This document shows positions 1 through 64,000 of a stretch of DNA of 64,000 bases, one piece after another. Under the pieces are notes generated by a model. It worked only from the letters and a program-made list of their open reading frames with translations. It was not told where the DNA came from and did no database searches. The number at the start of each line of letters is the position of its first letter. The first letter of the stretch is position 1. Source of the DNA: Conexibacter sp. SYSU D00693 (lineage in GTDB: Bacteria; Actinomycetota; Thermoleophilia; Solirubrobacterales; Solirubrobacteraceae); the NCBI RefSeq assembly GCF_017084525.1, contig NZ_CP070950.1, positions 1,736,001 to 1,800,000 of the forward strand, given 5' to 3'. Made by a program: the position numbers and the translations under genes.

Positions 1-1
1 G

Positions 2-3000
2 CAGGTCATCGAGTGGGACGCCGACAACAACGGCGCGTTCGAGCGCACCGTCTTCACGACGCCGCAGAACAACGGCAGCGTCCTCTACCAGGACCCGATC
101 AGCGGCGCCGCCCTCCAGCAGGCCGTGGACACGAGCACGCCCGGCATCAAGACCGTGCGGGCGCGCGTGTTCGACAACGGCGCGGTCGACGCCGCCGACG
201 ACCTGCGCCGCGAGGCCAACGACTCCTTCCAGGTCCGCGTGAACGCGGCACCGACGGCGAGCGACATCTCGACCTCCACCGACGAGGACACGGCGAAGGC
301 CATCGCCCTCCAGGGCGCCGATGCCGACAGCTTCCCGTCGGCGCTGACCTACGCGGTCGGCCAGCCGGCGGCGGGCACGGGCACGGTGTCGCTCTCGGGC
401 GGGACCGCGACGTACACGCCGCCCGCCAACTGGTCGGGCACGACGAGCTTCACCTACCAGGCCAACGACGGCATGGCGCTGAGCCCGGTCCGCACCGTCA
501 CCGTGACGGTCGACGCCGTGAACGACCTCCCGTCCGCCGGCGACACGTCGATCACCACGGCCGAGGACACGCCGGTCGACGTGACGCTGACCGCCACGGA
601 CGTCGACGGCGACAGCCTCGCGTTCGCCGCCGGCGAAGCCGAGCACGGCACCGTCGCGTGCGACGGCGCGGACTGCACCTACACGCCCGACGCAGACTTC
701 TCCGGCGAGGACGCCTTCCCGTTCACCGTCTCCGACGGCCACGGCGGCACGGACGCCGGCGTCGTCACGGTCACCGTCACGGCGCAGAACGACCCGCCGA
801 CCGCCGGCGACGCCTCGATCGAGACCGACGAGGACACCCCGGTGACCTTCACGCCGCCGGCCTCCGACCCCGACGGCCCGTTCACGCTGAGCGCCACCGA
901 CCCGGCCCACGGCACGGTCGACTGCGCGACCACCTGCACCTACACGCCCGACGCCGACTTCAGCGGCCCCGACGAGTTCGACTACACGGCCTCGGACGGC
1001 ACGAGCTCGGACACCGGCCACGTCACGGTGACGGTGAACGCGGTCAACGACGCCCCGTCGGCCGGTGACACGACCGCGACGACCGCGGAGGACACGCCGC
1101 TCGAGCTCCAGCTGGCCGGCACCGACGTCGACGGGGACGACCTGACGTTCGACGCAGGCGACCCCGAGCACGGCACGCTCGCGTGCGACGGCGCGGACTG
1201 CACCTACACGCCGGCCGCGAACTTCAGCGGCGAGGACTCGTTCACCTTCTCGGTGAGCGACGGCCACGGCGGCACCGACGAGGCGACCGTCTCGATCACC
1301 GTCTCGCCGGTGAACGACGCGCCGGTCGTCCAGGACACCTCGATCACCACCGACGAGGACAGCGACGTGACGTTCACGCCGCCCGCATCCGACGCCGACG
1401 ACGGCACGCTGACCCTGTCGGCCACCGACGCGGCCCACGGCACCGTCACCTGCGGCGCCACGACCTGCACCTACGCGCCCGACGCCGACTTCGCGGGCAC
1501 CGACGAGTTCGACGTCACCGCCACCGACGACGACGGCGCGTCCGACACCGGCCACGTGACGGTCACGGTCGACCCCGTCAACGACGCCCCGGTCGCCAAC
1601 GACCAGACCGTCACGACCGACGAGGACGAGGACGTGCGCTTCGACCTCAGCGGCCAGGACGTCGACGGCGACGACCTGACGTTCGACGCGGGCGCGCCCG
1701 AGCACGGCACGCTGGCCTGCGACGAGGAGGACTGCGAGTACACGCCGGCGCCGAACTTCAACGGCACCGACGGGTTCGACTTCACGGTCTCCGACGGCAA
1801 CGGCGGCACCGACACCGGCCGCGTCGACCTCATCGTCGCGGCGGTCAACGACGCGCCGAACGCCCAGGACGTCACGGCGACGACCGACGAGGACACCGCG
1901 GTGGAGCTCCTGCTCCTCGGCAGCGACCCCGACGGCGACACGCTGACCTACGCCGCGCAGGCGCCGTCGCACGGCGACGTCTCCTGCACCGCCGCGGGCT
2001 GCACGTACACGCCGGACGCCGACTTCCACGGCACCGACGAGTTCACGTACTTCGCCTTCGACGGCAACGGCGGTGCGGACTCGGCGACCGTCCGGCTCAC
2101 GGTCACCCCGGTCAACGACGCGCCGGTCGCCAACGACCAGCTCGTCACGACGACCGAGGACACGCCTGCGCCGATCACCCTCGCCGCCCAGGACGTCGAC
2201 GGCGACGCGCTGACGTTCACCGCGCAGGACGGGGCCCACGGCACCGTCTCCTGCGACGGCGCGGCCTGCACCTACCTGCCCGCGCCGAACTTCCACGGTG
2301 CCGACGCCTTCACCTTCACGGTGAGCGACGGCACCGAGGGTGGCTCGGACACGGGCCGGATCGACGTCATCGTCGCGCCGGTCAACGACGCGCCGACCGC
2401 GCAGGACCGCGCGATCTCGACCGACGAGGACGAGGACGTCGGGGTCACGCTGCTCGGGGCCGACGTCGACGGCGACCAGCTGACCTACGTCGCCGGTGCG
2501 GCCGAGCACGGCACCGTCGAGTGCGACGGCCCGGGCTGCACCTACACGCCCGAGCCGAACTTCAACGGCGCCGACGCCTTCACCTACACGGTGAGCGACG
2601 GCGAGGGCGGCAGCGGCCAGGCGACCGTCACGGTGACCGTCGACCCGGTCAACGACGCGCCGGTCGCCCAGGACGGCGAGCTCTCGACCGACGAGGACGA
2701 GGCCGCGGACGTGACGCTCCAGGCCCAGGACCTCGACGGCGACGAGCTCACCTTCACCCCGGGCACCCCGGCTCACGGCACGGTCACCTGCGACGGCGCG
2801 ACCTGCACGTACACGCCGGCCGCGGACTTCCACGGCGCGGACGCCTTCACCTTCGTGGTGAGCGACGGCCACGGCGGCACCGACAGCGGCCGGATCGACG
2901 TCACCGTCGCGCCGGTCGACGACACCCCCACCGCGAGTGACACGACGGCGACCACCGACGAGGACACCGCGGTCGACGTCGACCTCCCGGTCGCGGACGC

Positions 3001-4309
3001 CGACGGCGACGACCTCACGGCCACCGTGGCCGAGGAGCCCGAGCACGGCGCGGTCGCCTGCGAGGGCATCACGTGCCGCTACACGCCCGCGGCCGACTTC
3101 CACGGCACGGACACGTTCCGCTACGCGGTGTCCGACGGCGAGGGCGACACGGCGCAGGGCACGGTCACGGTGACCGTCCGCCCGGTCAACGACGCGCCCG
3201 TCGCCCAGGACGGGACCGCGCAGACCGACGAGGACACGCCGGTCGACGTGGCGATCGCGGCGAACGACGTCGACGGCGACACGCTCGCCGCGGTCGTCGA
3301 CGACGAGCCCGGCCACGGCACGGTCGCCTGCGAGGGCCTGACCTGCCGCTACACGCCCGCGGCGGACTACGCCGGCCCGGACGCCTTCCGCGTCCGCGTG
3401 CAGGACGGCCACGGCGGCAGCGACCTCGCGGACGTCGCGGTGACCGTGCGCCCGGCCAACGACGCCCCGGTCGCCACCGACCGGACGCTGGCCGCCGAGG
3501 AGGACGCCACCTCGCTGTTCGAGGTCCGGGGCACCGACGTGGACGGCGACAGCCTGACCTACACGGTCAGCCGCCCCGCCACGAAGGGCACCGTGACCTG
3601 CGAGGCCGACGGCGACTGCCGCTACGTCCCGAACGCCAACGCCAACGGCGCCGACTCGTTCGCCTTCCGGGCCGACGACGGCCACGGCGGCACGGACGAG
3701 GGCGAGGTCACGATCACGATCGCGCCGGTCAACGACGCGCCGACCGCCCAGGACGTCTCGGCGGCCACCGACGAGGACACGCCGGTGGACGTGGCCCTGC
3801 TGGGCAACGACATCGACGGCGACGCCCTGTCGTTCTCGATCGTCGACGGTCCCGACCACGGCCAGGTCCAGTGCGCCGCCGCGCTGTGCCGCTACACGCC
3901 GGCCGCCGACTACCACGGCACGGACGAGCTCACCTACAAGGTGACCGACCCGTCGGGCGCGAGCGCGACGGCCAAGGTCCGGATCACGATCACGTCGATC
4001 TCCGTCGCCACGCGGCTCGACGTCCCGCCCACGATCAAGATCAGCGGCCTGCCGCTGCAGATCAAGATCAGCTACAGCGCGACGCTGCGCCGGGCGGGCG
4101 ACGGGGCGCCGATCGCCGGCAAGAAGGTGACGTTCCTGACGGGCGGCCAGCCGGCCTGCACCGCCACGACGGACGCCAACGGCTACGCGCGCTGCGCCTG
4201 GCAGCTGAGCCAGACGCTCGCCGTGCTGCTCGGCGGCGGCTACAGCGCGGTGTTCACGGGCGACGCCGACTTCGAGCCGTCGCGCGGCCAGGGCCGCCTC
4301 ATCGGCTAG
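2..4309 (+). CDS. Tandem-95/cadherin-like repeat surface protein, 5' end missing
   Basis: The frame is open from the first bases of the window to a TAG at 4307, so the protein is the C-terminal 1,435 residues of something larger. It contains 14 consecutive repeats of about 90 residues. Each starts with a D/N-A-P-x-A-x-D linker and a T-D-E-D-T motif and ends in a beta-strand rich in T-V-T-V, as in tandem-95/Big_9 cadherin-like domains. Thirteen of the 14 repeats carry a Cys pair in the pattern H-G-T-V-x-C-x(3-5)-C-x-Y-x-P, which predicts one disulfide per repeat and therefore an extracellular location. The last 100 residues are an Ig-like domain with its own Cys pair. No LPXTG signal, transmembrane anchor or RTX tail follows, so cell attachment must use the missing N-terminus or another route. 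The composition is very acidic (many D), consistent with Ca2+-stiffened adhesins; an adhesive role is inference. Confidence 0.85.
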   Translation, partial: QVIEWDADNNGAFERTVFTTPQNNGSVLYQDPISGAALQQAVDTSTPGIKTVRARVFDNGAVDAADDLRREANDSFQVRVNAAPTASDISTSTDEDTAKAIALQGADADSFPSALTYAVGQPAAGTGTVSLSGGTATYTPPANWSGTTSFTYQANDGMALSPVRTVTVTVDAVNDLPSAGDTSITTAEDTPVDVTLTATDVDGDSLAFAAGEAEHGTVACDGADCTYTPDADFSGEDAFPFTVSDGHGGTDAGVVTVTVTAQNDPPTAGDASIETDEDTPVTFTPPASDPDGPFTLSATDPAHGTVDCATTCTYTPDADFSGPDEFDYTASDGTSSDTGHVTVTVNAVNDAPSAGDTTATTAEDTPLELQLAGTDVDGDDLTFDAGDPEHGTLACDGADCTYTPAANFSGEDSFTFSVSDGHGGTDEATVSITVSPVNDAPVVQDTSITTDEDSDVTFTPPASDADDGTLTLSATDAAHGTVTCGATTCTYAPDADFAGTDEFDVTATDDDGASDTGHVTVTVDPVNDAPVANDQTVTTDEDEDVRFDLSGQDVDGDDLTFDAGAPEHGTLACDEEDCEYTPAPNFNGTDGFDFTVSDGNGGTDTGRVDLIVAAVNDAPNAQDVTATTDEDTAVELLLLGSDPDGDTLTYAAQAPSHGDVSCTAAGCTYTPDADFHGTDEFTYFAFDGNGGADSATVRLTVTPVNDAPVANDQLVTTTEDTPAPITLAAQDVDGDALTFTAQDGAHGTVSCDGAACTYLPAPNFHGADAFTFTVSDGTEGGSDTGRIDVIVAPVNDAPTAQDRAISTDEDEDVGVTLLGADVDGDQLTYVAGAAEHGTVECDGPGCTYTPEPNFNGADAFTYTVSDGEGGSGQATVTVTVDPVNDAPVAQDGELSTDEDEAADVTLQAQDLDGDELTFTPGTPAHGTVTCDGATCTYTPAADFHGADAFTFVVSDGHGGTDSGRIDVTVAPVDDTPTASDTTATTDEDTAVDVDLPVADADGDDLTATVAEEPEHGAVACEGITCRYTPAADFHGTDTFRYAVSDGEGDTAQGTVTVTVRPVNDAPVAQDGTAQTDEDTPVDVAIAANDVDGDTLAAVVDDEPGHGTVACEGLTCRYTPAADYAGPDAFRVRVQDGHGGSDLADVAVTVRPANDAPVATDRTLAAEEDATSLFEVRGTDVDGDSLTYTVSRPATKGTVTCEADGDCRYVPNANANGADSFAFRADDGHGGTDEGEVTITIAPVNDAPTAQDVSAATDEDTPVDVALLGNDIDGDALSFSIVDGPDHGQVQCAAALCRYTPAADYHGTDELTYKVTDPSGASATAKVRITITSISVATRLDVPPTIKISGLPLQIKISYSATLRRAGDGAPIAGKKVTFLTGGQPACTATTDANGYARCAWQLSQTLAVLLGGGYSAVFTGDADFEPSRGQGRLIG

Positions 4310-4316
4310 CGGCTGC

Positions 4317-4354
4317 GGAGGTCCGGAACCTCCCACGGAGGGTCCGGACCTCCC
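4317..4354 (+). terminator. Tandem hairpins after the repeat protein
   Basis: Two hairpins follow the stop codon by 7 nt. The first is GGAGGT-ccgga-ACCTCC (4317-4333). The second is GGAGG with an inner TCCGGA and CTCCC (4337-4354, one bulged base). There is no T tract, so this is at best a weak or Rho-assisted terminator. Confidence 0.4.
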
Positions 4355-4440
4355 GCAACCTCCCAGCCTCACCGTCCAACCTCCCACCCGCGGGCGCCGC
4401 CCGCGGATGGCCCGCATCCTGGGTCCCACGCCGGCGGCCT

Positions 4441-4458
4441 CCCCCCCCCCCCCCCCCC
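4441..4458. repeat. Homopolymer of 18 C
   Basis: An uninterrupted run of 18 C lies in the 287-bp gap between the repeat protein and the convergent EAL gene. The rest of that gap (4310-4596) holds only the hairpins just downstream of the repeat protein and proline-codon-like GC-rich DNA. Length variation by slippage, or an assembly error, is likely here. Confidence 0.8.
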
Positions 4459-4596
4459 TCCGCCGGCACCCCCTTTCCACGACCTCCACGACCAGATGCT
4501 CAAGCACCTCCTCCACCCCTCCCGCATGACCGTCGGCGCCCTGGGCAGCCTCGCCGCCCTGCTCGTCGAGCCCGCCGCGGCCTTCGCGCCGCAGGT

Positions 4597-7500
4597 CTAG
4601 CGCTCGTCGTCCTCGAGGACGCCGCGCCGGACGAGCGCGGCCAGCCGCGCCAGGCCCGCCGCCTCCGCCTCGCCGCCGGCGACGTCGAGGAGCACCGGGC
4701 GCATCACCTGGCACAGCGCCTCGAGGACCGTCGCCGTCTCGACCAGCCGCGTCCCCGCGAAGCGGGCGATGCGGCGGTGCTGGCGGGTGGCCTCGCGCAC
4801 CAGCGCGAAGTCGCCCGCCCCGGCCGCGACGGCGACCTGCTCCACCCACGTCTGCAGCGCCCGGCTGCCGGCGTCGGTGACGTACCAGCCGGCGCCTTGG
4901 CCGTGCTCGAAGGCCGAGCGGACGGCGAGCTCGACCAGCCGGTCGCGCCGCTCGACGAGCGCGGCCGCCAGCGCCGGCAGCGCCGACTCGGGCGGCCGCG
5001 GCGCGCGCAGCTGCGCCCCGGGGGCACCGCCGTCGGCCAGCTGCGCCACGTCGCTGGCACGGAACCGGCGGTGGCCGCCGGCGGTGCGGACCGCGGGCAG
5101 CCGGCCCTGGTCGGCCCAGCGTCGGGCGGTGTTGTCGGACACGCCGAGGCGGACCGCCGCCTCGCCGAGGGTGATGGTCGCGCCCCGCACCGGCACCGCG
5201 CGCTCTCGCGCCTCGGGCAGGCCGTGGGCGAGGACGTCGTCGACCTGCGCCTCCGGGAGCGGCCGGGCGAAGAGGAAGCCCTGCACGAGGCTGGCGCCCA
5301 GCGCGCGCACCACCTCCAGCTGCGAGGTCGTCTCGACGCCCTCCACGACGAGGACGACGCCGAGCGCGCGGCTCATGCGCACCATCGCGTCGACGATCGC
5401 GACGGCCTGCGGGTCCTCCGGCAGGCCGCGGACGAACGAGCGGTCGAGCTTCAGGCACGAGACCGGCAGCGCGTGGAGGCTCCCGAACGACGAGAAGCCG
5501 GTGCCGAAGTCGTCGATGGTGAGCGGGATGCCGGCGTCCTCGATCTCGCGCAGCATGCCGCCGGCGTGGTCGAAGGCCTCGCGCTCGGTGATCTCGAGCA
5601 GGATCGAGGTGGGCGGCACGCCGTGGTGGTCGAGCAGCGCCCGCAGCCGCGAGCAGAAGTCGCGCTGGGCGAGCTGCTGAGGGGCGACGTTGACCCCGAC
5701 GACGGGGATGGCGCCGTGCTCGGCCCGCCACGCGGCGACGCGCTCGACCACGCGTTCGAGGACCCACCAGCCGAGCGGGACGATGAGCGCGCTGCGCTCC
5801 GCGAGCGGGATGAAGCGCCCGGGCGAGACGTCCCCGCGCTGGGGGTGGTGCCAGCGGGCCAGCGCCTCGAGCCCCGCCACCGAGCCGTCGTCGGTCTGCA
5901 CCACGGGCTGGAAGGCGAGCGACAGCCCGCCGCCGGCGATGGCGCGGCGCAGGTCGCGCTCGAGGGCGGCGTCGTCGGCCAGGGCGGCGCGGGCGGCGTC
6001 GTCGAAGACGACGGTGACGCCGCGGCCCGCGTCCTTGGCGGAGGTGAGGGCGGCGCGCGCCTCGCGCAGGAGGTCCTCGACGGTCGCGTCGGCCTCCAGG
6101 GCGAGCACGGCGCCGGCGGTCGCCCCGAGCGTGACCTCGGTGCCGCCGAGGTCGACCGGCTCGGCCACGGCCCGCCGCAGCGCCTCGCCGGCGTCGTGCG
6201 CGGCGACCGGCGTCGCGACGCCCGGGAGGAAGACGGCGAAGTCGTCACCGCCGCTGCGCGCCACCACGACGGGCCCGTCGGGCGCGATCTCGTGGGCGGC
6301 GCGGCACAGGCGGGCGGCGGCGCCGGTCAGCAGGTCGTCCGCCGCGGCGGTGCCGAAGGCGTCGTTGACGGCCTTGAAGCGGTCGAGGTCGAGCACGAGG
6401 ACCGCGCCGGTCGCGCCGTCCTGCAGGGCGGCGGCGACGTCGCCGGCGAACGCGCCGGCGGTGCGCAGGCCAGTGAGCGCGTCGGTGCTCACCCGGTGCT
6501 CGAGCGAGGCCAGCGAGCGCCGGCGCTCCGTCGCGTCGTTCGTGTGCAGCAGGATCTCGCGCGGCGCGCCGCAGGCGTCTCGCAGGATCGAGCTGGCGAT
6601 GGCGACCCACCGCTCGCCGCCCTGCGCGTCGGGCGCGCGCAGGCGCAGCTCGTCGCGGAGGTGGTCGAGCTCGCCGGCGACCAGGCGCTCGAGGTTGGCC
6701 TGTGCGCGCCGCAGGTCGTCCGGGTGGACGAGGCGCCCGACGTCCTTGCCGGTCAGCGCGTCCTGCGGCTCGCCGGCGAGGGCGGCGAACGCGGCGTTGG
6801 CGCGGGTCACGCGCCCGGCCATGTCCAGCAGCGCCGCGCCGATCGGCGAGCCGTCGAACGCCGCCTCCAGGCGCTGGCGGGTGTGGCGCAGGACGGTGTC
6901 CTTGCGCCGCTCCTCCGTCCGGTCGTGGACGGTGCCGCGCAGGCGCGCGACGCGACCGTCGGGCGTCGTGTCGGTGACGGCGCGGATGTGGACGATCCGC
7001 TCGCCGTCCTCGCGTGGCACGCGGACCTCGCAGTCGACCGGCGCCCCCGTGGCGGTGGAGCGCTCCAGGGCGGCCTCGAAGATCGGGCGGTCCTCGGGGT
7101 GCAGCGCCTCGACGGCCGAGCCCCGGCAGGGGACGAAGGTCCCGGGGTCGACCCCGGCGATGCGGTGCAGCTCGTCCGACCACCAGGCGACGTCGGTGTC
7201 GGGCTCCCACTCCCAGCTGCCCAGGCCGGCGAGCTGCTCGGCGGCGCGCAGGCGCGCGGTGTGGTCCTCGGCGGCGTCGGCTGCGCGGGAGAGCGCCGTG
7301 ACGTCGTGGAAGGCCACGGCCCATCCGCGGGCGTCGTCGGCGAGCGCGAGCGGGCGCACCATGCGCTGCAGGACGCGGCCGTCGCGCAGGCGCAGGACGT
7401 CCTCGAAGGCGCCGCCGGGCACGCAGCGCAGGCGGTTGGCCGTGGCGCGCAGCTGCCCGACGTCCTCCACCAGCGGTTCGAGCAGGGCGGTGACGTCCTC

Positions 7501-7716
7501 GCGCCGGGCGCCCTCGACGCCGTCCGGCGCGGCGCCCACGAGCGCGCAGAACGCCCGGTTGGCGCCGAGCACGGTGCCGCGCGCGTCGAGCATGTACGCC
7601 GGCACGGGGGCGGCCGCGAGGAAGGTGCGCAGGAGCGGGATGCCGACTGGGTGGTCGGCGAGCACTCCGCTTGGTGCGCCGTGGGACGGCGCCGTGGGAC
7701 GTGGGGCTGCGGGCAT
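4597..7716 (-). CDS. PAS-PAS-PAS-GGDEF-EAL protein with fused MerR-type DNA-binding domain
   Basis: A 1,039-residue soluble protein with no transmembrane segments. Domain order: three PAS domains (about 25-130, 145-255, 275-395); a GGDEF domain (about 405-560) whose active-site motif reads GGDDF (about 490); an EAL phosphodiesterase domain (about 590-830) with EALARW (about 615), N in VGVNVAP, E in EITER, DDFGTG (about 739), the Lys in LKLDRSFV and E in EGVETTSQLE; a MerR/excisionase-type helix-turn-helix (about 850-905) containing TARRWADQGRLP and GGHRRF; and a 130-residue helical C-terminal domain. The EAL catalytic set looks intact, so c-di-GMP hydrolysis is likely. The GGDDF variant may still cyclise GTP or may only bind it. 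A MerR-type DNA-binding domain after EAL is unusual and suggests direct gene control by a c-di-GMP enzyme. The gene is divergent from the AarF gene. Confidence 0.9.
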   Translation of the reverse strand: MPAAPRPTAPSHGAPSGVLADHPVGIPLLRTFLAAAPVPAYMLDARGTVLGANRAFCALVGAAPDGVEGARREDVTALLEPLVEDVGQLRATANRLRCVPGGAFEDVLRLRDGRVLQRMVRPLALADDARGWAVAFHDVTALSRAADAAEDHTARLRAAEQLAGLGSWEWEPDTDVAWWSDELHRIAGVDPGTFVPCRGSAVEALHPEDRPIFEAALERSTATGAPVDCEVRVPREDGERIVHIRAVTDTTPDGRVARLRGTVHDRTEERRKDTVLRHTRQRLEAAFDGSPIGAALLDMAGRVTRANAAFAALAGEPQDALTGKDVGRLVHPDDLRRAQANLERLVAGELDHLRDELRLRAPDAQGGERWVAIASSILRDACGAPREILLHTNDATERRRSLASLEHRVSTDALTGLRTAGAFAGDVAAALQDGATGAVLVLDLDRFKAVNDAFGTAAADDLLTGAAARLCRAAHEIAPDGPVVVARSGGDDFAVFLPGVATPVAAHDAGEALRRAVAEPVDLGGTEVTLGATAGAVLALEADATVEDLLREARAALTSAKDAGRGVTVVFDDAARAALADDAALERDLRRAIAGGGLSLAFQPVVQTDDGSVAGLEALARWHHPQRGDVSPGRFIPLAERSALIVPLGWWVLERVVERVAAWRAEHGAIPVVGVNVAPQQLAQRDFCSRLRALLDHHGVPPTSILLEITEREAFDHAGGMLREIEDAGIPLTIDDFGTGFSSFGSLHALPVSCLKLDRSFVRGLPEDPQAVAIVDAMVRMSRALGVVLVVEGVETTSQLEVVRALGASLVQGFLFARPLPEAQVDDVLAHGLPEARERAVPVRGATITLGEAAVRLGVSDNTARRWADQGRLPAVRTAGGHRRFRASDVAQLADGGAPGAQLRAPRPPESALPALAAALVERRDRLVELAVRSAFEHGQGAGWYVTDAGSRALQTWVEQVAVAAGAGDFALVREATRQHRRIARFAGTRLVETATVLEALCQVMRPVLLDVAGGEAEAAGLARLAALVRRGVLEDDER

Positions 7717-7901
7717 GCCTCGGGGGACCGACGCCTCACCGCGGTGGGTCCGCCGTGCTGCGCGTGTCCTGTCGGGGGTGGGGAGGGACGGCGTCCGCCG
7801 AGCGCCTGGGTGGCGCGGGCGTCCGCGGGTCTGGCATCGGCACTGGCGCGGCGCCGCTCGCGCCCCGATGTCAGCGGATGAACGCGAGTCAGTGGTGGCG
7901 G

Positions 7902-7918
7902 GTGGGGGCGACCCCCAC
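7902..7918. promoter_or_regulatory. Perfect inverted repeat at the AarF promoter
   Basis: GTGGGGG-cga-CCCCCAC is a perfect 7-bp dyad ending exactly where the -10-like TAGGCT (7919-7924) begins. It is a candidate operator or hairpin. The rest of the divergent gap 7717-7933 shows no gene. Confidence 0.45.
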
Positions 7919-7933
7919 TAGGCTCGGCGCGCG
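7919..7933 (+). promoter_or_regulatory. Leaderless-type promoter element of the AarF gene
   Basis: TAGGCT lies 9 nt before the ATG at 7934 and no ribosome binding site is present. This matches the TANNNT-N6-9-start pattern seen at several other genes here, so transcription probably starts at or next to the start codon. Confidence 0.55.
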
Positions 7934-9286
7934 ATGAGCCCGCGACTGCCCACGGGACGGATCCGGCGGACCGCCGCGGTGGGCGGCGCGCTCGGCGCCG
8001 GCGGTGCCGCGGTCGCCAAGGCGCGACTGCGCGGCGACGACGAGGCCGAGGCCCACCTCGAGGCCGCCGAGCGGATGGTCAAGACGCTCGGGACGCTGCG
8101 CGGCGCGGCGATGAAGATCGCCCAGCTCGCGTCCTTCGTCGACGTCGACCTCCTGCCCGACGAGTACCGGGCCATCTACCAGGACCAGCTCGCGGCCCTG
8201 CGCGACAGCGCGCCGCCGATGGAGTGGTCCCGGGTGAAGGAGGTCCTCGAGGAGGCGTGGGGCGAGGCGCCCGAGCGCGTGCTGGAGGACCTCGAGCACG
8301 ACGCGCGGGCCGCCGCCTCGATCGGCCAGGTCCACCGCGGCGTGCTGCCCGACGGCCGCGCCGTCGCGGTCAAGGTCCAGTACCCGGACGTCGCGCGGGC
8401 GCTGGCGGCCGACATGCAGAACGCCGGCCTGCTCATGCGCATGGCCAAGGCGCTGGCCCCGGGGCTCGACGCGAAGTCCGCCGCCGCGGAGCTCAAGGAG
8501 CGCGTGCTCGAGGAGCTCGACTACGAGCTCGAGGCCCAGAAGCAGCGCCAGTTCGCCCGCGCGTACCGCGGCCACCCGTTCGTCGTGGTCCCGGACGTCC
8601 ACACCTCCCTGTCGGCCGAGCGCGTGCTGGTCACCGAGTGGGTCGAGGACGGGATCGGCTTCGAGGAGATCCGCACGACCTGGAGCCAGGAGGACAAGGA
8701 CCGCTTCGGCGAGGTCGTCTTCCGCTTCCACCTGGGCTCGCTGCACCACATCCGCCACTTCAACGCCGACGCGCACCCGGGCAACTACCTCGCGCTGGGC
8801 GACGGCCGGGTCGCGTTCCTGGACTTCGGGATGACCAAGCACCTCGACCAGGCCCAGATCGACCTCGAGGTCCTCGCCATCCGCGCCGCCCTCGACGACG
8901 ACCCCGAGGGCCTGCGCAAGGCGCTGGACGACATCGGCTACCTGCGCAAGGCCGAGCGCCTCGACGCCGAACTCCTCATGGCCCACACGCGCGCCGTGGG
9001 CGGCTGGTACCTGGAGGACACCGAGGTCACGATCGACGCCCGTCGCGTCATGAAGGCGATCGCCGCGATCTCCGACCCGCGCTCGAAGTACGCCGCGATC
9101 CGCCGCTCCCAGAACCTCCCCGCCGACGAGCTCATGGGCCAGCGCATGCTCCTCGGGGTCCTGGGCGTCCTCGGCCGGCTCGAGGCGACGCGCAACTGGT
9201 GCGCGATCGGGCGCGAGTGGTGGTTCGGCGAGGAGCCGGCCACCGAGCTCGGCGTGGCCGAGCGGGCGTTCTTCGCGGGGCGCTAG
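7934..9286 (+). CDS. ABC1/AarF-UbiB family atypical kinase
   Basis: 450 residues. Motifs of the ADCK/UbiB/AarF protein-kinase-like family are present: the signature helix with KIAQ (about 59; the family usually has KxGQ), the alanine-rich nucleotide loop AAASIGQVHRG (about 125), the ATP-binding Lys in AVKVQYP (about 145), the catalytic-loop equivalent DAHPGNY (about 279) and the metal-binding FLDFGMTKHL (about 294). Members support isoprenoid-quinone synthesis or act as ATPases of lipid metabolism; the substrate cannot be read from sequence. The start codon is fixed by the leaderless-type promoter. The 3' end shares the tetranucleotide CTAG with the convergent AbiEi gene. Confidence 0.88.
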   Translation: MSPRLPTGRIRRTAAVGGALGAGGAAVAKARLRGDDEAEAHLEAAERMVKTLGTLRGAAMKIAQLASFVDVDLLPDEYRAIYQDQLAALRDSAPPMEWSRVKEVLEEAWGEAPERVLEDLEHDARAAASIGQVHRGVLPDGRAVAVKVQYPDVARALAADMQNAGLLMRMAKALAPGLDAKSAAAELKERVLEELDYELEAQKQRQFARAYRGHPFVVVPDVHTSLSAERVLVTEWVEDGIGFEEIRTTWSQEDKDRFGEVVFRFHLGSLHHIRHFNADAHPGNYLALGDGRVAFLDFGMTKHLDQAQIDLEVLAIRAALDDDPEGLRKALDDIGYLRKAERLDAELLMAHTRAVGGWYLEDTEVTIDARRVMKAIAAISDPRSKYAAIRRSQNLPADELMGQRMLLGVLGVLGRLEATRNWCAIGREWWFGEEPATELGVAERAFFAGR

Positions 9287-10170
9287 GGGGCGGCCAGCGC
9301 CGCGCGAGGCGCGGCGATGACGTTGGCGGGCTGGTCGTGGACCTGCGCGTGGGTGATGCGGATCGTGCGCCAGCCCTTGGTGGCGGCGGTGAGGTCGCGG
9401 TCGTGGTCGCGCTGCCACTGGCGCTGGTTGCCGTGGAAGGTCCAGCTGTCGGCCTCGACCAGGAGCTGGCGGTCGGGCCAGGCGAGGTCGGCGTGGTGGC
9501 GGTCGCTCAGGGCGTACTGCGGCGTGGGGGCCGGGAGCCCGGCGTGCTCGCAGAGGGTCTTGAGGGCGGACTCCAGCGCGGAGTGCTCGCGGTCGGCGAG
9601 GCGCTGCAGCAGGGCAGTGAGGGAGGCCGCGCCCTTGCGTCCTTGGAGGGGCTGGCGGCGCAGGCGGTCGACGTCGAGGACCTTGCGGTGCAGGGCCTCG
9701 TGGGCGACGTCCAGGACCCGCCACTGGTCGAGGGTCTCGGCGAGGTCGACGATCGTGCGGGTCGGGGTGGTGGTGCGGATCCCCGATCTGGACATGACGT
9801 CCCCGGGCGGGAGGTCGCGCGGGCGGTGGACCACGATGCCCTGTCGCGGCTTGAGCGATGAGGTCTTGGAGATCTCGACGTCGATCGTGCGGTCCCTGAT
9901 GAGGCCGTGCAGGGCGGCGGCCGAGACGTGGCTGAGGACCCCGCCGGTGGCGAGCGTCGCCGCCAGCCAGCGCGCGTGCGGGCTCAGACGAGCATCGACG
10001 GAGAACACCCCGTCGTGCACGCGGTGCAGCCAGCCGGTGCGCAGCGCGTGGGCGATCGCTCCGCGACCCCACCCGAGCCCGAGCAGCTGTCGGCGCGTGA
10101 CCAGCCCGAACTGGCGATCCAGCAGAGGTGCGATCCCTCTTGCATCCACTACATGCACGAGGCAGATCAC
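9283..10170 (-). CDS. AbiEi-type antitoxin domain / DUF559 nuclease-like protein
   Basis: About 295 residues. The N-terminus has the winged-helix AbiEi_4 pattern (LLDRQFGLVTRRQLLGLG, then HRVHDGVF). The C-terminal third has the DUF559 (Vsr-like, PD-(D/E)xK-related) pattern HADLAWPDRQLLVEAD...FHG...DRDLTAATKGWRTIRITHAQV. Such proteins are common as single genes in actinobacteria. They are labelled type IV antitoxin-like, but no AbiEii nucleotidyltransferase toxin lies nearby, so a working toxin-antitoxin role is not supported. The GTG start at 10170 is the longest choice; an internal GTG about 7 codons later is also possible. The stop overlaps the AarF stop. Confidence 0.75.
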   Translation of the reverse strand: MICLVHVVDARGIAPLLDRQFGLVTRRQLLGLGWGRGAIAHALRTGWLHRVHDGVFSVDARLSPHARWLAATLATGGVLSHVSAAALHGLIRDRTIDVEISKTSSLKPRQGIVVHRPRDLPPGDVMSRSGIRTTTPTRTIVDLAETLDQWRVLDVAHEALHRKVLDVDRLRRQPLQGRKGAASLTALLQRLADREHSALESALKTLCEHAGLPAPTPQYALSDRHHADLAWPDRQLLVEADSWTFHGNQRQWQRDHDRDLTAATKGWRTIRITHAQVHDQPANVIAAPRAALAAP

Positions 10171-10245
10171 CTCCCAACTTCGCCCCCCTCCGCACCCCGA
10201 GACCGCCCCGCGAACCCGGCGACGGACGCGACCTTCCCCTCCTCA

Positions 10246-10270
10246 GTGCGAACCAGCGCGCGCTTCGCAC
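10246..10270 (-). terminator. Hairpin downstream of the GH57 gene
   Basis: Perfect 7-bp inverted repeat GTGCGAA/TTCGCAC with an 11-nt loop, 34 nt beyond the GH57 stop. There is no T tract. The gap 10171-10303 otherwise shows nothing. Confidence 0.4.
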
Positions 10271-10303
10271 CCCGCCCAACGCCCGAGCGGCACGCCACGA
10301 CGC

Positions 10304-11722
10304 CTACGGCTCCAGCAACCACCCCGGCTCGACCCACGGCGCCAGCCCCCGCACGCGCGGGTCGCAGCCACCCGGCGCCGCCAGCGCCGCGTCCAGCGCG
10401 CGCCGGTGTCCAGCGGCTCGCTCGCGCGGGTACGGGCCGGCGGTGTCGCGCGTGACCTGGAAGGCCCAGTCGCTGGACTGCAGCGCCAGGAGCTCCCGCA
10501 CCGCGCGCTCGTCGGCGTCCGCACCGGCGGCGAGGACGCGCAGCTCGGCGTCGCGCAGGTCGAAGGCGAGGTCGGCGACCTGCGGGCCGCTCCAGGTCGA
10601 GAGGTCCCGGGGCTGGCCCCACGTGGTGGGTCGCGCCGGGGCGGCGTCGGGGCCGGCGGTCTCGAGGGCCGGGTCGGCGAGGGCGTCGTCGAGGCGGACG
10701 ACCTCCAGGCCGGTGCACGCCGCCTCCTCGAGGACGAAGCGCAGCCAGTGCACGCCCTCGTACCACCAGTCGCCCAGGAGCTCGGTGTCCAGGGCGCAGA
10801 CGGAGAGGCCTCCCGCGCGCACGCGCTCGCGCACGCGCGCGACGAAGTCCCGGGCGTCGGCGCGGGCCTGCTCGAGCGCGCGGTCGGGGTCGTAGACCGC
10901 GCCGTCGTTGGCCCATGGCTTGTGGTGGTGGACCGTGCGGTTGTGGCTGTCGCGGTACGCGGCGCCCGCCGGGTAGCCGCCGTCGCTCCACGGCAGCTCG
11001 AGGACGAGCCGGTCGATCGGGACGAGCAGCGGACCGTCCTGCGTGCGGACCGGGCGCAGGTGCTCCTCGGCGCCCAGCCCGAAGACGTCGGTGAGGTCGA
11101 CGCAGGTGGCGTGGACGCCGGCCTGCTCGAGCAGGGCGTCGAGCCACGGCGCGTGGGCGCACTCGGGCAGCCAGAGGCCGCCCGCCCAGGCCGGACCGCC
11201 CGCCGCCTCGACCCGCGCGCGGTGCGCCGCGATCCCCGTGCGCAGCTGCAGCCGCACGCCGGCGTCGGTCGCCACGAGCGGCAGGACCGCGTGCGTCGCG
11301 CCGCTCGTCCAGGCCGCGTGGCGGTGCAGGGCCGCGCCGAGCCCGCCGTCGCCCAGCTCCTCCAGGCGCGCGGCGGCCCAGCGGTAGTCGCCCGCCGCCC
11401 GCTCGACCTCGACCGCGAGGTCCTCGCGGCCCGTCTCGCGACAGCCGGCGGCGTCGAGCTCGTGCGTCGTCACCCGCAGCTCGCGCAGGAAGGCCAGCAG
11501 CCGCTCGTGGACGCCGGGGGCCGCGAGCTGGTCGCCGAGCACCGGCGTGACCGACAGCGTCACGGGCGCGCCGGCGTCGAGGAGGTCGAGCAGCGGGAGG
11601 TAGCTCGTCGCAGCGGCCTCGAAGAGCCACTCCTCGCCGAAGGGCCACGTCCCGAAGCCCTCGACGTAGGGCATGTGGGAGTGCAGGACGACCGCGAGGC
11701 GCCCCTCGGCGCGCCCGCTCAC
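10304..11722 (-). CDS. GH57 family 1,4-alpha-glucan branching enzyme-like protein
   Basis: 472 residues from a GTG that overlaps the stop of the upstream methyltransferase (GTGA). GH57 motifs: LHSHMPYV (residues 13-20), LWLPECAH with the probable nucleophile Glu (about 185), and CALDTELLGDWWYEG with the probable acid/base Asp (about 309). The C-terminal DUF1957 helical region contains LLALQSSDWAFQVT. Family members form alpha-1,6 branches in alpha-1,4-glucans. The pairing with this particular methyltransferase resembles mycobacterial Rv3031-Rv3030, which act on methylglucose lipopolysaccharide, so the substrate may be a methylated glucan and not glycogen. No glycosyltransferase partner lies in the window, so that link is inference. 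Confidence 0.88.
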   Translation of the reverse strand: MSGRAEGRLAVVLHSHMPYVEGFGTWPFGEEWLFEAAATSYLPLLDLLDAGAPVTLSVTPVLGDQLAAPGVHERLLAFLRELRVTTHELDAAGCRETGREDLAVEVERAAGDYRWAAARLEELGDGGLGAALHRHAAWTSGATHAVLPLVATDAGVRLQLRTGIAAHRARVEAAGGPAWAGGLWLPECAHAPWLDALLEQAGVHATCVDLTDVFGLGAEEHLRPVRTQDGPLLVPIDRLVLELPWSDGGYPAGAAYRDSHNRTVHHHKPWANDGAVYDPDRALEQARADARDFVARVRERVRAGGLSVCALDTELLGDWWYEGVHWLRFVLEEAACTGLEVVRLDDALADPALETAGPDAAPARPTTWGQPRDLSTWSGPQVADLAFDLRDAELRVLAAGADADERAVRELLALQSSDWAFQVTRDTAGPYPRERAAGHRRALDAALAAPGGCDPRVRGLAPWVEPGWLLEP

Positions 11723-12501
11723 GGGCGACAGACGGCGAGGACGTCGAGCGCGCCCTCGAGCGGGCGGTCGGCCGTGAGCGTGAAGTCCGACGTGGCGATC
11801 GCCGGGGTGAACCAGTCGTAGAAGCGCTTCGTGAGTCCGAGCTTCGCGTGGACGGTGTCCCAGCCCAGCCGCTCGATGGCGAACTGGTGCCAGGCGAGCT
11901 TGCGCGCGTGGAACAGCCCGAGGAGCTCGACCGAGGAGAAGTGCGCCTCGCACAGCGCCCGGAACTCCTCCGGGCGGTACTCCTTGACGTGCCACGGGTT
12001 GCCCGACTTCTCCGCGCCCTCCGGCGCGAGCGTCAGCACGTTGGGCGTCGAGACGTACACGGCACCGCCGTCGCTGCCGGCCACCAGGGCCTTGAACCGC
12101 TCGAGGACCTCGTCGGGGTTCTGGACGTGCTCGATCGTCTGGAGGAACACGACCGCGTCGCAGCGCTCGTCGAAGGTCTCGACGAGGTCGCGGGCGAAGC
12201 GCAGGCCGTCGCGCGAGTAGCGCAGCCGCGCGTGCTCGTGGGCCTCCGGGTTGGCGTCGACGCCGACGACCTCGGAGGCCGTGCGCGCCAGCACGTCGGA
12301 GCCGTAGCCCTCGCCGCAGGCCATGTCGACGACCTTCTGGCCACCGACCCGCCCGGCGATCCAGTCGTAGACCACGAGGTGCCGGCGGAACCAGTAGTTC
12401 TCCTCCGGCACGTCGGGCAGCGTGCGCTCGCCGGTGAGGGCGAGCGGGGGCACGCCCTCGGGCTGGTCGCGCTGCAGGTAGAGCTGCTCGGCCTCGGCCA
12501 T
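11719..12501 (-). CDS. Class I SAM-dependent methyltransferase (Rv3030-like)
   Basis: 260 residues. The SAM-binding motif is VVDMACGEGYGSDVLA (about 55-70), with D in VVGVDANPEA as the ribose ligand and FLQTIEHV as the post-motif. The N-terminal stretch LTGERTLPDVPEENYWFRRH closely matches what I recall of mycobacterial Rv3030, a methyltransferase in the methylglucose lipopolysaccharide locus. It is translationally coupled to the GH57 gene by a GTGA overlap, so the two products probably act on the same glucan. Sugar O-methylation is the expected reaction; the acceptor is not shown by sequence. The gene is divergent from the second methyltransferase across a 56-bp gap. Confidence 0.85.
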   Translation of the reverse strand: MAEAEQLYLQRDQPEGVPPLALTGERTLPDVPEENYWFRRHLVVYDWIAGRVGGQKVVDMACGEGYGSDVLARTASEVVGVDANPEAHEHARLRYSRDGLRFARDLVETFDERCDAVVFLQTIEHVQNPDEVLERFKALVAGSDGGAVYVSTPNVLTLAPEGAEKSGNPWHVKEYRPEEFRALCEAHFSSVELLGLFHARKLAWHQFAIERLGWDTVHAKLGLTKRFYDWFTPAIATSDFTLTADRPLEGALDVLAVCRP

Positions 12502-12543
12502 CGGGGCGCAGGACGCTAGCGATCGCCCGGGGGAACGCGTCGG

Positions 12544-12557
12544 TACCCTGCCCCGCC
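12544..12557 (+). promoter_or_regulatory. Leaderless-type promoter element
   Basis: TACCCT lies 8 nt before the ATG at 12558 with no Shine-Dalgarno sequence, fitting the TANNNT-N6-9-start pattern. Confidence 0.5.
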
Positions 12558-13469
12558 ATGACGGCCCCGGCCACGGCGGAGGAGATCCGCGACGTCAACA
12601 CCCGCTACCACGACGGCGCGGCAGCGAGCTACGACGCCAAGTGGGGCATCGACTGGGGCCAGATCGGGCGCACGCAGGTGCTCGGCAAGGTGCGCAAGGC
12701 GCTCGGCGGCCAGCTCGGCCACTTCCCGCGCTCGCTCGAGATCGGTGCCGGGACCGGCTACTTCTCGCTGCACCTCCTGCAGGCCGGCATCGTCGGCCAG
12801 GCCACGGCGACCGACATCTCGCCGGGCATGGTCAGCGTCCTCGAGGGCAACGCGGCGCGGCTGGGCCTCGACGTCGAGACCGCGGTGTGCGACGCGGAGC
12901 GCCTGCCCTTCCCCGACGAGAGCTTCGACCTCGTGCTCGGCCACGCCGTCCTGCACCACCTCCCCCACCTCGACCAGGCCTTCAGCGAGTTCCTCCGGGT
13001 CCTGCGTCCCGGCGGGCGGGTCGTGTTCGCGGGCGAGCCCTCGCGCGTGGGTGACCGCATCGCCGACGTCCCCAAGCGCGCCGCCGCCCGCGTCGCGCCG
13101 GTGTGGCGCGCCGCGATGCGCGCCGAGCCCGCCGAGGAGGGCCACAGCGACGGCGGCGCCGAGAACCACCAGCTCGAGTCGCAGGTCGACGTCCACGCCT
13201 TCGTCCCCGACGACCTCGCGCGCTGGCCGCGCGAGGCGGGCTTCGCCGACGTCAAGGTGCGCGGCGAGGAGCTGCTGGCCAACTGGTTCGGCTGGGCCAA
13301 CCGCGCGCTCGAGTCGACCGCCGACCCCGAGACCGTCCCCTTCGCCTGGAAGCTGTACGCGTACCGCGGCTACATCGGCCTGCAGCACGTCGACCGGCTG
13401 CTGCTCGAGCCGCGCCTCCCGCCGGCCATCTTCTACAACCTGATGGTCAGCGCGACGAAGGCCGGCTGA
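12558..13469 (+). CDS. Class I SAM-dependent methyltransferase
   Basis: 303 residues. Motif I is LEIGAGTGYFSLHLL (about 60-74), followed by ATATDISPGM and the post-motif LVLGHAVLHHLP, typical of ubiE/methyltransf_11 enzymes. The C-terminal 120 residues (ELLANWFGWANRALE, LYAYRGYIGLQHVD) look membrane- or lipid-associated and may select a hydrophobic acceptor; that is a guess. The N-terminus DVNTRYHDGAAASYDAKWGID is typical of the group. Its 3' end overlaps the convergent dehydrogenase by 23 bp. Confidence 0.85.
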   Translation: MTAPATAEEIRDVNTRYHDGAAASYDAKWGIDWGQIGRTQVLGKVRKALGGQLGHFPRSLEIGAGTGYFSLHLLQAGIVGQATATDISPGMVSVLEGNAARLGLDVETAVCDAERLPFPDESFDLVLGHAVLHHLPHLDQAFSEFLRVLRPGGRVVFAGEPSRVGDRIADVPKRAAARVAPVWRAAMRAEPAEEGHSDGGAENHQLESQVDVHAFVPDDLARWPREAGFADVKVRGEELLANWFGWANRALESTADPETVPFAWKLYAYRGYIGLQHVDRLLLEPRLPPAIFYNLMVSATKAG

Positions 13470-14304
13470 CCTCGAAGACCGCCGCGAGGTCGGCGTCGCC
13501 GAGGCCCTGGTCCACGGCGCGCGAGAAGCGCTCGCGCATCGCCGGGGCGAGGCCGAGGTCGACGTCGTGCAGGTGCGCGGCGCGCAGCAGGAGGTCGACG
13601 TCCTTGAGGGCGTGGCGCAGCGGGAAGGCGACCGGGAGGTCGCGGTCGAGCATCCCCGGGCCCTTGAGGTGCGCGTAGCCGAGGTCGAGCGGGCCGCCGT
13701 CGATCGCCTCGAGGAAGGTGTGGCCGTCGAGCCCCAGGCCCTCGGCCAGCGCGAGCGTCTCGGCGAGCCCGTTGACCACGAGGGCGACCCAGTGGTTGGC
13801 GACGAGCTTGAGCCGCGTGCCGGTGCCCGCGCCGCCGAGGCGCATCGTCCTGGACCCGCACGCGTCGAACAGCGGCTGCGCGCGGTCCAGCGCCTCGTCC
13901 GCGCCCGAGGCGAGGACGACGAGCGAGCCCTGCTCGGCCGGCGCCTTCGTCCCGAGCACCGGCGCGTCGACGAACGTCGCACCGCGCTGCGCCGCCAGCT
14001 CGGCCAGCGCCTGGGTGGCCTCCATGCCGACGGTCGACGCCTGCCACCAGAGCTTGCCCGCGAGCCCGGGGCCCGTCGCGTCGGCCACCGCCTCGACCGC
14101 GGCGCCGTCGGTGAGCATGGTCATCACGGCGTCGACGCCGTGCAGCGCGCCCACCGGGTCGTCGGCCACCGTCGCGCCGTCGGGCTCGAGGGCGCGGGCC
14201 TTCTCGGCCGTCCGGTTCCACACCACGACCTCGTGCCCGGCCCGCAGGAGGTTGCGGGCCATGGGCGCACCCATGATCCCCGTGCCCAGGACGGCGACGC
14301 GCAT
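13447..14304 (-). CDS. NAD(P)-dependent 3-hydroxyisobutyrate dehydrogenase family protein
   Basis: 285 residues from the ATG at 14304 (MRVAVLGTGIMGAPMARN), giving the family's usual N-terminus directly on the Rossmann GxGxxG. The substrate-binding region DAPVLGTKAPAEQGSL corresponds to the family DAPVSGG motif. LKLVANHW (about 163-170) contains the catalytic Lys. The enzyme oxidises or reduces beta-hydroxyacids; the exact substrate is unknown. It lies 30 nt downstream of the HAD gene on the same strand, so the two are probably co-transcribed. An alternative start three codons upstream exists. Confidence 0.88.
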   Translation of the reverse strand: MRVAVLGTGIMGAPMARNLLRAGHEVVVWNRTAEKARALEPDGATVADDPVGALHGVDAVMTMLTDGAAVEAVADATGPGLAGKLWWQASTVGMEATQALAELAAQRGATFVDAPVLGTKAPAEQGSLVVLASGADEALDRAQPLFDACGSRTMRLGGAGTGTRLKLVANHWVALVVNGLAETLALAEGLGLDGHTFLEAIDGGPLDLGYAHLKGPGMLDRDLPVAFPLRHALKDVDLLLRAAHLHDVDLGLAPAMRERFSRAVDQGLGDADLAAVFEVSRPSSR

Positions 14305-14334
14305 CGCGCTCAAGCTCCCCGCCGCGGACGCGGT

Positions 14335-14976
14335 CTACACGATCTCCCGCACGGCCTCCAGGACGGTCGCGGCCCGCACGTCGGGCTCGGGGACCGTCGG
14401 CATGAGCGGCCCGTCGCCGCGCTCCACCCACGCCGTCCGGTAGCCGGCGCGCCGGGCGCCCGTGACGTCCCACCAGTGGGCGGCGACGAACCAGCTGGTC
14501 TCGGGCTCGGGCCCGATCGTGTACGCCTTGGGCGACGGCTTGTAGGCGCGCACCGCGTCGACGCCCGCGACCTCGTCGACGAGGAAGAGCAGGTCGGCCG
14601 CGTCGAGTGCGCTGCGGGCCGCGACGGCCGCCGAGTTCGTCACGACGACGACGCGCAGGCCCGCGTCGCGCACGTGCTGCAGCGCCGGTGCGGCGTCCGC
14701 GAACGGCGGCAGCGCCTTCGCGCGCTCCATCGCCTCGGGGACCTTCGCCGGGTCGAGCCCCGCGAGCTCGGCCTGGCGCGCCAGCGCGCCCTGCAGCAGG
14801 TCGGGCAGCGGCCGGAAGCCTCCGTGGAGCGTGTCGACCCACGCGAGGCCCAGCGCGTCGGCGAGCGCCCGGCGGCCGAAGCCCTCGGGGGCGCCGCCGT
14901 TCCAGGGCTCGGCCAGCGCCGCCGGGTCGAGCAGCGTGCCGTTCAGGTCGAAGGCCACGGCCTGGACGTTCGGCAT
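14335..14976 (-). CDS. HAD-superfamily haloacid dehalogenase-type hydrolase
   Basis: 213 residues. Motif I is FDLNGTLLD with nucleophile Asp10; residue 12 is Asn, which does not match the second Asp of phosphatases and is nearer the DxYGTL of L-2-haloacid dehalogenases. Motif II is VVVVTNS (Ser/Thr about 112). Motif III Lys is in YKPSPKAY. Motif IV lies in VAAHWWDVTGARRAG, again matching the dehalogenase-type NAWDxxGA pattern. A haloacid or related ester substrate is possible. It is co-directional with the beta-hydroxyacid dehydrogenase, which could take a 2- or 3-hydroxyacid product. Confidence 0.82.
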   Translation of the reverse strand: MPNVQAVAFDLNGTLLDPAALAEPWNGGAPEGFGRRALADALGLAWVDTLHGGFRPLPDLLQGALARQAELAGLDPAKVPEAMERAKALPPFADAAPALQHVRDAGLRVVVVTNSAAVAARSALDAADLLFLVDEVAGVDAVRAYKPSPKAYTIGPEPETSWFVAAHWWDVTGARRAGYRTAWVERGDGPLMPTVPEPDVRAATVLEAVREIV

Positions 14977-15028
14977 CAGGTGGCCGGTACCCGGCGCGGG
15001 CGAACCGTCTCAGCGGATGGTCACGCAT

Positions 15029-15047
15029 CGGCGCAGCGCCTGCGCCG
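15029..15047 (-). terminator. Hairpin after the chemoreceptor-like gene
   Basis: CGGCGCAG-cgc-CTGCGCCG is a perfect 8-bp stem with a 3-nt loop, 15 nt beyond the stop at 15062. No T tract. Confidence 0.45.
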
Positions 15048-15061
15048 GGGCGGCGTGTGAC

Positions 15062-16093
15062 CTACGCGACGTCCTTGCGGCGCTGCACGAGCACGCCGTA
15101 CCAGCCGAGGCCGGCGTAGGTCTCGTAGCCGGGGGTGTGGGCGAAGCCGACGATCCGGTCGCGCTCGCCGTAGAAGCCGCTCTCGCGCCCGTCGGTCGCG
15201 ATCCGGAAGCGCTCCTCGAGGATGCCCTGGCCGTCGGAGGCCGCGAGGACGAGCCCGTCGGCGTCGACGAGCATCGCCCGCGTGCGCTCGCGCTCCTCGT
15301 CGCTGAGGCGCAGCCCCTCGACGATGCCCTGCGCCTGCGGGCCCCAGTCGAAGAAGATCCCCAGGGCGCCGATCGGCTCGCCGCGCGACTCGCCACCGGC
15401 GCGGACCGCGGTCGCGTACGTCGCGACGGGGGCGTCGGCGAGCGCCGGCAGGCGGGTGATGTCGTCGACGACGTAGGCGTCGCCGTCCGGGGTCGCCATC
15501 GCGCGCTGGAACCACGAGGCGTCCGCGACGCTCGAGCCCGCGACGCCGGGATGGCGGTCGGGCCGGCCGTGGGCGATGACCGTCCCGTCGCGGTCGGCGA
15601 CCCAGAGGTCGACGTAGACCGTGTAGGCGGCGAGGATGACGCCCAGGCGCCGGGAGGCGTGCTGGGCGCGGACGGCGTCCTGCGGGTCGGCGCAGGCGTC
15701 GACCATCGCCGAGTCCGTCGCCCACCAGCGCACGTCGCAGGAGCGCTCGTAGAGGTTGCGGTCGATGAGCTCCACGGCGTTGAGGGCCAGGTCGGCGGCA
15801 CGCTGGCCGGGGACCTGCTCGACCAGGTGGCGACCGAGCGCGTCGATCTCCTCGACACGCGGCGTGAGCTCCTCGGTCAGGCCGGACGACAGCTCGCGCA
15901 CGTGCCGGGCGACGTCGCCCACCTCCTCGGCCACGACGGCGAACGCGGCGCCGCGGTCGCCGGCGTGCGCCGCCTGGATGCGCGCGTTGATCGCCAGCAT
16001 CTGCGTCCGGTCGGCCACGTCCTCGATGGCCTGCAGCTTCTCGGTGGCCAGACCGCTCACCTCGGTGGCGAGCTGGACGACGCGCTGGGGCAT
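15062..16093 (-). CDS. Soluble methyl-accepting chemotaxis-type protein with C-terminal cache-like domain
   Basis: 343 residues from ATG 16093. The N-terminal 90 residues hold an MCP signalling hairpin tip (TQMLAINARIQAAHAGDRGAA, then FAVVAEEVGDVA). The C-terminal 220 residues look like a cache/PAS-type sensor (AAYTVYVDLWVADRDGTVIA, ASWFQRAM, YATAVRAG, GALGIFFDW). There is no signal peptide or transmembrane segment, so it should be cytoplasmic. The domain order (signalling first, sensor last) is the reverse of ordinary chemoreceptors, and the signalling helices are short. No che genes are in the window. It may signal to something other than a flagellar motor. Confidence 0.8.
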   Translation of the reverse strand: MPQRVVQLATEVSGLATEKLQAIEDVADRTQMLAINARIQAAHAGDRGAAFAVVAEEVGDVARHVRELSSGLTEELTPRVEEIDALGRHLVEQVPGQRAADLALNAVELIDRNLYERSCDVRWWATDSAMVDACADPQDAVRAQHASRRLGVILAAYTVYVDLWVADRDGTVIAHGRPDRHPGVAGSSVADASWFQRAMATPDGDAYVVDDITRLPALADAPVATYATAVRAGGESRGEPIGALGIFFDWGPQAQGIVEGLRLSDEERERTRAMLVDADGLVLAASDGQGILEERFRIATDGRESGFYGERDRIVGFAHTPGYETYAGLGWYGVLVQRRKDVA

Positions 16094-16183
16094 CAGGGTG
16101 CCATCGGTCGCCGCCGCTCGTCGCCGAGGGCCTCTGCGACGACCGGCGGTCAGGACGGCGCGCGCACGTCCGCAGGAGGACCG

Positions 16184-16197
16184 TAGACTCGGCCGCG
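16184..16197 (+). promoter_or_regulatory. Leaderless-type promoter element
   Basis: TAGACT lies 8 nt before ATG 16198 with no Shine-Dalgarno sequence. Confidence 0.55.
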
Positions 16198-16824
16198 ATG
16201 CCGGAGCGCCTGCAGCGCGACTTCCCGCTGTTCCCCCTCGGCCTCGTCGCGCTCCCCCACGAGCTGGTCCCCCTCCACGTCTTCGAGGAGCGCTACAAGG
16301 CGATGATCGCGCTGTGCCTGGAGCAGGAGCGCGAGTTCGGCATCGTCCTCGTGGACGGCGAGGGCCAGCGCGAGGTGGGCTGCGCGCTCGTGGTCGACGA
16401 GGTCCTCGAGCGCCACGAGGATGGGCGGATGGACATCGTCTGCCGCGGCACCCGCCCGTTCCGCCTGGTCGAGGAGCGTCCCGACCGCGCGTGGCCCAGC
16501 GGGACGGTCGAGTTCCTCGAGGACAAGGCCGAGGAGCCCCACGAGCCGACGCGCGACGCCGCCCACGAGGCCTACGGCGAGCTCGTCGAGCAGGCGACGG
16601 ACAAGGTCCTCGAGCCCGGCGACCTCGCGGTGCTCGACGCCTACGCGATGGCGGCGACCGTCGACTTCGGCCTCGAGGCCAAGCAGGGGCTGCTGGCGCT
16701 GCGCTCGGAGAACGCGCGGCTGCGGCTGGTGACACGGCTGTTCCGCGCCGCCCTCAAGCGGCTGGACTTCATCGAGCGCGCGCAGGCGCGGGCGCGCTCG
16801 AACGGGAAGGTCCGCTTCGGCTGA
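16198..16824 (+). CDS. LON N-terminal (substrate-binding) domain protein
   Basis: 208 residues, matching stand-alone LON-substrate-binding-domain proteins. The pattern is FPLFPLGLVALPHELVPLHVFEERYK near the start, then EFGIVLV and DIVCRGTRPFRLV, followed by a helical bundle. It has no ATPase or Ser-Lys protease domain. Such proteins probably bind hydrophobic peptides or act as adaptors; function is unproven. The start is set by the TAGACT element. The 3' end overlaps the convergent EamA gene by 56 bp, a long shared coding stretch. Confidence 0.85.
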   Translation: MPERLQRDFPLFPLGLVALPHELVPLHVFEERYKAMIALCLEQEREFGIVLVDGEGQREVGCALVVDEVLERHEDGRMDIVCRGTRPFRLVEERPDRAWPSGTVEFLEDKAEEPHEPTRDAAHEAYGELVEQATDKVLEPGDLAVLDAYAMAATVDFGLEAKQGLLALRSENARLRLVTRLFRAALKRLDFIERAQARARSNGKVRFG

Positions 16825-17683
16825 CGCCGCCGCCCGCCGCCAGCCACGAGCCCAGCAGGACGAGCACCAGGCCGATGAGGACGCCGGCCGTGAGCGGCTC
16901 GTCGAGCAGCACCACCCCGTAGGCGACCGCGAACGCCGGCGCCACGTAGGCGACCAGCGACGCGCGCGCCGGGCCGTACTCGGCGATGAGCGTGTAGAAG
17001 GCGTAGAAGGCCACGCCGGTCCCGCCCGCGCCGAGGACGACCATCGAGGCGATCGCGTCGGCGTGCGGCGCCGTGTCCGGGAGCGAGACCAGCGCCGCGG
17101 GGAGCCACAGCCCGGCGCTGACGACCATGGTCGAGGCGGCGACGCCGACGGCCGGGACGCCGGCGAAGCGCCGCTTGACGAGCAGGACGGCGAACGCGTA
17201 GCTCAGGGCGGCGCCGACCACCATCGCCCCGCCGGCCAGCGCCTCGGCGTCGCCGCTGAGGTCCGCGCCGAAGAGGGCGCCTACGCCGACGATCCCCACG
17301 ACGATGCCGACGAGCGCCATGCCGTGGCTGGACTCGTCGGGTGCCAGGAACGGCGCGATCATCGCCAGGAAGACGGGCGCGCTGGCCACGAGGACGCCCG
17401 CCAGCCCCGAGTCGATCCACCGCTCGCCCCAGGTGATGAGCCCGAACGGGATGACGACCTGCAGGAGCGCCAGCGCGACGGTCGAGCCCCGGCGCTCGAG
17501 GAGCGCCGGCAGCGCCCCGGCGCGCAGGCCGAGCGGCACGAGCACGATCGCCCCGAGCGCGGTGCGCACGAAGATGATCACCGGCTCGCTGAGGCCGTCC
17601 TCGAGGCCGACCTTGATGAAGAGGTACGACGCGCCCCAGAGCGCCGCGGCGATCGCGAAGAGTCCGAGGGCGCGGCGGGGCAC
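16769..17683 (-). CDS. EamA/DMT-family membrane transporter
   Basis: 304 residues with about ten hydrophobic helices in two five-helix EamA halves. The first half starts ALGLFAIAAALWGASYLFIKVG. The second contains GAALSYAFAVLLVKRRF and ends VAYGVVLLDEPLTAGVLIGLVLVLLGSWLA, the usual EamA closing motif. It is probably a metabolite or amino-acid exporter; the substrate is unknown. The last 20 residues (Ser/Pro/Arg/Ala-rich) are encoded in DNA that also encodes the LON-protein C-terminus on the other strand and lie outside the family's conserved part. Confidence 0.88.
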   Translation of the reverse strand: MPRRALGLFAIAAALWGASYLFIKVGLEDGLSEPVIIFVRTALGAIVLVPLGLRAGALPALLERRGSTVALALLQVVIPFGLITWGERWIDSGLAGVLVASAPVFLAMIAPFLAPDESSHGMALVGIVVGIVGVGALFGADLSGDAEALAGGAMVVGAALSYAFAVLLVKRRFAGVPAVGVAASTMVVSAGLWLPAALVSLPDTAPHADAIASMVVLGAGGTGVAFYAFYTLIAEYGPARASLVAYVAPAFAVAYGVVLLDEPLTAGVLIGLVLVLLGSWLAAGGGVSRSGPSRSSAPAPARAR

Positions 17684-17736
17684 GCCTCGATCCTCTCAGC
17701 GCGCAGCCATCGGCGGAAGCACGAGTTCGTGCCACC

Positions 17737-17759
17737 AGCCATCAGCGCCGCTGATGGCT
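17737..17759 (-). terminator. Strong hairpin at the lipoprotein stop
   Basis: AGCCATCAGC-gcc-GCTGATGGCT is a perfect 10-bp stem with a 3-nt loop, touching the stop codon of the lipoprotein gene. It probably ends the GGT-lipoprotein transcript. Confidence 0.6.
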
Positions 17760-18220
17760 CAGCGCGGCAGGCCGCAGGGCCCGCGGGCGACGTCGCGTGT
17801 GAGCTTGACGAACCGCGGGAGGACGTCGCCGGGGCCGGTGGAGGTGTCGGCGAAGCTGATCGTCCCGTCCTCCGAGCGCACCCGATAGCTGAAGATCGTG
17901 CGCAGGCCGCCGGCGCCGTCGGGCTTGGCGCCCGCGCGGAAGCCGTCGTCGGCCAGCCCGCGGTCGCCCTCCTCCTTCGGGTCCCCGTCGAGCTCGCGCT
18001 GCAGCTCGCGCGCCTCGAGCAGCTGCGCGCTGGAGACCTCCCGGCGCTCGCCGCCGTTGCAGTACGCGCCGCCGTCGTCGGTGAGGCGCAGCTCGAGCCG
18101 CGCGCCGGGGACGCTGCCCGAGCGCTCCACGACGAAGAGGTCGGCCGGGGGGCCGCCCTCGCCGCAGCCCGCAGCGACCATGGCGGCGGCGAGGGCCGCG
18201 CCGAGCGCCCGGCGGCTCAC
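17759..18220 (-). CDS. Small secreted lipoprotein
   Basis: 153 residues. The N-terminus MSRRALGAALAAAMVAAGCGE is a lipoprotein signal peptide with lipobox A-A-G-C. The mature part is a short beta-rich domain with two further Cys (AYCNGGE and RGPCGLP) that could form a disulfide. No family is recognised. It overlaps the gamma-glutamyltransferase stop by 4 nt, so it is translationally coupled, and the hairpin at its 3' end probably ends the transcript. A role next to a glutathione/gamma-glutamyl enzyme is possible but unsupported. Confidence 0.75.
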   Translation of the reverse strand: MSRRALGAALAAAMVAAGCGEGGPPADLFVVERSGSVPGARLELRLTDDGGAYCNGGERREVSSAQLLEARELQRELDGDPKEEGDRGLADDGFRAGAKPDGAGGLRTIFSYRVRSEDGTISFADTSTGPGDVLPRFVKLTRDVARGPCGLPR

Positions 18221-19686
18221 GCGACCACCACCGCGCCGCCGCGTCGCGGGTCGCCCGCGCCGGTCAGCCGGCCGGTCCGCGGGTCGCGCCCCACCGCCTG
18301 CACGCCGCCGAAGAAGAGGTTGGGCGCCGCGAACTCCACGACCTCACGGCGGCCGAGGCCCGCCAGGTCGAGCCCGGGCTCCGCGAAGACGACCCCGTCC
18401 TCGACGTGCAGCCGGGGCGCGGTCACGGCGTCGGACGTCTCGCGCCCGTGGTCGACGACGCCCACGACCGTCTGGAGGATCGCGGAGCGGATGCGGTTGG
18501 AGCCGGCGGAGCCCAGGACGAGCTGCACGCCGCCGTCGGGGGCCGCCGGGTCGGTGAGGACGGTCGGGGCCATCATCGACGGCATCCGGCGGCCGGGCGG
18601 AGCGACGAAGAAGCCCTGCGGGTTGAGGTCCTCCTCCCCCATGACGTTGTTCACGTGGATGCCCGTGCCGGGGACGACGACCCCCGAGCCCTCGCCGTTC
18701 GTGCACGTCACCGCGCAGGCGCGACCTGCCCCGTCGACGACGGAGACGTGCGTGGTCGAGCCGAGGTTCGCCGCGAGGAAGCGCTCGAGGAAGCCGGGCT
18801 CGGCGAGCCCCTCGTCGAACGCCGCCGTCCGCGCCCGCTGCACGTCCTCCATCGCGGCCACGAGGTCGGCGGGGCGCGGCGGGCCGTCGGTGCGGTCCAG
18901 CGCGGCGAACGCCAGCGCGAGGAGGATGCCGCCGGCCGACGGCGGCGGGTTGAGCAGGACCTCGCGCCCGCGGTAGCCCACGCGGGCGGGCTCGCGCGCC
19001 TGCGCCCGGTAGCCGGCGAGGTCCGCCGCGGTCAGCGTCCCGCCGCGCGACTGGACCGCCTCGACCGTCGCTGCCGCGAGGTCGCCGGTGAGGAACGGCG
19101 CCGCGCCCTCGGCGCCGAAGCGCTCCAGCGTGTCCGCCAGCTCGGGGCTCTCGAAGCGCTCCCCCTCGCGCAGGACCTCGCCACCCGGCGCGAAGACCGC
19201 CCGCGCCTCGGGCGTCGAGACGAGGATCGCGGCGAGGATCTCGAAGACGTAGGCCTGCTGGGCGTTGAGCACGACGCCGGCGCGGGCGAGCTCGACCGCG
19301 GGCGCCGCGAGGTCGCGCAGCGGGAAGGTCCCCCACCGGCGCGCCGCCTCCTCCAGGCCGGCCGGGCAGCCCGGTACCCCGCACGACGACGCCCCCACGT
19401 GGAACGGCTGCACCGCCGAGCCGAACGAGACCTCGACGGTCGTGAGCGGCGCGCGTTCGCCGCCGCTCGGCGCGGCGACGAAGAAGTCCAGCAGGGCCGG
19501 CGCGATCCCCGGGCCGGCGACCATGAGGTAGCCGCCGGCACCCGGGCCGGTGAGCAGCGGCTCGCACGCCCAGGACGCCAGGCACGCCGCGATCGCCGCG
19601 TCGACGGCCGTCCCGCCCGCGCGCAGCACGTCGGCGCCCACGGCGGCCGTGGTCGGGTGCCCGGCGGCGACGACGCCCGCGCTCAT
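18217..19686 (-). CDS. Gamma-glutamyltransferase family protein
   Basis: 489 residues. The Ntn-hydrolase nucleophile is the first Thr of the NLGSTTHVSVVD motif (about 312), so self-cleavage would give large and small subunits. Other motifs: GHPTTAAVGADVLRAGGTAVDAAIA at the start, GPGAGGYLM, PPPSAGGILL, TNGEGSG, MMAPTV and GSAGSNRIRSAI. Unlike periplasmic GGTs it has no signal peptide. Members transfer or hydrolyse gamma-glutamyl groups or act as acylases. It lies 31 nt downstream of ftsZ on the same strand and overlaps the lipoprotein gene. Confidence 0.87.
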   Translation of the reverse strand: MSAGVVAAGHPTTAAVGADVLRAGGTAVDAAIAACLASWACEPLLTGPGAGGYLMVAGPGIAPALLDFFVAAPSGGERAPLTTVEVSFGSAVQPFHVGASSCGVPGCPAGLEEAARRWGTFPLRDLAAPAVELARAGVVLNAQQAYVFEILAAILVSTPEARAVFAPGGEVLREGERFESPELADTLERFGAEGAAPFLTGDLAAATVEAVQSRGGTLTAADLAGYRAQAREPARVGYRGREVLLNPPPSAGGILLALAFAALDRTDGPPRPADLVAAMEDVQRARTAAFDEGLAEPGFLERFLAANLGSTTHVSVVDGAGRACAVTCTNGEGSGVVVPGTGIHVNNVMGEEDLNPQGFFVAPPGRRMPSMMAPTVLTDPAAPDGGVQLVLGSAGSNRIRSAILQTVVGVVDHGRETSDAVTAPRLHVEDGVVFAEPGLDLAGLGRREVVEFAAPNLFFGGVQAVGRDPRTGRLTGAGDPRRGGAVVVA

Positions 19687-19717
19687 CGGGCGTCAGCCTC
19701 GCACGCGCAGGCCGGCG

Positions 19718-21211
19718 TCAGCGTCGCGGCAGGAACTCGGGCACGTCGAGCTCGTCGACGCCGAGCCCACCACGGCGCGGCGCGGGCGCGCCGACGCGCG
19801 GCGGCGTGCGGCGCTCGACCCGCGGCTCGCCGGCGGGCTCCTCGATCCGCCGGCGCTGGGACGCGCGGACGTCCGAGTAGCGGGTGGCGACGACCGTGAC
19901 CCACACCTGCTCGCCGAGGTCCTCGTCGACCATCGCGCCGAAGATGATGTTCGCGTCCGGGTGAGCGGCCTCGGCGACGGCCTTGGCCGCCTCGTTGACC
20001 TCCCACAGCGACAGCGACGTGCCGCCGGTGATGGACAGCAGGATCGACTTGGCGCCCTCGACGCTCGTCTCCAGCAGCGGGGAGCTGACGGCCTGCTGGG
20101 CGGCCTCGACCGCGCGGTCCTCGCCGGTGCCCATGCCGATGCCCAGGAGCGCCGGGCCGGCGTCGGACATGATCGTCCGCACGTCCGCGAAGTCGAGGTT
20201 GATGATGCCCGGCAGGGTCACGAGGTCGGAGATGCCCTGGACGCCCTGGCGCAGGACGTCGTCCGCGACCCGGAAGGCCTCGACCATCGACGTGCCCTTC
20301 TCGAGCACGCTCAGCAGCCGGTTGTTCGGCACGACGATGAGGGTGTCGACCTCCTCCGCCAGCGCCTGGACGCCCTGGTCGGCGGCCAGCGAGCGGCGGG
20401 TGCCCTCGAAGCCGAACGGCTTGGTGACGATGCCGACGGTCAGCGCGCCGATCTCGCGGGCGATGCGCGCGACGACCGGGGCGGCGCCCGTGCCCGTCCC
20501 GCCGCCGGCCCCGGCGGCGATGAAGACCATGTCGCTGCCCTTGAGCAGCGCCTTGACCTTGTCGTACTCCTCCATCGCGGCCTGGCGGCCCAGCTCCGGG
20601 TTGGAGCCGGCGCCCAGCCCGCGGGTGACGTGCGGGCCGATGTGCAGCGTGATGTCCGCGGTCGAGGACTGCAGCGACTGCAGGTCGGTGTTGACGGCGA
20701 GGAACTCGACGCCGCCGACGCCCGCCTCGACCATGCGGTTGACCGCGTTGACGCCGGCGCCGCCGACGCCGACGACGCGCAGGACGGGCTGGCCGGCGAC
20801 CGGGTCGGCGGGGGTCGAGAACAGCGCGTCGCCGCGGGCGTACGGGTCCGAGGAGGGCGTGCGCGAGGGCCTCGGCTGCGGCTCGCGGGCGACCGGCGCG
20901 AGGACGTCGTCCGGCGTCTCGCTGGAGAAGGCGTGGCGCAGGCGGTCCTGCGGCGAGGGCACGGCGGGCGTCGTGTCGGCGGTGGGCGGCGCCGGCGCGC
21001 CCAGCGACGGGTGCGGGTACTCGCGCTCAGGCGCGGGGGTCGGCTCCTGCCCCCCACCGGGCCCGGGCTGCTGGCGCGCGGCCGGCGTCGCCGGCTCGGG
21101 CGCCTTCGCGGCCTCGTCGTCGCGCGGCTCGAGGCCGAGCTCCTCGGTCTTGCGGAACAGGGCCGCCAGCGGGCCCTCGGAGCGCATGCTCGCGCGCTTG
21201 TTGCTAGCCAT
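19718..21211 (-). CDS. ftsZ: FtsZ with long N-terminal extension
   Basis: 497 residues. From about residue 145 it is a complete FtsZ: RVVGVGGAGVNAVNRM, VNTDLQSL, the GTP-binding tubulin signature AGGGTGTGAAP (about 235), the T7/synergy-loop region VNLDFADVRTIM-like (IINLDFADVRTIM), and the C-terminal peptide DELDVPEFLPRR, which resembles the tail that binds FtsA/ZipA/SepF-type partners. The preceding 145 residues are Pro/Ala/Glu-rich and look disordered; ordinary FtsZ has about ten residues there. The start overlaps the parA stop by 8 nt, so the two are coupled. No mur/ftsQAW genes flank it, so this is outside a dcw cluster and may be a second, specialised FtsZ. Confidence 0.88.
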   Translation of the reverse strand: MASNKRASMRSEGPLAALFRKTEELGLEPRDDEAAKAPEPATPAARQQPGPGGGQEPTPAPEREYPHPSLGAPAPPTADTTPAVPSPQDRLRHAFSSETPDDVLAPVAREPQPRPSRTPSSDPYARGDALFSTPADPVAGQPVLRVVGVGGAGVNAVNRMVEAGVGGVEFLAVNTDLQSLQSSTADITLHIGPHVTRGLGAGSNPELGRQAAMEEYDKVKALLKGSDMVFIAAGAGGGTGTGAAPVVARIAREIGALTVGIVTKPFGFEGTRRSLAADQGVQALAEEVDTLIVVPNNRLLSVLEKGTSMVEAFRVADDVLRQGVQGISDLVTLPGIINLDFADVRTIMSDAGPALLGIGMGTGEDRAVEAAQQAVSSPLLETSVEGAKSILLSITGGTSLSLWEVNEAAKAVAEAAHPDANIIFGAMVDEDLGEQVWVTVVATRYSDVRASQRRRIEEPAGEPRVERRTPPRVGAPAPRRGGLGVDELDVPEFLPRR

Positions 21212-21971
21212 GGGCCAGGAGCTCCTTCGCCAGGTCGCGGTACGACTGGGCGGCCATCCCGTCCGGGTCGTACTTGAGGACGGACATGCCCTTCACGGGG
21301 GCCTCCGCGAACCTGATCGTCTTCTTGATGCGCGAGGCGAAGACGCGGTCGCCGAAGTTCTCCTCGAGGATCTCGATCGCCTCCTTGGCGTGGACGGTCC
21401 TCGTGTCCATGAGCGTGGGCAGGATGCCCTCGATCTCGACGTCCGGGTTGAGGTTCTCCCGGATCATCTGGAGCGTGTTCTGGAGCTGGATGAGCCCCCG
21501 CATGGACAGATACTCGCACTGCACGGGGACGATGACCTTGTCCGCGGCCGTCAGGGCGTTGATCGTGAGCAGCCCGAGGCTCGGCGGCGTGTCGATGCAG
21601 ATGAAGTCGTAGTCGCCCAGGATCGGCTTGAACGCCTTCTCGAGCGAGCGCTCGCGGCCGATCTGCGCGGACATCGCGATCTCGGCGCCGGCGAGGTCGA
21701 TCGAGGCGCAGGCGACGTCGACCTCGCGCTTGCGGATCACCTGCCGGATCGGCATGTGGTGGACGAGGACGTCGTACATCGACTCCTCGAGGGCGTCGGG
21801 GTCGATGCCCTGGGACATCGTCAGGTTCCCCTGGGGGTCCATGTCGACGCAGAGCACCCGGGCGCCGCGCTCAGCGAAGGCGACGGCCAGGTTCAGCGTC
21901 GTGGTGGTCTTGGCGACGCCGCCCTTCTGGTTGGCGAACGCGATGACCTTCGCGCGGCTCTCGGTCTCCAC
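21204..21971 (-). CDS. ParA/Soj-family ATPase
   Basis: 255 residues from GTG 21971, chosen because a good ribosome binding site (AAAGGG, 6 nt upstream) precedes it and the usual N-terminus VIAFANQKGGVAKTTTTLNL follows. The deviant Walker A reads KGGVAKTT, with Ala where most ParA proteins have Gly. Other motifs: VLCVDMDPQGNL, DFICIDTPPSLGLLTINAL and VPVQCEYLSMRGL. ParA proteins position chromosomes, plasmids or protein cargo using ATP-driven nucleoid binding. No ParB or parS is seen. Coupling to ftsZ suggests positioning of the division or another FtsZ-based structure. Confidence 0.87.
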   Translation of the reverse strand: METESRAKVIAFANQKGGVAKTTTTLNLAVAFAERGARVLCVDMDPQGNLTMSQGIDPDALEESMYDVLVHHMPIRQVIRKREVDVACASIDLAGAEIAMSAQIGRERSLEKAFKPILGDYDFICIDTPPSLGLLTINALTAADKVIVPVQCEYLSMRGLIQLQNTLQMIRENLNPDVEIEGILPTLMDTRTVHAKEAIEILEENFGDRVFASRIKKTIRFAEAPVKGMSVLKYDPDGMAAQSYRDLAKELLAHG

Positions 21972-21988
21972 GGCGTGCCCTTTCGCCG

Positions 21989-22015
21989 GCAGACGTCGGT
22001 CTCCTGCACGTCTGC
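21989..22015. promoter_or_regulatory. Inverted repeat in the parA-cupin divergent promoter
   Basis: GCAGACGT-N11-ACGTCTGC is a perfect 8-bp dyad in the 68-bp gap between the divergent parA and cupin starts, immediately upstream of the cupin -10-like TAGCGT (22025-22030). The half-sites are 19 bp apart centre to centre, so they face the same side of the helix. It is a candidate operator for one or both operons. Confidence 0.5.
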
Positions 22016-22024
22016 GCGGTCGCA

Positions 22025-22039
22025 TAGCGTGCGCGGCGG
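22025..22039 (+). promoter_or_regulatory. Leaderless-type promoter element
   Basis: TAGCGT lies 9 nt before ATG 22040, no Shine-Dalgarno sequence. Confidence 0.5.
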
Positions 22040-22960
22040 ATGGCACATCCGCACGTGATCCACTGGGACGACGTCGAGGCCGAGGTGCTCGACGTCGGCG
22101 AGCTGCGTGGCGCGTGGCGCGATCTCGGGACCGCCGCGGGCTCGTTCCGCGTCGGCGTGCAGCGCGCGCAGGTGCGCCCGGGCGCGCGGTCCACGCCGGT
22201 CCACGTCCACGGTGAGGAGGAGGAGCTCTTCTTCGTCCTCGGCGGGTCCGGGCTGCTGTGGCAGGACGGCGCGACCTGCGCGATCGGCGCGGGCGACGCG
22301 CTGTGCTTCCGCATCCACGAGGAGCCGCACACGCTCGTCGCGGGCGACGACGGGCTCGACGTGCTCGCGTTCGGGCTGCGCCACGGGTCGGACCCCACGT
22401 GGCTGCCGCACGCCGGCGTCGTGCGCGTCGGCCCGCACTGGATCCCCGCCGACCTCGAGCACCCGTACGCGGCCGAGGTCGCCGCGGGACCGCTCGAGGT
22501 GCCGCTGCCCGGCGACCGTCCGCCGAACGTCATCGCGCTCGGCGACGTGCCGCCCTCCGACGTCCAGCGCGGACCGACGAACCTGCGCCGCCACGACCTC
22601 GGGACGGCGCTGGGCTCCGAGCTGTCCGGGATCAAGCACCTGCGTGTCGCGGCCGGCGCGCGCGGGATGCCCCACCACTGGCACAGCGCCGAGGAGGAGC
22701 TCTTCGTCGTGCTGTCGGGCGACGGGTGGGTCCGGCTCGGCGACGAGCTCGTGCCCGTGCGCGAGGGCACAGTGGTGGCGCGGCCGCCGGCGACGGGCGT
22801 CGCGCACTCGTTCCACGCGGGCGAGCGCGGGCTCGAGCTGCTCGCCTACGGCTCGCGGCGCCCTGAGGACGTCTGCTTCTACCCCGACTCGCAGAAGCTC
22901 GGGATCGGCCCCGTGCGCTTCCGCATCGAGCAGGTCGACTACTGGGACGGCGAGGAGTGA
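22040..22960 (+). CDS. Double-cupin protein A
   Basis: 306 residues with two cupin_2 barrels. The first has HVHGEEEELFFVLGG (about 57) and EEPHTLVAG. The second has HHWHSAEEELFVVLSGDG and GVAHSFHAG. Both carry the His/Glu pattern of metal-binding cupins. The enzyme or binding function is unknown. It is the first gene of a four-gene set in which each start overlaps the previous stop as GTGA, and it is clearly homologous to its neighbour (shared WQDGATC, HTLVAGD, GLDVLAF), so the pair arose by tandem duplication. Confidence 0.85.
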   Translation: MAHPHVIHWDDVEAEVLDVGELRGAWRDLGTAAGSFRVGVQRAQVRPGARSTPVHVHGEEEELFFVLGGSGLLWQDGATCAIGAGDALCFRIHEEPHTLVAGDDGLDVLAFGLRHGSDPTWLPHAGVVRVGPHWIPADLEHPYAAEVAAGPLEVPLPGDRPPNVIALGDVPPSDVQRGPTNLRRHDLGTALGSELSGIKHLRVAAGARGMPHHWHSAEEELFVVLSGDGWVRLGDELVPVREGTVVARPPATGVAHSFHAGERGLELLAYGSRRPEDVCFYPDSQKLGIGPVRFRIEQVDYWDGEE

Positions 22961-23799
22961 GCGCCCACGTCGTCCACGTCGCCGACGTGCCGGCGCGCGA
23001 GATCGACACGGGCGAGCTGCGCTCGCGGCGGCGGCGCATCGGACCGGCGCTGGGCACGGCGCGCGCCCAGGTCTCGCTCTGGGAGGTCGCGCCGGGCGCG
23101 CGCTCCACGCCGCCCCACGTGCACGCCGACGAGGAGGAGCTCCACCTCGTCCTGCGCGGCTCGGGGCTGTCGTGGCAGGACGGCGCGACGTGCGAGGTCC
23201 GCGCGGGGGACGTCCTGCTGCACCGCTGCGACGCCGAGGCCCACACGCTCGTCGCGGGCGACGAGGGGCTCGACGTGCTCGCGTTCGCGGAGGGGTCACG
23301 GACGTCGCTCACGTGGATGCCGCGCACGAGGATGATGTGGGCGGCCAAGCGCTGGCTGCCGGCCGACGGGCGCCACCCCTTCGCGGCGGACGCCGAGCTC
23401 GCGCCGCTCGAGGTCCCGGCGCCGGGCGAGCGGTTCGCGGGCGTGGCTGCGCTGGCCGACCTCGGCGCGGTGGCCGGCGAGACCACGCGCATCGAGCTCG
23501 TCCGGCTCGAGCCGGGGGCGACCGACGGGCCGCGGCGCTGCCACAGCGTCGCGGAGGTCCTGGCGGTGGTGCTCGAGGGCGACGGCGAGGTGGTCCTCGG
23601 CGACGAGCGCGTGCCGGTGCGCCGTGGCAGCCTCGTCGCCCGGCCCCCCGGCACCGGCGTGGCCCACGCGTTCTGCGCGGGGTCGTCGGGGCTGTCGCTG
23701 GCGGTGTGGTGGACGACGCCGCCGGGCGACGCGGTCCTGCTGGCCGACGAGGGCGAGCTGCGCCTGCCGGGCCTGGGTGTCACGCTGCCGCTGCCGTGA
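22957..23799 (+). CDS. Double-cupin protein B
   Basis: 280 residues from GTG 22957 (GTGA overlap with protein A). Two cupin domains: HVHADEEELHLVLRGSG (about 50) and RCHSVAEVLAVVLEGDGEV. The first lines up with protein A almost residue for residue. In the second, the first metal-site His-x-His is altered (RRCHS in place of HHWHS), so metal binding there may be lost. Translational coupling to the ArsA-like gene downstream suggests the cupins and ATPases act together. Confidence 0.83.
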   Translation: MSAHVVHVADVPAREIDTGELRSRRRRIGPALGTARAQVSLWEVAPGARSTPPHVHADEEELHLVLRGSGLSWQDGATCEVRAGDVLLHRCDAEAHTLVAGDEGLDVLAFAEGSRTSLTWMPRTRMMWAAKRWLPADGRHPFAADAELAPLEVPAPGERFAGVAALADLGAVAGETTRIELVRLEPGATDGPRRCHSVAEVLAVVLEGDGEVVLGDERVPVRRGSLVARPPGTGVAHAFCAGSSGLSLAVWWTTPPGDAVLLADEGELRLPGLGVTLPLP

Positions 23800-24722
23800 G
23801 CCTGGACGAGCTCCTCTCGCACCCGCTCGTCGTCGTCACCGGGAAGGGCGGGACCGGCAAGTCGACCGTCGCCGCCGCCCTCGGCCTGGCCGCCGCGCGG
23901 CGTGGACGGCGGACGATCGTGGCGGAGGTCGCCCGGCGCGACGACGTCTCGCGCGCGCTGGCGGGCGCGTCCGGCGGGCGGGCGTTCGTCGAGCGGACCC
24001 TCGCCGACGGGCTGGCCCACATCTCGATCGACCCGCAGTCGGCCATGGACGAGTACCTCGACGACCAGCTGCCCGGACCGCTGGCGGAGCTCCTGTCGGG
24101 CTCGCGGGTGTTCGGCCTGCTCGCCGCGGCGACGCCGGGGATGCGCGAGCTGCTGACCGTCGGCAAGGTCTGGGAGCTCGCGCAGGCGCAGCGGCGCACG
24201 CGCGGCGGCGAGCCGTACGACCTCGTCGTGCTCGACGCGCCCGCGACCGGCCACGGCGTGGCGGTCCTCACCGCCCCGCGGACGTTCGCCGAGGCGGCGC
24301 GCGTCGGTCCCGTCGCGCGGCAGGGCCGTACGATCCACGAGATGCTCGCCGACCCCGCGCGGACCGCGGTCGTCGCGGTCGCCCGCGCGGAGGAGATGCC
24401 CGTCAACGAGACCCTCGCCCTGCGCGAGGCGCTCGGGCGCGAGATGGGCCTGCCGCTGGCGCGGGCGGTCGTCAACGGCGTGCTGCCGGCGCGCTTCAGC
24501 GCCGCCGACGCCACGCGCGTCGCCGAGGGGCTGGCGCCGTCGTCGCACGCGCGGCGGGCGGCGCTCGCGGGGGCCGCGCGGTCGCGGGCCCAGCGGGCGC
24601 AGGTCGCGCGCCTGCGCCGCGGGCTGGGCGCCGTGCCGGTGCAGACCCTCCCCCACCTCTTCGTGCCCGAGGTCGGCGCCGCGGAGCTCGAGCGGCTGTC
24701 GAAGGAGCTCGAGCGCCGGTGA
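23796..24722 (+). CDS. ArsA/GET3-type ATPase, subunit 1
   Basis: 308 residues from GTG 23796 (GTGA overlap). The P-loop is VVVTGKGGTGKSTVAAALG (about 12-30), the switch II region is LVVLDAPATGHG, and the C-terminus carries FVPEVGAAELERLSKEL. It is paired with a second, longer ArsA-like ATPase immediately downstream, like mycobacterial Rv3679/Rv3680, which form a heteromeric complex. The arsenite-binding Cys set of ArsA is absent, so anion export is not supported. A membrane-protein-targeting or metabolite-protection role is possible. Confidence 0.85.
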   Translation: MSLDELLSHPLVVVTGKGGTGKSTVAAALGLAAARRGRRTIVAEVARRDDVSRALAGASGGRAFVERTLADGLAHISIDPQSAMDEYLDDQLPGPLAELLSGSRVFGLLAAATPGMRELLTVGKVWELAQAQRRTRGGEPYDLVVLDAPATGHGVAVLTAPRTFAEAARVGPVARQGRTIHEMLADPARTAVVAVARAEEMPVNETLALREALGREMGLPLARAVVNGVLPARFSAADATRVAEGLAPSSHARRAALAGAARSRAQRAQVARLRRGLGAVPVQTLPHLFVPEVGAAELERLSKELERR

Positions 24723-25864
24723 GCGTCGCGGAGCGCCTCGAGGGCCGGCGCGTCGTCATCTGCGCCGGCTCGGGCGGCGTGGGCAAGACGACGACGTCGG
24801 CGGCGATCGCCCTCGGCCTGGCCGCGCAGGGCCTGCGCGTCGCGGTGGTGACGATCGACCCGGCCAAGCGCCTGGCCAACGCCCTGGGCCTCGACGAGCT
24901 GGGCAACGAGCCGGCGCTCGTGGAGCCCTCGCGCTTCGCCGGCCACGGCCTCGAGGTCCCGGGCGAGCTGTGGGCGATGATGCTCGACGCCAAGCGCACG
25001 TTCGACGAGCTCATCGAGCGCCTGTCCCCCGACCAGGCCGCCCGCGACGAGATCCTCGGCAACCGGATCTACCAGGAGCTGTCCAGCGCGGTCGCCGGGT
25101 CCCAGGAGTTCACCGCGATCGCCAAGCTCCACGAGCTGTGGACGAGCGACCGCTTCGACGCGATCGTCCTCGACACCCCGCCGTCGCGCAACGCGCTGGA
25201 CTTCCTCGACGCGCCCGACCGGCTCACGGGCTTCTTCGAGGGCCGCGCGCTGCGCCTCTTCCTCGCCCCCAGCGGCTTCGCGGCGAAGGTCATGGGCCGC
25301 GGGACGAGCGTCGTCTTCAGCGTCTTCAAGCGCGTCACCGGCGTCGACCTGCTGCAGGACCTCAGCGTCTTCTTCAAGGCGCTCAGCGGCGTCATCGACG
25401 GCTTCCGCGAGCGCGCCGCCGGCGTCAAGGCCCTCCTCGCCGACCCCGCCACGACCTTCCTCATCGTCACCTCCCCGGAGCGCGAGCCCGTCGAGGAGGC
25501 GATCTTCTTCCGCGGCCGCCTGCGCGAGGCCGGGATGCCCTTCGGCGGCCTCGTCGTCAACCGCGTCCACCCCCTCGCCGGCGACGACGACGAGCCCTCG
25601 GTCGACGAGGTCGCGGCCCAGCTCGGCGGCGACGAGGCGCTCGCGGGGAAGGTCGTCAAGACCCTCGAGGAGTTCCGCGTCCTCGCCCGCCGCGACGAGG
25701 CGGCGGTCGAGCGGCTCAAGCACGAGGTCGGCGACGAGGACCCCGTGCTGGTCCCGCACCTGGACGGCGACGTCCACGACGTCGACGGGCTCGTGGCGGT
25801 CCACCGGTACCTCTTCGCCTCCGACGACGAGCGCGACGGGTTGCTGGCGGACGCGGCGTTCTAG
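24719..25864 (+). CDS. ArsA/GET3-type ATPase, subunit 2
   Basis: 381 residues from GTG 24719 (GTGA overlap). The P-loop is VVICAGSGGVGKTTTSAAIALGLA (about 13-35), followed by VVTIDPAKRLANALGL, the switch II motif IVLDTPPSRNALDFLDAP and a long amphipathic insertion (FKRVTGVDLLQDLSVFFKAL). The insertion fits the hydrophobic-groove region of GET3-like proteins. Length and motifs match Rv3680-type partners. It is the last gene of the cupin-cupin-ArsA-ArsA set; no terminator directly follows. Confidence 0.87.
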   Translation: MSVAERLEGRRVVICAGSGGVGKTTTSAAIALGLAAQGLRVAVVTIDPAKRLANALGLDELGNEPALVEPSRFAGHGLEVPGELWAMMLDAKRTFDELIERLSPDQAARDEILGNRIYQELSSAVAGSQEFTAIAKLHELWTSDRFDAIVLDTPPSRNALDFLDAPDRLTGFFEGRALRLFLAPSGFAAKVMGRGTSVVFSVFKRVTGVDLLQDLSVFFKALSGVIDGFRERAAGVKALLADPATTFLIVTSPEREPVEEAIFFRGRLREAGMPFGGLVVNRVHPLAGDDDEPSVDEVAAQLGGDEALAGKVVKTLEEFRVLARRDEAAVERLKHEVGDEDPVLVPHLDGDVHDVDGLVAVHRYLFASDDERDGLLADAAF

Positions 25865-26105
25865 CGGACGGGCGGGAGCTCCGCTCGGGCGCTCGCGGGT
25901 GGGCGCGGCGTTCGCCGTCTGGCATTGAGGGAGGGGGACCGACCGGCGCTCGCGAGGCGCCAGCGGGGGCCCCGGGGCCGTGACCCTGTCATCGCCGGCG
26001 TGGGAGACCGGAGATCGCAGGGTCAGCGTCGACGGGCCGCGAGCCTGGGGGGTTGAGGTCCTGCCAGGCCCCGAGCCCCAGGGTCACGCGTCCCGGGCAT
26101 CCGTT

Positions 26106-26140
26106 GGCGGATCTTCCGCCTGGAGAGCGGAGGATCCGCC
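26106..26140. terminator. 14-bp hairpin
   Basis: GGCGGATCTTCCGC (26106-26119) pairs with 26127-26140 through 14 positions with one wobble, with loop CTGGAGA. No T tract on either side. Confidence 0.55.
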
Positions 26141-26186
26141 ATTCGATGCCTGCGCCAGTGGCGGAGCACCACCCACCGCCGGAACC

Positions 26187-26224
26187 ACCACGACCGCCCG
26201 CGGAGAGGCGCGGGCGGCCGTGGT
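26187..26224. terminator. 15-bp hairpin
   Basis: ACCACGACCGCCCGC (26187-26201) pairs with 26210-26224 through 15 positions with one wobble, with an 8-nt loop. It lies 48 bp from the dioxygenase stop and may terminate that gene from the minus side. Confidence 0.55.
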
Positions 26225-26272
26225 TGCCCTCCGTCGAGCCGACGGGATCGGCTCCGGAGCTTCGAAGGGGCG

Positions 26273-26764
26273 CTACGCGGCCGCCGCCAACCCCACCGGC
26301 TCGAGCGGAGCCTCGGCGTCGCGCGAGTGGCGCAGGAGCGTCCCCTCCTCGCCGACCTCGTAGGAGCCGACGCGCGCGAGCGGCGGGGAGTAGGCGTGGA
26401 TGGTCGTCGCCGGGCCGCCGCCGCCGTGACGGACGCGGTGGATCGCGGTGCGCGGGACGCTCACGGCGTCGCCGCGGCCGTAGCGCCGGATGACCGGGCC
26501 GCCGAGGGCGAAGCGCTCCTCGACGACGAGGCCCTCGACGACGGCGATCGCCGCGGCGGCGTCGTCGTGGTCGTGCCAGCCTGTGTCGTGGCCGTCCATC
26601 CAGCCGATGACGTAGACCTCGCAGCGCGCGTCGCGGTGCAGGAGCGCGTAGCTGCGCTCGGCCGGGTCGTGCGTGACGTGGGGGCGCCAGGCCGCGGCGT
26701 CGGCGGCGTGGGTGCGCACGAGCGCGTCGAGCTCGTCGCGGGTCAGGCTCAGGCGGGGATCCAT
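26273..26764 (-). CDS. Cysteine-dioxygenase-type (thiol dioxygenase) cupin
   Basis: 163 residues, a typical size for bacterial cysteine dioxygenase-like cupins. The iron site is visible as GWHDHDD (about 61-67, His-x-His) with the third His in RTAIHRVRH (about 108-113). Y-V-I-G-W and the HAYSPPL tail match the family. Members oxidise cysteine, 3-mercaptopropionate or related thiols to sulfinates. It overlaps the upstream amidohydrolase by 16 nt on the same strand, so the two are co-translated and probably share the operator upstream of the amidohydrolase. Confidence 0.83.
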   Translation of the reverse strand: MDPRLSLTRDELDALVRTHAADAAAWRPHVTHDPAERSYALLHRDARCEVYVIGWMDGHDTGWHDHDDAAAAIAVVEGLVVEERFALGGPVIRRYGRGDAVSVPRTAIHRVRHGGGGPATTIHAYSPPLARVGSYEVGEEGTLLRHSRDAEAPLEPVGLAAAA

Positions 26765-27690
26765 GCGGCTCCAAGCAGTCGGGCGGGGTTCTCACGGCGG
26801 GCCAGCGAGGCGGCGCCATCGCCGAGCGCGGCGGCGACCGGGTCCGGGCCCTCCAGGCCCGCCACCGGGTGGTCGCTGCCGTGCACGAGGGCGCCGGAGC
26901 CCACGGCACACGCGAGGGCGCGGACCGCCCGCGGCCCGTAGGACGAGGTGTCGTAGAAGCAGCGCGGGTCGTCGAGCGCTGCGTCGAGGGCGGCGCCTCG
27001 CTGGGCGGCGCGCTCGGCGTGCAGCGGCGCCAGGCCCGCGAGCAGCGCGAAGACGACGCGCAGCTCCGGCAGGGCAGGACGCACGACGGCGTGGAAGGCG
27101 TGCCACGCCGCGTGCTGGCCGGCGACGTAGCCGGTCGTCGACGCCCACCAGGACGGGTCCCCCGGGCTGCCTGCGGCGGGGCCCGGGTGGACGAAGAGCG
27201 GTGCGCCGCGCTCGGCGAGCAGCGCGAGGACCGGCAACGCGGCCTCGGCCGAGGCAGGGGTGGCCAGGGCGCCGGCCGGAAGGCACAGGCCGGCGGCCCC
27301 CTCGCCGAGCGCGGCACGCAGGAGCGTCAGCTGGCCGTCCTGCGCTGCTGCAGTGGGGAGGGCCGCCCACCAGCCCAGCTCGGCGGGGAGCCCCGCCGCT
27401 GCGCTGGTCCAGGCGGCGACCGCCAGCTCGGCCTCCTCCCCGGGCAGTGCCTCGACCCCGACGGGCGAGCTGAGCGCGACGAGCGCCCGGTCCAGCCCGG
27501 CGGCCCTCACGGCCGCGGCACGCCGGTCGCGGTCGTGGTCGGCGGAGGTCACCCGGAACGTCGGCTCACCAGGGAGCTCGACGTCCCACCCGCCGTCCCG
27601 CCAGCGCGTCCGCGGCGCGGTCCCCCGGCCCTCGAGGAGCGCCAGGACCTCCTCCGGCCACAGGTGCTGGTGGGTGTCGACCGTGTCCAC
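26749..27690 (-). CDS. Amidohydrolase_2 family protein
   Basis: 313 residues from GTG 27690. The N-terminal metal motif is VDTHQHLW (His7, His9). Further elements are LFVHPGP (His), SSYGPRAV and the metal Asp in LVHGSDHPVAGLEGPD, followed by ENPARLLG, all typical of the TIM-barrel amidohydrolase_2 group. The substrate is unknown. The start was chosen because TACAGT lies exactly 7 nt before it; a GTG nine nucleotides upstream overlaps that element and is less likely. Expression is probably controlled by the palindrome at 27713-27735. Confidence 0.82.
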   Translation of the reverse strand: MDTVDTHQHLWPEEVLALLEGRGTAPRTRWRDGGWDVELPGEPTFRVTSADHDRDRRAAAVRAAGLDRALVALSSPVGVEALPGEEAELAVAAWTSAAAGLPAELGWWAALPTAAAQDGQLTLLRAALGEGAAGLCLPAGALATPASAEAALPVLALLAERGAPLFVHPGPAAGSPGDPSWWASTTGYVAGQHAAWHAFHAVVRPALPELRVVFALLAGLAPLHAERAAQRGAALDAALDDPRCFYDTSSYGPRAVRALACAVGSGALVHGSDHPVAGLEGPDPVAAALGDGAASLARRENPARLLGAAWIPA

Positions 27691-27703
27691 GTGGTCCACT
27701 GTA
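27691..27703 (-). promoter_or_regulatory. Leaderless-type promoter of the amidohydrolase-dioxygenase operon
   Basis: TACAGT (27703-27698, minus strand) lies 7 nt before GTG 27690. Confidence 0.5.
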
Positions 27704-27712
27704 GCGCATTCT

Positions 27713-27735
27713 GGACAAACCCGGTCGAGTTTATG
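27713..27735. promoter_or_regulatory. Shared operator motif, copy A
   Basis: A site with core ACAAACCCGGTC followed by GAGTTTATG on the plus strand: AAAC and GTTT arms around a CCGGTCGA centre. It sits just upstream of the amidohydrolase -10 element. Related copies lie at 32851 and 42382. Confidence 0.6.
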
Positions 27736-27752
27736 GCCTTTATGTCCGGGGG

Positions 27753-30599
27753 TCACCCCTCGAGCGGTGGGACCGGCGTGCCCACGGGCGGCCCGAGCGG
27801 GCGCACGGAGGCGTTGATCCACGCGCCGTCCGTGAACCACGAGCCCGTGTAGCGCATGCCGCCGGCCGATGGCGGGACGAGGTTCGTCGACAGGAACTGG
27901 CCCGCCAGGGCGAGCATCGCCGGCGACCCGACGCCCGGAGCCGAGGAGTGCCACGGGGCCAGCAGCGCGTCGGTGAAGACGTCCGGGTCGCGCAGCCGGT
28001 CGCGGATCGCCGAGCCCTCCAGGTCGCCCTTGAGCGCCGCGCGCAGCGCGAGACCCGTGACGTAGCCGCGCAGCCCGTCGAGCGACGGGCGCTCGCCCGG
28101 CCACAGGACCGGCAGCGTCCGCACGAACGCCAGCGCGTCGGCGGTCTGGGTCGAGACCTCGCTCACGCCCTGCAGGACGCCCAGGCGTCCCAGCGTCCGG
28201 AGGCGGTCGATCGTCCGCTCGGCCAGGACCCGCTCGCTCCCCAGGAACGGCGCGGGCGGGAACGTCCGCTCCGTCTTGCGGCCGAGGCGCTCGAGCGCGG
28301 TCAGCGCCGGATTACGTCCTGCCGGCGCGTCGAGGACGAGGCCCAGCGTCCGCCGCCGGTCGAGCAGGTGCTCGAGCTGCGCGTCGGTCTTGCCCGCCCA
28401 CCAGCGGTCGGGGATCGCCGCCGTGGCGACGCCGGTGCCCTCGAGCCCCGCCTCGAGCCCGGCCAGCAGCCGCCGGCCGATCGCGTCCTGGGCCACGGCG
28501 GTGCGCAGCGTCGCCACGCCCGGCGCCGCGGCGCCCGCGCCGAGCACGCGCTCCTTGAGGTACTGCGCCAGCGCGAAGCCCTGGGCGTACGGGTCGGCCG
28601 CGAGGCGGAAGACGCCCCCGCCCGCCAGCGGCTCGACCCCCGGGTCGCCGACGACCGCCGGGACGCCGGCGGCCTGGGCCTGGCGGATGCCGCCCGCGGC
28701 GCCCGCGCCGCAGCCGGCGACGGCGACGGGCCCGTGCGCGGCGAGCGCGGCCTTGGCGATGCGGGCCGACCGCGCGGGGTCGCCCCCGTCGTCGAGCGCG
28801 AGGGTCGCGAGCTTCGTGCCGTCGTCGACGCCGCCCTCGGCGTTCACGCGGCCGATCGCGACCTGCAGGCCCTGGACGTTCGCGCGGCAGCGCGCGGCGC
28901 CCGGGCCGCTGAGGTCGGCGAGGACCAGCAGCTCCTCCGGGTCGGCTCCCGGCGCGCGCGGGACGCCGACGGGCAGGCCGACCGGCGCCGCCGCGCGGCG
29001 GCCGTCGGCCGACACGTACGCGTACCACTGGCCCTCGGCCGGGAGGTCGACCGTCGTCGACCACGTCCCGCCCTCGCCGCGACGCAGCTCGACGTCCAGC
29101 TGCTGCGTCGAGCACGCGCAGTTCAGCCGCACCGTGACCGCGCGCGGCTCGCGTGCCGGCGGGCGGCCGACGACCGTCAGCGTGTTGGTCCCGGTGCGCC
29201 CCGGCGAGAGCGCGACCTGCGCCTCGGTGCCGCTGAGCAGCGCCGTCCCGAACGCCGGACCCGGCAGGAGCGTGCCCTCCTGTGCAGGCAGCGGACGCCC
29301 GCGGCCCTGCGAGAGGCCGCCGAGGACCGCCGCCAGCGCGACGACCGCGAGGACGCCGATGACCTCGAGGCGCAGCAGCCGCGGCCGCGGAGCCCCGGTG
29401 GCCCCGGCGTCCGTCGCCCGCGCCCGGCGCCACGCCACGAAGCCCGCCAGGGCCACGAGCGCGACGAGGACCGACTTGACGATGACGATGCGCCCGTAGT
29501 CCGACCAGCGCAGGAAGTACCAGCGGTCGACCTCGCGCACGGCGGCGAGGACACCGGTGACGACCGCGATGCCCAGCGACGTCGCGGCCAGCGGCGCGAA
29601 CGCGCGAGCGCCGGCGCCGAGCTTCGCCACGCCGGAGCGGGCGAGCAGCAGGAGCGCGAGCAGGCCGCCGAGCCACAGGCCTGCGGTCAGGACGTGCGCG
29701 GCCTGCGCGACGAGCTCGAGCGCCCCGACGTCGGCCAGCGCGTGGCCCGACAGCGCGTAGGTCAGCAGGACGCCGACGGCCAGGCCGGCGAACAGGCCGT
29801 CCCGCCGGCGCGTCGCCAGCCGCCCGGCGCTGAGCGCCAGCAGCAGCGAGCCCCCGACCACGACGGCGCCGCGCACGAGCTGCGCGCGCCCCGTGGACGA
29901 GTCGGCCAGCAGCCCCAGGTCGAGGCCGTCGCCGGCGCTCGTCGTCGCGCCGGCGAGGACGCCCTCGCTGGCGGCCAGGCCGACGAGGAGCCAGGCGGGC
30001 ACGAGCAGCGGCCGTGCGCGCTCGGCGAGGTCCTCGAGGGCGTCGCTGCCGCGGCGCCGCAGGGCGGCCAGCAGCGCGACGGCGCCGAGGAGGAAGGAGG
30101 CGGCGATGATGCCGAGCCAGTCGGCGACCACGTCCAGGACCGACTCGCCGGAGACGTCCTCGCCTCCGCGGCCGCCCGAGCTCGCGGCACCGAGGCGCTC
30201 GGCCCCGGGCGGGAGGGCGCCGTCCTTGCCGGCGACGCCGAAGCTGAAGGTGCCGCCCACGAGGTGGCCGTCGTCGCCGAGGACCTTCCAGCGGACGTCG
30301 TAGACGGCGGAGGCCAGCCGGCGCAGCGGGCGGACGGACAGGGCGGAGCCGCCGTCCTCGGCGCTGACCTTCGAGACGGGGACACGCCGGCCGCGCGGGC
30401 CGGTGACGACGACCTCGGAGCCGCGCGGGACGACGGGCTCGGCCAGCACGAGCCGGATGGCCTCCGGCGAGCGCGGCGTGATGAGGCCGGGCGACGGGGC
30501 CGCCTGGCGGAGGAGGGGATGCGCGACCGCGGCCGCCGGCCCGGTGCCCAGGAGGGCACCGAGCGCGACGGCCGCGACCACGAGGGTCCGGCGGAGCAC
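27753..30599 (-). CDS. CopC-CopD-periplasmic-binding-protein fusion
   Basis: 948 residues. A signal peptide (1-27) precedes a CopC domain (about 28-125) with a mature N-terminal His (AHPLL) and a second His in DDGHLVGGTFSFGV, the usual Cu(II) ligands. A CopD-like membrane domain follows (about 150-435, roughly eight helices, with YALSGHALADV and AAHVLTAGLWLGGLL). Next come a beta-rich segment (about 455-545, with CACS) and a type 1 periplasmic ligand-binding domain (about 555-945, beginning LADLSGPGAARCRANVQGLQVAIGRV). CopC-CopD fusions for copper uptake are known; a C-terminal PBP1/LivJ-like domain is not something I recognise from them. The GTG start lies 7 nt after the SBP56-like stop, so the two genes form one operon. 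The binding domain might sense or deliver a small organic ligand or a copper chelate. Confidence 0.82.
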   Translation of the reverse strand: MLRRTLVVAAVALGALLGTGPAAAVAHPLLRQAAPSPGLITPRSPEAIRLVLAEPVVPRGSEVVVTGPRGRRVPVSKVSAEDGGSALSVRPLRRLASAVYDVRWKVLGDDGHLVGGTFSFGVAGKDGALPPGAERLGAASSGGRGGEDVSGESVLDVVADWLGIIAASFLLGAVALLAALRRRGSDALEDLAERARPLLVPAWLLVGLAASEGVLAGATTSAGDGLDLGLLADSSTGRAQLVRGAVVVGGSLLLALSAGRLATRRRDGLFAGLAVGVLLTYALSGHALADVGALELVAQAAHVLTAGLWLGGLLALLLLARSGVAKLGAGARAFAPLAATSLGIAVVTGVLAAVREVDRWYFLRWSDYGRIVIVKSVLVALVALAGFVAWRRARATDAGATGAPRPRLLRLEVIGVLAVVALAAVLGGLSQGRGRPLPAQEGTLLPGPAFGTALLSGTEAQVALSPGRTGTNTLTVVGRPPAREPRAVTVRLNCACSTQQLDVELRRGEGGTWSTTVDLPAEGQWYAYVSADGRRAAAPVGLPVGVPRAPGADPEELLVLADLSGPGAARCRANVQGLQVAIGRVNAEGGVDDGTKLATLALDDGGDPARSARIAKAALAAHGPVAVAGCGAGAAGGIRQAQAAGVPAVVGDPGVEPLAGGGVFRLAADPYAQGFALAQYLKERVLGAGAAAPGVATLRTAVAQDAIGRRLLAGLEAGLEGTGVATAAIPDRWWAGKTDAQLEHLLDRRRTLGLVLDAPAGRNPALTALERLGRKTERTFPPAPFLGSERVLAERTIDRLRTLGRLGVLQGVSEVSTQTADALAFVRTLPVLWPGERPSLDGLRGYVTGLALRAALKGDLEGSAIRDRLRDPDVFTDALLAPWHSSAPGVGSPAMLALAGQFLSTNLVPPSAGGMRYTGSWFTDGAWINASVRPLGPPVGTPVPPLEG

Positions 30600-30606
30600 G
30601 AGGTGA

Positions 30607-32808
30607 TCAGCGCTTCGCCTTCGCGCGCGACCTGCTCTTCGCGCGGGACTTCGACTTGGCCTTGGCCTTGGCCTTGGCCTTGGACTTCGCCTTGGCCTTC
30701 GACGTCTTCTTCGACTTCTTGGCGGCCTTCTTCTTCGTCTTCCCGGCCGCCGCCTCACCGCGTGCCGCGAGCGGCTCGTCCGGCGCGCAGACGCCCGGCG
30801 GGCACACCCACACCATGGAGTGCGGCTTGTAGAAGCCGGCGTCCGGCGAACCGGGCCAGTTGCGACGGTTGAAGTTCACGCCCAGGGCGCCGGTCTTCTC
30901 ATCCCGGAAGTCCTGGTCGTAGCTGAGCTTCCCCTCAGGCGAGACGTCCACCGTGTAGAAGCGGTGGTCGCCGTCCACGCCCGTGCGCGAGACGAAGTAG
31001 TTCGAGAACGTCAGTCGCCACGGCACGCCGTTCTGGTCCACGGAGTGGTTGTCCAGGGCGCCCCAGTGCGGGCCGCCGGACGTGATGTCCTTGACCTTCA
31101 GGGCATCCACCAGCCGCGGGCAGTCCGAGACCTGCGCGCCCGTCGCCAGCTTGTTGAACAGCTTGATGCCCGTCAGGTTCAGGCGCTTGATGCCGCGGGA
31201 GAGGTCGCACTCGACCTCGCCGTCCTGGGCGCTCTCGATGGTCTTCGAGATGTCCAGGTCGTAGATGAGCTTGCTGGCGCCCTGGTCGAAGTAGTTGTCC
31301 GACGCGGGGTTGCGACCCTGGACCGACCGGAAGAACAGCCGGTTGTTCGGGGTCACCTGGTGCCAGGCGCCGCCGGCGCAGCCGGCGGGCTCGTCGAGGA
31401 ACTTCGAGGCGTCGTCACCCGAGACGTTGAGGGCGCTGAGGCCGTCGTTCCAGACCTGGACGATCTTGTTGGAGAAGTCGCCCTTGGCCTTGGTGATGTC
31501 CGGGATCAGGAAGACGCCGCCACCGCACATGGAGCCGGCGAAGAACGCCTTCGAGTCCAGGCCGCCCCGGTACTTCTTGGCGGCGTCGGGCCACGTCTTC
31601 GCGTTCTCCATGATCCCGTACTGCTCATGCGCGCGCTGGGCGGGCTCGAGCGGGCCGTTCGGGACCTTGGCGACGCCGGCCAGCTTGGGCTTGCTCGGGT
31701 TCGACAGGTCCCACGAGCGCACCGTCGGGCGGAAGGCGTACTTGTCGACCGTCTTGACGGGGTCGAGCACGATCTCGCGCGGCTCGGCGTAGTCGGAGGT
31801 CAGACCGGCCTTCACGTCCGGGCGGAACTGGATGCCGTGCGGGTTGGCGCAGGTGCCCAGCGGGCGGCCCTCACGGACCGAGCAGGGCTCCTTGATGCCA
31901 CCGGCGTTGCCCGTGAGGACGCCGCCGATGTTGCCGGCCTGCACCTCGGACTCCTTGACCAGGCCCTTGACGGGGTCCGGCTTGAACGTGATGAGCTGGC
32001 CCGGCGAGCCACCGAAGTTCGCCAGCGGGCCACCCATCAGCGTGAGGGTGAAGCGCCCGTTGTCGCCCTTCTCGTAGGCGTCGGCGATCGTGCCGCCCGG
32101 GTTCTGGAGCGGATCGATGATGTTCGTCAGCTTCAGGTTCGGCACGTCCTTCGGGTCCAGCACGAAGGTGGTGCCGAGGAAGAGGCTGCCGGCGACGATC
32201 GGGTCCCCGTCCTCCCACTGGTACTGCATGTGGTGCGCCTCGTTCTCGACGCCCCACGGCAGCGGCAGCTGCACGAAGTTGACGACCTTGCCGTAGTCCG
32301 GGTTCTCCGTGCCGTCGACGTCGAACTTGCGCTGGTCGATGACCTGCCAGCCGTCGAGGCCGGGGAGGAACTGCGGGTTGAGCAGGTCGGCGAGGCCCTG
32401 CGGGTTGACCGTCAGGTTCTGGACGAGCTTGCTCAGGACGTCGGCGTGGACGTCGGCGACGTTCTGCTTGGACGACCAGACGACGCTGTACTCCGGCTTG
32501 GCCCGCGGGTCGGGCTGCTTGCCCTTGCCCGCCTTGTAGGCCGCGACGGCGGCCTTCCACTCGGCCGTCGCCTTGTCCCGGCGGGCGATGACCTCCGGGC
32601 TCGTGTTGTTCTTGACCGTGTTGATGTCGAGCGCCCGAGAGAGGGTGTTCACCAGCCACTCCGGCTTGATGGGCAGGTCTCCCAGCCCGTCACCCCCGCT
32701 CTGGGCGGCGGCCTGCGTGCCGCCGAGGGCGAGCGCGCCGGCGGCCAGGAGCGCGGCCCCTGCCGCCCCCCAGAACCCCTTGCGCGCTCGCGTGCGCTGT
32801 CTGTGCAT
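30607..32808 (-). CDS. Secreted selenium-binding-protein/methanethiol-oxidase-like protein with basic tail
   Basis: 733 residues from ATG 32808, which has a clear ribosome binding site (GGGAGGA, 9 nt upstream). A signal peptide covers about residues 1-35. The body resembles the SBP56 beta-propeller family: ENEAHHMQYQW, FVLDPKDVPNLKLTNIIDP, NPHGIQFRP, TSDYAEPREI, GGAWHQVTP, LTFSNYF and YKPHSMVW line up in order with SBP56 segments. These include His positions used for copper in methanethiol oxidases. It is longer than the usual 430-460 residues and ends in a 40-residue Lys/Ala/Ser/Arg tail like a histone H1 tail. The downstream CopC-CopD fusion would suit copper supply. Assignment rests on my own alignment from memory; a generic LVIVD-type propeller is the alternative. 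Confidence 0.65.
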   Translation of the reverse strand: MHRQRTRARKGFWGAAGAALLAAGALALGGTQAAAQSGGDGLGDLPIKPEWLVNTLSRALDINTVKNNTSPEVIARRDKATAEWKAAVAAYKAGKGKQPDPRAKPEYSVVWSSKQNVADVHADVLSKLVQNLTVNPQGLADLLNPQFLPGLDGWQVIDQRKFDVDGTENPDYGKVVNFVQLPLPWGVENEAHHMQYQWEDGDPIVAGSLFLGTTFVLDPKDVPNLKLTNIIDPLQNPGGTIADAYEKGDNGRFTLTLMGGPLANFGGSPGQLITFKPDPVKGLVKESEVQAGNIGGVLTGNAGGIKEPCSVREGRPLGTCANPHGIQFRPDVKAGLTSDYAEPREIVLDPVKTVDKYAFRPTVRSWDLSNPSKPKLAGVAKVPNGPLEPAQRAHEQYGIMENAKTWPDAAKKYRGGLDSKAFFAGSMCGGGVFLIPDITKAKGDFSNKIVQVWNDGLSALNVSGDDASKFLDEPAGCAGGAWHQVTPNNRLFFRSVQGRNPASDNYFDQGASKLIYDLDISKTIESAQDGEVECDLSRGIKRLNLTGIKLFNKLATGAQVSDCPRLVDALKVKDITSGGPHWGALDNHSVDQNGVPWRLTFSNYFVSRTGVDGDHRFYTVDVSPEGKLSYDQDFRDEKTGALGVNFNRRNWPGSPDAGFYKPHSMVWVCPPGVCAPDEPLAARGEAAAGKTKKKAAKKSKKTSKAKAKSKAKAKAKAKSKSRAKSRSRAKAKR

Positions 32809-32848
32809 TCGACGTGGTCCTCCCGTTGAGTTGCCCTGCGAAGGCCAA

Positions 32849-32854
32849 ACTGTA
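32849..32854 (-). promoter_or_regulatory. -10 element of the SBP56-like/CopCD operon
   Basis: TACAGT on the minus strand, 40 nt upstream of the ATG at 32808. This transcript is leadered, with a strong GGGAGGA ribosome binding site. The palindrome at 32851-32876 overlaps it and fills the -35/-10 spacer. Confidence 0.5.
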
Positions 32855-32876
32855 CAAAACCGGTCTGGTTTGTGCA
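32851..32876. promoter_or_regulatory. Shared operator motif, copy B
   Basis: A near-perfect palindrome. The left arm TGTACAAAACC and right arm GGTTTGTGCA are separated by GGTCT; the arms differ by one inserted A and one base. It overlaps the TACAGT -10 element, the classic position for a repressor. It also covers the last bases before the Mce stop at 32879. Confidence 0.7.
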
Positions 32877-32878
32877 TT

Positions 32879-34162
32879 TTAGGGTCGCGCGCGCTGGAGC
32901 CGCGGGTAGCCGCCCCTGACGTGGGGCTGCGGGCTGAGCGCGTCGCGCGGGCCCGTGTAGGCGTTGGTCGCCATCCCCTGCGGCAGGCTCAGGGCCGTCG
33001 TCGGATCGGCCGTGATGAAGAACCGCGCCCAATTGCCCTTGGCGTCGCCGTTCTTGCCGAGCGCCGCCGTGTTGGCGAACCAGGCTGCGACGGTGTCCTT
33101 GCGGGCGGCGACGAAGCGGGCCACGGTCACGAGGTCGCCGAGGGCCGGCCCCAGGCGCTTCGTGGCGTCGTCGGCCGCCGGCAGCAGCGCGCGGAGGTCG
33201 CGCAGGGCCGGTTCGGCGGCCCGGCGCAGCGGCCGGGCGCGGCGCAGGACGACCTCGAGGTCGTCGGCGACGGGCGGCAGCTCGCCCAGCGCGGCGGCCA
33301 GCGCGGGCGCGGCGGCGCGCAGGTCGCGCACCGGGGCGCGCGCCTCGCGGATGAGCGGCGCCGCCGCGTCGAGCGCGCCGGTGGCCTGCTCGAGCAGGCC
33401 CGGCGCCGCGTGCGCGGTGGCGCGCAGCGCGCCGTCGCGCCGGGTGAGCGCGCGAAGGACGCGGTCGGCGTCGCGGACGAGCCCGCGCACGGCGTCGTCG
33501 CGGGCGGCGGCCTCCCCCACGACGGCGCGGCCGGCGCGCACCGCGGTGGAGATGTCGGCCTCCTGGCCGCGCAGCGCGCCCGTGAGGCGCCGCAGCGAGC
33601 CCGTGGCCTCGCGCAGGCGCCCCGCGGCGTCGGAGACCTGCGCCGCGGCGCGCGGCGACGCGGCCGCCTCACCGGCTCCCTCGACCGAGGCGACGAGGTC
33701 CGCGCGCGCCGGGCGGTCCAGGACGCGCAGCGCCTCGTCGAGCTCGACGGCCGGCAGCGTCGCGGAAGCCGGCAGGACGGCGTCGTCACCCAGCGCCGGC
33801 GCGGTGACCGGCCCGGGGTCCAGGTCGACGTAGGACTCCCCGAGCAGCGTCTTGGTGCCGATGCGCACCGTCGCGCCCCGGCGGACGGTGACCGGCTCGC
33901 CGTCGAGCTCCAGCCGGACGGTCGCCCGGTCGCCCTGGCGGTCGATCGACGAGACCGACCCGGCGCGCACGCCGCGCACGAGGACGTCGCCGCGCACCGC
34001 CAGGCCCTGGAGGTCGTCGACGGTCGCGGTGAGGTGCGGCGCGTCGTCGGGGACGAGGCCCGGGCCGCCGAAGCGGTCCGCCAGGACGGCCGTGACCGCG
34101 ACGACCACCACCGCGAAGACGGCGAGGGCCAGCACCCAGCCCGGGGCGACGCGGCGGTTCAC
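32879..34162 (-). CDS. Mce family protein 6 (MceF position)
   Basis: 427 residues, last gene of the Mce operon, GTG start overlapping the upstream stop (GTGA). One N-terminal membrane helix (about 9-27), an MCE domain (about 40-115: LTATVDDLQGLAVRGDVLVRGVRAGSV, ESYVDLDPG), then about 250 residues of Ala/Arg/Leu-rich helix that would form the periplasmic tube. A C-terminal Gly/Asn-rich part ends with NWARFFITADPTTA. Six Mce subunits form the conduit of actinobacterial lipid or sterol importers. Confidence 0.88.
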   Translation of the reverse strand: MNRRVAPGWVLALAVFAVVVVAVTAVLADRFGGPGLVPDDAPHLTATVDDLQGLAVRGDVLVRGVRAGSVSSIDRQGDRATVRLELDGEPVTVRRGATVRIGTKTLLGESYVDLDPGPVTAPALGDDAVLPASATLPAVELDEALRVLDRPARADLVASVEGAGEAAASPRAAAQVSDAAGRLREATGSLRRLTGALRGQEADISTAVRAGRAVVGEAAARDDAVRGLVRDADRVLRALTRRDGALRATAHAAPGLLEQATGALDAAAPLIREARAPVRDLRAAAPALAAALGELPPVADDLEVVLRRARPLRRAAEPALRDLRALLPAADDATKRLGPALGDLVTVARFVAARKDTVAAWFANTAALGKNGDAKGNWARFFITADPTTALSLPQGMATNAYTGPRDALSPQPHVRGGYPRLQRARP

Positions 34163-35547
34163 GGCGTCGCCCTCGGGGTCGGGGTCACGCCCGGCAGGCC
34201 GGGGACGACGTAGCGCACGAGGCAGGCGAGCTGGTTGCGGTCCTGGCAGGTGTGCAGCAGCGCGCGGACCGCGGCGGCGGCGACAGCGGCCCGCTTGGCG
34301 CCGGTGGCGCCGGGGAAGCCGAAGTTCGCGGGATCGAAGGCCTCGAAGAAGCCCAGGCCGCGCAGGACCGGGCCGTTGACGTCGTTGGTCGAGAAGATCC
34401 CGGTGAAGCGCTCACCGAGCAGGCCGATGCCGTCGCGGTTGCGGTCGATCTCCCGGACCAGCGACCCGGCGTTGCGGGTGGCGCCCCGCAGGCCCGAGGC
34501 GGTCGGGCCCACGTCCTCGACGGCGGCCCGGGCGTCGTGCAGCGGCGCGGCGCCGTCCTTGACCGTCGCGCGCACGTCGTCCAGGAGGCCGCGGGCGGCC
34601 GGGGTGGCGGCGCGTAGGGCGGCCAGCGCGCCGGGCAGGGCCCGCGCCGCGGGCTGCAGGCGCTGCAGTGCCGGCACCAGCGGGGTGGCGAGGGCCTGGA
34701 CCTCGTCGAGCGCCCCGCGCACCTCCCGGGTGGTGGCCGGCAGCGCGCGCAGCGTCGCCTCCAGGTCCTCCCCGCCGGCGGCGGTGACCGCCAGCGTGCG
34801 GCGCGCGGCACCCGTGGCGCGCTGGAGCTGCTCGCCGCGGCGGGCGGTGACCTGGGTCACCCGGTCCATCCGCCCGACGAGCCGCGTGAGCAGGGTGCGC
34901 CGCTCGCGCAGCTGGCCCGCGACCGCGGCGGCGGAGCGCGCTGCCGGGTCCAGCGCCTCGAGCGCCTGGCCGAGCTTCGTGCCCCGCGCGTCGCCGGCCG
35001 CGCCCGCGAGCTCGGAGACGAGGACCTGGACGTACGCGCGCGTGTCGGCGTCGAGGGTCGACAGGACCTCGTCGGCGGCGACGGCGCGGGCCGTGCGGTC
35101 CGGGCCGATGGTGGCTCCTTCGCGCAGGCCTGGCGCCGACGGCGGCCCGGAGGTCAGCGCGACCTCGAGGTCGTTGAGGGCCGAGCGCGGGCGCACCTCG
35201 GCCGTCGCCCCGGCGTGCAGGGCGTCGCGGGCGTCGTCGTCGAGGCGCAGACGCACGACGGTGCGCCCGTCGCGCACGTGGACGGCCTCGACCTCGCCGG
35301 CCTCGACGCCCGCCAGGGTGACCTTGGCGCGGTCGCTCTCCCCCAGGCCGCCGGCGTCCGTGAAGACGGCCTCGACGTGGAACGCGCTCTGGAACGGCAG
35401 CCGCCAACCGCTGGCCCCCAGCAGGAGCGCGACGACGGCGACGGCGGCCAGGAGCTGCGCGGCGAGGACGGCGCGGCCGAAGCGCGCGCGGCGCCCGGCG
35501 ACGGCCCCGCCGTGGTGGTGGCGCGACGTGGTGGCCCGGCGGCTCAC
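34159..35547 (-). CDS. Mce family protein 5 (MceE position)
   Basis: 462 residues, GTG start in a GTGA overlap. A His/Arg-rich cytosolic leader (TSRHHHGG) and one membrane helix (about 32-48) precede the MCE domain (about 55-135: FHVEAVFTDAGGLGESDRAKVTLAGVEAGEV, LNDLEVALTSG) and a long helical region. Near the C-terminus a Cys pair (LLHTCQDRNQLACLVRY) could form a disulfide. In mycobacteria the fifth protein is often a lipoprotein; no lipobox is present here. Confidence 0.88.
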   Translation of the reverse strand: MSRRATTSRHHHGGAVAGRRARFGRAVLAAQLLAAVAVVALLLGASGWRLPFQSAFHVEAVFTDAGGLGESDRAKVTLAGVEAGEVEAVHVRDGRTVVRLRLDDDARDALHAGATAEVRPRSALNDLEVALTSGPPSAPGLREGATIGPDRTARAVAADEVLSTLDADTRAYVQVLVSELAGAAGDARGTKLGQALEALDPAARSAAAVAGQLRERRTLLTRLVGRMDRVTQVTARRGEQLQRATGAARRTLAVTAAGGEDLEATLRALPATTREVRGALDEVQALATPLVPALQRLQPAARALPGALAALRAATPAARGLLDDVRATVKDGAAPLHDARAAVEDVGPTASGLRGATRNAGSLVREIDRNRDGIGLLGERFTGIFSTNDVNGPVLRGLGFFEAFDPANFGFPGATGAKRAAVAAAAVRALLHTCQDRNQLACLVRYVVPGLPGVTPTPRATP

Positions 35548-36851
35548 GGCGTGCAGCTCCCCGCCTTGGCCAGCTGGTCGCCGAGCCCGGGCGCGAGCTT
35601 GCGGATCGGACCGCACGGCGGCAGGGGGATGCCGATGCCCGTCAGGAAGCGGATGCCGAAGCGCATGACGTGACCCGTGCCGGCGCTCGCGCCCGGCTCG
35701 CCGGGGCGCACGAACGGCCGGGACGCCCCGCCGCCGCCGGCGAAGAGGTTCAGGAACGCGCGGAACGCCGGCACCTCGAGCACCGGCGTGTCCTTGGCCA
35801 GCGCCGGCAGCAGCGTCTCGTCGAGCGTCTCGAGCGTCGGGTCGACGTCGCGCAGCAGCCCGCGCGTCGGCGCGGCGGCGCCGCGGGCGGCGACGAGCGC
35901 GCGGTCCGCGTCGCGGACGACGGGCCGCGCCTCGCGTAGGACCGGGGCGGCCTCGCGCAGCAGCGGGCGGGCGTCGCGCAGGGCGGCCGGCAGCGCGCGG
36001 GCGGCGGGCCGCAGGTCCTCGGCCAGCGGCCGGGCCGCGGCGAGCGTGCGGTCCAGCGCGGCACCGCCGGACTGCAGCGCGCGGGCGGTCGGGGCGAGCT
36101 CGCGCAGGCTGGCGCGCAGCGGCGCGCCGGCGCCGGCGTCCAGCGCCCGGGCCGTGCGGGAGGCACCACGCAGCGCCGGGGCCAGGTCGGCCTGGGCGCC
36201 GGCCAGGGCCGCCGCGGTCCGCGAGAAGCCGTCGACCGCGCCGCGCAGCGCCGAGCGCTCGCGCTGCGACGCCGCCGGGCCGCGGACCGCGCGGGCGCTG
36301 CGGGCGACGTCGCGCAGCAGGCCGGGCGCCGTGGCCAGCGTGCGGTCCAGCGCGTCGGCCGGCTCCCGCTCGAGCGCGCCCGCCAGCCCGGCGGTCACCT
36401 CCTGCAGCGCCTCACGCGTCGGGCGGTCGGCCAGGCGCAGGACGCGGTCCATCGACACCGCGGCCGCGGTCTGCGCGCGCGGGATCTCGCGGTCGCCCAG
36501 CGCGGGCGCCGACGGCGAGCCCGGGTCCAGGTCGGCGTAGGCCGTGCCCTCGAAGGCCAGGCGCGGGCGCAGCACGACGCGCGCGTCCTCGTGCACGGTC
36601 GGCGCCTCGGCGTCCAGCTCGAGCTCCAGGACGGCGTCGTCACCGCGCCGCTCGGAGCCGGCGATGCGCCCCACGGGCGTGCCGGCGACCTGCACCTCGG
36701 CGCCCACGACGCCCACCTGCGAGACGTCGTCGACCACCGCGCGCACGGTCGTCGTGTCGGCGAACGGGTTGGGCCGCTGCCAGGCGAGCAGCACGCCGCC
36801 GAGCAGGACGAGCGCGACGAGCGCGCCGCGGAGGGAGCGACGGTCGATCAC
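35544..36851 (-). CDS. Mce family protein 4 (MceD position)
   Basis: 435 residues, GTG start in a GTGA overlap. Membrane helix about 8-24, MCE domain about 35-115 (VRAVVDDVSQVGVVGAEVQVAGTPVGRI, TAYADLDPGSPS), extended helical region, and a C-terminal tail with two Cys (LPPCGPI and AKAGSCTP) that may be disulfide-linked. The repeating Ala/Arg helix heptads match those of the other Mce subunits encoded here. Confidence 0.88.
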   Translation of the reverse strand: MIDRRSLRGALVALVLLGGVLLAWQRPNPFADTTTVRAVVDDVSQVGVVGAEVQVAGTPVGRIAGSERRGDDAVLELELDAEAPTVHEDARVVLRPRLAFEGTAYADLDPGSPSAPALGDREIPRAQTAAAVSMDRVLRLADRPTREALQEVTAGLAGALEREPADALDRTLATAPGLLRDVARSARAVRGPAASQRERSALRGAVDGFSRTAAALAGAQADLAPALRGASRTARALDAGAGAPLRASLRELAPTARALQSGGAALDRTLAAARPLAEDLRPAARALPAALRDARPLLREAAPVLREARPVVRDADRALVAARGAAAPTRGLLRDVDPTLETLDETLLPALAKDTPVLEVPAFRAFLNLFAGGGGASRPFVRPGEPGASAGTGHVMRFGIRFLTGIGIPLPPCGPIRKLAPGLGDQLAKAGSCTP

Positions 36852-38107
36852 GGGCACCGCTCCGCCTGCTTGAGGGCCCCGCCCGGCTGGGGGTACGGGT
36901 CGCGCGCCCGGGCGCAGCTGAGGACCATCGAGAAGCGCACGGCGCGGGCGCCCTTCGCCTGGCCCTCGGCGAACGCGAAGCCGCCCCACGTCGTGAAGCC
37001 CTTCGGCGCGAGGACGAGCTCCTCGCGGTAGGGCGCGAGGTGCGCGGCCAGCTCGTCGAGCGGGTTCGTCAGCGGCGCGAGGAGGTTCGCGGGGTCGTCG
37101 AGGTCGCGGGCCAGCGGCCGAGCGGCGAGCAGGACGGGACGGGCGGCGCGGCCGGTGCGGGCGAGCTCGTCGAGCGCGGGCGCGCGGTCCAGGGCGCGGC
37201 GCAGCGGCGGCAGGGCCGTGTCGAGCCGGGCGACGGCGGGGCGCAGCTCCGCGGCGGCGCTGCCGGCGTCGGCCAGCAGGGCGCGGGCCTGTGGGGCGAC
37301 GCGGTCGACCGCCGCCTGCGCGGGCGGCAGCGCGCGCAGCAGGCGCCGGACGTCGGCCGGGGCGAGCGCGTCGAGCGTGCGCCGGGCGCCGGTGACCGCG
37401 CCGTCCAGCGGCCCGTCGCCGAACGCCGCGGCCGTCGTCCCGAGGTCCTTGGTCAGGCCGGCGAGGACGCCGGGCTCCGGGCGCATCGCGGCGGCCAGCG
37501 GCCGCGCGTCGCGCGACAGCGGGCCGAGGTCGTCGATGGCGGCGCCGAGGTCGTCGCCGCGGCCCGCCAGGCCCGAGCCGAAGCCGCGCAGCGCCCGGTG
37601 GGCGGCTTTGCGGGCCGGCGGGTCGAAGGCCTCGACGACGTCGGTGAGCGCGGTGCCGGCCGTCGCCGGGGCATCGAGCTGCGCGCCGCTGGGCAGCGGG
37701 TCGCGCGCGTCGCCGGGGTCGACGTCGACGGTCACGGCTCCCGCGAGGCCGCGCAGGCGCACGTCGGCGCTCGCGTCGCGGCCCACCGGGCCGTCGTCGA
37801 GGTCGAGGGCGAGCACCGCGCCGCCGTCGCGGCCGGGCCGGACCTCGCGCACCTCGCCCGCGCGCTGGCCGGCGATGCGCACCTCGTCGCCGTCCTTGAG
37901 CGCGGGCGCGCCCGCGGGGGTGCGGACCTCGACGCGGTAGGGCGAGCTCAGCGGGCCGCCGTCGATGGCGACGGTCGACAGCACGGCGACGGCCGCCGTC
38001 ACGGCGAGGACGACGAGGCCCAGGACGACGAACCGGCGCTCGTCGCGCGGGGTGAGCTCGCCGTCGAGGACGGCGCGCGAGCGGCGGCTGGCGCGGACGC
38101 GGCTCAT
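36848..38107 (-). CDS. Mce family protein 3 (MceC position)
   Basis: 419 residues, ATG start in an ATGA overlap. A 25-residue charged leader, membrane helix about 28-48, MCE domain about 55-130 (YRVEVRTPAGAPALKDGDEVRIAGQRAGEV, VTVDVDPGDARD), helical region, and C-terminal FTTWGGFAFAEG with a Cys pair (LSCARARDPYPQPG, AERCP). It is membrane-anchored, with the bulk periplasmic. Confidence 0.88.
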   Translation of the reverse strand: MSRVRASRRSRAVLDGELTPRDERRFVVLGLVVLAVTAAVAVLSTVAIDGGPLSSPYRVEVRTPAGAPALKDGDEVRIAGQRAGEVREVRPGRDGGAVLALDLDDGPVGRDASADVRLRGLAGAVTVDVDPGDARDPLPSGAQLDAPATAGTALTDVVEAFDPPARKAAHRALRGFGSGLAGRGDDLGAAIDDLGPLSRDARPLAAAMRPEPGVLAGLTKDLGTTAAAFGDGPLDGAVTGARRTLDALAPADVRRLLRALPPAQAAVDRVAPQARALLADAGSAAAELRPAVARLDTALPPLRRALDRAPALDELARTGRAARPVLLAARPLARDLDDPANLLAPLTNPLDELAAHLAPYREELVLAPKGFTTWGGFAFAEGQAKGARAVRFSMVLSCARARDPYPQPGGALKQAERCP

Positions 38108-39546
38108 GGGCCCAGGAGGAGGTCGAGGAGGCGGTCGACCGGTGCCTTGACGGCGTCGGTGACCCGCTTGAGCGGTTCGGTCGCCCGCTTGACCGGCTCG
38201 GTGACCGGCTTGACCGGCTCGGTGACCTTCGTGACGGCGTCCTTCACCGACGGCGCCGGCTTCCTGGCGGGCGCCTGGGGCTTCGTGGCGCCGCGCCGGG
38301 TCGTGGGGAGGCCGTCGACGCCGACGAGCGCCCCCGGGACCTTCGCCAAGCACCCCGGCGAGACCGGCACGCCGAAGGCCTCGCACGAGAAGACCGCGGC
38401 GCCGCGCCAGTAGCCGCGGCGCGGGTCGGCCGCCGGGTCCAGCGGCTGGCTGCCCGGCTCGGCGCCCTGGTCGGCGAAGTTCACGAAGAAGCCCTGGCTG
38501 ATCGCGGGGCCGGCGGGCTCGAGCGCCTCGAGGAAGGCGTCGAGGTCCGGCGTGGCGGCGCGCAGGGTGCGCAGGCCGTCGCGCAGCCCGGCGGCGGCGC
38601 CCGAGCCGTCGCGCAGGACGGAGCGCAGCGCGCGCAGCGTGTCGCGCAGGTCGCCGGCCGCGGGGCGCAGGCGCTCGAGCGCCGGGTCGAGCTCGCGTGC
38701 GACGCCGGCGACGGCGCCGGCCTGGTCGCGCAGGTCCTCGGCGACGGGGCGGGCCTCCTTCGCCGTGCCGCGCAGCGTGGCGGACGTCGTGCGCAGCTGC
38801 GTCAGGGTCCCGGGCAGGCCGTCCAGCGCCGTGCGCAGGTCGGCGCGGCGGGCGTCGGTCGCCGCCAGCGTGCGGTCGAGCCCGCGCAGCGCGCCGTCGA
38901 GGTCGCCGCGGCGTGCGTCCAGGCGCCCCGCCGCCCGGTCGGCGCCCGCGACGAGCTCGCCCAGGGCGGCGTTCTGGCTGGACAGCTCCCGCAGCGTCCC
39001 GTCGGCGGCGTCGAGCGCCTGGCGCACGTCGGCGATCGTCCGCGCCAGGCTCGTGCCGCGGCCCGCCAGCGCGCGGCCACCGGCGACCAGGAGCGCCTGG
39101 AGCCCGGCCCGGCCCTGCGGGTCCAGCACCCCGAGGACCTCGTCCAGGCGCGGGGCGCTCGTGGCGCGCGCGACGCCGATGGACCCGCGCAGCGGCGCCG
39201 CCGCGCGGCCCGGGTCGAGGTCCAGGACGACGTCGCCGAGCAGGTCGACGGGCCGCACGACGACGGCGGCATCGGCCCGCAGCCCCGGCAGCCCGTCGTG
39301 CAGCGCGAGCGTCGCCTTCGCGGTCCCGTCGGGGGCCAGCGACAGGTCGCGCACGCGGCCGGCGGGCGCCCCGCCGACGCGGACGTCGGCGCCCTCGAGC
39401 AGGCCGCGGGCGTCGCGCAGGTGGACGACGACCTCCGGGCCGCCCCCGCCGCCCAGGCGGTTGGCGACCACGACGACGGCCACGACGAGCGCCGCGAGCA
39501 CGAGCAGGCCGGCGGCCCAGCCGCGCGGCGTGGCCTTCACGTTCAC
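38104..39546 (-). CDS. Mce family protein 2 (MceB position)
   Basis: 480 residues, GTG start in a GTGA overlap. Membrane helix about 10-28, MCE domain about 35-110 (EVVVHLRDARGLLEGADVRVGGAPAGRV, DVVLDLDPG), helical region, then FFVNFADQG and a conserved Cys pair (FSCEAFG, PGCLAKVPG). The last 60 residues carry repeats of the type K-x-T-E-P-x-K (VTEPVKPVTEPVKRATEPLK), an extended basic tail the other subunits lack. It may contact the cell envelope. Confidence 0.88.
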   Translation of the reverse strand: MNVKATPRGWAAGLLVLAALVVAVVVVANRLGGGGGPEVVVHLRDARGLLEGADVRVGGAPAGRVRDLSLAPDGTAKATLALHDGLPGLRADAAVVVRPVDLLGDVVLDLDPGRAAAPLRGSIGVARATSAPRLDEVLGVLDPQGRAGLQALLVAGGRALAGRGTSLARTIADVRQALDAADGTLRELSSQNAALGELVAGADRAAGRLDARRGDLDGALRGLDRTLAATDARRADLRTALDGLPGTLTQLRTTSATLRGTAKEARPVAEDLRDQAGAVAGVARELDPALERLRPAAGDLRDTLRALRSVLRDGSGAAAGLRDGLRTLRAATPDLDAFLEALEPAGPAISQGFFVNFADQGAEPGSQPLDPAADPRRGYWRGAAVFSCEAFGVPVSPGCLAKVPGALVGVDGLPTTRRGATKPQAPARKPAPSVKDAVTKVTEPVKPVTEPVKRATEPLKRVTDAVKAPVDRLLDLLLGP

Positions 39547-40799
39547 GGCGTCGCCTCCGCCTGCGGGGCCAGCGTCGTGCGCCAGCTCTCCCACGGCTCG
39601 CCCTCGAGCACGCCCGGGGTGCGGATGAACGGCGCCTCGAGCTGGCCCGCGCCGGTGTCGGATGGCCCGATCTCGTTGAGGGCGGCCGGCGGGAAGATGA
39701 GCGAGACGCGGGCGCCATGGCCGTTGGCGTCGTAGTTCGACGTGAAGTCGGCCCAGTTGGCGAAGAACGAGAACGCGTCGGGCAGGCGCACGCGCGTCTC
39801 GGCGAGGATGGGCCCGCCCGCGTCGAGCACCCGGTCGGCGCGCCGGGCGACCGGCTCGGCTTCGCGCAGCAGCGGGCGCAGGGCGCGCAGCGCGCCGGGC
39901 GCGGTGCCCGTGACGCGACGGACGTCGCGCAGCGCGGGCGCCCCCTCGTCCAGCGCGGTGCGCAGCTCGCCGGCGGTCGACGGCAGCTGGCGGGCACCGG
40001 GCTGCAGCTCGCGGGCCAGGGCGGTGAGCGTCGGGGCGTCGCGGCGCAGCCGGGCGAGGGCCTGGCGGGGTGCGCGCAGGCCGGCGGGCAGCGCCTGCAC
40101 GGCGGCGGCAACGTCCTCCTGCTGGGCGGCAGCGTCGCCCAGCACCGCGGCGAGGTCGTCGATGGCGGCGCCCGTCGCACCGGGGTCGCGCTCCAGCGCG
40201 GCGGCGACCGTGGCGGAGCTGCGCACGAGGCGGCGCAGGGCGGCGCCGTCGGCGGCCACGTCGCCCGCCGCCAGCCCCACCTGCTGCAGCGCGGTGCCGG
40301 CGCGGCGCAGGGCGATCGCGCCGTCGGCGCCCCGCTCGGCGGTCGCGCGGCGCAGCCCGTCGAGCAGCCTGCCGGCGTTGCGCCGCGTGGCGGGGTCGAG
40401 CGTCGCGAGGACGTCCTCGACCTCGACGGGCTGGTCGGTCTGCGCCCGGCCGAGCACGGCACCGTCCTCGAGCGCCGGGCCGTCGCCGCCGTGCAGGTCG
40501 ACGTAGCGGTTGCTCTCGCCGCTGAGCGACTGCAGGCGCAGGTCGGCGACGGTCCCGCGGCGCACGCGGAAGCCGCGGTCCAGCGCGAGCGTCACGCGAG
40601 GCCGTCCACGCTCCAGCCGGATCTCCTCGACCGACCCGACCGGCTTGCCGCCCGCGCGGACCTCGGCGCCGCGGACCAGCCCAGGTGCCGCGTCGAAGAC
40701 CGCGTCGACGCGCTGGACGTCGCCGTCCCCGCGCGCCACGAGCACCGCGACCACGACGGCGACGACGAGCGCCACCCCGGCTGCCAGCCGCCCGGTCAT
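39543..40799 (-). CDS. Mce family protein 1 (MceA position)
   Basis: 418 residues, ATG start overlapping the permease stop (ATGA). Membrane helix about 4-22, MCE domain about 28-110 (RVDAVFDAAPGLVRGAEVRAGGKPVGSV, NRYVDLHGG), long Ala/Arg/Leu helix, and a C-terminal aromatic patch FSFFANWADFTSNYDANGHG followed by PPAALNE. It is the first of six Mce subunits, so it most likely contacts the permease pair directly. Confidence 0.88.
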   Translation of the reverse strand: MTGRLAAGVALVVAVVVAVLVARGDGDVQRVDAVFDAAPGLVRGAEVRAGGKPVGSVEEIRLERGRPRVTLALDRGFRVRRGTVADLRLQSLSGESNRYVDLHGGDGPALEDGAVLGRAQTDQPVEVEDVLATLDPATRRNAGRLLDGLRRATAERGADGAIALRRAGTALQQVGLAAGDVAADGAALRRLVRSSATVAAALERDPGATGAAIDDLAAVLGDAAAQQEDVAAAVQALPAGLRAPRQALARLRRDAPTLTALARELQPGARQLPSTAGELRTALDEGAPALRDVRRVTGTAPGALRALRPLLREAEPVARRADRVLDAGGPILAETRVRLPDAFSFFANWADFTSNYDANGHGARVSLIFPPAALNEIGPSDTGAGQLEAPFIRTPGVLEGEPWESWRTTLAPQAEATP

Positions 40800-41608
40800 C
40801 CCAGCGGCAGGCGCGGGTTGGCGCCCCAGAAGACGAGCGTCCCCACCATCGAGATGGCGGTGACGCCGACGATGTTCACGGCCATCGACCGCGCGGTCGC
40901 GGTTCCGACCTCCACGGGTCCACCCCGCACGCCGTAGCCGTAGTACAGCGAGACGAGCAGGACGAAGGCGGCGATGACCAGCCCCTTCACGCCGCTGAAG
41001 ACGAGGTCCCACCCGTCCTGGAAGGCGAGGAACTTGTCGATCCACGTGCCGGGCGAGACGTCCCCGAAGCGCACGACCGACATGAGGTAGGCGGCGGCGT
41101 AGGAGCCGGCGATGCTCAGCGCGTAGGCGACCGGCAGGACGATCGCGCAGGCCAGCATCCGGGTCCCCGCGAGGTAGGCCAGCGAGCGCACGCCCATCGA
41201 CTCGAGCGCGTCGACCTCCTCCTGCACCCGCATCGCGCCGAGCTCGGCGACGAAGCCGCAGCCGACCTTCGCGGCCAGGATGTAGCCGAAGACGAACGGG
41301 ACGACCTCGCGCAGCGTGCACCACGCGCTGAAGCCGCCGGCGATCGGGTCGAACCCGAAGGAGCGCGCGAGCGCCGTGGACTCCAGGCCGCACGAGCCGC
41401 CGGCCAGGAAGGCCAGGCCGACGATGACCGCCACGGAGCCCGCGGCGATGAGCCCCGCCTGGCGCAGCACCTCGGCGCCGTAGGGGCGCACGTGGCGCAG
41501 CTCGCCGCCCAGCGCCCAGGCGAAGGAGACGAGCTCGCTGAGCAGCGGCAGCGGCGAGACGGCCGGCTTGCGGAGGTTGCGCTGGGCGACGGCCTTCGCG
41601 GTCCTCAT
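40796..41608 (-). CDS. MlaE/YrbE-type ABC permease 2
   Basis: 270 residues, ATG start in an ATGA overlap with permease 1. About five to six membrane helices. The MlaE coupling region contains VAELGAMRVQEEVDALESMGV, with the conserved E-x(2)-A-L-x-x-M-G-V motif that contacts the ATPase, and the end carries NIVGVTAISMVGTLVFWG. With permease 1 it forms the inner-membrane part of the Mce importer. No MlaF/MceG-type ATPase is encoded nearby, as is usual for actinobacterial mce operons served by one distant ATPase. Confidence 0.9.
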   Translation of the reverse strand: MRTAKAVAQRNLRKPAVSPLPLLSELVSFAWALGGELRHVRPYGAEVLRQAGLIAAGSVAVIVGLAFLAGGSCGLESTALARSFGFDPIAGGFSAWCTLREVVPFVFGYILAAKVGCGFVAELGAMRVQEEVDALESMGVRSLAYLAGTRMLACAIVLPVAYALSIAGSYAAAYLMSVVRFGDVSPGTWIDKFLAFQDGWDLVFSGVKGLVIAAFVLLVSLYYGYGVRGGPVEVGTATARSMAVNIVGVTAISMVGTLVFWGANPRLPLG

Positions 41609-42372
41609 CGCAGGACGTTCACCCCCGGGAACTCCGCGAGGAACCACTGCGTGTAGAGCAGGTTCACCACCGAGATCGCGACGAGGCAGCCGACGACGGC
41701 GCGGTTGACCGCGCGGCCCACGCCCTCGGCCCCGCCCGTGGCGGTCAGGCCGTAGAAGCCGCAGATCACGCCGATGAGCGCGCCGAAGATCCCGACCTTG
41801 ACGATGCTCGCCACGAGGTCGAGCGCCGTCGTGTTGCGGAAGAACGAGTCGACGAACGCGCCCGAGCCGCCGTCCAGCACGCCGACCGACGCGACGTAGC
41901 CGCCCGCGACGCCGAAGACAAGCGCGACGACGTCGAGCAGCATCATCATCAGCACCAGCGCGAGGACCCGCGGCGCCACGATCGCGGCCACCGGGTCGAC
42001 CCCGAGGGTGCGCAGCGCGTCGAGCTCGCCCCGGACCCGGCGCGCGCCGAGCTCCGCGACGATCGTCGTCCCCACGACGCCGGCGACGACCGTCCCGGTG
42101 ACGAACGTCCCGAACTCGCGGACGATCGCCACCACCATGAAGCCCCCGGCGCGGTCGACCGAGCCGAAGGTCGCCAGGAAGCCGCCGGCCTGGAGGCCCG
42201 GACCGGCGAAGCCCCAGGCCGCGACGGACAGCGCGATGGGCAGCGCGGCGACCTTCAGGATGAAGACGCAGTGCAGCAGCAGCTCCCGGCGCCACACCGC
42301 GGGCGAGCCCGAGAGGGCGCGCAGCACCGACCCGGAGAGGGACAGCATCCCGCCGAGGCGGGCGATGGGCAT
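41605..42372 (-). CDS. MlaE/YrbE-type ABC permease 1
   Basis: 255 residues from ATG 42372; a TTG fifteen bases upstream is the alternative. Membrane helices and the coupling motif VAELGARRVRGELDALRTLGVDP are clear, as are VREFGTFVTGTVVAGVVGT and the C-terminal NRAVVGCLVAISVVNLLYTQW. It is the first gene of the operon. The promoter region holds TAGTAT (42404-42399) inside the operator site. No ribosome binding site is obvious before the ATG. Confidence 0.9.
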   Translation of the reverse strand: MPIARLGGMLSLSGSVLRALSGSPAVWRRELLLHCVFILKVAALPIALSVAAWGFAGPGLQAGGFLATFGSVDRAGGFMVVAIVREFGTFVTGTVVAGVVGTTIVAELGARRVRGELDALRTLGVDPVAAIVAPRVLALVLMMMLLDVVALVFGVAGGYVASVGVLDGGSGAFVDSFFRNTTALDLVASIVKVGIFGALIGVICGFYGLTATGGAEGVGRAVNRAVVGCLVAISVVNLLYTQWFLAEFPGVNVLR

Positions 42373-42381
42373 CGCAAAACC

Positions 42382-42416
42382 GGACAAAGCCGGTAGGGAT
42401 ACTACGGTTTGTGTCC
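42382..42416. promoter_or_regulatory. Shared operator motif, copy C, at the Mce promoter
   Basis: GGACAAAGCCGG on the left and CGGTTTGTGTCC on the right flank an 11-bp centre that contains the -10-like TAGTAT (minus strand, 42404-42399). The left half shares GNACAAANCCGGT with copies A and B. A protein bound here would block the Mce promoter. Confidence 0.68.
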
Positions 42417-42455
42417 AGCGAGGGCCTCAGCGACCGCCCGAGGCGGCGCGGGAGC

Positions 42456-42914
42456 CTAGCGGCGATGCCAGGCGTCGGGCTCGCCGAGGAGCGCGCGGAC
42501 GTCGTCGGGCAGGCGCCCCGCGGCGAGATCGGCGAGGGTCAGGTGCTCCAGCACCCCGCGGACCGCTGCCCGGACCGCCACCCACGCGTCGCGCAGGTGC
42601 TCGGCGGAGCCGTCGTAGGCGACGTCCTCCGGGGCCCGGCCCGCGACCTGCCCCAGCGGCCCGTCGACCGCGCGGATCACGTCGGCGACGGTGATCTCCG
42701 TGGGCGGCTTGGCCAGCCGGTGACCGCCCACCTGCCCGCGCCGGCTCTCCACCAGGCCGCCGTTGCGCAGCGTCTGGAGGATGTTCTGGAGGAACGGCGC
42801 CGGGATGCCCTGCGCCTCCGCGATGGCCTCCGCCTTCACCGGCGTCGCATCGGGCGCGGTCGTGAGCTCGAGCATGGCCCGTACCGCGTAGTCGGTCTTG
42901 GCGGAGACGCGCAC
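42456..42914 (-). CDS. Rrf2-family regulator without cluster cysteines
   Basis: 152 residues from GTG 42914, preceded by a strong ribosome binding site (GGGGGAGGA, 7 nt spacing). The N-terminal winged helix is VRVSAKTDYAVRAMLEL, with IPAPFLQNILQTLRNGGLVESRRGQVGGHRLAKPP as recognition and wing. There is no Cys anywhere, so unlike IscR/NsrR it cannot hold an Fe-S cluster. It may respond to another ligand, like CymR. It sits just upstream of the Mce operon on the same strand and is the nearest candidate regulator, though Rrf2 sites do not usually look like the ACAAANCCGGT palindromes. Confidence 0.85.
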   Translation of the reverse strand: MRVSAKTDYAVRAMLELTTAPDATPVKAEAIAEAQGIPAPFLQNILQTLRNGGLVESRRGQVGGHRLAKPPTEITVADVIRAVDGPLGQVAGRAPEDVAYDGSAEHLRDAWVAVRAAVRGVLEHLTLADLAAGRLPDDVRALLGEPDAWHRR

Positions 42915-42949
42915 GGCGGGATCCTCCCCCAACCGGCGTCCGCCCGGTG

Positions 42950-44938
42950 TCAGCGTGCGACGAGGACCGCGCGCTCGCGGTCGGTGAGCACCCGGGTGAA
43001 CGCGTCGACGACGGCCGGGTCGAACTGCGTCCCCGAGCAGCGTCGCAGCTCCGCCAGGGCGCCGCCCGGGGTCAGGACGTCGCCGTAGCAGCGCTCGCTG
43101 ACCATGGCGTCGTAGGCGTCGCAGACCGCGCAGACGCGGGCCGCGATCGGGATGTCCTCGCCGACCAGGCCGTCGGGGTAGCCCGTGCCGTCCCAGCGCT
43201 CGTGGCTGGAGCGCACCGCCTTCGCGGTGTGCGACAGCGCCGGCGCGCTGAGCAGGACCCGCTCGCCCACCACGGTGTGGGTGCGCATGACCGCCCAGTC
43301 GTCGTCGTCCAGCGCGCCGGGCTTGTCGAGCACCTCCGAGGGCATCGCGAGCTTGCCGACGTCGTGCAGGGCGGCGACGCGGCGGACCTCCTCGCGCACC
43401 GGCTCGGGCAGGCCGAGCTCGCGGGCCGTGGCGTCGGCCAGCTGCGCGACGGACGCGGCGTGCTCGGCGGTCCCGGGGCTGTGCTCCTCCAGCAGGGCGA
43501 CGAGCACGTCCGTGCTCTGGCGCCCGGCCGTCACGCGGCCCGAGGTCTTGCGCCGGTACATCCGCTCGTCGGCGACGTGGAGCGCCTGGTCGGGCTCGCA
43601 CGCCTCGGCCGGCAGGGACGCCCAGCCGAAGGTCGCCGTGATGAGGAAGCCGTCGCCGCGCTGGACCGCGGCGCCCGCGAGCAGCTCGGCGCGGGCCTGC
43701 ACGTCGTCGGCGCCGTCGACGAGGACGAAGAACTCGTCGCCGCCGGACCGGTGGACGGTCCCGTCGCGCCCCGCGGCGTGGACGAGCGCCTGGCCGATGC
43801 GCTGCAGCAGGACGTCGCCCGCCTGGTGGCCGTAGGTGTCGTTGTAGGTCTTGAAGCCGTCGAGGTCGAGGAAGACCAGCGCGTGGGGGCGGCCCGAGGC
43901 GAACGCGGTCTCGAGCTCGGCCAGCAGCCGCCGGCGGTTGCCCAGGCCCGTGAGGGCGTCGGTGAGGGCCTCGTGGCGGGCCTGGCGCAGGAGCCGGTGG
44001 TGCTCGACGACCGCGGCGGCGGCACGCAGGAGGACGGCGACGATGGCGATGGCCGCCAGGAGGATCGTGCGGGGGTCGGCGGCGTCGAGCGCCTCGACGA
44101 CCAGGACGCCGAGCCCCAGGAGCCCGAGGAGCACGGGCGCGACGACGGTGCGGCGGCTGTCCTCGCGCGGCTCGGCGACGGTCACCCGCAGCCACGCGAG
44201 CGCGGCGAAGCCGACGGCCGACCACAGGTACAGCGCGTGGTCGACGCCCTGCTCGGTCCACGTGCCGGCGGCGGTGCGCACGAGGAAGAGCGAGTCCCCC
44301 GCGTAGAAGGCCAGGACGGCGAGCACGACGACGACGAGCCCGCGTTGCAGCTGCCAGCCCCGCAGGGCCAGGCCGCTGGCGGCGAGCGCCAGCAGGGCGA
44401 CGTCGAGCACCGGGTAGGCCACGCCCGTCAGGTACGTGGCGAGTGCCAGCTGCTCCGAGGCGGCCATCACCGGCTCGATGACGACGTCGGCCGCCAGGGC
44501 CAGCACGACCGCTCCGGCGAGCACGGCGTCCAGCCGCGTGCCCAGGGAGGTGCGCGAGAAGCCGCGGCGGGCGAGCAGGGCCACGCCGGCGAAGGCCGGC
44601 ACGTAGAAGGCGAACCAGACCGCGTCGGCGGCGGAGGGGACCGGCACCTCGGCCTCCCCCGCCGACAGGGCGTCGTAGGTGACGTTGCCCGCCGCCCAGA
44701 GCACCATGGATGCGGCGAGGAGCAACCGCGGAGGCCGCGCGGTGCCCTCGGGCGTGCGCAGCACGAGCACGGCCGCGCTCAGGAAGAAGCCGGCGTCGTT
44801 CATCCAGAGGTGCAGCGCGCCGTCGCCGAGGTCCACGAGCCCGGCCGACTCCCCGCTGTGGACCGTGGCGACCGCGACGAGCAGCGCCATGAGGGTGCAG
44901 GCGAGGCGGTCGGTGGTCACCGCCCCCGTAGTCGGCAC
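42950..44938 (-). CDS. Membrane GGDEF / HD-GYP c-di-GMP protein
   Basis: 662 residues from GTG 44938. This start is chosen because longer options run back into the hairpin terminator of the upstream gene. Eight or more membrane helices (about 10-320) are followed by a GGDEF domain (about 330-480) with intact RSGGDEFFVL (about 397). An HD-GYP domain follows (about 490-655) with HDVGK (about 526) and ERWDGTGYP (about 587). Both c-di-GMP synthesis and hydrolysis are possible. The usual HHE before the GYP motif reads SSHE, so one metal ligand may be altered. The membrane part looks like an integral sensor of unknown ligand. Confidence 0.88.
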   Translation of the reverse strand: MPTTGAVTTDRLACTLMALLVAVATVHSGESAGLVDLGDGALHLWMNDAGFFLSAAVLVLRTPEGTARPPRLLLAASMVLWAAGNVTYDALSAGEAEVPVPSAADAVWFAFYVPAFAGVALLARRGFSRTSLGTRLDAVLAGAVVLALAADVVIEPVMAASEQLALATYLTGVAYPVLDVALLALAASGLALRGWQLQRGLVVVVLAVLAFYAGDSLFLVRTAAGTWTEQGVDHALYLWSAVGFAALAWLRVTVAEPREDSRRTVVAPVLLGLLGLGVLVVEALDAADPRTILLAAIAIVAVLLRAAAAVVEHHRLLRQARHEALTDALTGLGNRRRLLAELETAFASGRPHALVFLDLDGFKTYNDTYGHQAGDVLLQRIGQALVHAAGRDGTVHRSGGDEFFVLVDGADDVQARAELLAGAAVQRGDGFLITATFGWASLPAEACEPDQALHVADERMYRRKTSGRVTAGRQSTDVLVALLEEHSPGTAEHAASVAQLADATARELGLPEPVREEVRRVAALHDVGKLAMPSEVLDKPGALDDDDWAVMRTHTVVGERVLLSAPALSHTAKAVRSSHERWDGTGYPDGLVGEDIPIAARVCAVCDAYDAMVSERCYGDVLTPGGALAELRRCSGTQFDPAVVDAFTRVLTDRERAVLVAR

Positions 44939-44998
44939 GTCGCCGTCCTGATGTGAGCTGCGACCGCTCGGCGCAGAAGGTGGCACGCCCGGCGCGCC

Positions 44999-45029
44999 GG
45001 CCGTGGTCGCTTGGCCAGCGACCACGGCC
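44999..45029 (-). terminator. 13-bp hairpin terminator
   Basis: GGCCGTGGTCGCT-tggcc-AGCGACCACGGCC is a perfect 13-bp stem with a 5-nt loop, 14 nt beyond the stop of the upstream minus-strand gene. No T tract. Confidence 0.65.
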
Positions 45030-45043
45030 GCCGCGCCGGGGCG

Positions 45044-46306
45044 CTAGGCGATCGTCCCCTGCTGCTCGTCGGCGCGGGCCAGCAGGCCGTCGGCCACCGC
45101 GCGCAGGTCGGCCTCCAGGTGCCCGCACAGGACGTCCCGGAGCACCGCGCGCAGGTAGGCGGTCAGCTCGTCCCCCAGCGGCTGGAGGGCCTCGTCCCCG
45201 GGTCCGACGCCGGCGACGAGCGCGCGCTCGAGCTCCGCGGCGTGGACGACGCGCTCGATCGTCTGCGCCTGCGCGTCGGGCAGGGCGCACAGCGCGGCGA
45301 CGCGCGCGGCCAGCCGGCCGTGGTTCGCGCCCTCCGGGTCCAGCAGCGCGCGCAGCGCGAGCAGGACGTCGGTGAGCGCGTCGGCCGGCGCCGAGCGCGA
45401 GCAGGCGAGCTCGAAGCGGTGCAGCGCCCACGCCACCTCGCCGTGGCGCGGCGTGCGGCGGCCGACGAGCGAGAGGAACGCCCGCAGCTCGTCCTCCTGG
45501 GCGGGCGGGACGGCGAGCACGCCGCGCACCGGCGGCGCGGACTCGCCGAGCGCGAAGGGCTGCCAGCGCCCCGCTCCGGTCCTGCTCCAGCCCGTGCGCG
45601 CGAGGGCGACGGGGACCGCGTCGTAGAGCCGCAGGCCGCACAGCAGGCGGCGCAGGCGGACCTCGGCGTGGCGCAAGGGTGCCTCGTCGCCGGGCGCCGC
45701 CTCCCACCGCAGCGCGACGACGACGGGCGGCCGGCCGTCGGCGCGCGGCGCGCAGACCTCGGGCGGCAGGTCGGTGCAGCGATCCGCGCGCGCCAGCAGC
45801 AGGCTGTCGCCGAGGGCGATCTCGTCCGAGGCGATCGCCAGGCCGTGGACGGCGGCGACGACCTCGACGAGCGCGCGGCCCTCGAGCACCAGCGCCTCGA
45901 GCTCGTCGTAGGCGGCGTGCAGGCGCTCGGGCACGAGCGCGAAGTCCGTGGAGTCGCGGAAGACGCGCGCGAGCAGGAGGCGCAGCGCCTCCTCGGCGCG
46001 GCGCCGCGGGTCGGCCGGGACCTGCGCCTCGCCGCAGGCGGCGAGGTAGGCGTCGACGCCCGGGCAGGCCGCGAGCGCGTGGACCGCCGGCAGGTAGCTC
46101 GGCAGGCGGCCCAGCAGCGAGGCGCGCTCCTCGATGAACGCGCCGGTCAGCGGCCGGTAGCAGTACAGCGGCACGTCGCGGCGCCCACCACCGGCCTCGA
46201 CGACCTCGAACGGGACCTCGGCGCCCTCGGCCGCGTCGGCGGCGAGCTGCCAGGCCGCCTCCTCGGCGAAGGCGGCCACCGCGGCGTGGAGCTGGCGGTT
46301 GCGCAC
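45044..46306 (-). CDS. Protein of unrecognised family
   Basis: 420 residues from GTG 46306 by best frame; no clear ribosome binding site. It is a soluble, largely helical protein with strands in the N-terminal third (VPFEVVEAGGGRRDVPLYCYRPLTGAFI). Features include LPSYLPAVHALAACPGVDAYLAACG, many acidic and Arg residues, and scattered Cys with no metal-motif spacing. No signal peptide, membrane helix or known catalytic motif is visible. It stands alone between the phosphoesterase and the c-di-GMP gene and ends in a strong hairpin. Confidence 0.7.
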   Translation of the reverse strand: MRNRQLHAAVAAFAEEAAWQLAADAAEGAEVPFEVVEAGGGRRDVPLYCYRPLTGAFIEERASLLGRLPSYLPAVHALAACPGVDAYLAACGEAQVPADPRRRAEEALRLLLARVFRDSTDFALVPERLHAAYDELEALVLEGRALVEVVAAVHGLAIASDEIALGDSLLLARADRCTDLPPEVCAPRADGRPPVVVALRWEAAPGDEAPLRHAEVRLRRLLCGLRLYDAVPVALARTGWSRTGAGRWQPFALGESAPPVRGVLAVPPAQEDELRAFLSLVGRRTPRHGEVAWALHRFELACSRSAPADALTDVLLALRALLDPEGANHGRLAARVAALCALPDAQAQTIERVVHAAELERALVAGVGPGDEALQPLGDELTAYLRAVLRDVLCGHLEADLRAVADGLLARADEQQGTIA

Positions 46307-46365
46307 GCCGCGAGGTTCGCCGCGCGCTCCCCCGCTCCTCCGGCGCGCACGCGGCGTTGCACGCG

Positions 46366-48276
46366 CTAGGCGGCGGGCGAGCGGCGCGCGACCCGCAGGG
46401 TCGAGCGCCGCACGACCGGTGCGCGGTCCGACGCCACGCGGACCTCGACGGTGTAGCGGCCCGGCTTGGCGCCCTTGGCGCTCCACCGCAGCGCCCGGGT
46501 CCCCGCCGGGGCGCAGGTCCGGGCGCGCTGGGCGACGACCGTCTTGCCGCGCAGCACGCGCATCGTGACGACCGCGGGCTGGGCGAGGCGCACGCGGGCG
46601 ACCTCGGCGCGCCTGCCGGCGCGCATGGTGCGCCTGGCCGTCGGCCTGCCGCGGACGATGGCGCCGGGCGCGCTCGCGACCCGGACGGCCTTGTCGCTGG
46701 CCTCGAAGCCCGACGTCAGCGTGAGCGTCGCCGTGCCGGGGCACGCGCCGCGGAAGCGTCCGTCCTGGGTCTGGGTGGCCGCGTCGCGCCGCGGGTCGTC
46801 GCTGTCGGAGGCCACGGGCGCGAGGACCGCCGGGTCGCTGGAGGTCCAGATGCGCGCCGGGTTGGGCAGCGCGTCCTTGGGCGTCGAGGTCGGGATGGAC
46901 TGCTGGGCGACGGAGAGGCCCGCCCCGCCGGCGACGACGACGGCGATGCCGCCCCCGACCGCCACGCGCCGGCGCGTGCCGGGGACCGCCGAGAGGCCGA
47001 GCGCGAGCAGCACGAGCAGGACCGGACCGCCGTAGGCGAGGTCCTTCAGCGCGATGCCCAGCAGCTGGGCCTGGCGGGCGGCCTTCGGCGTCGGGTTCGG
47101 GTCGCGCAGCTCGAGGCCGTCGACCTTCGCCGTGTCGTGGAACACGGGCTGGCGGCCGAAGCCCTCGAAGAGCTGCGTCTGGCCGGGCTGGACGACGTCG
47201 GGCCCGCTCAGGCGGATGCCGTCCGGGACGAGGACCGGGACGGTGTCGGTCGTCGCGATCCGGCCGCCCGCGACGCGCAGCAGGCGCAAGCCGTGCCAGT
47301 AGCCGTGGTCGGTGCCGACGGGGCCGGTCGTGTAGAGCTCGCCGCCGGCGCCGCCGTCGATGAAGTACGGGACGTCGCCGCGACCGCGGTAGAGGAACTG
47401 GCCCTTGATGTGGCCGACGAAGACGCCGTCCACCCCGGCCACCGCCGCGATCTCCTCGAACTTGCGGTTGTCCGCGGTGGTGCCCTTGCCCATGATGTGG
47501 TTCTGGGCGGTGACGTCCGTGTAGGACTGGTCGCGCGGGTCCCGCGTCGGGATGTGCATCACGACGAAGACGAGCTTGCCGGCACGCGTGGCCTCGGTGG
47601 CCTTCGCCCGCAGGAACTCGAGCTGGGTGCTGCCCCCCGCGTCGGCCCGGGCCTGGAACGCGTCGCAGCCCGACAGCGACCAGCACGAGTTGTCCAGGAA
47701 GATCCAGCGGACGTCGCCGACGTCGGCGCTGTAGGTCCCCGCCGCGCCCGACGGGTCGTTCGCGGGGCGCTCGGCCGGGCCGATGCCCGCGTAGGGCTGC
47801 GCGTCGCCCCACGGATAGGGACGGCCGGCGAAGAAGCGCTTGTACGTGTCGAGGCTGTTGGGCAGCGTCCCCCCGACGAGGCCGATGGTGCCGCCCGGCA
47901 CGCCGGGAGGCGCCGTGCGGTCGTGGTTGCCGATGCCGGCGAGGTACGGGACCCCCGCGTCGTCGAGCTTGGACAGCGCCTTCTGCCACAGCTCGAACTG
48001 GTCGGCCTTGCCGTCGTTGGCCTTGTCGCCCGAGGCCGTCATCAGCGCCGGCCTGTAGCGGGCCACCGCGCCGACGACGGCCGGGAGGATCGTCTCGCCG
48101 TCGGCGTCGTTGATGTGCTCCTCGCCGATGTGCGCGAAGAGCTGGCCGTCGCCCTTCGCGGGCGGCCACGGCGTGTCGGTGGAGCGGGCGGAGGCGGCCG
48201 GCGCCGCGGCACCGGCGCAGGCGAGGACGGCAGCGGCGAACAGCGGGAGACGGCGCACGGACCCGAGCTTAGACAC
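46366..48276 (-). CDS. Secreted or anchored calcineurin-like metallophosphoesterase
   Basis: 636 residues from GTG 48276 with GGAGGA 9 nt upstream. Signal peptide about 1-31. Metallophosphoesterase motifs are present but divergent: HIGEEHIND (about 48), TASGDKAND (about 80), GIGNHDRTAPP (about 115), VVMHIP and VGHIKGQF, the last having Lys where GHxH is usual. Two hydrophobic helices (about 385-430) anchor the middle. The C-terminal 200 residues hold Ig/FlgD-like beta domains (MRVLRGKTVVAQRART, GRYTVEV). The phosphoester substrate is unknown; the N-terminal enzyme would face outside. Confidence 0.8.
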   Translation of the reverse strand: MSKLGSVRRLPLFAAAVLACAGAAAPAASARSTDTPWPPAKGDGQLFAHIGEEHINDADGETILPAVVGAVARYRPALMTASGDKANDGKADQFELWQKALSKLDDAGVPYLAGIGNHDRTAPPGVPGGTIGLVGGTLPNSLDTYKRFFAGRPYPWGDAQPYAGIGPAERPANDPSGAAGTYSADVGDVRWIFLDNSCWSLSGCDAFQARADAGGSTQLEFLRAKATEATRAGKLVFVVMHIPTRDPRDQSYTDVTAQNHIMGKGTTADNRKFEEIAAVAGVDGVFVGHIKGQFLYRGRGDVPYFIDGGAGGELYTTGPVGTDHGYWHGLRLLRVAGGRIATTDTVPVLVPDGIRLSGPDVVQPGQTQLFEGFGRQPVFHDTAKVDGLELRDPNPTPKAARQAQLLGIALKDLAYGGPVLLVLLALGLSAVPGTRRRVAVGGGIAVVVAGGAGLSVAQQSIPTSTPKDALPNPARIWTSSDPAVLAPVASDSDDPRRDAATQTQDGRFRGACPGTATLTLTSGFEASDKAVRVASAPGAIVRGRPTARRTMRAGRRAEVARVRLAQPAVVTMRVLRGKTVVAQRARTCAPAGTRALRWSAKGAKPGRYTVEVRVASDRAPVVRRSTLRVARRSPAA

Positions 48277-48325
48277 GCGTGCAGGTCCTCCACGCCGCCT
48301 CCGGTGAACGGCGCGTGAAGCCGCG

Positions 48326-49084
48326 TCAGTGGCCGTGGCCGGCGAGGTGGGCGATGGCGAACATCGCCCCGGCGCCGCCGGCCGTCGTGAGCAGGCCGCC
48401 GAGCCACGGCAGCCGGTTGGCCGCCGGCAGCAGGTGCGTGGCGGCGGCGTAGAGGAAGAGCCCGGCGAAGAAGCCCAGCGAGACCGGCAGGACGTCCTCG
48501 GGGACGGGTGCCACGGACGCCACGAGGGCGCCGACGATCGGCGCCGAGGCGACGGCGTAGAGCCAGCGACGCGAGCGCTCGACCGGGTGGCGGGCGGCCC
48601 GGAGGATGGAGACGGTGTTGAGCCCGTCGGAGAAGTCGTGCCCGATGACGGCGAGCGCGACGAGGAGGCCGAGCGCGTCGTCGACGCGGAAGCCGAGGCC
48701 GATGGCCAGGCCGTCGAAGAACGAGTGGGCGACGAAGCCCGCGGCGCCGACGAGGCCGGCCGAGCTCGGCCCCGCCTCCGGGGCGTCCGCGCCGGCGTCG
48801 TGGCCGTCGTGGTGGTGGTCCTCGCCGTGGTGCGTCCAGCGCTCGGCGAACGAGAACAGGAGGATCCCGCCCAGCATCGCGCCGATCGGGACGTCGGCGC
48901 CCAGGCCGTGCTCCTCGGCGTGCTCGACGGCCTCGGGCAGGAGGTCGAACAGCGCCGCGCCCAGCACGACGCCGCCGGCGAGCGCCATGAGCCACTCCGC
49001 CCGGCCCGGCCAGCGCAGCACGGCGAGGCCGCCCGCCATGGTCGACAGGAAGGTCACCCCGGAGAGGAGGAGCGCGGCGATCAC
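48326..49084 (-). CDS. ZIP-family metal transporter
   Basis: 252 residues, about eight membrane helices. ZIP helix IV and V motifs are HSFFDGLAIGLGF and GHDFSDGLNTVSIL, which supply the metal-site His and Asp. A His-rich cytosolic loop (HHGEDHHHDGHDAG, about 85-100) suggests Zn2+ binding. It probably imports zinc or another divalent metal. It is divergent from a CDF exporter across 95 bp that contains a 7-1-7 Fur/Zur-type box, so opposite metal regulation of import and export is likely. Confidence 0.88.
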   Translation of the reverse strand: MIAALLLSGVTFLSTMAGGLAVLRWPGRAEWLMALAGGVVLGAALFDLLPEAVEHAEEHGLGADVPIGAMLGGILLFSFAERWTHHGEDHHHDGHDAGADAPEAGPSSAGLVGAAGFVAHSFFDGLAIGLGFRVDDALGLLVALAVIGHDFSDGLNTVSILRAARHPVERSRRWLYAVASAPIVGALVASVAPVPEDVLPVSLGFFAGLFLYAAATHLLPAANRLPWLGGLLTTAGGAGAMFAIAHLAGHGH

Positions 49085-49100
49085 GCAGCGCGGCGGCTGC

Positions 49101-49115
49101 TGGGAACCGTTCTCA
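49101..49115. promoter_or_regulatory. Zur/Fur-type 7-1-7 box between ZIP and CDF genes
   Basis: TGGGAAC-C-GTTCTCA: arms TGGGAAC and TGAGAAC (reverse complement of the right arm) differ at one position, with a single central base. This is the geometry of actinobacterial Zur boxes (TGAAAAT-N-ATTTTCA type). It lies 16 nt from the ZIP start and about 65 nt from the CDF start. Confidence 0.55.
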
Positions 49116-49179
49116 CGAGCCGTCCCAGCGTACGGTGCCGAGGCGCGAGCGGTCCCGCCGGGGGTGCGACACTGAGGCC

Positions 49180-50130
49180 GTGGGCCACAGGCACCACCAC
49201 CACGACCACGACGGCCACGCCCACGACGGGCACGGCCACCACCACCACGCGCCCGGCCCCGACGCCGACCGCCGGTGGCTGACCGTCGCGCTCGTCCTCA
49301 TCGCGTCCTTCATGGCCGCGGAGGTCGTGGCCGGCCTCCTGGCCGACTCGCTGGCGCTGCTCTCCGACGCGGCGCACATGCTCACCGACGCGGCGTCGAT
49401 CGCCCTGGCGCTGTGGGCGGCGCGGCTGGCGGCACGCCCCGCACAGGGGCGGTTCACCTTCGGCCTCGGCCGCGCGGAGATCCTCTCGGCGCAGGTCAAC
49501 GGCGCCTCGCTCCTCGTCCTCGCCGGCGTCATCGCCATCGAGGCGGTGCAGCGCCTGTTCGACCCGCCGTCGGTCGACGGCGGGGTCGTCGTGCTGGTCG
49601 GCGCGTTGGGCGCGGCGGTCAACGTCGCGGCGGCCATGGCCCTGGCCCGCGCGTCGCGCCAGAGCCTCAACGTCGCGGGCGCCCGCGCCCACGTCATGGC
49701 CGACCTCTTCGGGTCGCTCGCCGCGGTGGCCGCAGGCCTCGGCGTCCTGCTCTTCGACCGCCCGGAGGTCGACGGCGCCGCGTCGCTCGTGGTGGCGGCG
49801 CTCATGATGCGCACGGGCTGGTCGCTGGTCCGCGACGCGGGCCGTGTCCTGCTCGAGGCGGCCCCCGCGGGGGTCGACCCCGAGGCGGTGGGACGCACGC
49901 TCGCGGGGGTGCCGGGGGTCGTCGAGGTCCATGACCTCCACGTGTGGGAGATCACGACCGGCTTCCCGGCGCTGGCGGCGCACGTCCTGGTCGCGCGCGG
50001 CGACGACTGCCACCGCAAGCGCCGTGAGCTCCAGCTGCTGCTGGGCGAGCGCTTCGGCATCGAGCACGTGACCCTGCAGGTCGACCACGAGCGCGAGCCG
50101 CACCTGCTGTCCATCGAGCCGCGCGGCTAG
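49180..50130 (+). CDS. Cation diffusion facilitator (ZitB/CzcD type)
   Basis: 316 residues from GTG 49180. This start puts the His-rich leader GHRHHHHDHDGHAHDG at the N-terminus, and GACACT lies 6 nt before it; a GTG at 49135 is the longer option. Six membrane helices with HxxxD metal sites SDAAHMLTD (helix II) and RAHVMADLFGS (helix V) predict Zn2+ or Co2+ specificity. A C-terminal cytosolic ferredoxin-like domain follows (VVEVHDLHVWEITTG). It exports metal against the proton gradient and sits opposite the ZIP importer. Confidence 0.9.
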   Translation: MGHRHHHHDHDGHAHDGHGHHHHAPGPDADRRWLTVALVLIASFMAAEVVAGLLADSLALLSDAAHMLTDAASIALALWAARLAARPAQGRFTFGLGRAEILSAQVNGASLLVLAGVIAIEAVQRLFDPPSVDGGVVVLVGALGAAVNVAAAMALARASRQSLNVAGARAHVMADLFGSLAAVAAGLGVLLFDRPEVDGAASLVVAALMMRTGWSLVRDAGRVLLEAAPAGVDPEAVGRTLAGVPGVVEVHDLHVWEITTGFPALAAHVLVARGDDCHRKRRELQLLLGERFGIEHVTLQVDHEREPHLLSIEPRG

Positions 50131-50146
50131 CGGCCCGGGCAGCACG

Positions 50147-50176
50147 GAGGCCGGCCCGCTCGCGCGGACCGGCCTC
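50147..50176. terminator. Bidirectional hairpin between CDF and CsbD genes
   Basis: GAGGCCGG (50147-50154) pairs perfectly with CCGGCCTC (50169-50176); the loop can form extra pairs. It lies between two convergent stops. Confidence 0.55.
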
Positions 50177-50198
50177 GCCCCTCGGAAGGTGGTGGCGC

Positions 50199-50387
50199 CT
50201 AGGTCTGGCGCTCGAGGTTCGCGACGCGCTGGGCCTCGCGGTCAGCCTCCTCCTCCTTGCGCGCGAAGCGCTCCTTGGCCTCGCCCTTCTCCTCCTCCTT
50301 CGAGCCCTCACGCTTGAGGTGCGCGCTGTCGAGGAGGTCGCCCGCCGCCTGCTTCGCCCGACCGGTGATCTTGTCCGTGATGCTCAT
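50199..50387 (-). CDS. CsbD-like small stress protein
   Basis: 62 residues. MSITDKITGRAKQAAGDLL matches the CsbD/general-stress pattern. The rest is a highly charged Lys/Glu/Arg helix (EGSKEEEKGEAKERF). CsbD proteins are abundant, stress-induced, mostly unstructured and of unknown mechanism. The gene stands alone on the minus strand between the CDF terminator hairpin and the amidase gene. Confidence 0.8.
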   Translation of the reverse strand: MSITDKITGRAKQAAGDLLDSAHLKREGSKEEEKGEAKERFARKEEEADREAQRVANLERQT

Positions 50388-50429
50388 GCCTCGGGGCTTC
50401 CCCCTCGGCGGCCCGGAGGTGCGCGGGTG

Positions 50430-52199
50430 TCAGGCGCCGGACGCGACGCCGCCGGTGCCGCCCGTGCCGCTGCCCGGCGTCGACGGCGGTGCGGGGGCCT
50501 CGAGCGAGCCGTTGCGGCTCACCGCCCGGACCGTCACCGGCGCGCTGCGCACGGCGACGCTGCCCGCCTGCGCGCGCAGCGTGATCCGGTAGAGCCCGGC
50601 GCGGCGCAGGGCGACCCGCACGCGCGAGCGCGAGCGCTTCGCGCGGACGGGGACCTTGGCGACGCGCACCCAGCGCTCGCCGACCTGGCGCTCGACGAGG
50701 AGCGCCGCGCTCGTCACCGGCGCCAGGCGCAGGTCCAGCGCGACGCGCCCGCCGGCGCGGATGCGCGGCGCCGCCGCCTCCAGCTCGGCGACGGGGGTGA
50801 CGCCGAGCTCCACGGTGGGCGTCACGGCGACCGGGGCCCCGGGCACGGCGGCCCGGGCGCGCAGCCGGCCCCCCTTGCGCCAGGTGACCTCGGCGCGCCA
50901 CGCGCCGTCGTCGCCCGTCGTCGCCTTGCCGACGGTCACCCAGCTGCGGGCGCCGCGCTTCTGGACGGTCACCCGCTGGCCGGCCACCGGCCCGCCGTCC
51001 CCGCGCACGAGCCGGCCGGCCACCGCCAGCGCGGCGCCGTAGGTCGGGGCCTTGGGCGGCGGGTCCATGCTCAGCCGGGCCACGGCCGTGCTGACCGTCG
51101 GGGCGATCGCGGCGGCGCGCCGCCGGATCTCGGGCAGCTGCGCGTACAGCGCGTTGCCGGGGCACGAGGTCTGGTCGCCGTCGCGATGGCCGCTGATGCG
51201 GTTGAGCGTGACCGGCGTCCCCGCCTTGAAGCGGTTCTGACCGCCGCCGGCCGACTCGACCACGACCGTGCCCTCGACCGGCGCGCCGTGCAGCGGCAGC
51301 TTCCAGGCCAGCAGGCGGGCGACGGCGTCGACGGCCTCCGGCGAGGCGGCCACCGAGCCGTAGGTCCCGAGGACCGAGACGCCGGTCGACTGGGCGTTGT
51401 AGCCCTGGGCCTGGGCGCCGATGACGGCCTGGTCGATCCCGCCCGCGCGGCCCTCGAAGACCTGGCCGAAGCGGTCGACGAGGAAGTTGTAGCCCAGGTC
51501 GTTCCAGCCGTTGGAGTCGCGGTGGTACTTCGCGATGCCCAGGACGATCCCGGCGGACTGCTCGGGCGTGTAGTCGTTGGCGCCGACGGTGTGGTGGACG
51601 AAGCCGACCTGCACCGCGCCGTAGCTCGGCGTGGCGCGCGGCTTGACCGCGTCGCCGCCCCAGGCGCTGCGCGCGATGATCGGCGGCGGGCCGCCCTGGG
51701 CGGCCTTCGCGCGCCGGGACGCCGCGGCGGTCGCCCGCGCGCCGCGCCGCTTGGCGGCGCCGCTCACCGCCACGAGCTGGACCCGCAGGGGACCGGTCGT
51801 GCGGCGGCCGCGGCGGCGCAGCTGGAGCTCGTCGCTGCCGCCGGTCCACACCGGGTCGGTGGCGTGCCGGCCCGTTCCGGCGTCGGGCCGGTGCTCGGCG
51901 CCGTGGCCGAGGGGGACCCACGGGCTCCACGCCCCCCCGCGGCGGCGCACGCGCACCTCGAGGCCCTCGACGTCGGCGCCGCGCACCCCGACGAGGTCGA
52001 AGCGCCGGCGCGCCCGCAGCACGCCGGTGGTGCCGTCCGCGCCGAACGCGCCACGGGCGAGGTCGAGGCCGAAGCCCCGCGCACGCGGACGCGGCGCGGC
52101 CCAGGCGGGGGCGGCGGGCAGGCGCGAGAGCGTGACGCCGAGGGCGCCGGCGACGCCCGTGGCGAGGGCACGCCGGCGGGACAGACGGACGGCGGGCAC
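50430..52199 (-). CDS. Secreted PGRP-type N-acetylmuramoyl-L-alanine amidase
   Basis: 589 residues from GTG 52199, chosen because TACGCT lies 7 nt upstream. The N-terminus (LSRRRALATGVAGALG) is a twin-arginine-like signal peptide. The PGRP amidase core is visible with zinc ligands His in VGFVHHTVGAND, His in ISGHRDGDQTSCPG and Cys in the same motif, plus catalytic-site Tyr in LGYNFLVDRFGQVFEGR. A domain before it (about 40-160) looks like the SH3/laminin-like part seen in actinobacterial amidases. The C-terminal 250 residues are Ig-like repeats. It cuts peptidoglycan stem peptides at the cell wall. Confidence 0.88.
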   Translation of the reverse strand: MPAVRLSRRRALATGVAGALGVTLSRLPAAPAWAAPRPRARGFGLDLARGAFGADGTTGVLRARRRFDLVGVRGADVEGLEVRVRRRGGAWSPWVPLGHGAEHRPDAGTGRHATDPVWTGGSDELQLRRRGRRTTGPLRVQLVAVSGAAKRRGARATAAASRRAKAAQGGPPPIIARSAWGGDAVKPRATPSYGAVQVGFVHHTVGANDYTPEQSAGIVLGIAKYHRDSNGWNDLGYNFLVDRFGQVFEGRAGGIDQAVIGAQAQGYNAQSTGVSVLGTYGSVAASPEAVDAVARLLAWKLPLHGAPVEGTVVVESAGGGQNRFKAGTPVTLNRISGHRDGDQTSCPGNALYAQLPEIRRRAAAIAPTVSTAVARLSMDPPPKAPTYGAALAVAGRLVRGDGGPVAGQRVTVQKRGARSWVTVGKATTGDDGAWRAEVTWRKGGRLRARAAVPGAPVAVTPTVELGVTPVAELEAAAPRIRAGGRVALDLRLAPVTSAALLVERQVGERWVRVAKVPVRAKRSRSRVRVALRRAGLYRITLRAQAGSVAVRSAPVTVRAVSRNGSLEAPAPPSTPGSGTGGTGGVASGA

Positions 52200-52212
52200 C
52201 TCGCCCAGCGTA
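52200..52212 (-). promoter_or_regulatory. Leaderless-type promoter of the amidase
   Basis: TACGCT (52212-52207 on the minus strand) lies 7 nt before GTG 52199. Confidence 0.55.
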
Positions 52213-52296
52213 GTCCGGCGTCCGGCCGGCTCAAGGGCTGCACGGCGTCGTGCCATCGCCGCTGAGAACCGCCCGGAGGCGGCGGAGTTGCGGCCG

Positions 52297-52647
52297 CTAG
52301 ACGAGTGCCGGGGCGACGTCGGGCGCGTCGTCGTCGAGCGGCGTGCAGTCGCCGCCGGCGCCGAGCCAGCGCTCGCCGTAGTCCTTCATGCCGTCGACGA
52401 TGGGCAGCAGCGCGCGGCCCTTGTCGGTCAGCGCGTAGCCGTCGGTGCCGCGGCGCTCGACGATGCCCTCCTCCTCGAGCGCCCGCAGGCGCAGCGAGAG
52501 GGTGCGCGGGCTGATGCCGCTCAGCGAGCGCTCGAGCTCGCAGAAGCGCGCCCGGCCTGCCGCCAGGTCGCGCACCAGCAGGATCGTCCACTTCGCGCAG
52601 ACGATCTCCGCCGTGCGGCACACGGGGCAGTTGGGGTCGACGGGCAC
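52297..52647 (-). CDS. HxlR-family winged-helix regulator
   Basis: 116 residues. The HxlR pattern is CPVCRTAEIVCAKWTILLVRDLAAGRARFCELERSLSGISPRTLSLRLRALEEEGIVERRG. Three N-terminal Cys (CPVC and VC) resemble redox- or aldehyde-sensing HxlR proteins such as HypR/YodB, so thiol-based sensing is plausible. The start GTG 52647 has TAAAGT 6 nt before it, a leaderless-type promoter; the GGAGGT directly abutting the start is too close to act as a ribosome binding site. The target is unknown; amidase lies downstream and AIM24 upstream. Confidence 0.87.
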   Translation of the reverse strand: MPVDPNCPVCRTAEIVCAKWTILLVRDLAAGRARFCELERSLSGISPRTLSLRLRALEEEGIVERRGTDGYALTDKGRALLPIVDGMKDYGERWLGAGGDCTPLDDDAPDVAPALV

Positions 52648-52693
52648 ACCTCCACTTTACCGACTGAAGCAGCGTGCCCGCGTGCGGGTGCCC

Positions 52694-53398
52694 CTACTGC
52701 CCGAGCAACCCCCCGAGCCCGCCGCCGCTGCCGTCCGTGGGGACCGTGGGGCGGCCCTCGCTGGGCTGCACGAGCACCCACCCCGCGCCGGAGAACGCCA
52801 TCTGCAGCGTCTCCCCCGAGCCGCGGCCGATGAGGTTCTTGGCCTTGAACTCGGTCTTCAGCGACGTCTGGACGCCCGCCGACCAGGCGACGACCGCCTG
52901 GGCGTCGGCGAAGGTCGGCGCGCTCGCGACGTCGAGGACCATCGGCGTGCCGTCGGTCAGCAGCGCGACCCAGCCCGTGCCCTTGAGGATCGTGTTGAAG
53001 AGCCCGGCGCCCATGACGCCGCTGGCGCCCTTCACGCGCTCGACGTCCCAGTCGATGCCGTCGTCGAAGGCCAGGAGGCTCTCGCCGCTCACCGTCAGCT
53101 GGTCGTCCTCGAGGTGGACGAGGTGGACGTACTGGGCGGTGTCGGCGAGGAAGACCTCGCCCGTCCCGCTGACCTTCATGAGCCGCTGCCCCTCGCCGGT
53201 CAGCGCCTTCTTCATGAACCGCCCGACGCCGCCCATCCCGGCGTGCTCGAACGACACGTCGCCCTGGTAGGCGACCATCGAGCCGAGCTTGGCCTGGATC
53301 GTGACGTCGCGCAGCTCCACCTTGAGCAGCTGGGCGTTCTGGAGCGAGAAGGCGTCGGCGGACTCGCGCTCGCCGAGGTCCTGGAAGGTCGTGCGCAC
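52694..53398 (-). CDS. AIM24-family protein
   Basis: 234 residues. Repeating beta-strand pattern of the AIM24/TIGR00266 fold: VAYQGDVSFEHAGMGGVGRFMKKALTGEGQRLMKVSGTGEVFLAD, LTVSGESLLAFDDGIDWD and GSGETLQMAFSGAGWVLVQP. The C-terminal tail is Gly-rich. Members are soluble trimer-like beta proteins of unknown biochemical role. The GTG start at 53398 has TAGCGT 7 nt upstream, the leaderless-type pattern. It lies 33 nt downstream of the pilT stop on the same strand but carries its own promoter. Confidence 0.87.
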   Translation of the reverse strand: MRTTFQDLGERESADAFSLQNAQLLKVELRDVTIQAKLGSMVAYQGDVSFEHAGMGGVGRFMKKALTGEGQRLMKVSGTGEVFLADTAQYVHLVHLEDDQLTVSGESLLAFDDGIDWDVERVKGASGVMGAGLFNTILKGTGWVALLTDGTPMVLDVASAPTFADAQAVVAWSAGVQTSLKTEFKAKNLIGRGSGETLQMAFSGAGWVLVQPSEGRPTVPTDGSGGGLGGLLGQ

Positions 53399-53411
53399 GG
53401 CCGCGACGCTA
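53399..53411 (-). promoter_or_regulatory. Leaderless-type promoter of the AIM24 gene
   Basis: TAGCGT (53411-53406 on the minus strand) lies 7 nt before GTG 53398. Confidence 0.55.
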
Positions 53412-53431
53412 CCGGCCGCGCACCGCGGCGC

Positions 53432-54592
53432 CTAGCGCAGCGTCGCGGCGGCCGAGCCGGGCGCCAGGCGCTGGTCCTCGGCCTGGGCGAGGTCGTCCAT
53501 CGTGGTGCCGCGGCGGCCGTCGGCGGCGACGAGGAGCTTGAAGTCGTGCGGGCTGGAGGCGGCGGCGACGGCCTGGTCCATCGTGACCCGGCCGGCCTTG
53601 AGGTGCTCGAAGAGCGCCTGGTCGAAGGTCTGCATGCCGTAGAAGCCGCCGTCGGCGATGACCTCGCCGAGGCGACCGGTCTGCAGCGGGTCCATGACCA
53701 TGTCGCGCACCCGGCCGGTCATCCGCAGCACCTCGCAGGTCGCGACGCGGCCGCGGCCGTCGGCGGCCGGGACCAGGCGCTGGGAGATGACGCCCTTCAG
53801 CGTGCCGGCGATCATCGAGCGCACCTGCTGGTGCATGTGGGGCTCGAAGAACTCGATGAGGCGGTTGACCGTCTCCGCGGCGTCGACGGAGTGCACCGTC
53901 GAGAAGACCAGGTGGCCGGTCTCGGCGGCGCTGAGCGCGGTCTGGACCGTCTCCTCGTCGCGCATCTCGCCGATGAGGATCACGTCGGGGTCCTGGCGCA
54001 GGACGCGGCGCAGCGCCTTCTTGAACGAGGCGGTGTCCATCCCGACCTCGCGCTGGTTGATGACCGCCTTCTTGTCCTGGTGCAGGAACTCGATCGGGTC
54101 CTCGATCGTCACGACGTGGCGGTGGCGCGTCGTGTTGATGTGGTCGATCATCGCCGCGAGCGTCGTCGACTTGCCCGAGCCGGTGGTGCCGGTGAGCAGG
54201 ACGATGCCGCGCTCCTCCTCGGCGAGCTCGCGGATGACCGGCGGCAGGCTGAGCTCGTCGAGGGTGCGGATGCGCTCGGGGATCGCGCGGCAGACCATGG
54301 AGGTGAAGCCGCGCTGCTTGAAGGCGTTGACGCGGAAGCGGGCGACGCCCTCGATCGCGTAGGAGAAGTCGACCTCGCCGTCCTGGGTGAACTCGGCGAG
54401 CTTGTCCGGGTCGGTCAGGACGTGGTGCAGCGCCGCGTCGGCCTCCTGGGGCGTGAGCGGCTGGGCCCCGTCGATCGGCCGCAGCTCGCCGTCGACGCGC
54501 ACCATCGGGGGCGCGGGGACCTTCAGGTGGAGGTCCGAGCCGCCGAGCGTGACGAGCTGGCGGAGGGCAGCGGTGATCTCGAAGGGGGCCAC
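53432..54592 (-). CDS. pilT: PilT-like retraction/twitching ATPase
   Basis: 386 residues. N-terminal GGSDLHLKVPAPPMVRVDGEL is the usual PilT/GspE start; Walker A is GTTGSGKSTT (about 134); ITIEDPIEFLHQ, with the Walker B-region Glu in VILIGEMRDEET; then GHLVFSTVHSVDAAETVNRLIEF. PilT motors disassemble type IV pili. No pilB, pilC, pilM-Q or pilin gene is in the window, so this copy is orphaned here. The GTG start (54592) lies inside the 3' arm of a perfect 13-bp hairpin and lacks a separate ribosome binding site, which suggests translational control. Confidence 0.88.
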   Translation of the reverse strand: MAPFEITAALRQLVTLGGSDLHLKVPAPPMVRVDGELRPIDGAQPLTPQEADAALHHVLTDPDKLAEFTQDGEVDFSYAIEGVARFRVNAFKQRGFTSMVCRAIPERIRTLDELSLPPVIRELAEEERGIVLLTGTTGSGKSTTLAAMIDHINTTRHRHVVTIEDPIEFLHQDKKAVINQREVGMDTASFKKALRRVLRQDPDVILIGEMRDEETVQTALSAAETGHLVFSTVHSVDAAETVNRLIEFFEPHMHQQVRSMIAGTLKGVISQRLVPAADGRGRVATCEVLRMTGRVRDMVMDPLQTGRLGEVIADGGFYGMQTFDQALFEHLKAGRVTMDQAVAAASSPHDFKLLVAADGRRGTTMDDLAQAEDQRLAPGSAAATLR

Positions 54593-54617
54593 GCCTCACG
54601 GATCGGCGTGGCCCCCT
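54583..54617 (-). promoter_or_regulatory. 13-bp hairpin covering the pilT start codon
   Basis: AGGGGGCCACGCC (54583-54595) pairs perfectly with 54605-54617, with a 9-nt loop. The pilT GTG is within the stem. It lies 34 nt after the RTX-like gene stop and could act as that gene's terminator as well as a translation-blocking structure. Confidence 0.55.
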
Positions 54618-54650
54618 CCGGGCTTGAGCGGGCTGGCTCGGGCTGGCCGG

Positions 54651-55460
54651 CTAGGCCGCCGGGGCCTGCTCCTCCTTGACGGACTGCTGCTGGTCCTCGC
54701 CCTTGCTCTCGGCCTTCTTGGGCGCCTTGCGCTCGACGGTCTCGCACGAGCCGTTCGGGTTCTGCGCGGTGGCGTCGACGATGACGTCGACCTGGTCGAG
54801 GAACGCGCGGTCGTTGCCCTCGCCGCAGGCGACGCGGTCGACCTCGCCGTCGCGGGTGCGCAGCCGGTCGTCGCCGGCACCGCCGTCGAGCGTGTCGCCG
54901 ACCTGGTCGACGCCGCCGCCCTGCGCCACGTCGCCGCGGGCGAGCGCCCAGAGGACGTCGTTGCCGTCGCCGCCCTCGGAGGTGTCCGTGCCGAGGTTGG
55001 CGTAGATCACGTCGTTGCCGGCGCCGCCGCGCTGGACGTCGTCGCCGGTGCCGCCGGCCAGGACGTCGTTGCCGCCCTCGCCCTCGCTGGTGTCGTTGCC
55101 CGACCCGCCGCGGAGGCGGTCGCGGGCGTCGCCGCCGCGCAGCGTGTCGTTGCCGGGGCCGCCGAAGAGGCGGTCGAAGGACGTGCGGTCGCCGGTGTTC
55201 GCGGCGTCGCCGCTCAGGGTGTCGTTGCCGGTCGAGCCCCAGAGCCAGTCGTTGCCGGGCCCGCCGGAGAGGCGGTCGTCGGCCGCGCGGCCGTTGATGC
55301 GGTCGTTGCCGCCGTTGCCGGCGATCTGGTCGGCGCCGTTGGTGCCGCGCAGGCGCTCGGAGCGGTCGCTGCCGTCGATGGTCGCGGCCAGCGCGGTGGC
55401 CGGCACGAGCGCGAGCGCCGCGACGGCGCCGAGGGTGCCTCGGGTCAGGTGCATGGGCAT
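54651..55460 (-). CDS. Secreted RTX-like calcium-binding repeat protein
   Basis: 269 residues. Signal peptide about 1-26 ([17 protein letters not shown]). Seven or more nonapeptide repeats of the GGxGxDxLx type ([39 protein letters not shown]) predict a Ca2+-bound beta-roll. The C-terminal domain has a Cys pair ([12 protein letters not shown] and [10 protein letters not shown]) followed by a Lys/Glu/Gln tail. The CETV motif is shared with the divergent small RTX protein, so the two are paralogues. Start 55460 has CAGACT 7 nt upstream; a second ATG lies two codons later. Confidence 0.83.
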
Positions 55461-55500
55461 GGCGGCGAGTCTGCGCCGCGCGGGATGGGCTGTGGGCGCG

Positions 55501-55541
55501 CTCTCACGGGCTTCTCACCAGGCGTGAGAAGCGCATGAGAG
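55501..55541. promoter_or_regulatory. Four-half-site operator with 11-bp phasing
   Basis: An 18-bp arm CTCTCACGGGCTTCTCAC pairs with 55524-55541 at 16 of 18 positions around CAGGC. It contains four copies of the half-site TCTCAC/GTGAGA at 55502, 55513, 55524 and 55535, exactly 11 bp apart. It lies between the divergent RTX-like genes, upstream of a response-regulator operon. Confidence 0.65.
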
Positions 55542-55571
55542 TCGTGCGCGCGCGGGAGCCTTGCGGTCATC

Positions 55572-55985
55572 ATGCGTCGTCCTGTGCGCGCTGTCCGTCC
55601 CCTTGCCGTGGTCGCGGTCCTGGCCGCGACGGCCACCCCGGCGTTCGCCCGCACGTTCACCGGCGGCCCGGGCCCGGACCGCCTGAGCGGCACCTCGCGC
55701 GCCGACGTCCTCAACGGCCGGGCGGGCGACGACGTCCTCGCCGGCAACGGCGGGGGCGACCGGCTCGTCGGCGGGCCCGGGGCCGACACCCTCCTCGGCG
55801 GCGCCGGCAACGACCGCATCGTCGCGGGCGCCGGTCGCGACGTGGTCGTCGGGGGCGCGGGCAACGACGTCATCGCGGTCCGTGGTGGCGGCGCCGACCA
55901 GGTCTCCTGCGGGCCGGGGCGCGACCGCGTCACCGCCGACGCGCGCGACCAGGTCGGCGGCGACTGCGAGACCGTCCAGCGGTGA
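55572..55985 (+). CDS. Small secreted RTX-like calcium-binding protein
   Basis: 137 residues. Signal peptide about 1-26 (VRPLAVVAVLAATATPAFA). About six GGxGxDxL-type nonapeptides (GGPGPDRLSG, GGPGADTLLGGAGNDRI) are followed by the same Cys-bounded C-terminal module as the divergent protein (VSCGPGRDRV...GDCETVQR). It is the first gene of an operon with the response regulator, whose GTG overlaps its stop (GTGA). That coupling of a Ca2+-binding exoprotein to a two-component system suggests Ca2+ or envelope sensing. Confidence 0.82.
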   Translation: MRRPVRAVRPLAVVAVLAATATPAFARTFTGGPGPDRLSGTSRADVLNGRAGDDVLAGNGGGDRLVGGPGADTLLGGAGNDRIVAGAGRDVVVGGAGNDVIAVRGGGADQVSCGPGRDRVTADARDQVGGDCETVQR

Positions 55986-56671
55986 GCGCCCAGGCCGCGG
56001 CGCCCGTGGTCCTGCTCGTCGACGACGACGCGGCGATCCGGCGCAGCGTCGGCGAGGCGCTGGAGCTCGAGGGCTTCGAGGTCGTGCCGGCCTCGGGTGG
56101 CAAGGCGGCGCTGGCCGCGGTCGAGGCCGTCGACCCGCAGGTCGTCCTGCTCGACCTCGGGATGCCGGACCTCGACGGGCTCGAGGTGCTCGAGCGGCTG
56201 CGCGGGGCGGGCAACGACGTGCCGGTCTGCGTGCTGTCGGCGCGCGACGAGGTCGACGACCGCGTGCGCGGGCTGCAGGCGGGGGCCGACGACTACGTCG
56301 TCAAGCCGTTCGCGCTCGAGGAGGTCGTCGCGCGGCTCCAGGCGCTGCTGCGCCGCCGGCCGGCGCGGGAGGGCGGCCGGCTCGAGGTGGGCGACGTCGC
56401 GCTGGACCCGGCGGCCCACGCCGCGTGGCGCGGTGGGCGCGAGCTCGGGCTCACCCGGCGCGAGCTCGAGCTGCTCGAGCTGTTCCTGCGCCACCCCGGC
56501 GAGGTCCTCACGCGCCGTCAGCTGCACGAGGAGGTCTGGGGCTACACGTTCGACCCGGGGACGAACGTCGCCGACGTCTTCGTGGGCTACCTGCGCCGCA
56601 AGCTCGAGGCCGGCGGCGAGCCGCGGGTGCTCCACACCGTGCGCGGCGTGGGCTTCGTCCTGCGGCCCTGA
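55982..56671 (+). CDS. OmpR/PhoB-family response regulator
   Basis: 229 residues from GTG 55982. Receiver domain: acidic cluster DDD (14-16), phospho-acceptor Asp in VVLLDLGMPD (about 58), Thr/Ser switch in VCVLSARDE and Lys in DYVVKPFAL. The winged-helix C-terminal domain has LTRRELELLELFLRHPGEVLTRRQLHEEVWG and NVADVFVGYLRRKLE, RGVGFVLRP. It probably binds the 11-bp-phased operator upstream of the RTX gene. It is followed by its kinase gene 19 nt later. Confidence 0.9.
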   Translation: MSAQAAAPVVLLVDDDAAIRRSVGEALELEGFEVVPASGGKAALAAVEAVDPQVVLLDLGMPDLDGLEVLERLRGAGNDVPVCVLSARDEVDDRVRGLQAGADDYVVKPFALEEVVARLQALLRRRPAREGGRLEVGDVALDPAAHAAWRGGRELGLTRRELELLELFLRHPGEVLTRRQLHEEVWGYTFDPGTNVADVFVGYLRRKLEAGGEPRVLHTVRGVGFVLRP

Positions 56672-56690
56672 CAGGCTGGAGGGCGTCTTG

Positions 56691-58046
56691 ATGCGCGGGC
56701 TGCGCGGGCGCCTCACGCTGGGCCTCACCCTGGTGCTCGCCGCGGTCCTCGCGGCGGCGGGGCTCTACGTCGCCCATGACGCCGACCGCTCCGAGCGCGA
56801 GGTCCTCGACGACCGGCTCCAGCGCACGGCCGAGCTGTCCACGGCGACGGCGGTGGCGGCGGTCCAGGAGGGGCTGCCCGGCGGCGACCGGCGGCTCGAC
56901 GCGGTGCTCTCGGCGACGAGCTCGTCGCTGCGGCTCTTCGTCGGGCGCACGCCGGTGCTCGACACGGGCCGCCAGCCGCCGCCGCACCCGCGGCTGCCAC
57001 GGGGCTTCGCGACCTTCGAGGCCGACGGCACGCGCTACCGCGCGTTCACGACGCGCCTGCGCGACCCGTCGCTGGGCGGGCTCGTGCGGCTCGAGGTGAC
57101 GACGACGCTCACGGCGCTCGAGCGCCGCCAGGCGCGGCTGCGGCGGCGGCTGGCCCTCATCGGGCTCGCGGCGCTGGCGGTGTGCGCGGCGCTGACGTTC
57201 CTGGCCACGAGCGTCGTGCTGGCGCCGCTGCGCCGGCTGCGCAGCGCCACCGCGGAGATCGCGGGCGACGAGGACCTCGACCGCCGGGTGGCGGCGGACG
57301 GGCCGTTCGAGCTGCGCGCCCTGGCGTCGTCGTTCAACGCGATGCTCGCGCGGCTGGGACGCAGCGCCGCCGACCGCGAGCGCGCGCTCGCGGCGACACG
57401 GCGCTTCGCCGCCGACGCGGGGCACGAGCTGCGCACGCCGCTCACGAGCCTCCAGGCGACCCTGTCGTCGCTCTCGCGCCATCCCGACCTCCCGGCCGAG
57501 CGCCGCTCGCGGATGCTCGAGGACGCCGCCGACCAGCAGCACCGCCTCGTGGCCCTGCTCGACGGCCTGCAGGCGCTGGCGCGCGGCGACGCGGCGCCAC
57601 CCGACGACGACGTCGACCTCGCCGAGCTCGTCGACGTCGCGGTCAGCGCGGCCGCCGAGCGCCATCCCGCCGTGCGCTTCGTGCCCGAGCTGCCCGAGGA
57701 CCCCGTCGTCGTGCGCGGCTGGGCGCCCGGCCTGCGCTCCATCGCCGACAACCTCCTGCAGAACGCGGCGCTGCACGGGGCCTCCGGCGGCGGGACCGTG
57801 CGCGTCGCCCTCGAGCCCGGCCCCGTCCTGGTGGTCGAGGACGACGGCCCCGGCATCCCGGAGGCCGACCGCGAGCGCGTCCTCGAGCCCTTCACGCGCC
57901 TCGGCGCCGGCGAGGCGCCCGGCTCCGGCCTCGGCCTGGCCGTCGTCGCCCAGCAGGCCCGCCACCACGGCGCCGAGCTGGCCATCGGGACCTCGCAGGG
58001 CCTCGGCGGTGCCCGGTTGAGCGTCCGCTTCGGCGCGTCGTCGTAA
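56691..58046 (+). CDS. Sensor histidine kinase
   Basis: 451 residues from ATG 56691, with GGAGGG 7 nt upstream. Two membrane helices (about 8-25 and 145-168) flank a 120-residue extracytoplasmic sensor. A HAMP segment follows (APLRRLRSATAEIAG). The dimerisation/phosphoacceptor motif is FAADAGHELRTPLTSLQ (His about 243). The ATPase has N-box DNLLQNAALHG, DDGPGIP and GSGLGLAVV. It pairs with the response regulator just upstream. The stimulus is unknown; the linked Ca2+-binding proteins point to calcium or cell-envelope state. Confidence 0.9.
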   Translation: MRGLRGRLTLGLTLVLAAVLAAAGLYVAHDADRSEREVLDDRLQRTAELSTATAVAAVQEGLPGGDRRLDAVLSATSSSLRLFVGRTPVLDTGRQPPPHPRLPRGFATFEADGTRYRAFTTRLRDPSLGGLVRLEVTTTLTALERRQARLRRRLALIGLAALAVCAALTFLATSVVLAPLRRLRSATAEIAGDEDLDRRVAADGPFELRALASSFNAMLARLGRSAADRERALAATRRFAADAGHELRTPLTSLQATLSSLSRHPDLPAERRSRMLEDAADQQHRLVALLDGLQALARGDAAPPDDDVDLAELVDVAVSAAAERHPAVRFVPELPEDPVVVRGWAPGLRSIADNLLQNAALHGASGGGTVRVALEPGPVLVVEDDGPGIPEADRERVLEPFTRLGAGEAPGSGLGLAVVAQQARHHGAELAIGTSQGLGGARLSVRFGASS

Positions 58047-58183
58047 CTCCGGGCGCGTAGAACCCTCGACCACCGCCTCAGCCTCGCCCCGCCCGGTCGC
58101 CCCCGCGCGGCGCCGCGTCACCTCCACCCTCGACCTCGCCCCGAGAGTCGACAGAAGCCCACCCGGCAGCGGGCGCGGAACGG

Positions 58184-58211
58184 CGAAGGGCGCCCCGGAG
58201 GGCGCCCTTCG
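58184..58211. terminator. Strong bidirectional hairpin between kinase and rpoD
   Basis: CGAAGGGCGCCC-cgga-GGGCGCCCTTCG is a perfect 12-bp stem, 27 nt from the rpoD stop. No T tract. The rest of the gap 58047-58237 is unremarkable. Confidence 0.7.
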
Positions 58212-58237
58212 GCACGGCGTGGGTGTCGCGGTCGCGG

Positions 58238-59347
58238 CTAGGCGACGTCGCGGAGCTTCTGGGCCTCCGCGAGCGACTGGAGCTTCTTGAGCGACTGGTT
58301 CTCGATCTGGCGGATGCGCTCGCGCGTCACGTTGAACGTGCGGCCGACCTCGTCGAGGGTCCGCGGGTGCTCGCCGCCGAGGCCGTAGCGCAGCTCGAGG
58401 ACGCGGCGCTCGCGGTAGGAGAGGTTCTCCAGCGCCTCGCGCAGCGCCTCCTTGGTGAGGATCTCGGCGGCGCGCTCGTACGGGGACTCGGCCCGCTCGT
58501 CGGCGATGAACTGGCCGAACTCCGACTCCTCCTCGTCGCCGACGGGCTTCTCGAGGGAGACCGGGGCCTGCGCGGAGCGCTTGATCGAGTCGACCTCCTC
58601 CGGGTCGATCCCGGTGACCTCGGCGATCTCCTCGGCGGTGGGCTCGCGGCCCAGCTCCGTGACGAGCTTGCGCTCGGCGCGGCCGATCTTGTTGAGCTTC
58701 TCGACGACGTGGACCGGGATGCGGATCGTGCGCGCCTTGTCGGCCAGGGCGCGGGCGATCGCCTGGCGGATCCACCAGGTCGCGTAGGTCGAGAACTTGA
58801 AGCCCTTGCGGTAGTCGAACTTCTCCGCCGCGCGGACGAGCCCGAGCGTGCCCTCCTGGATGAGGTCCAGGAACGGCAGGCCCTGGTTGCGGTAGTTCTT
58901 GGCGATCGAGACGACGAGGCGCAGGTTCGACTCGACCATCTTCTGCTTCGCGTCGAGGTCGCCGCGCTCGATGCGCTTGGCGAGGTCGACCTCCTCCTGC
59001 GCGGTCAGGAGGCGCACCTTGCCGATGTCCTTCAGGAACAGCTGGAGGCTGTCCGTGGTCATGTCGGCGCGCAGGTCCAGCGCCGACGGCGCCTTGCGGG
59101 CGCGGCGCTGGCGCTTGTCCGGCGCGCGCTCGACCTGGTTGGCGGCGGCGGTCGCGGGGTCGATCTCCTCGACGAGCTCGATCTCGGCCTGCTCGAGGTA
59201 CGAGTGGAGCTCTTCGACGTCGGCCTCGTCCAGGTCGAGCTCGGAGACCGCGCCGGCGATCTCGGCGTACGTGAGCACGCCGGCCGCCTGGCCCTTGACC
59301 ATGAGGCCCTTGATCTCTTCGAGTTCCTGGAGTTCCACTACTGACAT
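58238..59347 (-). CDS. rpoD: Principal RNA polymerase sigma factor (RpoD/SigA)
   Basis: 369 residues from ATG 59347, after which an acidic region 1.1-like segment begins ([17 protein letters not shown]). Region 1.2 is [22 protein letters not shown]. Regions 2.1-2.4 contain [26 protein letters not shown] and [19 protein letters not shown]. Region 3 holds [14 protein letters not shown], and region 4.2 is [22 protein letters not shown]. These match the housekeeping sigma factor. The 380-bp upstream region includes TACCAT (59472-59467 on the minus strand) as a candidate -10 and a CRP-type box farther up. Confidence 0.93.
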
Positions 59348-59728
59348 CGGCGTCCGTTCGAGATGGCCGGTGCGCGCTGCGCGTCCCGGCGAGGTGGTCT
59401 TCGGGCGGAAGGTCTGCCACCCGGCTCCGCCGCTGCGCGGTCGAGGCCAGAAGGCGTGAGCCCTCCATGGTACGTCCTGCACTGCCGTGCTGCCACGACT
59501 GTGTGATCGCCGTCACACAAGCACGTCGCAGCCGAGGCCGAGCGGGACGGCCTCGCCGGGCAACAACACCCGGGAGGGGGCTTGGTTTCAGGGGCACAGA
59601 GCGAATCGGCACAGCTGTGCAGGCGCTTGAGGTCCGACCGTGCCGGATCGCGCGCCCCCGCGCGCCCCGTGGGCGCCGTCTTGCACGCCCGGGTGCCGCG
59701 CGCCGCGCGCGTGCGCGAACATGTGCGC
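59348..59728. other. Divergent intergenic region between rpoD and the histone-like gene
   Basis: 380 bp with no gene. It contains a candidate rpoD -10 (TACCAT, minus strand, 59472-59467), a perfect CRP-type box at 59502-59517 and the palindrome GCACAGCTGTGC at 59609-59620. Confidence 0.55.
59502..59517. promoter_or_regulatory. CRP/GlxR-type binding site
   Basis: TGTGA-TCGCCG-TCACA matches the CRP consensus TGTGA-N6-TCACA perfectly; the outer G and C extend the dyad by one pair. It lies 155 nt from the rpoD start and 212 nt from the histone-like start. Confidence 0.6.
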
Positions 59729-60334
59729 ATGAGCCCGAGCGACGGCGACCGCGACGTCCTGAAGAGCCTCCCCCGCACGCGCCCAGCCCGTCGCAGCGCC
59801 AAGCGCGGCGGCGGCCAGGCGACCCCGGACGCCGCCGAGCGCGTCGCCGAGGCGGCCGCCGCGGAGGCCGGGCCCGCGGCCAAGGCGAAGCCCAAGGCCG
59901 CCAGGGCGGGCACGGCGAAGGCGGGGGCCGCCAAGACGAGGGCCGCGGCGAAGCCGAAGACCGCCGCCGGGCCCAAGGCCGCCGCGAAGCCGAAGGCGGC
60001 GTCGACCGCGAAGCCCAAGGCCGCGACGAAGCCGAAGGCGGCGTCGACCGCGAAGCCCAAGGCCGCAACGAAGCCGAAGGCCAAGCCGGCGCCGAAGCCC
60101 ACGTCGGTCAAGGCCGCCGCCAGGCCGAAGGCCGCGGCCCCCGCCAAGCCCGGCCCGGCGCCGGCCCCCGGCGCGCAGGCCGAGCCGCTCGCGCCGCCGC
60201 CCGCCGGGTGGGCCACGCCGCAGGACGGCGACCAGCGCGGTCCGGCGGAGGAGCTCGTCGAGGCCGCCCGCCAGGTCGCCGGCGGCGTCGCGGGCGTCGT
60301 CGGCAAGGTCCTCGGGCGCCTGCCCCGTCCGTAG
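59729..60334 (+). CDS. Histone H1-like Lys/Ala-rich DNA-binding protein
   Basis: 201 residues from ATG 59729. After a 45-residue leader the middle 110 residues are K-P-K-A-A repeats, including two exact copies of the 14-residue unit KPKAASTAKPKAAT. The C-terminal 40 residues form an amphipathic acidic helix (EELVEAARQVAGGVAGVVGKVL). This resembles bacterial histone H1-like nucleoid proteins; DNA binding and compaction are expected, not shown. The gene is divergent from rpoD and convergent with the degenerate-GGDEF gene. Confidence 0.75.
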   Translation: MSPSDGDRDVLKSLPRTRPARRSAKRGGGQATPDAAERVAEAAAAEAGPAAKAKPKAARAGTAKAGAAKTRAAAKPKTAAGPKAAAKPKAASTAKPKAATKPKAASTAKPKAATKPKAKPAPKPTSVKAAARPKAAAPAKPGPAPAPGAQAEPLAPPPAGWATPQDGDQRGPAEELVEAARQVAGGVAGVVGKVLGRLPRP

Positions 60335-60341
60335 CGGCGCG

Positions 60342-61145
60342 CTAGGCGACCGGCTGGCCCGCGGCGCGGGCCGCGAAGCAGCGCTCGTCTGCGCGGGCGA
60401 CGACGGCGCTGCCTGCCTCGTCGCCCTCGCGGACCGCGACGCCCGCGTGCACCCCGAGCTGGGCCGCGAGGCGCTCGGCGACCGCGCGAGCACCGTCGGC
60501 GGGCACGACGACGAGCCAGCGTCCGGGTTCGGCCGCCAGCACGTGGCCGTCGGGCACCGCGGGCGCGGAGGCGACGGTCGGCGTGTGCGGCGCCGCCTCG
60601 AGCGCGATCACCGCGCCCTCGGCCTCGGCCTCCACGAGCCGCGCGGCCCGGACCTCGGCGTCCGTGGCGACCGGCGGACCTCCACCGCCCCTGACCTCCG
60701 GTGCAGCCGCCGTCGCCGCGGCCGCCGCCGCAAGCCTCGCGCACGCGTGCGCGAGACGGTCGCCCGCCGCGCTCGCCACCTCGGGGTCGGCGCGCAGCCA
60801 CGCGGCGCCGATCGCGCGGCGCAGCGCCTCGACGGCCGCCACGGCGTCCGCGGGCCCCGCCGCGCCGGTCACGTCGTGCAGCGCCTCGGCCGGCGACGGG
60901 CCCGCACCGCCAGCCCCGCCGTCCAGCCCCTCGAGCCCCCGGTCGTCGGCCACCGCCGCGGCGACGGCCCGGACGAGGTCGGGACCGCGCACCGCCACCG
61001 CGCCCACCGGCACCAGCTCGGCACGGTCCAGCGGACGGCCGGCGAGCAGCGCGAGCAGCCAGGCGTGGGCGACCGCGTCGGCATCGAGCGGCGGCAGGCC
61101 GGCGACCGGCCGCGGGCGGCCGGGCAGCTGTGGGCTGCGGTCCAC
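60342..61145 (-). CDS. Ala-rich protein with degenerate GGDEF-like C-terminus
   Basis: 267 residues. The first 150 are helical and Ala-rich. The last 75 align with the second half of GGDEF domains: GRWLVVVPADG takes the place of GGDEFxVLLPG, followed by AVAERLAAQLG, GVAVREGDEAGSAVVARADERCFAARAAG. The catalytic GGDEF residues are replaced (EPGRW), so it cannot make c-di-GMP. It may be a scaffold or a nucleotide-binding remnant. The family call is my own alignment by eye. GTG start, with GATGCT 6 nt upstream. Confidence 0.6.
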   Translation of the reverse strand: MDRSPQLPGRPRPVAGLPPLDADAVAHAWLLALLAGRPLDRAELVPVGAVAVRGPDLVRAVAAAVADDRGLEGLDGGAGGAGPSPAEALHDVTGAAGPADAVAAVEALRRAIGAAWLRADPEVASAAGDRLAHACARLAAAAAATAAAPEVRGGGGPPVATDAEVRAARLVEAEAEGAVIALEAAPHTPTVASAPAVPDGHVLAAEPGRWLVVVPADGARAVAERLAAQLGVHAGVAVREGDEAGSAVVARADERCFAARAAGQPVA

Positions 61146-61234
61146 GTGCGCAGCATCGCACCGGCCGCGACGGAGCCCGAGCCCCGGCGGTGCCTCCGCA
61201 CAGCCTCGACGCGCCGAACGTGTCGCCGAAGCTG

Positions 61235-61246
61235 CAAGATGGCGGC
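61235..61246 (+). promoter_or_regulatory. Leaderless-type promoter of moeA
   Basis: CAAGAT lies 6 nt before GTG 61247; first base deviates from TANNNT. Confidence 0.4.
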
Positions 61247-62422
61247 GTGCTGTCGATCGACGAGGCGCGCGCCGAGGTGCTCGCGGCGGTGACGCCCCTC
61301 CCGGCCGAGGAGGTCGCGCTCGCCGACGCGCAGGGCCGCGTCCTGGCCGAGGACCTCACGACGCCGCACGCGACGCCGCCCTTCGACACGACGGCGATGG
61401 ACGGCTTCGCGGTCCGCGCCGGCGACGCCGGCCGGCGCCTGCGCGTGGTCGGCGAGTCGCGCGCCGGCGCGCCGCACGAGGGCCCCGCCCTGCAGGACGG
61501 CGAGGCGATCCGCATCTCCACCGGGGCCGCGCTCCCGGCCGGCGCCGACGGCGTCCTGCAGGTCGAGCTCGTCGACGACGACGGCGACCACGTCGTGCTC
61601 CGGGACCCCGTCGCCGCCGGGCGCAACGTCCGCCGCGCCGGCGAGGACACCCAGGCCGGTGCCACCGTCCTGCGCGCGGGCGCCAGCCTCGGCCCCGCCG
61701 AGCTCGGGGTCGCCGCCAACGCCGGCCATGCCCGCTTCGCCGTCGCGCGCCGTCCGCGCGTCGTCGTCCTGGGCACCGGCGACGAGCTGGTGCCGCCCGG
61801 CGAGCCGCTCGGCCCCGGGCAGGTGCACGACGCCAACACGACGACGCTCGCGGCCCTCGCCCGCGACGAGGGCGCGCGGGTCACGACGCGCCGCGTCCCC
61901 GACGACCGTGCCGCGACCGAGGCCGCCATCGCCCAGGCCCTCGACGAGGCCGACCTCCTGCTGCTGTCGGGCGGCGTCTCCGTCGGCCCGCACGACCACG
62001 TCAAGCCCGCGCTCGAGGCCCAGGGCGTCGTCGAGCGCTTCTGGCGCGTGGCGCTGCGCCCCGGCAAGCCGACGTGGTGCGGCAGCGCGCGCGACGGGAC
62101 GCTCGTCCTCGGGCTCCCCGGCAACCCGGTCTCCGCGCTGGTCACCGCCGTCCTCTTCGCGCGCCCGGCCCTTCGGGCGATGCAGGGCGCCAGGCCCCTC
62201 CCCCGCCCGGGCCGTGCGCGCCTGGGCACGGCGATCGCCCGCAACCCCCAGCGCGACGAGTGCGTGCGGGTGCGCCTCGACGACGACGGCGTCGCGCACC
62301 CCACCGGGCCGCAGGGCTCGCACGTCCTGACGTCGATGCTCGGTGCCGACGCGCTGGCGCTCGTGCCCCGCGGCGAGGGTGAGCTCGCGGCCGGCGCGGC
62401 CGTCGAGCTCCTGCCGCTCTAG
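61247..62422 (+). CDS. moeA: Molybdopterin molybdotransferase
   Basis: 391 residues from GTG 61247. Motifs: PPFDTTAMDGFAVR (about 45-58), ISTGAALPAGADGVLQ, VVVLGTGDELVPPGEPLGPGQVHDANT, LLLLSGGVSVGPHDHVKPAL and LVLGLPGNPVSALVTA. All MoeA domains are present and full length. It inserts molybdate into adenylylated molybdopterin to make molybdenum cofactor in the cytoplasm. No other moa/mob gene is nearby. Its stop shares CTAG with the convergent MerR-DICT gene. Confidence 0.92.
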   Translation: MLSIDEARAEVLAAVTPLPAEEVALADAQGRVLAEDLTTPHATPPFDTTAMDGFAVRAGDAGRRLRVVGESRAGAPHEGPALQDGEAIRISTGAALPAGADGVLQVELVDDDGDHVVLRDPVAAGRNVRRAGEDTQAGATVLRAGASLGPAELGVAANAGHARFAVARRPRVVVLGTGDELVPPGEPLGPGQVHDANTTTLAALARDEGARVTTRRVPDDRAATEAAIAQALDEADLLLLSGGVSVGPHDHVKPALEAQGVVERFWRVALRPGKPTWCGSARDGTLVLGLPGNPVSALVTAVLFARPALRAMQGARPLPRPGRARLGTAIARNPQRDECVRVRLDDDGVAHPTGPQGSHVLTSMLGADALALVPRGEGELAAGAAVELLPL

Positions 62423-63264
62423 CCCGCCTGCTCGATGTAGGCGACGGCCCGGTTCACGAGCGCCGTCAGCCCCGGCGCCGGCGTGTCGAGGGCCAGCGGC
62501 CGGTCGGCCAGCAGCCGCTCGAAGCGCTCGCCCACCTCGGCGTCGGCGCGGCCCGCGAGGCGCGCCGCGACCTGCGCCGCACGCCGGACCGCCGCCGGGT
62601 CCATCGTCCACAGCGACTCGAAGCAGCGGTCGAGGTCGTCGGGCCCGCCGGGCTCGGTGACGCCCGGCTGCTCCCAGGCCAGCAGGCAGGCGGCGTAGCC
62701 CGGGGCGTCGACGATGACCGCCCACTCGTTGCCGAGGACGTCCTCGTCGGCGATCGGCACCTCGACCGGTCCGCCGTCGGGCTTGTGCACCCCGTCGAAG
62801 TCGGCGAAGACCGCGGCGGCGTCGGCGTACTGGGCCATCTTGCGGTAGCGCGGCTCGACGGCCCGGTAGAAGCGCTCGACCTGGAAGGCCCCGAAGAGCA
62901 CGGGCGCGGCCGCGTGCGCGAGGCACTCGTGCTCGATGGCCCGGGAGAGCGCGACGAGCGTGCGCTTGGTCAGCACCTGCGGGCGGGCGGCGACGTCGGT
63001 GCTGACGACCGCCGCGTAGATCGACGGGTGGTCCGACGCCCCGCCCGACTCGCGTGCCCGCTCGATCGCCGCCGGGATCGACAGCCCGCGGTGGCGGAAG
63101 GCGGTGACGCGGCGGATCGCCTCGACGTCGTCGGCGCTGTAGCGCCGGTAGCCCGACTCGGTGCGCTGCGGCTCGGGGAAGCCGTACCGCTGCTCCCACA
63201 TGCGGATGGTCCCGGCGGAGACGCCGGTGCGCTCGGCGACGTCCTTGATGGCGAGGTCGGTCAT
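62419..63264 (-). CDS. MerR-family regulator with DICT sensory domain
   Basis: 281 residues. An N-terminal MerR domain (LAIKDVAERTGVSAGTIRMWEQRYGFPEPQRTESGYRRYSADDVEAI) binds DNA. Residues about 95-205 match the DICT domain (LSRAIEHECLAHAAAPVLFGAFQVERFYRAVEPRYRKMAQYADAAAVFADF), a sensor found with diguanylate cyclases and two-component proteins. A helical C-terminus follows. This MerR-DICT architecture is common in actinobacteria and is suspected to sense light or a nucleotide signal. The target may be the divergent NAD(P)-binding gene or MoeA. Confidence 0.88.
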   Translation of the reverse strand: MTDLAIKDVAERTGVSAGTIRMWEQRYGFPEPQRTESGYRRYSADDVEAIRRVTAFRHRGLSIPAAIERARESGGASDHPSIYAAVVSTDVAARPQVLTKRTLVALSRAIEHECLAHAAAPVLFGAFQVERFYRAVEPRYRKMAQYADAAAVFADFDGVHKPDGGPVEVPIADEDVLGNEWAVIVDAPGYAACLLAWEQPGVTEPGGPDDLDRCFESLWTMDPAAVRRAAQVAARLAGRADAEVGERFERLLADRPLALDTPAPGLTALVNRAVAYIEQAG

Positions 63265-63332
63265 GGGGTGCGGACCGGACAGAGGCGGGAACCTCGCACA
63301 CGACGCGGCGTCATGCTGACCGGCACGGTCGG

Positions 63333-63385
63333 GGTACGACGCAGGACGGCGCAGGGGTCATCGCGGACGAGCGCCGGGTCGTACC
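63333..63385. promoter_or_regulatory. Inverted repeat before the NAD(P)-binding gene
   Basis: GGTACGAC (63333-63340) and GTCGTACC (63378-63385) form a perfect 8-bp dyad 37 nt apart, the second arm being 6 nt before the GTG at 63392. It could be an operator for the divergent MerR-DICT regulator. Confidence 0.35.
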
Positions 63386-63391
63386 TGTCCC

Positions 63392-64000
63392 GTGGACGCT
63401 CATCGAGGGCCCAAGACGATCCTCCTCACCGGGGCCACCGGCTACGTCGGCGGCCGGCTGCTGCCCGAGCTGCTCGACGCCGGCCACACGGTGCGCTGCC
63501 TGGTGCGCGATCCCGGCAGGCGACGCGGCCAGCTGCCCGGGGCGGCCGAGGTCGTCGGCGGCGACGTCGTGACCGGCGAGGGCCTCGACGAGGCGCTGGC
63601 CGGCGCCGACGTCGCGTTCTACCTCGTGCACTCCATGGAGTCGGGCGCCGGCGGCGACTTCGCCGAGCGCGACCGCCGCGCCGCGCGCACCTTCGGCGAC
63701 GCCGTGCGCCGGGCCGGCGTCGCGCGCACGGTCTACCTCGGCGGCCTCGAGGACGACGCCGGCGGCCAGAGCGAGCACCTGCGCTCGCGCCACGAGGTGG
63801 CCGAGCTCCTGGCCGAGCGGGTCCCGTGCCTCGTCCACGTGCGGGCGGCGATGGTGGTCGGCGCCGGCAGCGCGTCGTTCGTGATGCTGCGCAGCCTCGT
63901 CGAGCGACTGCCCGCGATGGTCTGCCCGCGCTGGGTCGACACGCCCTCCCAGCCCGTCTCGATCGTCGACGTCGTGCGCACCCTCGCGGAGCTCGCCGAC
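63392..64000 (+). CDS. NAD(P)-binding atypical SDR/NmrA-like protein, 3' end missing
   Basis: 203 residues are visible, cut by the window end. From GTG 63392 the Rossmann motif ILLTGATGYVGGRLLPELLDAGHTVRCLVRDP is complete. AFYLVHSMESGAGGDFAERDRRAARTFGDAVRRAGVARTVYLGGL matches NmrA/YbjT-like atypical SDR proteins that bind NAD(P)H. These often act as reductases or redox sensors. Expression may be linked to the divergent MerR-DICT regulator. Confidence 0.82.
   Translation, partial: MDAHRGPKTILLTGATGYVGGRLLPELLDAGHTVRCLVRDPGRRRGQLPGAAEVVGGDVVTGEGLDEALAGADVAFYLVHSMESGAGGDFAERDRRAARTFGDAVRRAGVARTVYLGGLEDDAGGQSEHLRSRHEVAELLAERVPCLVHVRAAMVVGAGSASFVMLRSLVERLPAMVCPRWVDTPSQPVSIVDVVRTLAELAD

What the first reader, a model, noticed from the sequence alone, without database searches (positions are those of the whole stretch)
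27753..30599. CopC-CopD fused to a type 1 periplasmic ligand-binding domain
A single 948-residue protein runs from a signal peptide through copper-binding CopC, an eight-helix CopD-like channel, a beta domain and a LivJ/PBP1-like binding domain. CopC-CopD fusions are known; adding a substrate-binding domain would tie copper import to recognition of a small molecule, perhaps a copper chelate or an organic signal.
Basis: partly seen in the sequence, partly recalled or inferred. Interest (0 to 1): 0.65.

Follow-up and report, generated by a model that had tools for sequence, protein, structure and literature searches.

The report
Copper protein fused to binding domain
The fused membrane protein is real and conserved in soil actinobacteria, and it always sits next to a secreted enzyme distantly related to copper-dependent thiol oxidases, so it most likely supplies that enzyme with copper rather than importing copper in response to a signal molecule.

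Summary
One 948-residue reading frame, on the minus strand (30599 to 27753), runs from a signal peptide through CopC, eight membrane helices of CopD type, a beta domain and a type 1 periplasmic-binding (PBP1) domain. PBP1 is a Pfam match and the predicted fold matches LivJ at Z 27.9. Seven full-length orthologs from two families of the order show the fusion is no sequencing error.

The context points away from "copper import on recognising a small molecule". In 10 of 10 contigs that cover both genes, the fusion directly follows a secreted protein, here called UP. UP is a distant relative of the SBP56/methanethiol oxidase superfamily (profile match 97.7%, column-shuffled controls at most 1.3%) that Pfam does not recognise. 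A UP relative in another family lies beside a PpoB2 copper chaperone. On Streptomyces plasmids, UP relatives precede a protein holding only the beta domain and a reduced PBP1, mostly inside sulfonate/sulfate assimilation clusters. A third conserved neighbour is one particular MCE importer, a single clade (bootstrap 99-100) among up to ten per genome.

Best reading: a dedicated copper-handling and docking partner of a probable organosulfur-processing copper enzyme. The UP fold, its copper content, its substrate and any PBP1 ligand are not shown.

The parts
27753..30599 (-). FUS: CopC-CopD-beta-PBP1 fusion, 948 aa, GTG start
   Evidence: ORF, Pfam, AF2 model, seven full-length orthologs including this one
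30234..30521 (-). CopC domain, residues 27-122; invariant H27 directly after the signal peptide, and D110-G-H112 (Cu(II) His-brace pattern of class C0-1)
   Evidence: Pfam CopC; invariant columns
29310..30140 (-). CopD-type membrane domain, residues 154-430, eight helices; invariant H286 and H302
   Evidence: AF2 secondary structure, Pfam/NCBIfam CopD, invariant columns
28965..29267 (-). Beta domain (FixH/YtkA-like), residues 445-545, with a CxC at C494/C496 in most orthologs
   Evidence: AF2, weak FixH match, alignment, cysteine list
27789..28943 (-). PBP1 (LivJ-type) domain, residues 553-937, with invariant C571 and C630 near the N-lobe mouth
   Evidence: Peripla_BP_6; Foldseek and VIA-align; invariant columns; cysteines absent in four ordinary PBP1s
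30607..32808 (-). UP: secreted SBP56-superfamily-like protein, 733 aa from ATG 32808 (756 aa from ATG 32877), no Pfam hit of its own
   Evidence: profile match to SBP56
32230..32235 (-). UP H215-H216 (756-aa numbering), aligned with the HH metal motif of SBP56/MTO
   Evidence: Invariant from here to Streptomyces; aligned by hhalign
31066..31068 (-). UP H604 (GGPH motif), invariant
30820..30822 (-). UP H686 (KPHS motif), invariant; likely counterpart of the C-terminal His of SBP56
   Evidence: the equivalence to SBP56 is by position, not by a significant C-terminal alignment
32879..40799 (-). Six genes of an MCE operon; the two nearest UP carry MlaD domains (32879-34162, 34159-35547), the others by gene call and position
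   Evidence: Pfam MlaD, gene calls
40796..42372 (-). Two MlaE-type permeases of the same MCE operon
   Evidence: Pfam MlaE E 1e-48 and 8e-51; members of the UP-linked clade

Best explanation
FUS is a membrane-anchored copper-handling protein of the YcnJ type (CopC-CopD-YtkA/FixH-like) with an added extracytoplasmic PBP1 domain. It is the dedicated partner of the secreted SBP56-superfamily protein (UP) encoded just upstream. Proposed steps: CopC takes up Cu(II) through its N-terminal His brace; copper passes through or along the CopD/beta part; the beta-PBP1 arm docks on UP so that copper is loaded into UP's His-rich site. UP then oxidises or cleaves an organosulfur or other hydrophobic compound, and the dedicated MCE importer takes up substrate or product. 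Shown: the architecture, the conserved gene pair, the copper-ligand pattern in CopC, the distant UP-SBP56 homology, the dedicated MCE clade, the link of UP homologs to sulfur genes. Inferred: copper in UP, the delivery from FUS to UP, the docking role of PBP1, the substrate class.
For: UP and FUS are adjacent, same strand and order, in 10 of 10 contigs covering both, from two families. UP and FUS protein distances correlate (Pearson 0.94, partly shared ancestry). UP matches the SBP56 profile: 97.7% / E 2.5e-12 over the whole length, 96.5% in the first build, against at most 1.3% for reversed or shuffled controls of that first build; HH motifs align. Its more distant relatives hit Pfam SBP56 directly, below cut-off (E 2e-5 to 3e-3). 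SBP56 enzymes MtoX and SELENBP1 are Cu-dependent thiol oxidases, and mtoX sits in an operon with the copper chaperone SCO1/SenC (PMC5739008; PMC10362175). The UP homolog in G670 sits beside PpoB2 (PF09948 E 6e-51); PpoB2 delivers copper specifically to the tyrosinase of its own operon (PMC2855505). In Streptomyces plasmids the UP homolog is followed, start overlapping stop, by a two-helix protein with the beta domain and a reduced PBP1 (93%, E 3e-7; controls at most 0.6%), both cysteines kept. The host keeps a separate ordinary CopC-CopD next to DUF1775, so FUS is probably not its general copper importer. YcnJ needs its CopC and CopD copper sites, and its YtkA domain helps load cytochrome oxidase (PMC13344008).
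Against: No copper binding, transfer or enzymatic activity is shown for any of these proteins. UP lacks the HxxH motif that binds copper in SELENBP1, so its metal site differs and could hold another metal. The AF2 model of UP failed (pLDDT 35), so its propeller fold is unconfirmed. The Streptomyces pairs have no CopC-CopD in the partner, so copper is not visibly part of every pair. Docking by PBP1 has no direct support.
Confidence: 0.55

Rival explanations
1. One reading: the PBP1 domain binds a small molecule (organic ligand, thiol or copper chelate) and gates or feeds copper uptake through CopC-CopD.
For: Complete LivJ-like PBP1 fold predicted, with the domain present in all seven full-length orthologs; N-lobe as conserved as CopC (mean pairwise identity 0.51 against 0.49).
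Against: C-lobe less conserved (0.38); the Streptomyces partner keeps the cysteines but has lost most of the rest of the PBP1; no ligand-specific pocket signature was identified; no LivHMGF-type ABC genes were seen in the stretch examined.
Confidence: 0.2
2. The PBP1 domain itself binds copper: invariant C571 and C630, with the CxC of the beta domain, form Cu(I) sites of a relay to UP.
For: C571 and C630 are invariant from Solirubrobacterales to Streptomyces and absent in four ordinary PBP1s; the protein has only four cysteines, all in these two pairs.
Against: A structural disulfide explains the same pattern; the CxC is lost in L037 and L042.
Confidence: 0.13
3. FUS is a second general copper importer; its position beside UP and the MCE operon is only inherited gene order.
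For: CopC-CopD proteins are proposed copper importers with genetic support (PMC12362106), and gene order can persist by descent.
Against: The MCE operon lies in different orientations around the pair while the UP-FUS pair stays intact; a canonical CopC-CopD plus DUF1775 is elsewhere in the genome; the beta-PBP1/UP pairing recurs in Streptomyces without CopC-CopD.
Confidence: 0.12

Closest known systems
YcnJ of Bacillus subtilis (CopC-CopD-YtkA copper importer)
   Same: Order CopC, CopD, beta domain; His-brace CopC residues; membrane topology
   Different: Adds a PBP1 domain; beta domain only weakly recognised as FixH/YtkA; no DUF1775 (YcnI) or YcnK neighbour, but UP instead
MtoX / SELENBP1 (SBP56 family, Cu-dependent methanethiol oxidase) with SCO1/SenC and MauG
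   Same: Secreted (MtoX), HH metal motif, operon with a copper-handling protein; UP is distantly homologous
   Different: UP is far below the Pfam cut-off, larger, lacks HxxH, and is paired with CopC-CopD-PBP1 rather than SCO1 or MauG
PpoB1-PpoB2 (tyrosinase with its own copper chaperone, Marinomonas)
   Same: Principle of one operon, one copper enzyme, one dedicated membrane copper protein; PpoB2 homolog beside a UP relative in G670
   Different: Unrelated enzyme and, for FUS, an unrelated copper protein
LivJ/LivK/AmiC type periplasmic-binding proteins (Peripla_BP_6)
   Same: Fold (Z 27.9 to LivJ)
   Different: Tethered to a copper membrane protein, invariant C571/C630 pair, no ABC permease genes of the LIV type seen nearby

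Membership tests
CopC | Match over the Pfam cut-off | tested here: met
   52.8 bits against 23.3; also over in all six orthologs scanned
CopC | N-terminal His of the mature protein and Asp/His of the Cu(II) site | tested here: met
   H27, D110 and H112 invariant; signal peptidase cleavage before H27 is inferred
CopC | Copper binding | not testable with these tools
   -
CopD | Match over the Pfam cut-off | tested here: inconclusive
   29.1 bits against 32.1 here; five of six orthologs pass, L036 just misses at 31.5; NCBIfam CopD E 1.6e-11, below its cut-off
CopD | Eight membrane helices with conserved His | tested here: met
   Eight helices between 154 and 429; H286 and H302 invariant
YcnJ-type CopC-CopD-YtkA | C-terminal YtkA domain | tested here: inconclusive
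   Beta domain predicted; only weak FixH matches, E 0.03 and 0.004
YcnJ-type CopC-CopD-YtkA | Neighbouring DUF1775 (YcnI) | tested here: not met
   DUF1775 lies beside the genome's other CopC-CopD, not here
Type 1 periplasmic-binding protein (Peripla_BP_6) | Sequence match and fold | tested here: met
   62.4 bits against 31.7; Z 27.9 to LivJ 4gnr
Type 1 periplasmic-binding protein (Peripla_BP_6) | Ligand binding in the cleft | not testable with these tools
   -
ABC-transporter substrate-binding protein | LIV-type permease and ATPase genes alongside | tested here: not met
   None among the genes scanned at 26-42 kb of the window; neighbours are MCE, UP, an amidohydrolase-like gene without Pfam match, CDO; the rest of the genome was not searched
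SBP56 / methanethiol oxidase (for UP) | Match over the Pfam cut-off | tested here: not met
   No hit for the window protein; distant UP homologs 16.9-23.9 bits against 34; no PF05694 match in the genome
SBP56 / methanethiol oxidase (for UP) | Distant homology by profile comparison | tested here: met
   97.7%, E 2.5e-12, colinear; first build 96.5% against controls at most 1.3%
SBP56 / methanethiol oxidase (for UP) | HH metal motif | tested here: met
   H215-H216 invariant and aligned with SBP56 HH
SBP56 / methanethiol oxidase (for UP) | HxxH metal motif | tested here: not met
   SBP56 H136/H139 have no counterpart in UP
SBP56 / methanethiol oxidase (for UP) | Seven-bladed propeller fold | tested here: inconclusive
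   AF2 model of UP at pLDDT 35 is not usable

The most novel reading that the evidence does not exclude
An undescribed extracytoplasmic three-part system: a secreted copper enzyme of a new SBP56-superfamily branch that attacks a hydrophobic organosulfur compound, a CopC-CopD-beta-PBP1 protein that loads it with copper on contact, and a dedicated MCE importer for the substrate or product, with a CopCD-less version in sulfonate/sulfate assimilation clusters on Streptomyces plasmids.
Probability: 0.3. Interest if true: 0.78.

Novelty: new variant of a known kind. Interest (0 to 1): 0.62.

Why it matters
How copper reaches individual extracytoplasmic enzymes is largely unknown; only a few enzyme-specific delivery proteins (SCO, PCuAC, PpoB2) are described. 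A CopC-CopD protein tied by gene order to one secreted enzyme would show that this family does more than bulk import. It would also give an unannotated branch of the thiol-oxidase superfamily a copper source and a physiological setting (sulfur), and hand a specific cargo question to one orthologous group of MCE importers.

Tried and rejected
Sequencing error or frameshift joining two genes: rejected by seven full-length orthologs. Plus-strand reading frame at the same coordinates: shadow ORF, rejected. UP as an ordinary SBP56: rejected on the Pfam cut-off and the missing HxxH. Fold of UP: the AF2 model failed, and a profile search of PDB sequences gave only two chance-level hits. Separate alignment of UP's C-terminal 200 residues to SBP56: not significant, so the H686 equivalence is by position. 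Fusion on plasmids: only isolated CopC matches. Wider spread of the fusion: C-terminal half searched in 399 genomes of the class and found only in the same order; the genome contigs pattern scan gave two MAG loci that appear to be the same as two of the G genomes (contig lengths 17217 and 4605). UP in the phylum sample: only G670 beyond the order as a strong hit. SCO1 exists in most of these genomes but no hit lies at the locus. The thiol dioxygenase and the amidohydrolase-like gene downstream are not conserved beside FUS, so they were left out of the system. The first call of the order search for UP failed for technical reasons and was repeated. Papers: in the open-access library searched I found no description of a CopC-CopD-PBP1 protein or of this gene pair; that is not proof of absence.

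Full report
What is there. The finding's coordinates hold a single 948-codon frame on the minus strand (30599 to 27753, GTG start). The plus-strand frame at the same place is a shadow. Pfam finds CopC at 27-122, CopD at 332-426 (slightly under its cut-off), a weak FixH-like beta domain at 459-533 and Peripla_BP_6 at 559-882. An AlphaFold2 model built on 11 orthologous sequences (pLDDT 74, pTM 0.62) shows a CopC beta sandwich, eight helices, a second beta domain and a two-lobed alpha/beta domain. Foldseek and VIA-align place the last one firmly among LivJ/LivK/AmiC proteins (Z 27.9 to 4gnr over 553-937).

Conservation of the fusion. A search of 232 genomes of the order found the fusion in 11, seven of them full length (39-53% identity to the window protein for the other six), the rest cut by contig ends. 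One full-length copy (G170) is in another family of the order. A search of 399 genomes of the class with the C-terminal half found no further fusion. CopC keeps H27, D110 and H112, the pattern of a C0-1 type Cu(II) His brace as described for YcnJ (PMC12362106). The membrane domain keeps H286 and H302. The PBP1 N-lobe is as conserved as CopC (mean pairwise identity 0.51 and 0.49), its C-lobe less so (0.38). The protein's only four cysteines form two pairs: C494/C496 in the beta domain (lost in two orthologs) and C571/C630 in the PBP1 N-lobe, invariant and absent in four ordinary PBP1s compared.

The constant partner. Directly upstream, 7 bases from the fusion's start, lies UP (30607-32808), a secreted protein with no Pfam hit. 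In all 10 contigs that cover both genes UP precedes the fusion, same strand, with short gaps. The remaining cases are cut by contig ends (G054, G018) or hold only a UP remnant (G118). UP is better conserved than the fusion (61-76% against 39-53% identity for full-length copies), and the pairwise distances of the two proteins run in parallel (Pearson 0.94), which shared descent alone could also give.

What UP is. NCBIfam gave a first hint, a weak match to methanethiol oxidase (E 0.035). Real SBP56 proteins from related genomes were aligned and compared with the UP profile: 96.5%, E 7e-10, against 0.1-1.3% for one reversed and ten column-shuffled controls. With more distant UP relatives added, the match covers the whole length colinearly at 97.7%, E 2.5e-12. 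The HH of UP (215-216) aligns with the HH of SBP56. Four histidines (215, 216, 604, 686) are invariant from this window to Streptomyces. UP is still not an SBP56 member: it misses the Pfam cut-off and lacks the HxxH that binds copper in SELENBP1 (PMC10362175). The AF2 model of UP failed, so its fold is inferred from the sequence comparison only.

Two outside comparisons. First, a UP relative in G670, another family of the phylum, hits Pfam SBP56 at E 0.003 and lies directly downstream of a PpoB2 copper-chaperone gene (E 6e-51). PpoB2 is known to supply copper to the one enzyme of its operon (PMC2855505). Second, six Streptomyces plasmid records carry UP relatives at 32% identity, and those tested also hit SBP56 below cut-off. 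In the five opened, UP is followed directly, with start and stop overlapping, by a hypothetical protein (392-437 residues in the three read here). Those three have two N-terminal helices and match the beta domain and the beginning of PBP1 of the fusion (93%, E 3e-7; controls at most 0.6%), keep both PBP1 cysteines, but lack CopC, CopD and much of PBP1. In three of the five plasmids the pair sits between PAPS reductase and sulfite reductase in a sulfate/sulfonate assimilation cluster, in a fourth next to cysD, in the fifth without sulfur genes nearby. So UP with a beta-PBP1 partner is the wider unit, and CopC-CopD is what this order carries attached to it.

A third conserved neighbour. An MCE operon lies upstream in the same direction here, and divergent, convergent or downstream in other genomes. 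Ten of the 11 genomes hold several MCE permease pairs, up to about ten; the one with no MCE nearby (G016) has no MlaE gene at all. In trees of 38 permeases from nine genomes the UP-linked ones, from seven genomes and two families, form one exclusive clade (FastTree support 0.92 and 0.95, ultrafast bootstrap 99 and 100). In G113 a second MCE cluster that also lies near is outside this clade. For three further genomes (G117, G119, G054) only Mce proteins, not permeases, were close enough to see. The association with one orthologous MCE system, in changing orientation, suggests a functional tie.

How it most likely works. The host already has an ordinary CopC-CopD beside DUF1775, so the fusion is probably not the bulk copper importer. 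The best-supported model is a dedicated copper-handling protein: CopC binds Cu(II), the membrane and beta domains pass it on, and the beta-PBP1 arm holds UP at the membrane for metal loading, in the way SCO1/SenC is thought to serve MtoX (PMC5739008) and as the YtkA domain of YcnJ helps oxidase assembly (PMC13344008). Copper in UP, the transfer, the docking and the substrate are inferred. A ligand-sensing PBP1 remains possible in the order that has the full domain, but the reduced Streptomyces version argues that ligand binding is not the core role. The substrate class (organosulfur) rests on the SBP56 relationship and the Streptomyces gene clusters; the MCE link would fit a hydrophobic substrate or product, which is conjecture.

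Novelty. CopC-CopD fusions, PBP1 domains, SBP56 enzymes with copper chaperones and MCE importers are each known. The fusion with PBP1, the UP family and their constant association were not found in the open-access library searched. I rate it a new variant of a known kind, with a lower-probability reading as an undescribed three-part system.

Noticed in passing
window 26273-26764 (-): A thiol-dioxygenase family gene (CDO_I, E 4.7e-15) lies two genes downstream of the fusion; fits a sulfur theme but is not conserved beside the pair in other genomes.
   Followed up: partly
window 30607-30720 (-): UP ends in a Lys/Ala/Ser-rich low-complexity tail (KAKAKAKAKSKSRAKSRSRAKAKR); G119 has a similar one, other orthologs have a different C-terminal extension. 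Possibly cell-surface binding.
   Followed up: no
L089:3349-3525 (-), G018: A fragment resembling residues 872-937 of the fusion lies upstream of a UP gene that is cut by the contig end; looks like a remnant of a second copy.
   Followed up: no
L090:2581-2739 (+), G118: A short UP-like stretch (53 residues, 51% identity) with no intact gene: probable remnant.
   Followed up: no
L046:11269-13472 (-), G170: UP of G170 is spread over two reading frames near its N-terminus; real frameshift or assembly error.
   Followed up: no
window 22055-25864 (+): Two cupin-like proteins followed by two ArsA/ParA-like ATPases in one run of closely spaced genes (names from reading the sequence, not from a family search).
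   Followed up: no
L092, L100, L101 (Streptomyces plasmids): Nearly the same plasmid-borne sulfonate/sulfate assimilation cluster with two unannotated genes (UP homolog and beta-PBP1 partner) between PAPS reductase and sulfite reductase.
   Followed up: partly
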